A DNA stretch of 32,611 nucleotides, taken from assembly GCF_000738775.1 (NCBI RefSeq), contig NZ_JPOC01000053.1, positions 1 through 32,611 of the forward strand, given 5' to 3'. Under the pieces are notes generated by a model. The model searched no databases, was not told where the DNA came from, and saw nothing but the letters and a program-made list of their open reading frames with translations. Of this stretch, positions 1 to 32,611 are shown in pieces. Positions within the stretch are counted from its first letter, which is position 1. Each line of letters starts with the position of its first letter. This stretch comes from Prescottella defluvii (GTDB taxonomy: Bacteria > Actinomycetota > Actinomycetes > Mycobacteriales > Mycobacteriaceae). A program made the translations under genes and the position numbers.

Positions 1-291
1 GTTCCAGCCTAACCGAATCCGCACCCGGGCGCAAACCCGGAACTTCACTCGGCCACCCGAAGACGCTCAACCACCCTACAGGAAGTCTCACACTCGGATT
101 TTCAGGCGCTCTCCGTACAACCTCGTTTTCCCTCACCTGAGCTGTGAAGCTCGGCGGCGGGTCGGTGTCCGTGTCGCTCTGACTTGGAATAAGTTACGCG
201 AACCCTTCGCCTAACGCCAAATCGCCTGTTCAGAGCCCTCGAACGGCCGGACGGCCCTGCGAATCGCGCGACGATCGGCTACGACTACGCG
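1..291. other. gene-free left edge
   Basis: I see no convincing coding region, RNA gene or strong terminator here. It lies downstream of the small minus-strand frame ending at 292 and may hold the 3' flank of a gene outside the window. Confidence 0.4.
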
Positions 292-489
292 CTACGGCAC
301 CCAGTACTTGGCGGCCAGCTCCTCGACGAGAGGGTCGTCCTCCGCAACTTCGTCGAGTGCAGCCAGGTCACCATCGATCGCGACGAGTCGCGGATCGTCG
401 CCTTCGAACTCCTCGACCGGATGCCCGCCGTTCTCCGCCAACTGCCGCAACAGCTTCTCTCGGACGCGGACCTTCAGTGATTCGCTCAC
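292..489 (-). CDS. small acidic hypothetical protein
   Basis: A minus-strand frame of about 65 codons, read from a GTG at 489. An alternative GTG at 516 would give 74 aa. The product starts with a basic helix-like stretch (SESLKVRVREKLLRQLAENG) and continues with a strongly acidic tail ending in LAAKYWVP. No family is recognised. The frame stays open far upstream into the tRNA gene, but that part is not protein-like, so a start near 489-516 is preferred. No clear ribosome binding site is seen at either GTG. It is kept because the composition looks like a folded small protein rather than a GC-frame shadow. Confidence 0.35.
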   Translation of the reverse strand: MSESLKVRVREKLLRQLAENGGHPVEEFEGDDPRLVAIDGDLAALDEVAEDDPLVEELAAKYWVP

Positions 490-539
490 CTTCCGAGCAT
501 GGCCGTTCTCGACCACCCTTGTCGAGCGGTTCGGACGGG

Positions 540-638
540 TCAGTCGTCGTCGTTCCGACGAAACGCCTGCCTTGCCACTGGGATCAGCATCACGAGTGCG
601 CCGATCATCAGGATCAACCAGAAGATCTCCATCAGCAC
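540..638 (-). CDS. possible 32-aa single-pass membrane peptide
   Basis: A short minus-strand frame (GTG at 638, in-frame ATG at 632, stop at 540) encodes one hydrophobic segment, EIFWLILMIGALVMLIPVA, followed by a basic-acidic tail RQAFRRNDD. The arrangement is that of a small membrane peptide with a positively charged cytoplasmic end. A purine-rich stretch precedes the GTG by about 8 nt. No family is recognised. It could be chance, as the frame is only 33 codons. Confidence 0.3.
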   Translation of the reverse strand: MLMEIFWLILMIGALVMLIPVARQAFRRNDDD

Positions 639-802
639 TGCCCCGCCCTTCCATAGGAGTGTGGGCTCTCCCTGTCCACCATTGTCCGCTGAACAAGGAA
701 CCGAACCAACGCCTCGGTGCCCGCGTCGTCCACGGCCGGCACGGGCATCTCCACTCCCTACCGCCCGGAGCCCGGATGCCGGGGACGCGCTCTCCGACGA
801 AA

Positions 803-842
803 AAAGGGCCCCTCACCTGGTAAACCAGGTGAGGGGCCCTTT
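803..842 (-). terminator. Rho-independent terminator of tRNA-Thr
   Basis: A perfect 18-bp stem (803-820 with 825-842) closes a TAAA loop. On the minus strand it is followed by a run of T. It sits 3-4 nt beyond the 3' end of the tRNA-Thr gene, so it is the likely terminator of that transcript. Confidence 0.85.
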
Positions 843-845
843 CGG

Positions 846-918
846 AGCTGCCTGAGAGAATCGAACTCTCGACCTTTTCATTACGAGTGAAATGCTCTAC
901 CGACTGAGCTAAGGCAGC
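846..918 (-). tRNA. tRNA-Thr (anticodon CGT)
   Basis: The minus strand folds as a standard cloverleaf: acceptor GCTGCCT/AGGCAGC, D stem GCTC/GAGC, anticodon stem TTTCA/TGAAA with loop CTCGTAA, and T stem GAGAG/CTCTC with loop TTCGATT. The discriminator base is T. The anticodon CGT reads ACG (Thr). CCA is not encoded. A strong hairpin terminator follows directly. Neither mobile element uses this tRNA as its attachment site. Confidence 0.95.
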
Positions 919-978
919 GTGCCTCTCGGCGCGTGCGAGTCTAGCGCGTACCCCTGCCCCAAAAGCAAATCGGGGCAT

Positions 979-2166
979 CTAGGCAAACTCCGCACCCAAC
1001 CGCGCGACGAGCGCGGCGACCGCGAACTTGGGCTTGACGTTCATGTCCAGGGCCTCCCGACAATCGAGGATTGCCTCGATACAGCGCAGCAGTCCCTCCC
1101 GAGAGGTCCGCGATGCGAGGTCCGCGGCCTGCTCGGACATGTCCGGATGGTTCGACGTCGCGCCCGATCCGAACGAGTAGGCCAGTGCGTCGCGGTACAG
1201 ACCCACGAGATCCATCAGCGCGCGGTCGAGCGAATCACGGCCGGTTCGCGTGGCCCGCGACTTCTGCCGCTTCTCGAGATCCTTGAGTACGCCGACCGAA
1301 CCGCGCAACGCCCCGGCCGCACCCTTGCCGGTGCCGCCGGCGCCCAGCGCCGTCCGAAGTTCCTCGGTCTCCCGCTCGTCCCGTTCGGCCGTCAATTCCT
1401 TGGCCTCGAGCTCGGCTGCCTGGATCAGTTCCTCGGCCGCGGCATACGCCGTGCCCGGTCGCAGCGCAGCCGTCGCCAGCGAGAGGGCCCGCTTGCGTCG
1501 GGCCCGGGCATCCTCGTCGCTCGCGAGGCGTCGGGCACGCCCGACGTGGCCACCACAGATGGAGGCGGCCCACTCCGCGGTCTCGGGGTCGAGTTGATCC
1601 CGTTCGCGCAGAACCTGGGCGATCGCGTCGACCGTCGGCGTGACCAGCGGAACATGCCGGCACCGCGAGCGGAGGGTGACCGAGATGTCCTGAGGGTCGA
1701 CCGACGGCGCACACAGCAGGAACACAGTGCGGTCCGGCGGTTCCTCGACAACCTTGAGGAGCGCGTTGGCGGCGCCCTCGGTGAGCCGATCGGCGTCTTC
1801 GATCACGACGACCTGCCACCGTCCGGTACTGGGCCGGCGCGACGCCGTCTGCACGATGCCGCGCATCTCCTTGACGCTGATGCTCAGGCCTTCGGGCACC
1901 ACCCGCCGGACATCACCGTGGGTGCCGGCCATCGTCGTCGTGCAGGCATGGCACTCCCCGCAGCCGGGTACGCCGTCGGACGTGCACTCCAGCGCCGCCG
2001 CGAAGCAGAGGGCCGCGACCGAACGGCCGGAGCCGGGTGGACCGGTGAACAGCCACGAGTGCGTCATCCGAGACCCGGCGTCGCCTCCGCGAGCAGCGGT
2101 GGCGGCAGCCGTCAGCTCGGTCTCGACATGCTCCTGGCCGACCAGTCGATCGAATACACCCGCCAC
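979..2166 (-). CDS. holB: DNA polymerase III subunit delta'
   Basis: This 395-aa clamp-loader subunit is expected to act with the tau/gamma and delta subunits to load the sliding clamp at the replication fork. An AAA+ core is visible: Walker A GPPGSGRS at about 42-49, four zinc-binding cysteines (C61, C69, C72, C75), Walker B VVVIEDADRL at about 119-128 and the SRC sensor motif at about 167-169. The C-terminal half is helical, with an extended acidic insert at about 260-285. The start is a GTG at 2166. It lies 35 nt downstream of topA on the same strand, so the two are probably cotranscribed, as in the Rv3644c-Rv3646c region. Confidence 0.93.
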   Translation of the reverse strand: MAGVFDRLVGQEHVETELTAAATAARGGDAGSRMTHSWLFTGPPGSGRSVAALCFAAALECTSDGVPGCGECHACTTTMAGTHGDVRRVVPEGLSISVKEMRGIVQTASRRPSTGRWQVVVIEDADRLTEGAANALLKVVEEPPDRTVFLLCAPSVDPQDISVTLRSRCRHVPLVTPTVDAIAQVLRERDQLDPETAEWAASICGGHVGRARRLASDEDARARRKRALSLATAALRPGTAYAAAEELIQAAELEAKELTAERDERETEELRTALGAGGTGKGAAGALRGSVGVLKDLEKRQKSRATRTGRDSLDRALMDLVGLYRDALAYSFGSGATSNHPDMSEQAADLASRTSREGLLRCIEAILDCREALDMNVKPKFAVAALVARLGAEFA

Positions 2167-2201
2167 GCGACGAGCCTAACGATCCGTGCCGACGCGCCGG
2201 A

Positions 2202-5132
<2,931 letters not shown>

Positions 5133-5256
5133 GCTCGATCAGTGCCGCTGTGCACCTGATGCGAATCTCGTCTCCGCCCCCGTTATACCGGGTCCGGTCA
5201 GTTACAGGGTGTCACACCAGGAAGATGAACGCGCATATCCGTCCCGCTCCGTTCGC

Positions 5257-5841
5257 TCAAATGTGCGGCCAGTTGCGCCGGGCATCGACATCGTCGGGCG
5301 GCCGACCGATGTTCTCCGCGAGATGCATAAGCCGTCGCCGGCCCGAAATGCGCAATCCCGGGGACGTCCCCCGGATTCCGATGATCGTCGGCGCTACCCC
5401 GGCACGCATCAGCGATTGGGCGAGTACCACGTGCGTATCGGGGGCATGGGGGTCGAGGCCGAGCACGTACCGCTGGCCGTCCGCCTCGACGCGGCCCGAG
5501 GCCAAGACCCACGCCCGTTGCTCACGGGACCCCGGGATCCAGCCGTCCGGCACCGCCTTCACAGCTCCGCGGGTCCACTGCACCGCCAGATCCGCCAACT
5601 GGGGAACCGGGGCCGTGCGCACCAGGGGGCGCCCCTCCTCGGACAAACCGATCTCGGCGTCCAGGCCGGCATCCCGGATCAACTCGGCGATCGCCTCGGC
5701 CCGCCACCTGCTGTCGACCACCACGGATACCCGGGCACCCTCCTTCGAGGTGACGACCTGTCCCTGCGCCGCGAGCAGCCCGCCGAGATCGGTGACCGCG
5801 GGCGGCACCGACTCGGCGGAGAAGAAGGACAGCTGAGCCAC
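5257..5841 (-). CDS. conserved hypothetical protein (Rv3647c-like)
   Basis: A 194-aa protein read from GTG at 5841, beginning AQLSFFSAESVPP. A longer frame to 5919 adds an N-terminus of unlikely composition. It has an alpha/beta-like N-terminal half (VSVVVDSRWRAEAIAELIRDAGL) and a C-terminal stretch with conserved-looking LMHLAENIGRPP. Position between topA and cspA and length match the actinobacterial gene known as Rv3647c in M. tuberculosis. Its function is unknown; no catalytic motif is seen. Confidence 0.75.
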   Translation of the reverse strand: MAQLSFFSAESVPPAVTDLGGLLAAQGQVVTSKEGARVSVVVDSRWRAEAIAELIRDAGLDAEIGLSEEGRPLVRTAPVPQLADLAVQWTRGAVKAVPDGWIPGSREQRAWVLASGRVEADGQRYVLGLDPHAPDTHVVLAQSLMRAGVAPTIIGIRGTSPGLRISGRRRLMHLAENIGRPPDDVDARRNWPHI

Positions 5842-5922
5842 AAGGTGGACAGTAGGCCAAGATCCGGCACCGTTCGCCCGGATCGCGCATCCCACACCGG
5901 AAGAAAAATCGGCCCACAACGA

Positions 5923-5962
5923 ACTCGTCCCCCACCACCGTTTCCGGTGGCAGGGGACGAGT
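5923..5962 (-). terminator. hairpin terminator downstream of cspA
   Basis: ACTCGTCCCC (5923-5932) pairs with GGGGACGAGT (5953-5962), and inside it CCACC pairs with GGTGG, leaving one 2-nt internal mismatch. It lies 55 nt beyond the cspA stop. No long T run follows, so it may act as an mRNA 3' end or with Rho. Confidence 0.6.
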
Positions 5963-6016
5963 CAGGCAGCGGTCAGTAGGACCGGCCTTGAATCAATCGT
6001 TCAGTTGGTGAACGGA

Positions 6017-6220
6017 TCAGATAGCGCGAACGCCGGTGGCCTGCGGGCCCTTGGTGCCCTGGCCGACCTCGAACTCGACGCGCTGGTTCTCCTCGAGGGT
6101 GCGGAAGCCGCTGCCCTGGATCTCCGAGTAGTGGACGAAGACGTCAGCGGAGCCGTCCTCGGGAGCGATGAAGCCGAAGCCCTTTTCCGCGTTGAACCAC
6201 TTCACAGTGCCCTGTGCCAT
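6017..6220 (-). CDS. cspA: cold-shock protein CspA
   Basis: A 67-aa single cold-shock domain, expected to bind single-stranded RNA/DNA and act as an RNA chaperone. RNP1 (KGFGFI, about 13-18) and RNP2 (VFVHY, about 27-31) are intact. The start at 6220 is set by a good ribosome binding site, AGAAGGA, about 6 nt upstream; the frame continues open upstream but is not protein-like. The length is normal for the family. It sits in the conserved topA-cspA-helicase order and is divergent from the helicase. Confidence 0.97.
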
Positions 6221-6596
6221 GCTTTTCCTTCTCTTTCTTACACCGGATTCGATGGACAGCACTTCCGGTCCATCGGGCCGGTTCCGACCGCTGTACTTTC
6301 TCGATTCCCCCTCAGGAACGCATAAGCACCGCGCTCGCAACATCGATCCTGCGAGCGTTTAAACGAACACAGAAGCTGCGACCAGGTCACAGTCAACCAC
6401 GTCGGACGCGCCCGCAACAGTCGAAAGACGAACAAATACTGCAAATGGTTGATCTTGCACCAGGTGCCACTCGAACTACCGTGGGGTACACCCCTGCCGG
6501 ACACCCGTCCCCGAACGCAGATAGGATCAAAACCGCAGGTCCAGCCAGCGGAAGCAGCCCAGGACGCGACCCGACGACAATTCCGGAAGAGGTCCC
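6221..6596. promoter_or_regulatory. divergent promoter region cspA / helicase
   Basis: A 376-bp gap between two divergent genes must hold the promoters of both. It includes an inverted repeat GCTCGCA/TGCGAGC (6333-6339/6350-6356) and a 10-bp palindrome CGTTTAAACG (6356-6365). On the minus strand these would lie upstream of or within the cspA leader. Long structured leaders are usual for cspA-type genes, but exact promoters cannot be placed. Confidence 0.5.
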
Positions 6597-8963
6597 GTGA
6601 ACCCCTCGCCCCACTCCCACGACACGGGAGAAAACGGCGACAACTCGTTCGGGCGGACCCTTCTCGATCGTCTACTGGCCGGTACACCGGCGGGTGAACA
6701 ACCCTTGACGTTCACCGCAGAACTTCCGCCGCGGGTTTCCCGATTCGTCGAATGGCCGGAGTGGTCCGCAGACGCCGCAGTGCGCGCGTTGCGGGCGGCC
6801 GGGATTCCGCGACCGTGGAGTCATCAGGCCGAGGCGGCATCGATCGCGGCGGCCGGAGAACACGTCGTCGTCGCGACCGGTACCGCGTCCGGTAAATCGT
6901 TCGCATATCAACTACCGGTACTCACCGCGCTCGCCGAAGATTCCCGCGGCACCGCGTTGTACCTCTCCCCGACCAAGGCACTCGGCGCCGATCAGTTGCG
7001 CGCCGCGATCGCGCTCACCGAGTCCGAGCCCGAACTCGGGTCGATCCACCCCAGCGGCTTCGACGGCGACACTCCGACCGAGATCCGGCAGTGGGCGCGG
7101 GCGAACTCCCGATGGATCTTCACGAACCCGGACATGTTGCACATCGGGATCCTGCGATCGCACCAACGCTGGTCTCACCTGTTCCGCAACCTGCGCTACG
7201 TCGTGGTCGACGAGTGCCACTCCTATCGAGGCGTGTTCGGTTCCAACGTCGCACTGGTACTGCGGCGGTTGCGTCGCATCGCGGCCCGGTACGGCGCGAA
7301 CCCCGTATTCGTCCTCGCGAGCGCGACCACCGCCGATCCCGGCGCGGCCGCGTCCCGACTGATCGGTGCCCCCTGCGCCGAAGTCACCGAGGACGGCTCA
7401 CCACACGGGCCCCGCACCATCGCGCTGTGGGAGCCGCCGCTGCTCCCGTCCGTCACCGGGGAGAACGGCGCACCGGTGCGACGGGCCGCGGGATCGGAAG
7501 CGTCCCGCATCATGGCCGACCTGCTCGTCGAAGGCGCCCGAACCCTGACCTTCGTCCGGTCCCGCCGCGGCGCGGAACTCACCGCGATGGGCACCCGACG
7601 CGCCCTGGCCGAGGTCGACCCGGACCTGGCCGGGCGGGTGGCGGCCTATCGCGCCGGATACCTGGCCGAGGACCGTCGCGACCTCGAGGCCGCGCTCGCC
7701 GACGGTCGACTGCTCGGTGTCGCGACGACGAACGCCCTCGAACTCGGGGTCGACATCGCCGGCCTCGACGCCGTCGTGGTCGCGGGCTTCCCCGGCACCG
7801 TCGCCTCGTTCTGGCAGCAGGCCGGCCGCTCCGGCAGGCGGGGCGAGGGATCGCTCGTGGTCCTGGTGGCGCGCGACGACCCACTCGACACCTATCTGGT
7901 GCACCACCCGGCGGCACTGCTGGATCGTCCGGTCGAGGCCACCGTGACCGACCCGACCAATCCGTACGTCCTCGGCCCGCAGTTGCTGTGCGCGGCGCTG
8001 GAACTACCCCTGTCCGACGCCGAGGTCGCCGACTTCGGTGCGACGGAGGTGCTGACCGAGTTGGCCGCGCAAGGCCTGATCCGGCGTCGGGCGCACGGCT
8101 GGTTCGTCACCGCCGGCTCCGATCCGCACAGCAACGTCGACATCCGCGGCGGCATCGGCGGCCAGGTCGCGATCGTCGACGGCGAATCCGGACGCATGCT
8201 GGGGACTGTCGACTCCGGCCGCGCCCCGGCGACCGCCCACCCGGGGGCCGTCCACATCCACCAGGGTGAATCCTTCGTCGTCGACCACCTCGATCTCGAC
8301 GACGGGATCGCCTTGGTGCATGCCGAGGACCCGGACTGGACCACCTCGGCCCGGGAGATCACCGACATCGCGATCGGCGACGTCGCCGAACACAAGCGGT
8401 ACGGCGGGGTGGGCGTCGCACTGGTGCAGGTCGAGGTGACGCATCAGGTGGTCGGCTACCTGCGCCGGCTGTCGTCCGGCGAGGTGCTGGACTCGGTGGA
8501 ACTCGACATGCCGGCGCAGACCCTGCAGACCCGGGCCGTGATGTACACGATCACCCCGGAACTGTTGGAGGAGGCGGGCATCGGCGCCGACCGCGTCCCC
8601 GGCGCGCTGCACGCCGCCGAGCACGCCGCGATCGGGCTCCTTCCTCTGGTCGCGACGTGCGACCGGGGCGACATCGGCGGCGTCTCGACGGCACTGCACC
8701 CGGACACCGGCCTGCCGACGGTGTTTGTGTACGACGGACACCCCGGCGGGGCCGGGTTCGCCGACCGCGGCCACGCCGAAGTGGTCCGCTGGCTGAGCGC
8801 CACCCGGGACGCGATCGAGTCCTGCGAGTGCGCCACCGGATGCCCCTCGTGTGTGCACTCCCCCAAGTGCGGCAACGGCAATCAGCCTCTCGACAAGGAC
8901 GGCGCGATCCGGGTTCTCACCGCGGTGCTGACGGCGGTGGACCCGGACCGCACGGCGACCTGA
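6597..8963 (+). CDS. DECH-box superfamily 2 helicase (SftH/MrfA type)
   Basis: A 788-aa ATP-dependent DNA helicase. It has Walker A ATGTASGKS (93-101), the box II motif DECH in VVVDECHS, SATT in motif III position, and motif VI QQAGRSGRRG. Near the C-terminus is a four-cysteine cluster (CECATGCPSC, then C) typical of the MrfA/Hrq1/YprA zinc-binding domain. Mycobacterial SftH is of this clade and is a 3'-5' DNA translocase. The GTG start at 6597 has GGAAGAGG just upstream. It is the helicase of the actinobacterial helicase/secretion neighbourhood and converges with the Tad genes, its stop lying 5 nt from the last tad stop. Confidence 0.92.
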   Translation: MNPSPHSHDTGENGDNSFGRTLLDRLLAGTPAGEQPLTFTAELPPRVSRFVEWPEWSADAAVRALRAAGIPRPWSHQAEAASIAAAGEHVVVATGTASGKSFAYQLPVLTALAEDSRGTALYLSPTKALGADQLRAAIALTESEPELGSIHPSGFDGDTPTEIRQWARANSRWIFTNPDMLHIGILRSHQRWSHLFRNLRYVVVDECHSYRGVFGSNVALVLRRLRRIAARYGANPVFVLASATTADPGAAASRLIGAPCAEVTEDGSPHGPRTIALWEPPLLPSVTGENGAPVRRAAGSEASRIMADLLVEGARTLTFVRSRRGAELTAMGTRRALAEVDPDLAGRVAAYRAGYLAEDRRDLEAALADGRLLGVATTNALELGVDIAGLDAVVVAGFPGTVASFWQQAGRSGRRGEGSLVVLVARDDPLDTYLVHHPAALLDRPVEATVTDPTNPYVLGPQLLCAALELPLSDAEVADFGATEVLTELAAQGLIRRRAHGWFVTAGSDPHSNVDIRGGIGGQVAIVDGESGRMLGTVDSGRAPATAHPGAVHIHQGESFVVDHLDLDDGIALVHAEDPDWTTSAREITDIAIGDVAEHKRYGGVGVALVQVEVTHQVVGYLRRLSSGEVLDSVELDMPAQTLQTRAVMYTITPELLEEAGIGADRVPGALHAAEHAAIGLLPLVATCDRGDIGGVSTALHPDTGLPTVFVYDGHPGGAGFADRGHAEVVRWLSATRDAIESCECATGCPSCVHSPKCGNGNQPLDKDGAIRVLTAVLTAVDPDRTAT

Positions 8964-8968
8964 ACCGC

Positions 8969-9325
8969 TCACTCGGCCGGCCCGGCCCGTGCGACGGCGC
9001 GTGCGGGGCCGGCAACGAACGACACGGACCCCACTCGCACCTGCGCCTCGACCACCACGTCCCAGCCGCTGACCGCGCACCGCGCCACCGTGGCGCCCAT
9101 CCGATCCGCGATGGACGTGGCTGCGATGCAGGAGGATTCGTCACCACCGGACAGCGCGGACGCCGCCGCGAGTGCCGCCAGATCCGCGACGGCCTGCGCC
9201 CGATGCCGGGCAGCGACCGCCCCGCCGACGTGCACGAGTCCGGCGGTGACCACGACGAGTGCCGTCAGCGCGAAGCACGCGAACACCGTCGCACCCCCGG
9301 ATTCGTCCTCCCGCAGACCCGTCAC
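8969..9325 (-). CDS. TadE/G-like protein of helicase/secretion neighbourhood (Rv3654c-like)
   Basis: A 118-aa protein with a short charged N-terminus (REDESGGATVFA) followed by one hydrophobic segment (about 13-35), as in TadE/TadG-like pseudopilins. The rest is expected outside the membrane and contains two cysteines (in SSCIA and ARCAV). Start and stop overlap the preceding tadE gene by GTGA (9322-9325), so it is translationally coupled. It is the last gene of the Tad operon and is now 19 kb from its upstream half. Confidence 0.8.
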   Translation of the reverse strand: MTGLREDESGGATVFACFALTALVVVTAGLVHVGGAVAARHRAQAVADLAALAAASALSGGDESSCIAATSIADRMGATVARCAVSGWDVVVEAQVRVGSVSFVAGPARAVARAGPAE

Positions 9326-9678
9326 CCGTCCGCCGTCCTCGGCTCACGGACCGCGACCGCCTCGGCCGACAACTCCACCAGCGGCAGCAACGCGGCGCGG
9401 GCCCGCACCGTCGCCACGACGAACTCCCCGTCGTCGTCGAGGGTGATGTCCGCACCGGACGGTGCGACCCGCCGCGCCACGGTGACCGCGTTGGCACGGT
9501 CGTCGCGGGCGGCCAATCTCGCCGCTTCCCGCGCCGCGTCGATGCACTGCACCTGCGCCGACACCGCGACGATCGCCCCGATGCAGAGGACCACCACGGT
9601 CACGATGGACGCGATCGCGATCGCCGCCTCCACCGTGACCGCACCGTCCTCCCGCCGCAGGACGGACCGTGCCGTCAC
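9322..9678 (-). CDS. TadE family pseudopilin (Rv3655c-like)
   Basis: A 118-aa protein with a class III type N-terminus: RREDGAVTVEAAIA, then a hydrophobic helix to about residue 42. The glutamate at +5 of the hydrophobic stretch is the usual prepilin-peptidase feature. It is expected to be an assembly factor of a Tad-like pilus or secretion system in the cell envelope. Its GTG overlaps the DUF4244 stop (GTGA at 9675-9678), so its translation would normally depend on the gene that is now split by two elements. Confidence 0.85.
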   Translation of the reverse strand: MTARSVLRREDGAVTVEAAIAIASIVTVVVLCIGAIVAVSAQVQCIDAAREAARLAARDDRANAVTVARRVAPSGADITLDDDGEFVVATVRARAALLPLVELSAEAVAVREPRTADG

Positions 9679-9747
9679 ACCGACGTGGCCAACGCCTTGT
9701 CGATGATGCCGGTGAGCGCCGAGACGATCGAGTCCCCGGTCACGACG
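9675..9747 (-). pseudogene. DUF4244 pilin-like gene, 3' third
   Basis: The minus strand encodes VVTGDSIVSALTGIIDKALATSV and stop at 9675, the conserved C-terminus of actinobacterial DUF4244 proteins (Rv3656c-like). It is cut from the rest of the gene by elements 1 and 2. It joins in frame to the middle piece at 18728 through the repeat GTCACGACG. Confidence 0.9.
9739..9747. repeat. attachment core, left end of element 1
   Basis: GTCACGACG is identical to 18719-18727. Host sequence lies to the left (DUF4244 codons for TGDSIV) and element DNA to the right. Confidence 0.85.
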
Positions 9748-9841
9748 AAGGTAGAAGTTGGACTGTCACAAATGACACGGCCCTAGCGAGCGCGCCAACG
9801 CTCAGCCAGGACCTCAGCCCACTAGCGGAATCGAGCCGCCC

Positions 9842-10120
9842 GTGAACCGTTCCAGCAGTGTATCCGCGCAACCGATCATGTGGGTAGCACCCACGGCCAC
9901 CCTTGAGGTGGTGGCAGTGCGCACCGTGACCGAACGCGTCAATACCGTTGAGACAGGCGTGAAGTTGCACCTTGAGCGCCACGCTGACGCAACGCGCCGG
10001 TTCGTTGTCTCCCTATCGGCCGCAAATCCGCTTGGCTCGCCTGAGCTTGCCGCCGAGAGACTGCCTGAACTCATTTGCGCACTGTCTGACCTCTACCTCA
10101 CCTACCGCGCGAGCACATAG
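9842..10120 (+). CDS. hypothetical protein, element 1 left end
   Basis: A 92-aa frame from GTG at 9842, with a weak purine stretch upstream. The central part (VTERVNTVETGVKLHLERHADATRR) is charged and beta/helix-like; the end is ELICALSDLYLTYRAST. No family is recognised. It is followed by a hairpin at 10134-10161, which supports a real transcription unit. Confidence 0.45.
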   Translation: MNRSSSVSAQPIMWVAPTATLEVVAVRTVTERVNTVETGVKLHLERHADATRRFVVSLSAANPLGSPELAAERLPELICALSDLYLTYRAST

Positions 10121-10133
10121 CGGCCCGTTGGGT

Positions 10134-10161
10134 CGCACAGGTGCCTCACGGCACCTGTGCG
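10134..10161. terminator. hairpin after small ORF
   Basis: A perfect 12-bp stem: CGCACAGGTGCC (10134-10145) pairs with GGCACCTGTGCG (10150-10161), with a TCAC loop. No T run follows, so it may be a Rho-assisted terminator or an RNA 3' end. Confidence 0.6.
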
Positions 10162-10624
10162 GCCTTGCGGGTCGGTCCGTGCTGTCGGCCATTTCGGTAC
10201 GCCAGGCGCACCCTTCCCCATCGCTCAATCCCCTGTGCCCGTGGGCCTTCCAACGGGTAGACCGCCTCACCAGCGGTGCCGTCGCCCGTCAGAGGGGCCA
10301 CAGCAACCATTCCGATTACACAGTGACACCCGTTGAAGGCAGGCCCGGACGGGGACAGCGTGGTAGCTGTAGCGCGCTGTGTGAGCATCCCGGCCCTGAC
10401 GCCATACGAGTGATTCCCGTAGGCGTGTGCATACCAACCGACCGCAGCGACCGACCGACCGGCGAGAAGGCGCATCCGTACCTATGCGGTACGGGGTACG
10501 CCCTGCCCTCTCCCCACTCCCTCCCTCCCGGCGAATTCCCCCCGCAGAGTTCGCCAGGACACCCGTTGCGCCCTTCTGGGTCGAAATGCTGGACGAATCT
10601 GGCGGACTACTTCATACTCCGAGA
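10162..10624. other. gene-free leader before RelA/SpoT-type gene
   Basis: No convincing gene is seen. Base composition falls towards the right as the lower-GC synthetase gene begins. It should hold the promoter of that gene, but no clear -35/-10 pair can be singled out. Confidence 0.35.
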
Positions 10625-11620
10625 ATGAGCGAAACGACTCTTCCAGCTCTCCAAGCGGCGAGCGTGGATGCAGGAATTGAATACGACGGCCGACTGCATC
10701 TCTACAACAGACTCGCGGATGAGATCGAGTTCTCAATCAAAGAGAAGCTCAGCAACACCGAGATCAAGATCCACTCCCTCACCTGCCGAGTGAAGGAGCG
10801 GAAGAGCTTCCTAGATAAGATTCTCCGAAAAGGTTACACAAGACCAATGGAGCAAACTCCCGACCTTGTGGGCGGGCGAGTGGTCTGCCTATTTGTCAAA
10901 GATCTACCCAAGATTCAAGAGATAATCGAACAGAGTTTCGACGTCAAGGTTGTTGAGAACAAAATTGAACAGCTTCCTTCGGAAAGCTTCGGATATATGT
11001 CAGTCCACTACGAATGCCTGCTTAACGACGCCCACCGAGGCCCCCGCTACGATGAATTGAAGGGGATACGATTCGAGATACAATGCCGAACCCTCCTCAT
11101 GGACGCATGGGCGAATGTTTCCCACCACCTCGCATACAAGGGAGAAGCTAGCATCCCGCCCGAACTTAAGAAAGACTTCCACGCTCTCAGCGCCTTGTTC
11201 TACATTGCCGACCAGCAGTTCCAGCAGATCAACGACGCATCGGCTATATCCGAGATGAGTGCTGCCGCGACGATCGCGCTCAGCGCCAACGTTGACGTCG
11301 GAATCAATCGAGCTACGCTCAAGGCCCTTCTTTCCGAGCTATTCCATGAACGCGAACAGGACTCGGATGAAACCTTCTCGGAACTTGTAGAACAGCTTTC
11401 AGCGAGAGAGATCATTGGGATCGGCAAGCTGCGCAATCTCCTCCAGGAAAACAAGCGTCGCGCGGAGCAAGATGAGGTCGATGACATGCCCTACAGCACC
11501 CTAGATTCCGAAGTCCTATCCCCGTACACGCAAGTCGGGTTCGCACGTAGCTGCCTCACCATGGCGTTCCCTGATGAGCCATTTTTCGTCCATATTGAGG
11601 ACGATGACGATGTCTTTTAG
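10625..11620 (+). CDS. RelA/SpoT-domain nucleotide (pp)pGpp-type synthetase
   Basis: A 331-aa protein, ATG at 10625. Synthetase-domain motifs are in order: CRVKERKSF (about 54-62), PDLVGGRVV (79-87, with the catalytic-type Asp D80), GYMSVHY (123-129) and EIQCRTLLMDAWA (151-163) followed by HHLAYK. No HD hydrolase, TGS or ACT domain is present. About 150 C-terminal residues are helical and acidic (ending HIEDDDDVF) and match no family I know. Short synthetases of this kind act as alarmone synthetases or toxins (toxSAS; the CapRel defence protein has a regulatory C-terminal part). Codon use is less GC-rich than its neighbours, suggesting recent transfer. Its place at the element end, opposite the structural operon, suggests cargo. 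Confidence 0.8.
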   Translation: MSETTLPALQAASVDAGIEYDGRLHLYNRLADEIEFSIKEKLSNTEIKIHSLTCRVKERKSFLDKILRKGYTRPMEQTPDLVGGRVVCLFVKDLPKIQEIIEQSFDVKVVENKIEQLPSESFGYMSVHYECLLNDAHRGPRYDELKGIRFEIQCRTLLMDAWANVSHHLAYKGEASIPPELKKDFHALSALFYIADQQFQQINDASAISEMSAAATIALSANVDVGINRATLKALLSELFHEREQDSDETFSELVEQLSAREIIGIGKLRNLLQENKRRAEQDEVDDMPYSTLDSEVLSPYTQVGFARSCLTMAFPDEPFFVHIEDDDDVF

Positions 11621-11655
11621 AACTCAATCAACCACGGTGAATCGAACCTAAAAGG

Positions 11656-11690
11656 AACCGCCTCCCCATGCAGTCTCACGGAAGGCGGTT
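11656..11690. terminator. bidirectional terminator between synthetase and capsid genes
   Basis: AACCGCCT (11656-11663) pairs with AGGCGGTT (11683-11690). A-rich sequence lies on the left and a short T stretch on the right. It sits between two convergent genes. Confidence 0.65.
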
Positions 11691-11702
11691 TCTCAATTCA
11701 GA

Positions 11703-13412
11703 TTAGCTGATCGCCGTGTCAATTTTCACGACGCCGGACGGGCGCAGGACCGAAACACCGAACCGGCCCTCGACAAGGAGACGCTGAGCGTTCTGCTTGA
11801 AGTCGTCGCCAGCAGTGCCCCACTCGACCACCAGTCCGTGGGTGTCGGTATCTACCTTCACCGCGTCCAGGTCCAGCAGAACCGCCATCTTGATCGGCAA
11901 CGCAGTGGACACAGTGACCGGCACACCGTGCAGCTTGCGCGCGGCGCGGTCAACGGCAGTGTGCGCCAGGTCGAACGAACCGCTGGTGTTGCGGGCCAGT
12001 TCGAGGGCTTCCCAGTCGGTCGGGCTGAGGACGAACACGCCCGGCTTGCGGCCCTGCGTTTCCAGCGAGGTAATCGCCTTGCGTGTGGTTGTCACGAGGT
12101 CCGTAGCGAACGCCTGCACCAGGACGCCCGACGTGGCGAGAACGCCCGTCATGTTGTTGCCTGTGCCGTCGCCATTGAGAACCTGAGCCTCTACCGCCTG
12201 CCGCAGCCCGTCCAGCATCTCAGCGTTCAGGAAGTCGCCCAACGCCGCGTTGTCGAGCAAGGTGTAGCGGTTCACGCCCTCGGACAGGTGAGCGACAACG
12301 GACAGCTCGCCGTTGACGTTCTCAACCGTGAACTTCGATTCCGGCTTGTTGCCGGCCTTCCAGACGCCAGCGTTGTTCTCACGCACGGTCTGCCGCAGGT
12401 ACTGGTAGACCGGCGTGGTGTGCTGAGCGACCGCGAGCACGTCCAGGAACGACGTAGGCACCTTGTCCAGCTCAATCGGGGACTGAGACACCAGCGGCGT
12501 GCCGGTGACGGCTTCACCGGCAGTGGTAAGCGACTTCACGCCCCCTGCCTGCCCGAGCATCTGCCCCGCCAACTTGCTCGCAGCGTCCTTGGCCGACTTT
12601 CCACTCAACCCGAGAAAACGGCACTTGTTCACGCTCATACCTGACTTCTCCCCCTCGTTCACGACCGGCTCAACGCCCTTGCCCAGCTTCTCGACAGCGG
12701 CAACCAGCGCCTGTGAGTCGAGAGACGCCTTGATCTGCACGTTGCATTCCTCGACCTTGCCCAGCAGGTCGGACACCTCAAGGGCTTCCTCGTCGGTCAG
12801 TTCGACACCCGCGGCCTTGGCCCCGTCAACGATGCCCTGCATCTTGGCGACAGCCGCCGCCTTCTGTTCCTTGACGTTCATGACACCCTCGTTCTTCTTG
12901 GTGGTGACGCCCTGGTCACCCTTCACAGCTACAACCGACGTGGCACGGTTCGCGCCGATCGGGACAACGGAAACCTCGTGCAGATCAAGCTTTTTCAGGC
13001 TGACGTAGTTGCCCAGCTCTTCACTCTTGACCGGCTGGGAATCAAGCACGTCATAGGCGAAACTCAGGTTGTCCACCCGCTTGCCCTTGAGCATCCGGTG
13101 CACCTGCGCACCCTTGGGCGACTCAAGGTCGAGCTGACACAGCACCTTGAGGCCGTGCCCGTCCTCTTCCGCCTTGACGACGTGCCCGATATTGAAATCC
13201 GGGTCAGCCATGTTGTGCCCGAACAGCAGCGGAATAGGCGCACCCTTCGCAGCCCACGCATTGAGCGTTTCTGTGAAAGCGCCAGGTTCCACAACGTCCC
13301 CGTAGGAATCGACGTTGCCGAACACGCTGGCGTAGGCCACAAACTGCCCCTCGGCCAGTCCGTCGCCCGGCCCCGCCTTGAGCAGCGCCCCGCCGTGGTC
13401 CTTATGCGGCAT
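11703..13412 (-). CDS. prohead protease fused to HK97-type major capsid protein
   Basis: About 569 aa from ATG at 13412 (GAGGTGG upstream; an ATG at 13433 is also possible). The N-terminal 160 residues are a U35/S78 prohead protease: GHNM with H66, NLSFAY with S117 and DLHEVSVVPIGAN with E146. A helical linker (about 165-245, delta-like scaffold region) follows, then an HK97-fold capsid protein with a typical E-loop and P-domain pattern (VLNGDGTGNNMTGVL; LSPTDWEAL). Protease, scaffold and shell in one chain is known for some HK97-like phages. The start overlaps the portal stop by 11 nt. It is expected to form the element's own procapsid. Confidence 0.92.
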   Translation of the reverse strand: MPHKDHGGALLKAGPGDGLAEGQFVAYASVFGNVDSYGDVVEPGAFTETLNAWAAKGAPIPLLFGHNMADPDFNIGHVVKAEEDGHGLKVLCQLDLESPKGAQVHRMLKGKRVDNLSFAYDVLDSQPVKSEELGNYVSLKKLDLHEVSVVPIGANRATSVVAVKGDQGVTTKKNEGVMNVKEQKAAAVAKMQGIVDGAKAAGVELTDEEALEVSDLLGKVEECNVQIKASLDSQALVAAVEKLGKGVEPVVNEGEKSGMSVNKCRFLGLSGKSAKDAASKLAGQMLGQAGGVKSLTTAGEAVTGTPLVSQSPIELDKVPTSFLDVLAVAQHTTPVYQYLRQTVRENNAGVWKAGNKPESKFTVENVNGELSVVAHLSEGVNRYTLLDNAALGDFLNAEMLDGLRQAVEAQVLNGDGTGNNMTGVLATSGVLVQAFATDLVTTTRKAITSLETQGRKPGVFVLSPTDWEALELARNTSGSFDLAHTAVDRAARKLHGVPVTVSTALPIKMAVLLDLDAVKVDTDTHGLVVEWGTAGDDFKQNAQRLLVEGRFGVSVLRPSGVVKIDTAIS

Positions 13413-14655
13413 CGACTGCCACCTCTTCCCCATCGTCTACACCGGCACCTGAGTGGTTGCCGGCCATGTTCAACGGCATTGCGAGCACGTCCCCGCCCTC
13501 GACCGCAGGCAGGTTCAACTTGGCCCGCGCCTCGTTCGGCGTCATGTACGGAACGCCCGTGGCTGCACTGAGTACAGCGGCCTGTTCCTCGAACGAACCT
13601 TGCAGCTTCTCGCCAAGGTTGAACTCGACATAGACGCCCGCAGCGTCAGCGAAGCGCGGCACCAGGAACTCGTTCAGCCTGGCCTCGATCATCGCCAGAA
13701 TCGGCCCCAGAGTGTCGCCGTACAACATGCGCCGGAACTCACGAACATTCGCGTAGTTCGCGTTATCGAGCAGGCCCAACATGGTTGGGTTCACGTGGTA
13801 GACAGCGGCAACCGTTGTCAGCGCCAGCTTGGACGCCTCAACGTATTCCTCTTCCTTGGCTGAGAAGCCAACCCGCTTGAGTTCCATTCCGTCCTCAAGC
13901 ACAGGCGTACCGCCCGCACTCGAACCACGCACGCCAGACCAGACGCTAGACCACATGCGCTTGAACCGAGAACGAGCGTCATTCGACCACTGAGGCGCAT
14001 CCTTGGGGCGGGTTAGGTAAGTACCCACGCGCCCGCCACGTTCCCACAGCTGTTGCCGGAAACCCTGAGCATGTATCTGTTCCGCCAGGACCGCATTGAG
14101 CGCCTTGACCGGGCTTGATCCGATACGCGCGTCGGCAGGGTTCCAGCCGTGGAACACAAGCATGTTCTCGGCGCGCACCGCGACCGGCTCCGCGTCCTCG
14201 CTCAGCCTGACCAGATACGTGCCGACCTCGAACGCGGTTGACTCCTCAGTACCGACAACCCACCCGTTCGGCAGCGTCCGCAGCGAGAACCCGCCACCGT
14301 CTGCGGTTCGGTCCTCAACCATCACGTAAGCCACATCGAACAACGCCAGGTCAGCAACCACGCCGAACAAGAACTCGTAGCCCGTCTGAGACGCGTTCGG
14401 GCGATTGACCAGCGACGCCAACGGGTGATCCCGCAGCCGCTCACGTGAACCGTCAGCATCCCGCGTGAACGCATGTATCCCCAGCTGCGCGACATTCCGC
14501 GCCAGGAACGTAACCACCGTGCGCAAGTACGGCTGTTCCGCCCACAGCTGTTCCGGGCTGCGATACACCGCCTCGGTGCCCTCACCGACCATGACGCCCG
14601 CGTCATCGTCCAGGCTCACCGACCGCTTGGCCCCCTTGGACGTGAACAGCTTCAC
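13402..14655 (-). CDS. phage portal protein (HK97 family)
   Basis: A 417-aa portal, which forms the dodecameric ring at one capsid vertex for DNA entry. Typical features are an N-terminal clip/stem segment with LWAEQPYLRTVVTFLARNVA, SSPVKALNAVLAEQ, and the late motif NPTMLGLLDNANYANVREFRRMLYGDTLGP in the usual place for HK97-family portals. It ends in a disordered acidic tail. It starts at ATG 14655, overlapping the stop of the upstream gene by ATGA, and runs into the capsid gene, forming one tight operon. Confidence 0.92.
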   Translation of the reverse strand: MKLFTSKGAKRSVSLDDDAGVMVGEGTEAVYRSPEQLWAEQPYLRTVVTFLARNVAQLGIHAFTRDADGSRERLRDHPLASLVNRPNASQTGYEFLFGVVADLALFDVAYVMVEDRTADGGGFSLRTLPNGWVVGTEESTAFEVGTYLVRLSEDAEPVAVRAENMLVFHGWNPADARIGSSPVKALNAVLAEQIHAQGFRQQLWERGGRVGTYLTRPKDAPQWSNDARSRFKRMWSSVWSGVRGSSAGGTPVLEDGMELKRVGFSAKEEEYVEASKLALTTVAAVYHVNPTMLGLLDNANYANVREFRRMLYGDTLGPILAMIEARLNEFLVPRFADAAGVYVEFNLGEKLQGSFEEQAAVLSAATGVPYMTPNEARAKLNLPAVEGGDVLAMPLNMAGNHSGAGVDDGEEVAVDAA

Positions 14656-14999
14656 GCGTCCCCCTCAACTGCCTCAGCCACCGCCGCAACGACCGCAGCA
14701 AGACGCGCCCGTGACGCCGCCTGGTCAGCAAGCATCTGGTCACGTGCCGCAATACCGTCCCGGTACAGCCCGATTCGTTCCTCAATCGCGTCAGCCGCCC
14801 GTTCACGCCCTACGTCACCGACGTACGAATGGGCCAGCTCGAACGCAAGCGCAAAGAACAACGACTCAAGTCCGCCGTACTCCTCGAACGCCTCACGCAA
14901 TACCCCGTCATAGCGGCCCGTGTCGCCGTCCAGGTACGCAACCGCCAGTTCGCTTGCCCTGATCTGCGACTCAAGGCCAACTAGCACCTTGTCCGTCAT
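14652..14999 (-). CDS. hypothetical protein between small terminase and portal genes
   Basis: A 115-aa, mostly helical, acidic protein (MTDKVLVGLESQIRASELAV...). Both ends overlap neighbours by 4 nt (ATGA), so it is translated together with the packaging genes. No family is recognised. By position it may be a packaging or head accessory factor, but nothing in the sequence proves that. Confidence 0.7.
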   Translation of the reverse strand: MTDKVLVGLESQIRASELAVAYLDGDTGRYDGVLREAFEEYGGLESLFFALAFELAHSYVGDVGRERAADAIEERIGLYRDGIAARDQMLADQAASRARLAAVVAAVAEAVEGDA

Positions 15000-15277
15000 G
15001 CCGTCCCCTCTCCGATCCCCTGCACAGCCCGGCGCTGCCGAATCCCCGACAACGCCCCCGCAGTCACCACCTCGTCACCCACCGCCAAGTCCTTACGGCC
15101 CTGAGGCGTCAAACCAAGCGCGTTCAACAGCCGCAGGAACCCCGGCGACGGCTCACCGCCTTGCTTGTCGATCTGAGACGCCCACGACTTCGCCAACGCA
15201 ACCGCTGCACCGTCAGACGGACGCAGATGGTCAGCCGCTTCTATCGCGGCACCGACTGCCGCCCTCAATTCGCCCAT
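14996..15277 (-). CDS. small-terminase-like protein
   Basis: A 93-aa protein from ATG at 15277, with GAGG about 8 nt upstream. The N-terminal half (ELRAAVGAAIEAADHLRPSD...ALAKSWASQID) and the motif LRLLNALGLTPQGRKDL resemble the short helical small-terminase proteins of actinobacterial phages and phage-like elements. Such proteins recognise DNA for packaging, normally with a large terminase, which is absent here. It is the first gene of the packaging operon. Assignment rests on composition and position, so it is moderate. Confidence 0.5.
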   Translation of the reverse strand: MGELRAAVGAAIEAADHLRPSDGAAVALAKSWASQIDKQGGEPSPGFLRLLNALGLTPQGRKDLAVGDEVVTAGALSGIRQRRAVQGIGEGTA

Positions 15278-15293
15278 TCGGGCACCTCGTTTC

Positions 15294-15332
15294 AAGAAAA
15301 AAGTTCGGGGGGAGCGGATCACTCCCCGCCCG
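15294..15332 (-). terminator. intrinsic terminator directly before the packaging operon
   Basis: On the minus strand a GGGGAG/CTCCCC hairpin (extended outward by G-C pairs) is followed within a few nt by TTTTTT (15296-15301 region). It ends only about 18 nt before the ATG of the small-terminase-like gene. An upstream CCCCC stretch could pair with the same GGGG arm, an alternative fold that would prevent the terminator. Confidence 0.6.
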
Positions 15333-15544
15333 AAGGGGGCCAAGGATTGCACATTGCAGTGATTCCGACCGCCCCACCTACTCGTATTGCTGTCTCATTC
15401 GCTCTCTGAGCAACTTTCAGGGCTTGCCTGAGGGATTGCCTTAGGCTTACCGTCTTCAAGCAAATAGCGGTCGCTACCGCCGTAGCGTTGCCGCTTAGGT
15501 CTGATCCCCGGTTTGATTGGTGGATTCGTCCAGTCCACGCTTCC

Positions 15545-16249
15545 TCATTCCTGCCAGAGTCGCCCGCCCGCATTGCCCGATCTGGGCACGGCTTGAGGCT
15601 TTGGCTTTTCGCGCGCGAGCCAGCTTTCAAATGCCTTATCCCAGTCCTTGCGCACCCAACCGTTCTCAATGACGTAACTCTTGAAGTACGCGGCGACGGC
15701 TTCGAGGTCTAGGCATTTCTTCTGTGCTTGTTCTCGATGCTTGGCGTTGGGCTGCCAGTCGTCAGGAAGTGGTTCGGGCTTCTCGGTCCTCGCCACAGCT
15801 GTTGATGTTGTTGCAGGATCTGTTGGGGTGACACTGGTGACACCGGGCTTTGACACTGGTGACACCGGGCTAGCTGGGGCGGGTGTCATGGATGACACCG
15901 GGCTACCCGCACCGGGTGACACTGGTGACACCGGGATTTCGTGCCCTTCTGGATAGGTCAGGCGGTACTCACTGGCTATGCCGGCCTTGCCCGACTTCGC
16001 CCCTGACGCCACTTGCCCCAGCCACCCACGGGCCACGTTCTCGGCCAGGTTCCGCAACGCCTGACGCTTACTCAGGCCCGTACTAGCAACGATTCTTTCA
16101 ATGCCGGGATGGGCACCGTTGCCGTTGGCGTCCGTGTAATCCCAAACCACATAGGCGACCGATCTAACCGAACTGGGTACGTCCGACGCACCGTAGGCTT
16201 TATGCCATTCAAACTTGATGCTCAGCTTTCTTCGCCACCTTCTGACCAC
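15545..16249 (-). CDS. phage-type replication initiator (HTH + C-terminal DnaT-like region)
   Basis: About 234 aa if started at GTG 16249. The frame stays open to 16291, and the true start is unclear because the upstream gene ends at 16209. The N-terminal domain (about 10-95) carries a winged HTH of the type in phage replication proteins (HPGIERIVASTGLSKRQALRNL region). The middle is a Pro/Ser/Val/Thr linker with repeated SPVSP-like units. The C-terminal region (DDWQPNAKHREQAQ... AYFKSYVIENGW...DW..AF..WL) resembles the helicase-loader part of phage O/DnaT-like proteins. The linker DNA contains iteron-like repeats, as in lambda O. Confidence 0.65.
   Translation of the reverse strand: MVRRWRRKLSIKFEWHKAYGASDVPSSVRSVAYVVWDYTDANGNGAHPGIERIVASTGLSKRQALRNLAENVARGWLGQVASGAKSGKAGIASEYRLTYPEGHEIPVSPVSPGAGSPVSSMTPAPASPVSPVSKPGVTSVTPTDPATTSTAVARTEKPEPLPDDWQPNAKHREQAQKKCLDLEAVAAYFKSYVIENGWVRKDWDKAFESWLAREKPKPQAVPRSGNAGGRLWQE
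15829..15937. repeat. iteron-like direct repeats inside the replication gene
   Basis: Three near-identical copies of TGACACTGGTGACACCGGG occur at 15829, 15851 and 15917, and one degenerate copy ends near 15904. Spacings are about 22, 33 and 33 bp. They encode the linker of the replication protein and are candidates for its origin binding sites. Confidence 0.7.
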
Positions 16250-16427
16250 CCAGCCCACGCGCTTTTTCCTCATGCACGTCAATGGCGTCATTGAGCGTGT
16301 CGCGCAATTGGTATGCCTCAGATTCCGTCAGTTAAACCGGTGTTCCGTTGAATTCCTTATCGCGTAGCCGGAAACTTCTTCCGTCAGTGCGCTTGTTGAG
16401 GAATGCACAGAATCGTTCGTCGTTCAC
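16209..16427 (-). pseudogene. small 72-codon gene with in-frame TAA
   Basis: From GTG 16427 the frame reads NDERFCAFLNKRTDGRSF...EFNGTPV, then TAA (16332-16334), then continues in the same frame as LTESEAYQLRDTLNDAID...KKAEHQV to a stop at 16209. The part after TAA has no own start codon and looks like the standard continuation, so a GAA/CAA-to-TAA change is likely. The region after the stop overlaps the possible upstream starts of the replication gene. No function is known. Confidence 0.5.
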
Positions 16428-16476
16428 GCTATGTCTCAATTCTACGAAATGGCTTGCTCACGACAATTCACGCATG

Positions 16477-16731
16477 TCAGCGCCCTTTGAAGCCGGGGCA
16501 CGCGCGTTCTTCGTACCTGCGCACCATCTCGACCTCGCAGGCTGCCAGTGACTCGCGGTCGTACAGCCAGCCCTTAGACGTTCTGTGCGCCTTGACCTCG
16601 CCCGCGTACCGCCAACGCCTCAGGGTGCTTGCGCCGCGCTGTACGTACCGCAACGCCTGATCCTCGTTGAGCCATCGAGGGCGTCTCAGGTCAGGCGGCA
16701 ACAGGTAGTCGGGTTGGTCCTGCCACCTCAC
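16477..16731 (-). CDS. HTH protein, excisionase/MerR-like
   Basis: An 84-aa basic protein with a helix-turn-helix of the excisionase (HTH_17/MerR-like) type: WLNEDQALRYVQRGASTLRRW, then a wing with GWLYDRESLAACE. Such small proteins act as recombination directionality factors or regulators of integrative elements. It overlaps the upstream small gene by 4 nt (ATGA), so the pair is coupled. Which role it has cannot be told. Confidence 0.7.
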   Translation of the reverse strand: MRWQDQPDYLLPPDLRRPRWLNEDQALRYVQRGASTLRRWRYAGEVKAHRTSKGWLYDRESLAACEVEMVRRYEERACPGFKGR

Positions 16732-16934
16732 GCAGCAGCGACCAGCAACGCAGAGATACGGTCCCTCTGTTCCGGCGCGAGAGGCGGGGCCTGATCCACG
16801 ATCTTCCGCACGAACTCGGCGATGCGAGACTCGGCAAGCTCACGCTGCCTGTCGATCAGGTCTGACTTGTTCCATCGCTTTGCCGCAGCAGCTCGTCCGA
16901 CTGCACGACGAAGTTCCGGCGATTCTCCGGCCAT
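16728..16934 (-). CDS. small helical hypothetical protein
   Basis: 68 aa from ATG 16934, with TAAGGA 6 nt upstream. The N-terminus AGESPELRRAVGRAAAAKRWNKS is basic and the rest is amphipathic helix. It is the first gene of the control operon, right after the repeat region. The family is unknown; a DNA- or protein-binding role is only a guess. Confidence 0.65.
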   Translation of the reverse strand: MAGESPELRRAVGRAAAAKRWNKSDLIDRQRELAESRIAEFVRKIVDQAPPLAPEQRDRISALLVAAA

Positions 16935-16965
16935 GTTCAATCCTTAAGGTATGGAAATGAGGAAA

Positions 16966-16992
16966 GCCCCAACCCGACTAGCGGGTTGAGGC
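16966..16992 (-). terminator. hairpin upstream of control operon
   Basis: GCCCCAACCCG (16966-16976) pairs with CGGGTTGAGGC (16982-16992) with one mismatch. On the minus strand it is followed by TTTCCTC. It lies about 30 nt before the first control gene, so it could end integrase transcripts or act as an attenuator. Confidence 0.5.
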
Positions 16993-17006
16993 TTGGCGAC
17001 TGCGTG

Positions 17007-17161
17007 ATGCCGTGGCATTGACTACAAACAACGTTACTCACGCCCGTGCCACGGGCTAAGTGACTCAGGACACAGTTCCCGTAGGTAACTGCTTTATGCC
17101 GTGGCATTCACTAACAACAACGCTACTCAGGCCCGTGCCAGATCTAAGTGACTCAGGACTC
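17007..17161. repeat. two imperfect direct repeats of about 66 bp
   Basis: 17007-17073 and 17096-17161 are near copies. Each begins with the dyad ATGCCGTGGCAT and contains an ACTCA(C/G)GCCCGTGCCA block and TAAGTGACTCAGGAC. They lie in the only long gap of the control region, upstream of the minus-strand control operon, and are likely operator or origin sequences. Confidence 0.75.
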
Positions 17162-17179
17162 ACCGAGCGCGAGTGCGTC

Positions 17180-17213
17180 TGTTCCCTCTCCCTGTTCCCT
17201 TTCCCTGTTCCCT
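17180..17213. repeat. three 13-bp iterons in a pyrimidine tract
   Basis: TGTTCCCT occurs at 17180, 17193 and 17206, an exact 13-bp period. The stretch is almost pure pyrimidine on the plus strand. It lies beside the 66-bp repeats, near the integrase 3' end. Confidence 0.65.
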
Positions 17214-17285
17214 TTCCTACATGTCATTCGCTGCAAAGTGCGGCAAAATACATGCGCAATGTTCAGTCCGTGCAACAGCATCCAC

Positions 17286-18723
17286 TCACACAGCGACCTC
17301 GGCAACCTTCCAATCGACCTGCACACGTTCGACCAGGAGACCGCCGCCGGGTGCTCGCTGACCACTGCCCACAGGCAGCACAGTAACCGTCATGAGATGG
17401 TCGATGACCTTGCCTTTTAGGTCTGGCGATAGGCCAGCCCAAACCTCACCAACCCGTTCGCCACTGAGGGCTAGATTCGCCACAGGCGAAGTCTCACGCG
17501 CCGCCGCAAGCTGAGCGTCAATGCGCCCCAGGCGTTGTTGCAACTCTGCACTCCCGCGCGACAACTGCGAGCCGTCGATAGTGCCAGCGGCGAACAGGCC
17601 CGCGAGTTCATCCTTGCGCGCCTGCAAGCCGTCACGCTCAACTTGCAGCGCTGCCAGGTCGGGGCCGTCGCCTGACTCAAGCACCACCTTTGCGTCTTCA
17701 CGCGACAGCCGTTCGATCACCAACGCATCAACGAACTCGTCAAGCGCGTCCTTGCGCTGAGACAGGTGAGGGCTGGCCGAACACGAATACGCCTTGTAGG
17801 AGGTTTCCTTTGTCCGCCCCATCGTGAGGACACGCATGGTCGCGCTGCACTTGCCGCAACGGTAGACACCGCTCCCCTGGTGAGCGCGCTCGTAGGAAAC
17901 GCTCGTCCGTCGAGTCGGGTCGGCAATCACAGCCCGCAGCGCGTGCAAGGTGTCTACGTCAAAGATTGCCGGCCAAAGCGCCGGGCCAACGATCTTGCCG
18001 CCTTGCTCAATCAGTCCCGCGTTCCGTGCCCGCGTGAGCACCTTCCGAACACTCGTTGCAGTCCATGTCTCGGTGCCCCGCGCTGTCTTGATTCCTGCGC
18101 CCATCCATGCCAACGCTATCGACCTCAGGGATACGCCACTGAGCAGCTGTGCCGCTGCCTCACGGATAGCGTCAGCCTCGTCGGGCACCAGGTCCATTCC
18201 GCCGTCTGTGTACCCGAACGGTCGGGGTCCACCACGGAACTTTCCGGCAAGGGCCTGTTGCTGCTTGGCGCTCCGCACCCGCTCGGCCGACCGCTCTACC
18301 TCGTACCGAGCGATGCCAGCGAACATGGTTGCGTTCAGTCGCCCCGTTGGCGTTGACAGGTCGATCTTGCCCGCCTTGACCGTCCGAATGGTGACCTCAT
18401 GGTCCTCACACACCTGCACCAGTTCCGACAGGTCAGGAATAGACCGATACAGGCGGTCGGTGTGCCAGCTCAGCAATCCGCCAGTAGTTCCCGTGGCGAG
18501 TTCAGCCAGCATCGCCCGGTACTGAGGGCGCGGCTTCCGCCCGTACGCAGACGTGTCGTTGTCCACGAACACGCGCACCACGCCCCACCCAAGGTCTGCC
18601 GCGAGCTTCCTGCAATCGGCTTCCTGGCGTTCAACGCCCAGACCTTCACCAAGTCGGTCCTGCGAGATTCGGCAGTAGATAACAGCGTCCCCGGGTAAAC
18701 AGTCTATCTTGACTTTCCGTCAC
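17286..18723 (-). pseudogene. serine integrase of element 1, apparent frameshift near start
   Basis: A large serine recombinase of about 470 aa. The resolvase domain reads AVIYCRISQDRLGEGLGVERQ, with the nucleophilic serine in CRIS, then VDNDTSAY and SWHTDRLYRS. A recombinase domain, a zinc ribbon (CGKC...C) and a coiled-coil segment follow. In this frame there is no ATG, GTG or TTG between an in-frame TGA in the att core (18720-18722) and the catalytic serine. The first usable start (18581) would remove the serine. A GTG in the att core (18721-18723) is one base out of frame; deleting one G from the GGGG run at 18690-18693 would give an N-terminus of MTESQDRLFTRDAVIYCRIS. I read this as a frameshift or sequence error. 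Confidence 0.7.
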
Positions 18724-18727
18724 GACG
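18719..18727. repeat. attachment core, right end of element 1
   Basis: GTCACGACG is identical to 9739-9747. Element 1 lies to the left; the host DUF4244 middle piece lies to the right. Confidence 0.85.
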
Positions 18728-18774
18728 GTGTAGAGAATGGCGCCGAAGGCCGCGGCGGCGATGGTGCCGATGGC
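18728..18774 (-). pseudogene. DUF4244 pilin-like gene, middle piece
   Basis: On the minus strand this 47-bp stretch plus the flanking cores reads EYAIGTIAAAAFGAILYTVV, the hydrophobic core of DUF4244 proteins. It is host DNA stranded between the two integrase genes. With the pieces at 28771-28854 and 9675-9747 it forms one 67-codon frame. It shows that both elements entered the same gene at different sites. Confidence 0.93.
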
Positions 18775-18782
18775 GTACTCGG
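18775..18782. repeat. attachment core, left end of element 2
   Basis: GTACTCGG is identical to 28771-28778. The host middle piece lies to the left and element 2 begins to the right. Confidence 0.85.
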
Positions 18783-18800
18783 TAGGAGTAGTTTACATAC

Positions 18801-20492
18801 ATGAGTACGCCGCACAATCCGACACGAGCACTGATTGTCGTTCGACTGTCGCGCGTCACCGACGCGACCACTTCACCCGAGCGCCAGCTGGATGCATGTC
18901 GCGCGCTGTGCGAAAAGCGCGGATACGAGGTTGTCGGCATCGCCAAGGACTTGGACGTATCCGCCGGCCTCACGACCCCGTTCCAGCGCCCGCAACTCGG
19001 GGGCTGGCTCGAGAATCGGTTTCATGAGTTCGACGTGATCGTCGTCTACCGGATGGATCGCATCGTTCGGCGGTTGCTCGACCTGGCCGATCTAATCCGA
19101 TGGGGACAGACTCACTCGGTCTCGCTAGTGAGCGCCACCGAGTCGTTCCTGGACCTGACGTCACCGTTTGGGGACATCATCGCGTTGTTGGTGGCGAAGG
19201 TAGCCGAGCTGGAGCTGGAGGCGATCAGCTCTCGAATCGCATCCGCGTACACCCACAATCGGCAGCTCGGGAAATGGACCGGAGGTGCCCAGCTTCCCTG
19301 GGGGTACCTTCCTCGCCAGACCGACGATGGTTGGCGGTTGTTCCCCGATCCCGAAGCCGTCCAAGTGATCCACGAGGTTGCCGAGCGCGTCCTATCCGGT
19401 GAGCCGCTACGAGCAATCGCTCACGACTTGAACGAACGCAAGGTTCCGACGGCCAAGGACCGCATGAACGCTCACCTGGGCCGCGATCTGAAGGGCTATC
19501 AGTGGGCCTCGCAGGGGCTCAAGCGGTCGTTGACGCAGCCGACGATGCTTGGGTACGTGACGGTGCGTGAACCGAAGCGGAACGCGAACGGCGAGATCCT
19601 GCGGGATGCACGCGGACGAAAGATGTTCGAGGCCGAGGACGTTCTACGAGGCCCTGACGGCTCGCCTATCCAGCGGGCCGAGCCGATCCTGACCAAGCAT
19701 GTGTTCGACCAGCTCGGCGTGGAGCTGGCAGGCCGCGAGAACCGGAAGGAGCCGACCAAGCGGTCGACAGCACTGCTTCTTCAAGTCATCTTCTGCGGAG
19801 TCTGTGGGCGGCCGTGTTACCGACTGAAGGGTGGCCAGGGCCGTCGGCCCCGCTATCGGTGCTCGTCAGCGCAATACAAGTCCACCTGCGGCAACGGCTC
19901 AGTCGTGATGGAGGAACTCGACAATCTAGTCGAATCGTCGGTTCTTGCACTCATGGGTGATTCCGGGCGGCTGCAACGGATTTGGGATGCGGGCGAGGAC
20001 AACGCAGCCGAGCTAGCAGACCTGGACACCACCCTCGCCGACCTTGCCGGCCAGGTAGGGCGAGGACCATACAGAGCAGGTACGCCGCAGCGTGCGGCAC
20101 TCGATGCGAACATCGAGGCGCTCGACAAGCGCCGAGAGGAGCTGGCTGCAGCAACCACCAGGCCCGCTGGCTGGACCTGGCAGCCGACCGGCGAAACGTT
20201 CCGCGACTGGTGGGAGTCTCTGGACCTCACCGAACAGAACGTCTATCTCCGCACGATGGGCGTCAAGGTCACGTTCGAGAAGCGCGAAGAGCTGCAGGTT
20301 CATCTGGAGCTGGGCGAGCTGCGGAAGATGGCCGAGGAGGTCAAGACTGCCGGAATAATCGAGACGATCACCGAGAGGTTCTCCACGATGGCCGAGCAGG
20401 GCATCCAGGGAATGGAGATCTTCCACGACAAGGCGGTTGTCGTCATGAAGACGGGCGAGCGGTTCGAGATCCCGCGAGGAGAGGCCGAGTAG
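18801..20492 (+). CDS. large serine integrase of element 2
   Basis: A 563-aa phage-type serine recombinase, expected to join attP and attB through a 5'-phosphoserine. The catalytic domain is at about 8-150, with S17 in VVRLSRVTD, the arginine-rich YRMDRIVRR and a long E helix. The recombinase domain follows (about 170-300), then a zinc ribbon (CGVCGRPC, then two further cysteines about 30-40 residues on) and a coiled-coil segment (about 400-440). The length is normal and all key residues are present. The ATG at 18801 has GGAG upstream and lies only 18 nt from the att core. In the integrated state its promoter must therefore lie in host or element 1 DNA; in the circle the right end at 28.7 kb would be upstream. 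Confidence 0.95.
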   Translation: MSTPHNPTRALIVVRLSRVTDATTSPERQLDACRALCEKRGYEVVGIAKDLDVSAGLTTPFQRPQLGGWLENRFHEFDVIVVYRMDRIVRRLLDLADLIRWGQTHSVSLVSATESFLDLTSPFGDIIALLVAKVAELELEAISSRIASAYTHNRQLGKWTGGAQLPWGYLPRQTDDGWRLFPDPEAVQVIHEVAERVLSGEPLRAIAHDLNERKVPTAKDRMNAHLGRDLKGYQWASQGLKRSLTQPTMLGYVTVREPKRNANGEILRDARGRKMFEAEDVLRGPDGSPIQRAEPILTKHVFDQLGVELAGRENRKEPTKRSTALLLQVIFCGVCGRPCYRLKGGQGRRPRYRCSSAQYKSTCGNGSVVMEELDNLVESSVLALMGDSGRLQRIWDAGEDNAAELADLDTTLADLAGQVGRGPYRAGTPQRAALDANIEALDKRREELAAATTRPAGWTWQPTGETFRDWWESLDLTEQNVYLRTMGVKVTFEKREELQVHLELGELRKMAEEVKTAGIIETITERFSTMAEQGIQGMEIFHDKAVVVMKTGERFEIPRGEAE

Positions 20493-20569
20493 TGACCGGG
20501 CACCGGGGTCGGTCAAAAGCAGGCAGGCCCCGGCACCCTCGGAACCGAGGACCGTTCCGCTGCGTCTGA
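20492..20569 (+). CDS. possible 25-aa basic peptide
   Basis: A GTG overlapping the integrase stop opens a frame TGHRGRSKAGRPRHPRNRGP and ends in CV. It is very basic. The start overlap suggests coupling, but the frame is too short to be sure. Confidence 0.25.
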   Translation: MTGHRGRSKAGRPRHPRNRGPFRCV

Positions 20570-20575
20570 GTCGGT

Positions 20576-20671
20576 ATGGGCGACGAACGAGAAGACTTCA
20601 TACTGTGGGAGTTGGAGATCCTGCGAGACCGCTGGAGGTCCCAGGAGGACCCAGAGAGTTGGATCCCGTAA
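20576..20671 (+). CDS. possible 31-aa acidic peptide
   Basis: ATG at 20576 encodes GDEREDFILWELEILRDRW plus a short tail, a charged amphipathic helix. It lies between the integrase and a hairpin terminator at 20674, which supports a real 3' end. No family is recognised. Confidence 0.35.
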   Translation: MGDEREDFILWELEILRDRWRSQEDPESWIP

Positions 20672-20673
20672 AG

Positions 20674-20694
20674 GAGCCGCAAGTCCTGCGGCTC
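20674..20694 (+). terminator. hairpin terminator after integrase unit
   Basis: GAGCCGCA (20674-20681) pairs perfectly with TGCGGCTC (20687-20694), followed by an AT-rich stretch. It is also the first of the long hairpin series. Confidence 0.6.
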
Positions 20695-20770
20695 ACAATT
20701 GTTGTGGACGCCCATTAATTGGGTGGAGCCGACCCTTGTGCAATCCCTATTTCCCCAGCCTTAATCCCTT

Positions 20771-21633
20771 CCGGCAATTCCGAATTGGCGGCCATCCGTT
20801 TATTGCATCCGGTAATTGCCCCTCGGGCCGGCACCCGAATTAGTCGGACCGCTATTACTCCACCCCGATTGGCCGGCTCTTGTCCCGCCGACCCGGCGGG
20901 AGTACCCTCGAATCAGTCCGCCGGATCGGGCGGACATGTGGTCGTGTCCTCAATCTGAGCGTCGCCATTGTGGCCCCCCAGGAGCCACGGAGAGCGACTA
21001 ACCCACCATGGCATGGATGGTTGGGTGGGTACGCACCTTAAGGCCGTCAGCGTGGACGCTAGAGGCCCGCATCAAAGTGCATGCTGGTCAAGCATGGTTT
21101 TTGCTGCCCTACGCGGGCGCGCGCATCAGAGGATATCTTTGATCTAGTCCTGCAGCTGCAGGAAGATTGAGTGAGGGAACCCCCTTTAGGGGGTTCCCGA
21201 ACTAGGGAACTAGGGGATTCTCCTTAAGAGAATCCCTATCTAGATATATTATTAGGAGCCCCTTTGAAGGGGCTCCAATAACCATTCTTTAATGGTTGAT
21301 AATAACCCCCCGAAGGGGGTTCTCAGCGGCACCTGAGGGTGCCATTTGGAGCGCCAACAATGGCGCATCTGGAGGGTCCAGAATGACTCCTGGGAGGAGC
21401 CATAAATGGCTCTAGAGCAACTCCTCTGCCATTCAAAGAATGGCGAATACGACACCTTCGGTGCGCTTTGTTTTGGTGTCTACCATCTGCCTACTCGGCC
21501 TCGCCAACCCTGGGCCCCCATCCGTGGTTGAGGGGGCCGGGCTGGCTCCTGAGCCTCATACGGCAGATGCCAGCCACAGCCCCAGGTTACAGATCGGTAA
21601 CAGGCACCTGGATGCGGGAGAGAGGCCCGCATC
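20771..21633. repeat. tandem array of about 28 different hairpins
   Basis: A gene-free region packed with short inverted repeats one after another, each with its own sequence. The best have 6-10 perfect pairs and loops of 3-7 nt: 20884-20900, 20916-20935, 21175-21198 (10 bp, TTTA loop), 21214-21236 (9 bp), 21255-21276 (9 bp, TTGA), 21280-21297, 21304-21321 (CGAA), 21328-21343 (TGAG), 21351-21366 (ACAA), 21368-21382, 21397-21412 (TAAA), 21428-21444, 21513-21538, 21586-21601 and 21611-21633 (8 bp). Gaps between neighbours in 21149-21444 are mostly 0-15 nt. No coding potential is seen. It could be a large structured RNA or a DNA structure; not a known repeat family to me. Confidence 0.85.
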
Positions 21634-21669
21634 TAGCCGTGAGTTCCGACACACATCCTGAGGAGAGGC

Positions 21670-22188
21670 ATGAACACCAACATCATCGGCCGAGTCGAGA
21701 CCTCGGCATCCGGCATCGAGTACGTCCGCCCGCTCAGCACGGCGGACGCCAAGCTGGTGCCGAACAAGGTCGACAAGTGGCGACGCGAGAACCCGAACCA
21801 CGTGGTCAGGCAAGAGGTGGAATCGACCGGCGGGGCCTGGGTCCAGTTCTGGGGATTCCGCGTCTACTACGGCCCGTGCGCCGACTGCGACGGGCTCGTC
21901 CACACCCGCCGGAAGATCTCGCACAAGAAGAACGGAAGCACCGACACCGGTCGGTGGCCGAAGTACTGCACCGACTGCAGCGAGAAGCGGCACGCGGCAC
22001 ACAACGCAGCCGCAGCTGAGCGGATGCGGAACCTGCGGAACCTGCGGAAGAGTCGGAGAGAGAACCTGCTGGCACAAGGCGTCACCCCTCGGCAGCCGGG
22101 TAGGCCGAAGGGATCGTGGAGCACCCCCGCCAGCGAGCCGTGTGGCTCCTGGATCAGGACCGTCCCCAATATGAGTTACGTCACTTAG
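21670..22188 (+). CDS. zinc-ribbon, AT-hook-like DNA-binding protein
   Basis: A 172-aa protein, ATG at 21670 with GAGGAGAGG upstream. Two CxxC knuckles, CADC (about 74-77) and CTDC (about 100-103), suggest a zinc ribbon. A basic Arg-rich helix (about 107-130) and RQPGRPKGS, an AT-hook-like motif, follow. It is the only mid-sized early gene of element 2 and lies between two hairpin clusters. A regulator or replication factor is possible but unproven; the family is not recognised. Confidence 0.7.
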   Translation: MNTNIIGRVETSASGIEYVRPLSTADAKLVPNKVDKWRRENPNHVVRQEVESTGGAWVQFWGFRVYYGPCADCDGLVHTRRKISHKKNGSTDTGRWPKYCTDCSEKRHAAHNAAAAERMRNLRNLRKSRRENLLAQGVTPRQPGRPKGSWSTPASEPCGSWIRTVPNMSYVT

Positions 22189-22224
22189 AGGACTGAAACT
22201 GTGTTCCGTATTTCTACTGAAGAT

Positions 22225-22252
22225 TTGAAAGGGGAAAGACATCCCTTATGAA
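22225..22252 (+). promoter_or_regulatory. sigma-70-like promoter before hairpin cluster
   Basis: TTGAAA (22225-22230), 16 bp, then TATGAA (22247-22252). It points to a start near 22259, directly before a series of hairpins that ends in an intrinsic terminator. Confidence 0.5.
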
Positions 22253-22258
22253 CGTGCG

Positions 22259-22487
22259 AGCTTGAGCGCCGGTGGGGTCGGTGCTCGTTCGCATCCGACG
22301 AGTCCCCAGCTCGTCGGAGGTCGGTCGGTGTTGCTCTCTTCTCCGCCGACCGCCTGAACTTCCCGAGGTTGCCTGACCTCGGTAGGCCGCTGCTTCATCA
22401 GCGGATAAGGGACATGGCCTGTCCCGACTCCTAGTGAGAAGTAAGAGCCCCCGGTCTGTCTCGTCGGACAGCAGACCGGGGGTTTTT
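22259..22487 (+). ncRNA. candidate structured ncRNA, about 230 nt
   Basis: Between the promoter-like pair and a strong terminator lie seven consecutive helices: 22264-22286 (8 bp, one G-U), 22294-22318 (9 bp), 22322-22352 (7 bp), 22363-22382 (7 bp), 22387-22404 (6 bp), 22409-22425 (6 bp) and the terminator stem 22448-22482 (11 bp). No open frame with a ribosome binding site is present. It matches no RNA family I know. It is not a tRNA, as no T-arm or acceptor stem can be formed. Confidence 0.6.
22448..22487 (+). terminator. Rho-independent terminator
   Basis: CCCCCGGTCTG (22448-22458) pairs with CAGACCGGGGG (22472-22482), followed by TTTTT. It ends the candidate ncRNA. Confidence 0.9.
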
Positions 22488-22530
22488 CTCGGCCCCTACC
22501 TGATAGCCCTACCCCGAAAGGAGGCCCGCC

Positions 22531-22683
22531 ATGCGGACCTGTCGATCCGGTCAACACCATATCCACGGCCCCGCGGACCTCCGCCGCGATGGCCGGTGCA
22601 TCCGCTGCAGCCGCGCCACACAGCGCGCGTACCGAGTCCGGTGCCGAGATGCACTGCGGACACTGCAGGCGCTTGCCGAATAG
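22531..22683 (+). CDS. 50-aa Cys/His zinc-finger-like protein
   Basis: ATG at 22531 has a strong ribosome binding site, AAAGGAGG, 9 nt upstream. The product has C4...H9/H10/H12 and CIRC (about 25-28), then a basic helix (SRATQRAYRVRCRDALR). This C-x-H, CxxC plus basic-helix layout is common in tiny actinophage proteins of unknown function. It is likely to bind zinc and nucleic acid. Confidence 0.7.
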   Translation: MRTCRSGQHHIHGPADLRRDGRCIRCSRATQRAYRVRCRDALRTLQALAE

Positions 22684-22741
22684 GCCGAGTGCCGGCCAGC
22701 CAAACACCGCCTGAGATCCACGGAGACGGACGAGTACCGCC

Positions 22742-22842
22742 ACCTCCAGAGTGGAGGTACCCCCAAGATCCCGAGGGCTCAGAAGCCCTCACAGCGGCAC
22801 GATGCCGCACGCACCCACGAGGCCACGACCCCACGTCGTGGC
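22742..22842. repeat. cluster of four consecutive hairpins
   Basis: 22742-22758 (7 bp, GAG loop), 22773-22790 (7 bp, CAGA loop), 22794-22808 (6 bp, CGA loop) and 22822-22842 (8 bp, CCCAC loop). All are perfect and of unrelated sequence, in a 188-bp gap between two small genes. Confidence 0.8.
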
Positions 22843-22871
22843 TTGTCGCATTTCCAGAGGAGAGAACACGC

Positions 22872-23015
22872 ATGAACGCACCGACCGAGACAACCGCAGA
22901 CGCTGTCGAGTACCGAGGCCCGCATCGGGTCTGGAACGTCGGCCCCGAGGCCGTCGTCACCCTCACTGGCCATCCGTTCGATGGCCTGCAGATCACCCAT
23001 TGGTCGGTGGACTGA
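22872..23015 (+). CDS. 47-aa hypothetical protein
   Basis: ATG at 22872 with GAGGAGAG upstream. The second half (PHRVWNVGPEAVVTLTGHPFDG) looks like a small beta fold. It overlaps the next start by TGATG. No family is recognised. Confidence 0.6.
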   Translation: MNAPTETTADAVEYRGPHRVWNVGPEAVVTLTGHPFDGLQITHWSVD

Positions 23016-23077
23016 TGAGCATCTACCTCGCCGCTGGCGCTGCGATGGCGCTGGACGCCTGGAGGCTCGCCCGATGA
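23015..23077 (+). CDS. 20-aa peptide, translationally coupled
   Basis: ATG overlaps the previous stop (TGATG) and its own stop overlaps the next start (ATGA). The product is MSIYLAAGAAMALDAWRLAR, an amphipathic or membrane-associated helix. The double overlap supports translation, though it may serve only for coupling. Confidence 0.4.
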   Translation: MSIYLAAGAAMALDAWRLAR

Positions 23078-23280
23078 ACGCAGAAGCCCGAGAGGCCGCG
23101 TTCCAGCGGCACCTGCAGATGTCCACCAAGTACATCGAAGCCATCCACGAGGCGGGAGACCTCGCCTGGTTCGAGGAGCTGCACCCGCGCCGGTACGTGA
23201 TCCTCGCTCAGCTCGGGATGGATGACGACATCGAAGAGATCGACCTACGCCGTGCGCTGTTTATGCGCCGATACCGATAG
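23074..23280 (+). CDS. 68-aa hypothetical protein
   Basis: A helical protein (EAREAAFQRHLQMSTKYIEA...WFEELHPRRY) with an acidic centre. It starts within the stop of the preceding peptide (ATGA) and lies 20 nt before the scaffold-like gene. No family is recognised. Confidence 0.6.
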   Translation: MNAEAREAAFQRHLQMSTKYIEAIHEAGDLAWFEELHPRRYVILAQLGMDDDIEEIDLRRALFMRRYR

Positions 23281-23300
23281 CTCAAAGGAGAGATGAGCAG

Positions 23301-23756
23301 ATGCAAGAAACACAGACCGCTGTTCCCGGCCCTGAGAGCCACGCTGATGAGGTTTCTACCGATTCGAGTATCTCGGGTACCCCTGACACCGATGGCGGTG
23401 CTCAGCGCACCAGCAAAGAAGCCCGGTACCGAGTCGAGCGGAACCAGGCCCGCGAGGAGCTGACCGCTGCCCAGGCTCGCATCGAGCGGATGCAGCGAGC
23501 CGAGGTCGAGCGACTGGCTGCGGACGCAGGCCTGGCACATGCGTCCGACGTGTTCACCCTCAGCGGGAACGAGCCGGTCGACTACCTCGACGACGACGGC
23601 AACGTGGACCCGGAGAAGGTCGCGGCGGATGTCGCCGCCGTCCTAGCCGAGCGTCCCGGCCTGCGGAAAAACGTCCCCGCGTTCGATCCCTCGCAGGGCA
23701 CCGGAGGCACCAAGCCGAAGTCGGCCGCCCCGACGTGGGGCGCACTGTTCCAGTGA
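23301..23756 (+). CDS. capsid scaffolding-like protein
   Basis: A 151-aa acidic protein with GGAGAG upstream. It has a disordered N-terminus, a coiled-coil segment (about 35-75: ARYRVERNQAREELTAAQAR), VDYLDDDGNVDPEKVAADVAAVL (about 93-115) and a Pro/Gly/Lys C-terminus ending WGALFQ. Length, layout and position directly before the capsid gene match the scaffolding proteins of siphophages infecting actinobacteria. It would guide assembly of the shell from the capsid protein and be removed later. Confidence 0.75.
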   Translation: MQETQTAVPGPESHADEVSTDSSISGTPDTDGGAQRTSKEARYRVERNQAREELTAAQARIERMQRAEVERLAADAGLAHASDVFTLSGNEPVDYLDDDGNVDPEKVAADVAAVLAERPGLRKNVPAFDPSQGTGGTKPKSAAPTWGALFQ

Positions 23757-23760
23757 CTTC

Positions 23761-23884
23761 GAACGCTGTGGTCTGTGGCTGACAGCGTTCACCTAAAGGG
23801 GCTGTGCCCCATAAGGATTTGGTCTGTGACCGTCTCCTGATCCACCCCATATCAAGGCCTCCAGCAATCGAGCTGGGGGCCCTT
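23761..23884 (+). repeat. hairpin cluster ending in a terminator-like stem before the capsid gene
   Basis: Four consecutive hairpins: 23761-23790 (9 bp, 12-nt loop), 23798-23810 (5 bp, TGT loop), 23821-23831 (4 bp, TGT loop) and 23854-23884 (10 bp plus 2 after a bulge, followed by TTTCC). The last lies about 25 nt before the capsid ATG and could modulate read-through from the scaffold gene. Confidence 0.7.
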
Positions 23885-23909
23885 TCCTATATGTCCAGGA
23901 GGACACACC

Positions 23910-24737
23910 ATGGCAGTTCTGAACAACAACCTCGCCAACGCCTTCACCCCGGAGGACTACGGCAAGCTGATCGACACCGAGGTCGACGCGAAGTCTGTGG
24001 CCTTCCAGGCCGCAACCGTCGTCAACACCGACAAGCACCAGGTTCGTTTCCCGGTGCTGCTCTCGGATCCCGAGACCGGCTGGTACGCCGAGAACACCCC
24101 GATCACCCTGGTCGACCCGGAGACGAACGAGATCGTCGTGATCCCGTCCAAGGTTGCGGGTCTGACCCAGGTCTCGAATGAGGCTGTCGACGACACCGAT
24201 CCGGCGGTTGCCGCGATCATCGGCCAGGCGCTGGCTCGTGACATCGGCAAGAAGATCGATGCCGCGTTCTTCGGCAACACCGTCACCAACGGCCCGTCGG
24301 GCCTGCTCTCGGTCTCGGGTGTCCAGATGGTCGACACCGGAGCTGGTTGGACCACGCTCGATTACGTCCACGACGCGAAGTCTCAGGCGATGGCCCACGG
24401 TGCCGACCTGACCCACATCGTCCTGGCCCCGGACGTGGCTCTGGCGCTGTCCAAGGCCAAGACCGGCACCGGCTCGAACCAGGGCCTGCTCGAGACCGTC
24501 GACGACGGAATCAAGCTCGCTGGCCTGATCGCTCTCGTCTCGCCTGCGGTCACCCCCGGCAACGCTTGGGCTCTGGATTCCTCGCAGGTCATGACCGTCC
24601 GCCGCAAGGGCACCACGGTCAGCCAGTCGAAGGATGCCGCGTTCGGTTCGGATGCAACCCAGATCCGCGCCGTCTCTCGAGTCGGATTCGGTTACGCGAA
24701 TCCGGCGGGCATCGTCCGGCTCTACGACGCTGCCTGA
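23910..24737 (+). CDS. HK97-type major capsid protein
   Basis: A 275-aa capsid protein, ATG at 23910 with AGGAGG upstream. Features of the HK97 fold are a short N-arm, the E-loop region (VRFPVLLSDPETGWYAENTPI), the spine helix (AVAAIIGQALARDIGKKIDAAFFG) and P-domain strands. It ends GFGYANPAGIVRLYDAA. The length is normal for capsid proteins that use a separate scaffold. It is unrelated at sequence level to the protease-capsid fusion of element 1. Confidence 0.93.
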   Translation: MAVLNNNLANAFTPEDYGKLIDTEVDAKSVAFQAATVVNTDKHQVRFPVLLSDPETGWYAENTPITLVDPETNEIVVIPSKVAGLTQVSNEAVDDTDPAVAAIIGQALARDIGKKIDAAFFGNTVTNGPSGLLSVSGVQMVDTGAGWTTLDYVHDAKSQAMAHGADLTHIVLAPDVALALSKAKTGTGSNQGLLETVDDGIKLAGLIALVSPAVTPGNAWALDSSQVMTVRRKGTTVSQSKDAAFGSDATQIRAVSRVGFGYANPAGIVRLYDAA

Positions 24738-24777
24738 CTTGACATACCCAGGGAACGGCTCGGACTACCGTGTCAGC

Positions 24778-24939
24778 ATGAACGGACGCACTCTCAAGAT
24801 CCTTGGTATCGCGCTGGGCGCATTCGCGGTTGCCGTCTTTCGGGTGACCGATGAGGACGTCTATCGCCACCGAGAGGAACAACGCAGGAAGCACTACGGG
24901 GACCATCCGCGATGGACCGACAAGAATCGCTGGGAGTAG
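24778..24939 (+). CDS. 53-aa single-pass membrane protein
   Basis: ATG at 24778. Residues 7-21 (KILGIALGAFAVAVF) form one hydrophobic helix and the remainder is charged (EDVYRHREEQRRKHYGDHPRW). TTGACA at 24739-24744 could be part of a promoter, and a perfect hairpin at 24956-24981 closes the unit. The function is unknown. Confidence 0.55.
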   Translation: MNGRTLKILGIALGAFAVAVFRVTDEDVYRHREEQRRKHYGDHPRWTDKNRWE

Positions 24940-24955
24940 CCCGGACTAACGAAAG

Positions 24956-24981
24956 CCCCGCACACCCGAAGGTGTGCGGGG
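24956..24981. terminator. perfect hairpin terminator
   Basis: CCCCGCACACC (24956-24966) pairs with GGTGTGCGGGG (24971-24981) around a CGAA tetraloop. It lies between a plus-strand gene and the end of a minus-strand frame and may serve both. Confidence 0.75.
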
Positions 24982-25024
24982 TGTCGACGGGAACGAGTCT
25001 GGGGACAGTCGCCACCGGCTAGGG

Positions 25025-25201
25025 CTACTCCTCGAACGCGGCGAGTAGTCCGCCGTCCCCGATCACGGGGATGTCCTGGATCGAGAGGGCCTCGCCCAGC
25101 TCCTGGCTCGGCTCGCCGAGTACCTCTGCAAAGAACGCGTCTAGGCCGTCGAGGGCCTGACCGCTGGTGTCTGTTGTCTGCACCAGCACATGGTCACACA
25201 C
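25025..25201 (-). CDS. small acidic hypothetical protein
   Basis: A minus-strand frame of 54-58 aa (GTG at 25201 or 25189). The product QTTDTSGQALDGLDAFFAEV...EEALSIQDIPVIGDGGLLAAFEE-like tail is acidic and protein-like. It is the only minus-strand candidate in the structural part of element 2. No strong ribosome binding site is seen. Confidence is limited. Confidence 0.4.
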   Translation of the reverse strand: MCDHVLVQTTDTSGQALDGLDAFFAEVLGEPSQELGEALSIQDIPVIGDGGLLAAFEE

Positions 25202-25210
25202 ACGCCAGTG

Positions 25211-25349
25211 CCCGAGCCTCGCTCGGGCTCGGCCTGGCCCCTCGGCTGGCCCCTCGGCCTGGCCGAGGGGCCTGGTGCTGAGGCCCGAGGCTGTGCCTCG
25301 CCCTCGCCCTGGTGGTGCCTCAGGTGCCCTCCGAGGGCGCATGCACCTG
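25211..25349. repeat. cluster of five hairpins
   Basis: 25211-25227 (7 bp, CTC loop), 25248-25272 (10 bp, CCTGG loop), 25286-25300 (6 bp, TGT loop), and 25321-25349, an outer 7-bp stem enclosing 25326-25338 (5 bp, CCG loop). This is the fourth such cluster in element 2, in the gap before the small-terminase gene. Confidence 0.75.
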
Positions 25350-25630
25350 TGGATCAGTCGCAAGATTCAAGAATAATCCCAGGTCAGCGTAGGTTTCTGA
25401 CCTCTCCGAATCGAGGGGTCACCTACCCCCACCCCGGTTACCCCCCCCACCACGGGTCTGACCGGGTGGTAATGCGCCTGGCATATCCGATGCCGTGGCA
25501 TCCAGCTGATTTATCCGACGCTCTCGCGATGCCGAGCCGCTCCGCCAGCGATTTTTCTGGCACCGAATTTCCCCTGACCTGCACGAACGGCCCTCCGCGG
25601 GCCTCTCAAACGACCCATAAAGGAGGCCTG
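25350..25630 (+). promoter_or_regulatory. leader of the small-terminase operon with shared dyad
   Basis: A 280-bp gene-free stretch. It contains ATGCCGTGGCAT (25490-25501), the same 12-mer found twice in the control region of element 1, and a related half-site just upstream (ATGCGCCTGGCAT at 25472-25484 region). A C-rich tract lies at 25425-25450. It may hold a promoter, an operator or a packaging start site. Confidence 0.45.
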
Positions 25631-26002
25631 ATGGCCGAGAAACCAGAGATTCCCAGAGCCCCAAAGGGCCTTTTAGCCCGTGGAAAGCAGCTCTGGCGCG
25701 AGCTGCACGAGGTCTACGACTTCGCAGACGCTCCCGAACGGAGGGCCATCCTCGAGGAGGCCTGCCGGACCGCTGACGTGGTCAAACGGCTGCAGGCAGT
25801 AGTCGACGCAGCCGACGATCTCCGCGTACGAGGCTCGCAGGGGCAGCCGGTGGCCATGCCCGAGCTGCAGGAGCTGCGGCAGTACCGGGCGCAGATGGCG
25901 CAGCTACTCAAGGCGCTGTCGTGTCCCGACGACGAGGAGACCCTGTCTCGGTCCGAGCTGGGCAAGCTCGGCGCTGCAGCTCGCTGGAAGCCGGGTGCCT
26001 GA
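25631..26002 (+). CDS. small terminase subunit (P27-like)
   Basis: A 123-aa protein with a strong AAAGGAGG ribosome binding site. It begins with the typical motif PKGLLARGKQLWRELHEVYDF, followed by LEEACRTADVVKRLQAVV, a GQPVAMPELQELRQYRAQMAQLL segment and a short disordered tail. This is the usual pattern of P27-type small terminases of actinophages. It would select DNA for packaging with a large terminase supplied in trans. The stop overlaps the next start (TGATG). Confidence 0.8.
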   Translation: MAEKPEIPRAPKGLLARGKQLWRELHEVYDFADAPERRAILEEACRTADVVKRLQAVVDAADDLRVRGSQGQPVAMPELQELRQYRAQMAQLLKALSCPDDEETLSRSELGKLGAAARWKPGA

Positions 26003-26253
26003 TGGGACGACCGAAGCGACACAACCGCACCCGGTCGGCCTCGAGCCCCGAGGCTCTGGCTGCCCTCCTGCCGGACGATCTCCGGTCCCTGCAGGGTCTG
26101 GGTACCCCCAGCGACTACCAGGCACTGAGAGGCCACGTCGTCGACTGGCTCAACCACGCCGCACCAGGTCAGGGCCAGGTTCTGACCTCTCCCGTGATGG
26201 ATGCAGCCGGTATGTCGGCCGCTGAGTTCTACCGAAAGGCACTCACCCAATGA
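26002..26253 (+). CDS. 83-aa hypothetical protein in packaging operon
   Basis: A basic, disordered N-terminus (GRPKRHNRTRSASSPE) is followed by a helical domain (DYQALRGHVVDWLNH...MSAAEFYRKALTQ). It overlaps both neighbours by 1-4 nt, so it is cotranslated with the small terminase and connector. The family is not recognised. Confidence 0.65.
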   Translation: MGRPKRHNRTRSASSPEALAALLPDDLRSLQGLGTPSDYQALRGHVVDWLNHAAPGQGQVLTSPVMDAAGMSAAEFYRKALTQ

Positions 26254-26651
26254 CGTACGCGACATCCGCCGACGTAACCACGCTGTGGGCGAAGGAGCCT
26301 GAGCCTGAGGTCATCACGCTCATCGATCGCCGGCTCGAACAGGTCGAACGCATGATCGTTCGCCGGATCCCTGACCTGGCCGACCGAATCGCGGCTGGAG
26401 ACATCGACAAGGCCGATGTGGTCGACATCGAGGCCGAGGCAGTGTTGCGGGTCGTCCGCAACCCAGAGGGGTACACGTCGGAAACCGACGGCGGGTACTC
26501 GTACCAGTTCAACGGCGAGGCATCCTCGGGCAAGCTCGAGATCCTCCCCGAGGAGTGGCAGACGCTCGGGATTCGACCGAGCAAGGTCTTTTCCATCGTC
26601 CCCAACCTCGTTGCACCCGTCCGAGGTCCGTCGTTCGGCTCCGGGGGCTAG
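26250..26651 (+). CDS. head-tail connector protein (Gp19/Gp15/Gp42-like)
   Basis: A 133-aa protein. The N-terminal helix bundle (YATSADVTTLWAK...VITLIDRRLEQVERMIVRR) and the motif VVRNPEGYTSETDGGYSYQF are characteristic of the Gp19/Gp15/Gp42 family of adaptor proteins that sit under the portal. It would join the head to a tail that neither element encodes. It starts within the previous stop (ATGA). Confidence 0.8.
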   Translation: MTYATSADVTTLWAKEPEPEVITLIDRRLEQVERMIVRRIPDLADRIAAGDIDKADVVDIEAEAVLRVVRNPEGYTSETDGGYSYQFNGEASSGKLEILPEEWQTLGIRPSKVFSIVPNLVAPVRGPSFGSGG

Positions 26652-26761
26652 CCGTGGGGTAGCAGCCTCTTTGCCTCTTTGCCTCTTTGACGTCATAGCG
26701 TCGAGCGTCATGACGTCATGCGTCATGCGTCATGCGTCATGCGTCATGCCGTGATACTGCC

Positions 26762-26783
26762 CATAGTCACATATGTGACTATG
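26762..26783. repeat. 22-bp perfect palindrome
   Basis: The arm CATAGTCACAT (26762-26772) is followed directly by its reverse complement (26773-26783). A second palindrome, CGTATATACG (26784-26793), follows at once. Confidence 0.85.
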
Positions 26784-26871
26784 CGTATATACGTCGCTAC
26801 GTGGTCACGTGGTCACGTGGTCACGTGGTCACGTGGTCACGCGGTCACGCGCGGAGGCTCTCCTACACGGC

Positions 26872-26900
26872 GGATCCCCAGGCCGTTGACCTGGGGATCC
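26872..26900. terminator. 11-bp perfect hairpin
   Basis: GGATCCCCAGG (26872-26882) pairs with CCTGGGGATCC (26890-26900), loop CCGTTGA. It may terminate the structural operon; no T run follows. Confidence 0.55.
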
Positions 26901-27172
26901 CCTCTCGACTCCTCGACTCCTCGACTCCTCGACTCCTCGACTCCTCGACTCCTCGACTCCTCGACTCCTCGACGAGTCGTATAGAGGCATAGAGGCATAG
27001 AGGCGTAGAGCTGTAGAGCTGTAGAGCTGTAGAGCTGTAGATGCATAGAAGGCCGGCCGCGGCGATCCGGACAGTGGTCACGTAGTCACGTGGAAGTTCT
27101 GGTGACCTCCCGAACGCAGGTAGGCGTTGGAGAACCTTTTCGAGGACGGAGACCGACGACGGCACCTCGTGA

Positions 27173-28378
27173 TCAGGCCGGAGTTCCTTCCGGCTTGATC
27201 TTTAGGTTTTCGACCGCCGCGATGATCTCAAGCACGGCCTGATACCGCTGTGTCGGGTCTGAATGGGAGCACTTCTGGATGATCTTGCTGAGCGGATCGG
27301 TGCCCTGTAGGAGTTGCTGGGTGCCTTTGAAGATGTACGACAGGACGAATCCGACCACGTAGATGTCATTGATTGGCCGAAAATCCTTGAACGCGTCGAG
27401 TGTGGGATCCACAATCGTTCCCCGGATCTCGGTCTCCACTCTCGTGAAGTCGGAATCGCGTGGTTTCGCCAGGCCGAAATCTGAGAGCTTGACCGTGACC
27501 GCCCGGCTGTCGTACTCGTGGAGCAGGACATTCTTCAGGCTCAGGTCCCGATGGCAGATGCCACTCCTGTGCAGGTAGTTAAGTCCGAAGAGGAACTGAA
27601 GGGCGATCCTTCGCCGGAAGTCGAAGTTGAGACTGGGCTGGTTATTTCGGCGCTTGATGTACTGCTCGAGCGTGCTCTCGCAGAACTCCATTGTGTAGGA
27701 GTTCTCCTCATCGTTGTACCGGTAGACCTTGAGGACGTACGGGAAGTCGAGATCCTTCATGATCTCGTACTCACGACGGAACCGTTCGATGTCCCGCTCG
27801 TCTGCCCCTCGCTTCAGCTTCTTCCTGGCGATCGTCAGGTCGTAGTTCGGATCCACAAACTTGTGGACGATCGCGTAGGCGCCTTCGCCCACGACGGTGA
27901 GATCGACCTTGGAGTGATCGGCTAGTTCCAGGGCGGTGTCGGACAGCCCGAACACCGGGTCGTACTTCTCCACCAGCACGGGCGTGAATCCTTCGGGGAT
28001 CGGACTTCCGCCGCTCGCGAGTAGCCACCCCTTGGAACCGTCCAGAACCCGCTGATACTCCGGTGCGATTGTGAGGGACTTTCCAGCCCTCTCCAACGCG
28101 GTGTTCAACTCGCGCACTTCGTTAATCAGATCAAGCAGTGAGCGACTGTTGTCTGCGTTGAAGTGCCCCGGCTCCCCATTGCGAGCCTTGGTGTTCATCC
28201 AATCGAACTCGCTGTCGAGACGCTCGTGGATCGAAGCGAATGCGTGTTTTAGCGGATGATCCCCGTTCGCGAAACGATGCTGGTCGGAGAGGTACAACTC
28301 AAGATAGTCGGGATGGGTTAGCTCGTGGTTGTATTGTCTAAGGACCCGCTCTAGACGTCGCTCCCCTGGTTTAGTCAC
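27173..28378 (-). CDS. Ser/Thr protein kinase, probable cargo
   Basis: 401 aa, GTG at 28378. An N-terminal region of about 155 residues has no recognised domain. It is followed by a Hanks-type kinase domain: glycine loop GEGAYAIV (164-171), lysine K186 in IARKKLK, catalytic loop HRDLSLKN (276-283) and metal-binding DFG (300-302). There is no transmembrane helix or PASTA domain, unlike the usual actinobacterial PknB types. It lies at the element end on the opposite strand to the structural genes, where phage elements often carry defence or fitness genes. Some such kinases (Stk2-type) abort phage infection, but the target here is unknown. Composition is less GC-rich than the host. Confidence 0.88.
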   Translation of the reverse strand: MTKPGERRLERVLRQYNHELTHPDYLELYLSDQHRFANGDHPLKHAFASIHERLDSEFDWMNTKARNGEPGHFNADNSRSLLDLINEVRELNTALERAGKSLTIAPEYQRVLDGSKGWLLASGGSPIPEGFTPVLVEKYDPVFGLSDTALELADHSKVDLTVVGEGAYAIVHKFVDPNYDLTIARKKLKRGADERDIERFRREYEIMKDLDFPYVLKVYRYNDEENSYTMEFCESTLEQYIKRRNNQPSLNFDFRRRIALQFLFGLNYLHRSGICHRDLSLKNVLLHEYDSRAVTVKLSDFGLAKPRDSDFTRVETEIRGTIVDPTLDAFKDFRPINDIYVVGFVLSYIFKGTQQLLQGTDPLSKIIQKCSHSDPTQRYQAVLEIIAAVENLKIKPEGTPA

Positions 28379-28770
28379 GTCTGCATCTTGTCATCACCGA
28401 TCCGTTTTCAAGCGATCGGCATGACGCAGGTCAGGGCATTAACGTCGAGCCCCCTTTTGGTGGCCGCTGGCCCAGCCTTACGGACGCCCTTCGGGCGGCT
28501 AGACCATTGGCCCTCGCTTGTCCCCCTAGCCCTGCGGGCTTGTCCCATTGCGACCCACGGACCTAGCCCCTCACCGTGTCAGGCCAGCACGAGTAGCCCC
28601 GCCCTGGAGTAGGACGCGGCTGGGCTGGACTCCGATGGAGGTGCGCACCCCTCGCACCGAAGTGCCGCCCCGCGAGCTGGACGGACTGTGCTACTCGCGC
28701 CCCGTTGGTTATCGTCGGACTGAGGAGAGGAACGACGACCAAGCCCAGGGGTGTAAAACGCAGCCTCTGA
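28379..28770. other. right end of element 2, gene-free
   Basis: No convincing gene. Several small hairpins are present: 28398-28419 (CCGATC/GATCGG), a CGCCC/GGGCG stem near 28487-28499, an AGCCC/GGGCT stem near 28527-28539 and a GCAC/GTGC stem near 28650-28661. In the circular form this stretch would lie directly upstream of the integrase gene and is the likely site of its promoter. Confidence 0.5.
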
Positions 28771-28778
28771 GTACTCGG
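28771..28778. repeat. attachment core, right end of element 2
   Basis: GTACTCGG is identical to 18775-18782. Element 2 lies to the left; DUF4244 codons for STAEY lie to the right on the minus strand. Confidence 0.85.
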
Positions 28779-28854
28779 CGGTCGACATGCCGTCGTCGGC
28801 CGTCGCGGCGAGGACGAGTCGTGCCTGGATCTCCTGAAACTTCTTCCCCCACAT
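28771..28854 (-). pseudogene. DUF4244 pilin-like gene, 5' third
   Basis: From ATG 28854 the minus strand encodes 28 codons, beginning MWGKKFQEIQARLVLAATAD and ending DGMSTAEY, the conserved prepilin-like start of DUF4244 proteins (G/MSTAEYA). After the att core it runs into element 2. Together with 18728-18774 and 9675-9747 it makes 67 codons, the family's normal length. The product is thought to be the small Flp-like pilin of the Tad system. Confidence 0.93.
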
Positions 28855-28875
28855 TTGCTTTCCCCTTCAATCGAT

Positions 28876-28900
28876 TCCGGTGCGGCCCTTCCGCACCGGA
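28876..28900 (-). promoter_or_regulatory. intercistronic hairpin tadC / DUF4244
   Basis: A perfect 10-bp stem (28876-28885 with 28891-28900) with a 5-nt loop lies between the tadC stop and the pilin-like start. It is the only sizeable gap in an otherwise overlapping operon. It may stabilise the pilin mRNA or set its level. Confidence 0.6.
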
Positions 28901-28914
28901 GTCCCCTCCCCCGG

Positions 28915-29526
28915 TCACAGGAGCCCACCCGCGAGCACCCGACCGGCCAACCCGATCACCACCGGGACGATTCCCAGGCAGATGAACGCGGGTAGGAAGC
29001 ACAGTCCCAGCGGACCGCTGACGAGGACGCCGGCGCGCTCGGCCGCCGCGACCGCGGCGTCCTCGGCGTCACTGCGCTGCTGCGCCGCCAGTTCCCCGAT
29101 CGCCGCCGACAGCGCGGCACCCGACCGCGCGGAACGCCGCGCCATCCGGGCGAGCGCCTCCGTCGCCGGTTCCGCCGCCACGACGTCCCACGCCGTTGCC
29201 GGATCGGCGCCGAGCGCCAGCAGGTCCGCCGTCCGCCGCAACGATTCCGCGAGCGGACCCGGCGCCGACCGCGCCGCGGCCGCGACCGCGGTCGACACGG
29301 GAAGCCCTGCCTTGAGGCATGCCGCCAACAGGTCGAACGTGCCCGCGACCGCCATCGGGTCCGCCGGGGCGTCGGCGGTGCGCGCGCCGGCCCCGTCGGT
29401 GGTGGCCGCGCCGAGACTCGCCGCTCCGACGTCCGGCACCCCCGACGTCCGCAATCGCCGGCGTGCCCGACCCGAACCGGGTACGACGAGGACCGCCGCC
29501 GCCAGCAGGATGGACGCCGCCCACAT
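28915..29526 (-). CDS. tadC: TadC-like type II secretion F-domain protein
   Basis: A 203-aa inner-membrane protein from ATG 29526. It has an N-terminal hydrophobic helix (WAASILLAAAVLVVPG), a cytoplasmic T2SSF-like helical domain (about 55-165, with LLAACLKAGLPVSTAVAAAA) and C-terminal membrane helices (GVLVSGPLGLCFLPAFICLGIVPVVIG). It is shorter than classical TadC, as in the actinobacterial Rv3657c type. The start overlaps the tadB stop (TGATG). Expected to form the platform complex with TadB. Confidence 0.85.
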   Translation of the reverse strand: MWAASILLAAAVLVVPGSGRARRRLRTSGVPDVGAASLGAATTDGAGARTADAPADPMAVAGTFDLLAACLKAGLPVSTAVAAAARSAPGPLAESLRRTADLLALGADPATAWDVVAAEPATEALARMARRSARSGAALSAAIGELAAQQRSDAEDAAVAAAERAGVLVSGPLGLCFLPAFICLGIVPVVIGLAGRVLAGGLL

Positions 29527-30332
29527 CAGCCCACCACCCGGCCGACGATGCGGTCCGTCCACGCCAGTCCCAGCGCGACCGCCGCCGTGCCGATCACGAG
29601 CAGGACTCCACCGAGGCCCCCACCGAGCAGGACCCGTAACGGGGACGCCCCCATGAGCTGGCCGAGTCCGATTCCGAGGGCCGGCAGCCCGGCCAGGACC
29701 GCGGCGGTTGCCCGCGCCCCCGCAAGTCCGGCCTCGGCGCGGGTACGAAATCTGCTGCGTCCCAGAAGATCCGTCCGCGCAGCATGGAGGAGGTCGGCCA
29801 GCGCGAGACCGTGCGCCTCGGCAACCGCCCACGCGTCCGCGATCCGCCGCAGGTCGTCGGCCACGACGCCGTCCTTCGCGACCAGACCGCTCGCCGCGGA
29901 TCCGCCGAGTCGAGCGCGCGCCCCCGCGCTCCGGAACGCATCCGACGCGGCGCCACCGCATTCCTGTGCGGCGGACTCGCACGCAGCGGCGGGGTGCGCC
30001 CCGACCCGCAACTCTCCGATCACGACGTCCAGGCCCGCGAGCACGCTCTTGCGTTCCCGCTCCCGGTGAGCCGCTACCACGCTCCGACGGCGGCGGCCTC
30101 GGGCCGTGGCCGCCGCGACGGCGCCCGCGACCGCGGCGCTGGGCGCGCCGAGCACGGCCAGCGGAACGCATCCTGCGAGTGCGAGATCGAACGGTGACAG
30201 CTTCAGCAGTGACACCCACCGCGGGCTCACGGGTTGCGGGGCAGCCGAGGACATCGCGCGCAGCCGACGACCCGTGCGGCCGTTCGGGACCGCCAGTATC
30301 GCCGCCGCAAGGCACAGCATCGCCGCGATCAC
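29526..30332 (-). CDS. tadB: TadB-like type II secretion F-domain protein
   Basis: About 268 aa, taking GTG 30332, whose GTGA overlaps the tadA stop; a GTG at 30341 is also possible. It has an N-terminal membrane helix, a second hydrophobic segment (about 50-75), a T2SSF domain (VLAGLDVVIGELRVGAHPAAA to LADLLHAARTDLL) and two C-terminal helices. Platform protein of the Tad machine, Rv3658c-like. Confidence 0.85.
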   Translation of the reverse strand: MIAAMLCLAAAILAVPNGRTGRRLRAMSSAAPQPVSPRWVSLLKLSPFDLALAGCVPLAVLGAPSAAVAGAVAAATARGRRRRSVVAAHRERERKSVLAGLDVVIGELRVGAHPAAACESAAQECGGAASDAFRSAGARARLGGSAASGLVAKDGVVADDLRRIADAWAVAEAHGLALADLLHAARTDLLGRSRFRTRAEAGLAGARATAAVLAGLPALGIGLGQLMGASPLRVLLGGGLGGVLLVIGTAAVALGLAWTDRIVGRVVG

Positions 30333-31522
30333 TGTGCGCACCTGGTGGTCAGCAGCTCACGCAACGCCCCGGACCCGGGCCCCACACCGGATTCGCGGGT
30401 CCACGCCGGCACGACACGGACGGTTCCCGCCGAATCCCTTTCCAGAACACCGATCTCCACGAGTCTTCGGGTGCCCGCCGCGTCCCGTCGGACGTGCAGC
30501 ACCACCTGGACCGCGGCGGCCAGCTGACTGTGCAGGGCCTGCCGATCCAGCCCGCCGAGCGCAGCGAGGGCCTCGAGCCTCGCCGGGACCTCGCCGGGCG
30601 AGTTGGCGTGCACCGTCCCGGCGCCGCCGTCGTGGCCGGTGTTGAGGGCCGTGAGCAGGTCGACCACCTCGGCGCCCCGCACCTCGCCGACGACGATGCG
30701 ATCCGGCCGCATCCGCAGCGACTGCCGGACCAGGTCCCGCACCGTCACCTCGCCGACGCCCTCGACGTTCGGGGCACGTGCGACCAACCTGACCACGTGC
30801 GGGTGAGCGGGTGCGAGTTCGGCGGCGTCCTCGACGCACACGATGCGCTCCGCCGCACCAACCTGGCCGAGCATCGCCGCGAGCATGGTGGTCTTGCCGG
30901 CACCGGTTCCGCCGGTGACGAGGAAGGCGAGCCGCGCCCGCACGATCGCGTCGAGCAGTGCGCGTGCGTCGGCGTCCACCGCACCGCTCGCGGTGAGCTC
31001 GTCGAGTCCCTGCGTCGCGGGCCGCAGCACCCGCAGCGACACACACGTGCCGCCCTGCGCGACCGGCGCGAGCACGGCATGGAGGCGAACACCGAAGTCG
31101 CCGTTGCCGATCGACGGAAGTCGACCGTCGACCGAGGGCTGCGCGTCGTCCAGGCGGCGCCCGGCGGACAGCGCCAGTCGCTGCGCGAGCCTCCGCACGG
31201 CGCCCTCGTCGGGAAAGGACACCGGGGTCCGTTCGAGCCCGGTCCCGCGGTCCATCCACACCTCGTCGGGTGCCGTGACCAGGACGTCGGCGACGCCGGG
31301 CACCGCGAGCAGCGCCTCGAGCGGACCGGCACCGGTGAGTTCGGTCTGCAGCATTCGCAGTGCGACGAGCAGGTCGGTATCGCCGAGGACCCCACCCGAT
31401 TCGGTGCGGATGGCAGCCGCCACCGTGGCCGGGGTGAGTTCCCCCTCGGTGAGCGCGAGGCGGTCGCGCACCCGCTCGAGCAGGTCGGTGGACGCGAGCA
31501 CGTTCGCCGCGGTTCCCTTCAC
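30329..31522 (-). CDS. tadA: Tad secretion ATPase
   Basis: 397 aa from GTG 31522, chosen because GTGA overlaps the ssd stop; the frame extends upstream without protein-like sequence. VirB11/PulE-type ATPase with an N-terminal domain, Walker A GGTGAGKTT (204-212), an Asp/His-box region (CVEDAAEL; HVVRLVAR), Walker B RMRPDRIVVGEVRGAE and HDGGAGTVHANS. It powers pilus assembly or secretion from the cytoplasmic side. Matches the heli_sec_ATPase type of the helicase/secretion neighbourhood. Confidence 0.93.
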   Translation of the reverse strand: MKGTAANVLASTDLLERVRDRLALTEGELTPATVAAAIRTESGGVLGDTDLLVALRMLQTELTGAGPLEALLAVPGVADVLVTAPDEVWMDRGTGLERTPVSFPDEGAVRRLAQRLALSAGRRLDDAQPSVDGRLPSIGNGDFGVRLHAVLAPVAQGGTCVSLRVLRPATQGLDELTASGAVDADARALLDAIVRARLAFLVTGGTGAGKTTMLAAMLGQVGAAERIVCVEDAAELAPAHPHVVRLVARAPNVEGVGEVTVRDLVRQSLRMRPDRIVVGEVRGAEVVDLLTALNTGHDGGAGTVHANSPGEVPARLEALAALGGLDRQALHSQLAAAVQVVLHVRRDAAGTRRLVEIGVLERDSAGTVRVVPAWTRESGVGPGSGALRELLTTRCAQ

Positions 31523-32532
31523 GCGGACCACCGCCGCGGCCGGGCACCGAGCAGACCGAGTACCGCCCGCGCTGCCGCCCCCAGCGGGGACCGCGAGCCG
31601 AGGTCGAGCCCGCCCCGCTCGAGCATCACGTCGAGGTGCGGCTCCGGACGCATCGTGGCGAGCAGTGGCACTCCGATCGTGTCGGCGAGGTCGGCGCCCC
31701 GCAGCCCGCCCGGCGCCGGTCCGCGAACGACGATGCCCTGATGCGGATTCCGTTCCGCAACCCGGGCGAGGACTCGTTCGGCAGCCATACCCGCCCGCAC
31801 CGTCGCCGGCACCACTGCGACGACCATGTCGGCGATGTCGAGCAGGCTGTCGCTGGCCGCCGACGCATGCCGCGGGATGTCGCACACCACGAGATCACCG
31901 GCCCGCCGACCGGCCTCCGCGACGGCCGTCGCCGCCGCCGGGGTGGGTCCCCCGACGTGCGCGCGGCCACGGTCGCAGGCGAGTACACCGACCCCGGGAC
32001 GGGGCGACGGCAGTGCCGCGTGCAGTGCGTCGGCCGAGACCTGCCCGGCCTCGACGGTCAGGCCCGACCATCGCGGCCCCGGCGTGTTCTCGAGACCGAG
32101 CAGCAGATCGACGCCCCCGCCCATCGGATCCGCGTCCAGCAGGATGGTTGCCGCCGTCGCCGATCCCGCCGTCCGCCCATGATCCCGGGAATCCCGGGAC
32201 GCGACCGATTCGACCGCGACGGCCGCCGCGAGCACCGAGGCGCCGGCGCCGCCGCAGCCCCCGATCACCGCGACGACGGTGCCGTCGCCCTGCCGTCCGG
32301 CACTCCGATCGCCGAACGCCGCCACGAGTGCGGCCTCGTCGTCGGGGATGCCGAGCACGCTCTCCGCCCCGACCGCCGTGGCCGCCTGCCAGTCGGGCAG
32401 TGTGGGCGGACCGTCGCAGACGAGTAGCACCCGGTCGCGGCGCGGCAGTCGCGTCGCACACTCGCGCGCCGCGGCCGCGTCCACCACCACCAGACCGGCC
32501 CCCTCCCACACCCGGCGTGCGGGCAGACCCAC
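31519..32532 (-). CDS. ssd: CpaE-like / septum-site-determining protein Ssd, 5' end uncertain
   Basis: 337 aa from GTG 32532. A MinD/ParA-like P-loop ATPase with a deviant Walker A (VIGGCGGAGASVLA, about 90-103), ILLDADPMGGGVDLLLG, VVCDIPRH and a late GIVVRGPAPGGL motif. In Caulobacter CpaE localises the Tad machine; in mycobacteria Ssd affects septation. The N-terminus lacks about 30-40 residues found in relatives. In the same frame upstream of a TGA (about 32542-32544) sequence resembling that missing part (AGATTRAVPFGG) can be read, so the start may be damaged or beyond a frameshift. Confidence 0.8.
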   Translation of the reverse strand: MGLPARRVWEGAGLVVVDAAAARECATRLPRRDRVLLVCDGPPTLPDWQAATAVGAESVLGIPDDEAALVAAFGDRSAGRQGDGTVVAVIGGCGGAGASVLAAAVAVESVASRDSRDHGRTAGSATAATILLDADPMGGGVDLLLGLENTPGPRWSGLTVEAGQVSADALHAALPSPRPGVGVLACDRGRAHVGGPTPAAATAVAEAGRRAGDLVVCDIPRHASAASDSLLDIADMVVAVVPATVRAGMAAERVLARVAERNPHQGIVVRGPAPGGLRGADLADTIGVPLLATMRPEPHLDVMLERGGLDLGSRSPLGAAARAVLGLLGARPRRWSA

Positions 32533-32611
32533 GACGCCTCAAAGGCTGTTGGGTGCCCGGGCGCGACCCCCGAACGGCACCGCCCGCGTGGTCGCTCCGG
32601 CACCGCGCGGG
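32533..32611. other. window edge, possible 5' part of ssd
   Basis: 79 nt up to the window end. On the minus strand the ssd frame continues upstream of a TGA with protein-like codons. No ribosome binding site for the GTG at 32532 is obvious. Confidence 0.35.

Follow-up and report, generated by a model that had tools for sequence, protein, structure and literature searches.

Large, heavily folded RNA candidates such as GOLLD, ROOL, and OLE are one kind of element with which a hairpin-rich non-coding stretch can be compared, and GOLLD and ROOL are known from phages. The put RNA of phage HK022 is said to be a folded leader RNA near a terminator. Among phage satellites, PLE has a long untranslated RNA region between its gene clusters, the IIR transcript, which the passages of PMC7567579 that describe it define by the inverted repeats at its flanks and by its antisense matches with leaders, and not by a row of hairpins. 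Among actinobacterial phages, L5 and D29 have an untranslated Pleft leader of about 500 nt, and the section of PMC5712189 on this leader states that about 90% of its transcripts are believed to terminate upstream of the genes. For actinobacteria, little is known about how satellites sense a helper and turn on the genes for their capsid, and the literature that we covered, with most subscription journals outside its scope, included no title on hairpin arrays or on RNAs like the one reported here in actinobacterial satellites.

In this study, we analyzed a 32,611-nt stretch of Prescottella defluvii DNA (the window) containing a row of short hairpins (the array) and, about 650 nt downstream, a conserved structured RNA designated R1. 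Structured non-coding RNA regions of phage satellites are a known kind of element, of which the array and R1 would be a variant; together, the two resemble a structured leader RNA, which may control the capsid genes. The array resembles the PLE IIR transcript in its place between gene clusters and the Pleft leader in its actinobacterial phage setting. It is set apart from the former by description, its own transcription being presumed, and it differs from GOLLD, ROOL, and OLE in being a row of simple local hairpins.

Results

The array was located in an approximately 10-kb capsid-encoding phage satellite at about 18.75–28.77 kb of the window, which agreed with the phage-like origin expected in the original prediction, made from the sequence of the window without knowledge of the satellite context or of R1. 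In the empty integration site of a related genome (G007, locus L132), window positions 9747 and 28771 were just 47 nt apart, and the gap matched 18719–18780; therefore, approximately 19 kb are inserted as two tandem elements meeting at 18719–18780, of which the satellite with the array is the right-hand one. This left junction matched the empty sites of relatives (94% in G007, 84% in G001), and the right junction was placed approximately at 28760–28771, the DNA from about 28771 being host chromosome in 14 of the 14 genus genomes searched. An identical copy of the satellite was present in IMG/VR (L045).

The array lay between a serine integrase gene (18801–20492, plus strand; PF00239, PF07508, and PF13408; phrog_95) and the gene for a 172-aa basic protein with a CxxC...CxxC motif (21670–22188, plus strand), which was 55–83% identical in four other satellites and matched no Pfam or PHROGs family. 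Further downstream on the plus strand were a 50-aa gene of unknown function (22531–22683; phrog_27003), which is the first after the terminator described below, and genes for a scaffolding protein (23301–23756; phrog_4708 and others), the major capsid protein (23910–24737; PF05065; phrog_10), a protein whose C-terminal half has a small-terminase domain (25190–26002; phrog_1496), and a head-tail adaptor (26250–26651; PF09355; phrog_137). The satellite thus had the integrase and the capsid and connector genes of its own (scaffold, capsid, small terminase, and adaptor) that characterize a capsid-forming PICI (cf-PICI). The cf-PICI gene list, as given in PMC10690885, also has portal, head protease, large terminase, and HNH genes; none of these was found among the satellite ORFs scanned, which were part of all its ORFs. 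The nearest named elements were the approximately 11-kb satellites of Mycolicibacterium aichiense (Anya, JSForest2, and others; OR387110-121), which share its capsid family (43% identity) and also have the scaffold, the small terminase, the adaptor, and R1, whereas their integrase is on the other strand, they carry an O-like initiator gene, and no significant array precedes their R1. O-like initiator genes with internal inverted repeats occurred in relatives and were not detected in the window's satellite. Such repeats, similar to one another, were at 5774–5873 in L002, 11527–11624 in L040, and 7881–7986 in L087, and may be compared with the lambda iterons inside O.

A conserved small ORF of 31 aa (20576–20671, plus strand; 74–76% identical in L038, L011, and L012) stopped 2 nt before the first hairpin. 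The DNA at 20492–20655, just after the integrase stop codon, was conserved among satellites despite quite differing integrases (76–84% in L039, with an integrase identity of 31%), and a 28-nt piece of it recurred elsewhere in L011 and L009.

With a perfect hairpin defined by a stem of at least 6 bp and a loop of 3–8 nt, the hairpin-rich non-coding stretch at 20674–21633 contained 16 hairpins covering 301 of 960 nt; a looser count with stems of at least 5 bp gave 20 covering 363 of 960 nt. The original prediction of about 29 hairpins occupying nearly every position was therefore too high. The density was uneven and was high only in a core at 21140–21460, where 11 perfect hairpins covered 201 of 321 nt. 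The conserved stretch from the core to the 172-aa ORF (21461–21669, plus strand) had few hairpins, and its linkers were 88 and 77% identical in the relatives G010 and G118, respectively.

The region between the two genes (20493–21669) had 17 perfect hairpins with 122 stem bp versus 12.5 expected, and the core alone had 79 stem bp versus 3.5 expected; none of 200 shuffles was as high in either case. The fold z-scores of 20674–21633 were −7.8 on the plus strand and −8.5 on the minus strand (0 of 20 shuffles as good on each), and those of the core were −10.5 with DNA parameters and −8.6 (plus) and −10.1 (minus) with RNA parameters (0 of 100 shuffles each). The run of hairpins is real and well above chance, and the claim of a dense run of differing short perfect hairpins, for which folding against shuffled sequence had been suggested as a check, was borne out. 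The stems were nearly, not entirely, all different as had been claimed: AACCCCC/GGGGGTT was common to the hairpins at 21175–21198 and 21304–21321, and the predicted plus-strand fold cross-paired their arms.

We considered several known classes of element for the array. A CRISPR array was rejected from the hairpin list since the stems are unlike and are not near-identical direct repeats, and ordinary terminators were rejected since a U-rich tail (at least five T in 9 nt) followed 1 of the 16 hairpins on the plus strand and none on the minus strand; both exclusions had been anticipated. A lambda-type iteron origin was also rejected, as the stems are unlike, the array is non-coding, and no O-like initiator gene was detected in the satellite. 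The stretch had been described as gene-free; four ORFs of 61–79 aa were compared with six loci by tblastn, and none was convincing as a gene. In three of them, the aligned part was interrupted by stops in one or both of two relatives. The remaining one (20816–21001, 61 aa) had an aligned part free of stops, and it reads as non-coding because its protein identity (59 and 40%) was below the DNA identity (77–79%).

The Rfam library includes GOLLD and ROOL. In a search of the whole window, a tRNA alone reached the gathering score; 20400–22900 searched down to E 5 gave sub-threshold matches only; and six relatives gave only SRP RNA and tRNA, in one locus. No Rfam match was thus found for the array, a search that had been proposed as a check. 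A promoter scan listed 3 promoter-like sites in 9 kb versus 1.1 expected, with one per strand inside the array and none standing out. Among 87 hairpins of 11 regions, −10-like boxes were near five on the plus strand and four on the minus strand.

DNA homologues of the array were absent from the phage and plasmid collections. Among 401 genomes of the family, eight matched the stretch; G010, G118, and the window's own genome shared the array, and the others had only the stretch just after the integrase in common. The array DNA was 79% identical in G010 and 78% in G118, and the part matching the core had nine hairpins (64 bp) and five hairpins (40 bp), respectively; over the whole regions, there were 83 versus 10.7 expected stem bp and 80 versus 10.1. 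The G118 integrase was just 28–32% identical to that of the window, which indicated that array and integrase are separable. As judged by eye, 5 of the 11 core hairpins stayed paired in both relatives, and the rest shifted, weakened, or vanished; the hairpin at 21214–21236 was kept by changes on both sides of a pair in G010 and by matching deletions in its two arms in G118. Among the three sequences, core identity was 82–87% in stems, 69–71% in loops, and 77% in linkers, and the array (77–81%) was about as conserved as the coding genes (71–88%). Compensatory changes, which had been proposed as a check, were not significant: with three sequences only, 2 of 79 pairs had them, a number reached by 139 of 500 shuffles.

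Dense arrays of unrelated stems, 19- to 9-fold over shuffles, were found in five other satellites (L012, L046, L040, L038, and L087), after the integrase or before the gene for a 172-aa-type protein, that is, in the same place or nearby. These regions and that of the window were picked after hairpin scans, whereas those of L011, L001, L002, L050, L055, L056, L092, and L097 were picked by position. In L040, L038, and L087 the array led, by eye, straight into R1. L012 and L046 had an array but gave no match with R1 when E values up to 1 were allowed, and minus-strand ORFs followed the L046 array. Conversely, in L011, L001, and L002 the array upstream of R1 was not significant (the observed value was reached by 63, 28, and 26 of 200 shuffles), and L050, L055, L056, and L097 had a 4.2- to 6.0-fold excess, barely over the general excess of the satellites. 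At 13 loci with an R1 match, the upstream hairpin excess was reached by 0 of 200 shuffles in 10 and was not so in 3. No loop or stem motif was common to the arrays, the 87 hairpins of 11 regions having 79 different loop contexts.

When inverted repeats in the 11 regions were sorted by the length of their centers, those of 3–6 nt numbered 61 versus 5.7 expected (approximately 11-fold) and those of 1–2 nt were in approximately 4-fold excess, whereas centers of 0 nt (4 versus 2.4), 7–10 nt (11 versus 6.2), and 11–24 nt (26 versus 19.0) were near chance; in this count, the observed repeats were made non-redundant and the expected ones were not. The regions came from 11 of the 16 loci that had one, with the non-significant L011, L001, and L002 and also L092 and L097 left out. 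The preference for centers of 3–6 nt, not 0, suggested that single-strand hairpins and not DNA dyads are selected: such a peak is expected from single-strand folding and not from two-fold symmetric DNA sites that bind dimeric proteins. The unrelated stems of distant satellites and this loop-length signal support the earlier proposal that selection acts on self-complementarity; its second half, that sequence is not selected, was not upheld in close relatives, where sequence was conserved too.

Stem mismatches in the arrays (arm 3) comprised six G.T and six A.C, with no asymmetry. Outside the arrays, the satellites had 34 G.T versus 12 A.C on the coding strand, and such an excess is a signature of coding-strand RNA structure. 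The mismatch count covered 22 loci, leaving out L090, which is nearly identical to L046, L048, which is contained in L051, L044, L047, and remote capsid relatives. Because G.T equaled A.C and both strands folded about equally well, neither the strand nor the RNA nature of the array was established. In 18 loci, perfect hairpins in satellite genes exceeded those in synonymous shuffles, which keep protein and codon usage fixed, by 1.6- to 4.9-fold, and those in host ORFs by 1.28-fold; the array is thus an extreme case of a tendency general to these elements. The corresponding values for phages were 0.95 for lambda, 0.79 for phiC31, 2.35 for Gordonia phage Nedarya (L106), 1.39 for Giles, 1.62 for D29, and 1.12 for Che8.

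R1 (22291–22425, plus strand) was defined by a covariation model and was present in other satellites. The model was placed in 10 of the 10 satellites given; in this 10-row alignment, which was fitted to the model, 97% of cells were paired and 19 of 43 pairs had double changes, and an unfitted 7-row MAFFT alignment gave 18 of 73 pairs. The 10-row recount dropped G053 (false) and L055 and L097 (doubtful), with which 31 of 43 pairs had double changes. The covariation score was 0.331 versus 0.125 and was reached by 0 of 500 shuffles, and slid structures gave one to five pairs. As far as the alignments indicate, R1 is a conserved structured RNA with compensatory changes above controls; the covariation check, proposed for the array, was thus passed by R1. 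A model built from seven sequences matched Anya, JSForest2, L050, L097, and L055, and weakly L056 (E 0.0069), in each case upstream of the capsid genes and in the same orientation. Of 401 genomes, eight matched and six of these were satellite carriers; the matches in G053 and G171 were taken as false, as no satellite proteins were within 19 kb. Blastn of R1 in the phage collection gave no match, and it was evidently too weak, because the model does find R1 in Anya and JSForest2. In six loci of five phages, the model found nothing at E values up to 1, and R1 had no match in Rfam; we regard it as a candidate new RNA family. R1 resembles the put RNA as a folded RNA close to a terminator that could act in cis on RNA polymerase, a likeness in putative function. 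The D29 leader was rejected as a hairpin array, as the right end of D29 had 12 bp versus 10.2 expected and no R1 match.

R1 was followed by an intrinsic terminator (22448–22489, plus strand) with an 11-bp stem and TTTTTCT, which was read from the sequence and the hairpin listing and paired in the alignment; a consensus terminator scan did not list it because its loop exceeds the maximum length set in that scan. The start of the next gene is 41 nt downstream, at 22531. By eye, in 12 of 13 loci, the first or the second GC hairpin downstream of R1 had a T-rich tail, the exception being L097.

Discussion

From the features computed here, namely the hairpins and their excess, the loop-length signature, the recurrent position of the arrays, the covariation of R1, the terminator, and the order of the genes, we infer, tentatively and at somewhat less than even confidence, that the array forms the structured 5' segment of a long untranslated leader running into an attenuator for the structural operon. 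Rightward transcripts would begin between the integrase gene and the 172-aa gene, and the array would fold during transcription into small, stable hairpins in a row, shielding the long untranslated RNA from nucleases and from the loading of Rho. The transcripts would then run through the 172-aa gene into R1 and the terminator, acting together as an attenuator, and read-through, perhaps triggered by a helper phage, would let the downstream genes, including that for the capsid, be expressed. Such read-through would be needed because only 41 nt separate the terminator from the next start codon, which leaves little room for a promoter before the 22531 gene and favors the attenuator. That the array runs directly into R1 in L040, L038, and L087 supports the two as one unit. 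Against the leader, we counted that no promoter stands out, that three satellites have R1 without a clear array and two an array without R1, that array covariation is not significant, that G.T and A.C are equal, and that both strands fold alike.

These last points bear on other explanations. Strand-symmetric pairing, with the best z-score obtained with DNA parameters, would suit a DNA element used single-stranded, such as an origin or a site of lagging-strand initiation or protein loading, whose hairpins form on the exposed strand; the window's satellite, lacking a detected O-like initiator gene, would need another origin. We nevertheless consider this unlikely, as L040, L038, and L087 carry both an O-like gene and an array, and no replication protein lies beside the array among the ORFs scanned. 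Rather unlikely, too, is a separate large non-coding RNA acting in trans as a decoy, scaffold, or ornate multimer with the hairpins as its body. The array and R1 of L087 and L040 would, by eye, make one RNA ending at a terminator, and abundant non-coding transcripts are known in PLE satellites and in phages L5 and D29, according to the parts of PMC7567579 and PMC5712189 that treat them; however, such an RNA had no Rfam match and would have no common loop or stem motif, and the 172-aa ORF separates the array from R1 in the window.

The position downstream of the integrase gene could also point to a cluster-type transcription terminator insulating this gene from the operon, since hairpin clusters without U-tails have been proposed as terminators in PMC8355165. 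That study puts 98% of correctly identified sites at 80 bases or less from the stop codon, with two-hairpin clusters the commonest, whereas the dense core starts approximately 650 nt past the integrase stop and 470 nt past the 31-aa ORF and has 11 hairpins, and the 3' part of the array is conserved up to the next gene; we therefore find this improbable. Even less probable is a mutational by-product, in which template switching or quasi-palindrome correction perfects inverted repeats without selection. The unusual perfection of the arrays, with no G.U preference, and the hairpin excess of the satellite genes over synonymous shuffles and host ORFs would fit it, whereas outside the arrays the excess of G.U suggests that coding-strand RNA is under selection, and the dense arrays occur at a preferred place and are about as conserved as coding genes. 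A mechanism of the template-switch type has reportedly been proposed for RNA hairpins.

The leader running into an attenuator remains our preferred reading. A more specific and rather doubtful form of it is a two-part RNA device of actinobacterial capsid-encoding satellites, in which a fast-evolving row of hairpins, kept in structure and largely not in sequence, would be a nuclease- and Rho-proof leader rod feeding R1, and R1 would sense the helper phage and gate the capsid operon. If true, it would be a rare case of selection keeping local hairpin density and not any one sequence. A covarying RNA before the capsid operon, with an upstream hairpin row rebuilt from unrelated sequence in different satellites, offers a direct experimental target.

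Some neighboring features were also recorded. Imperfect direct repeats with CATATA-like boxes before hairpins were seen by eye at 9300–9580 of L038 and 9800–10300 of L040, and are possibly tandem promoters or operators. The left tandem element (9747–18719) carries, on the minus strand, genes for a portal (13402–14655), a fused head protease-capsid (11703–13433), an O-like replication protein (15545–16291), and a serine integrase (17286–18581); inside it, a plus-strand RelA/SpoT-domain gene (10427–11620) weakly matched the candidate defense family PDC-S33. Near the right end of the satellite, a serine/threonine kinase gene (27173–28378, minus strand) matched the defense kinases mad6 and Stk2.
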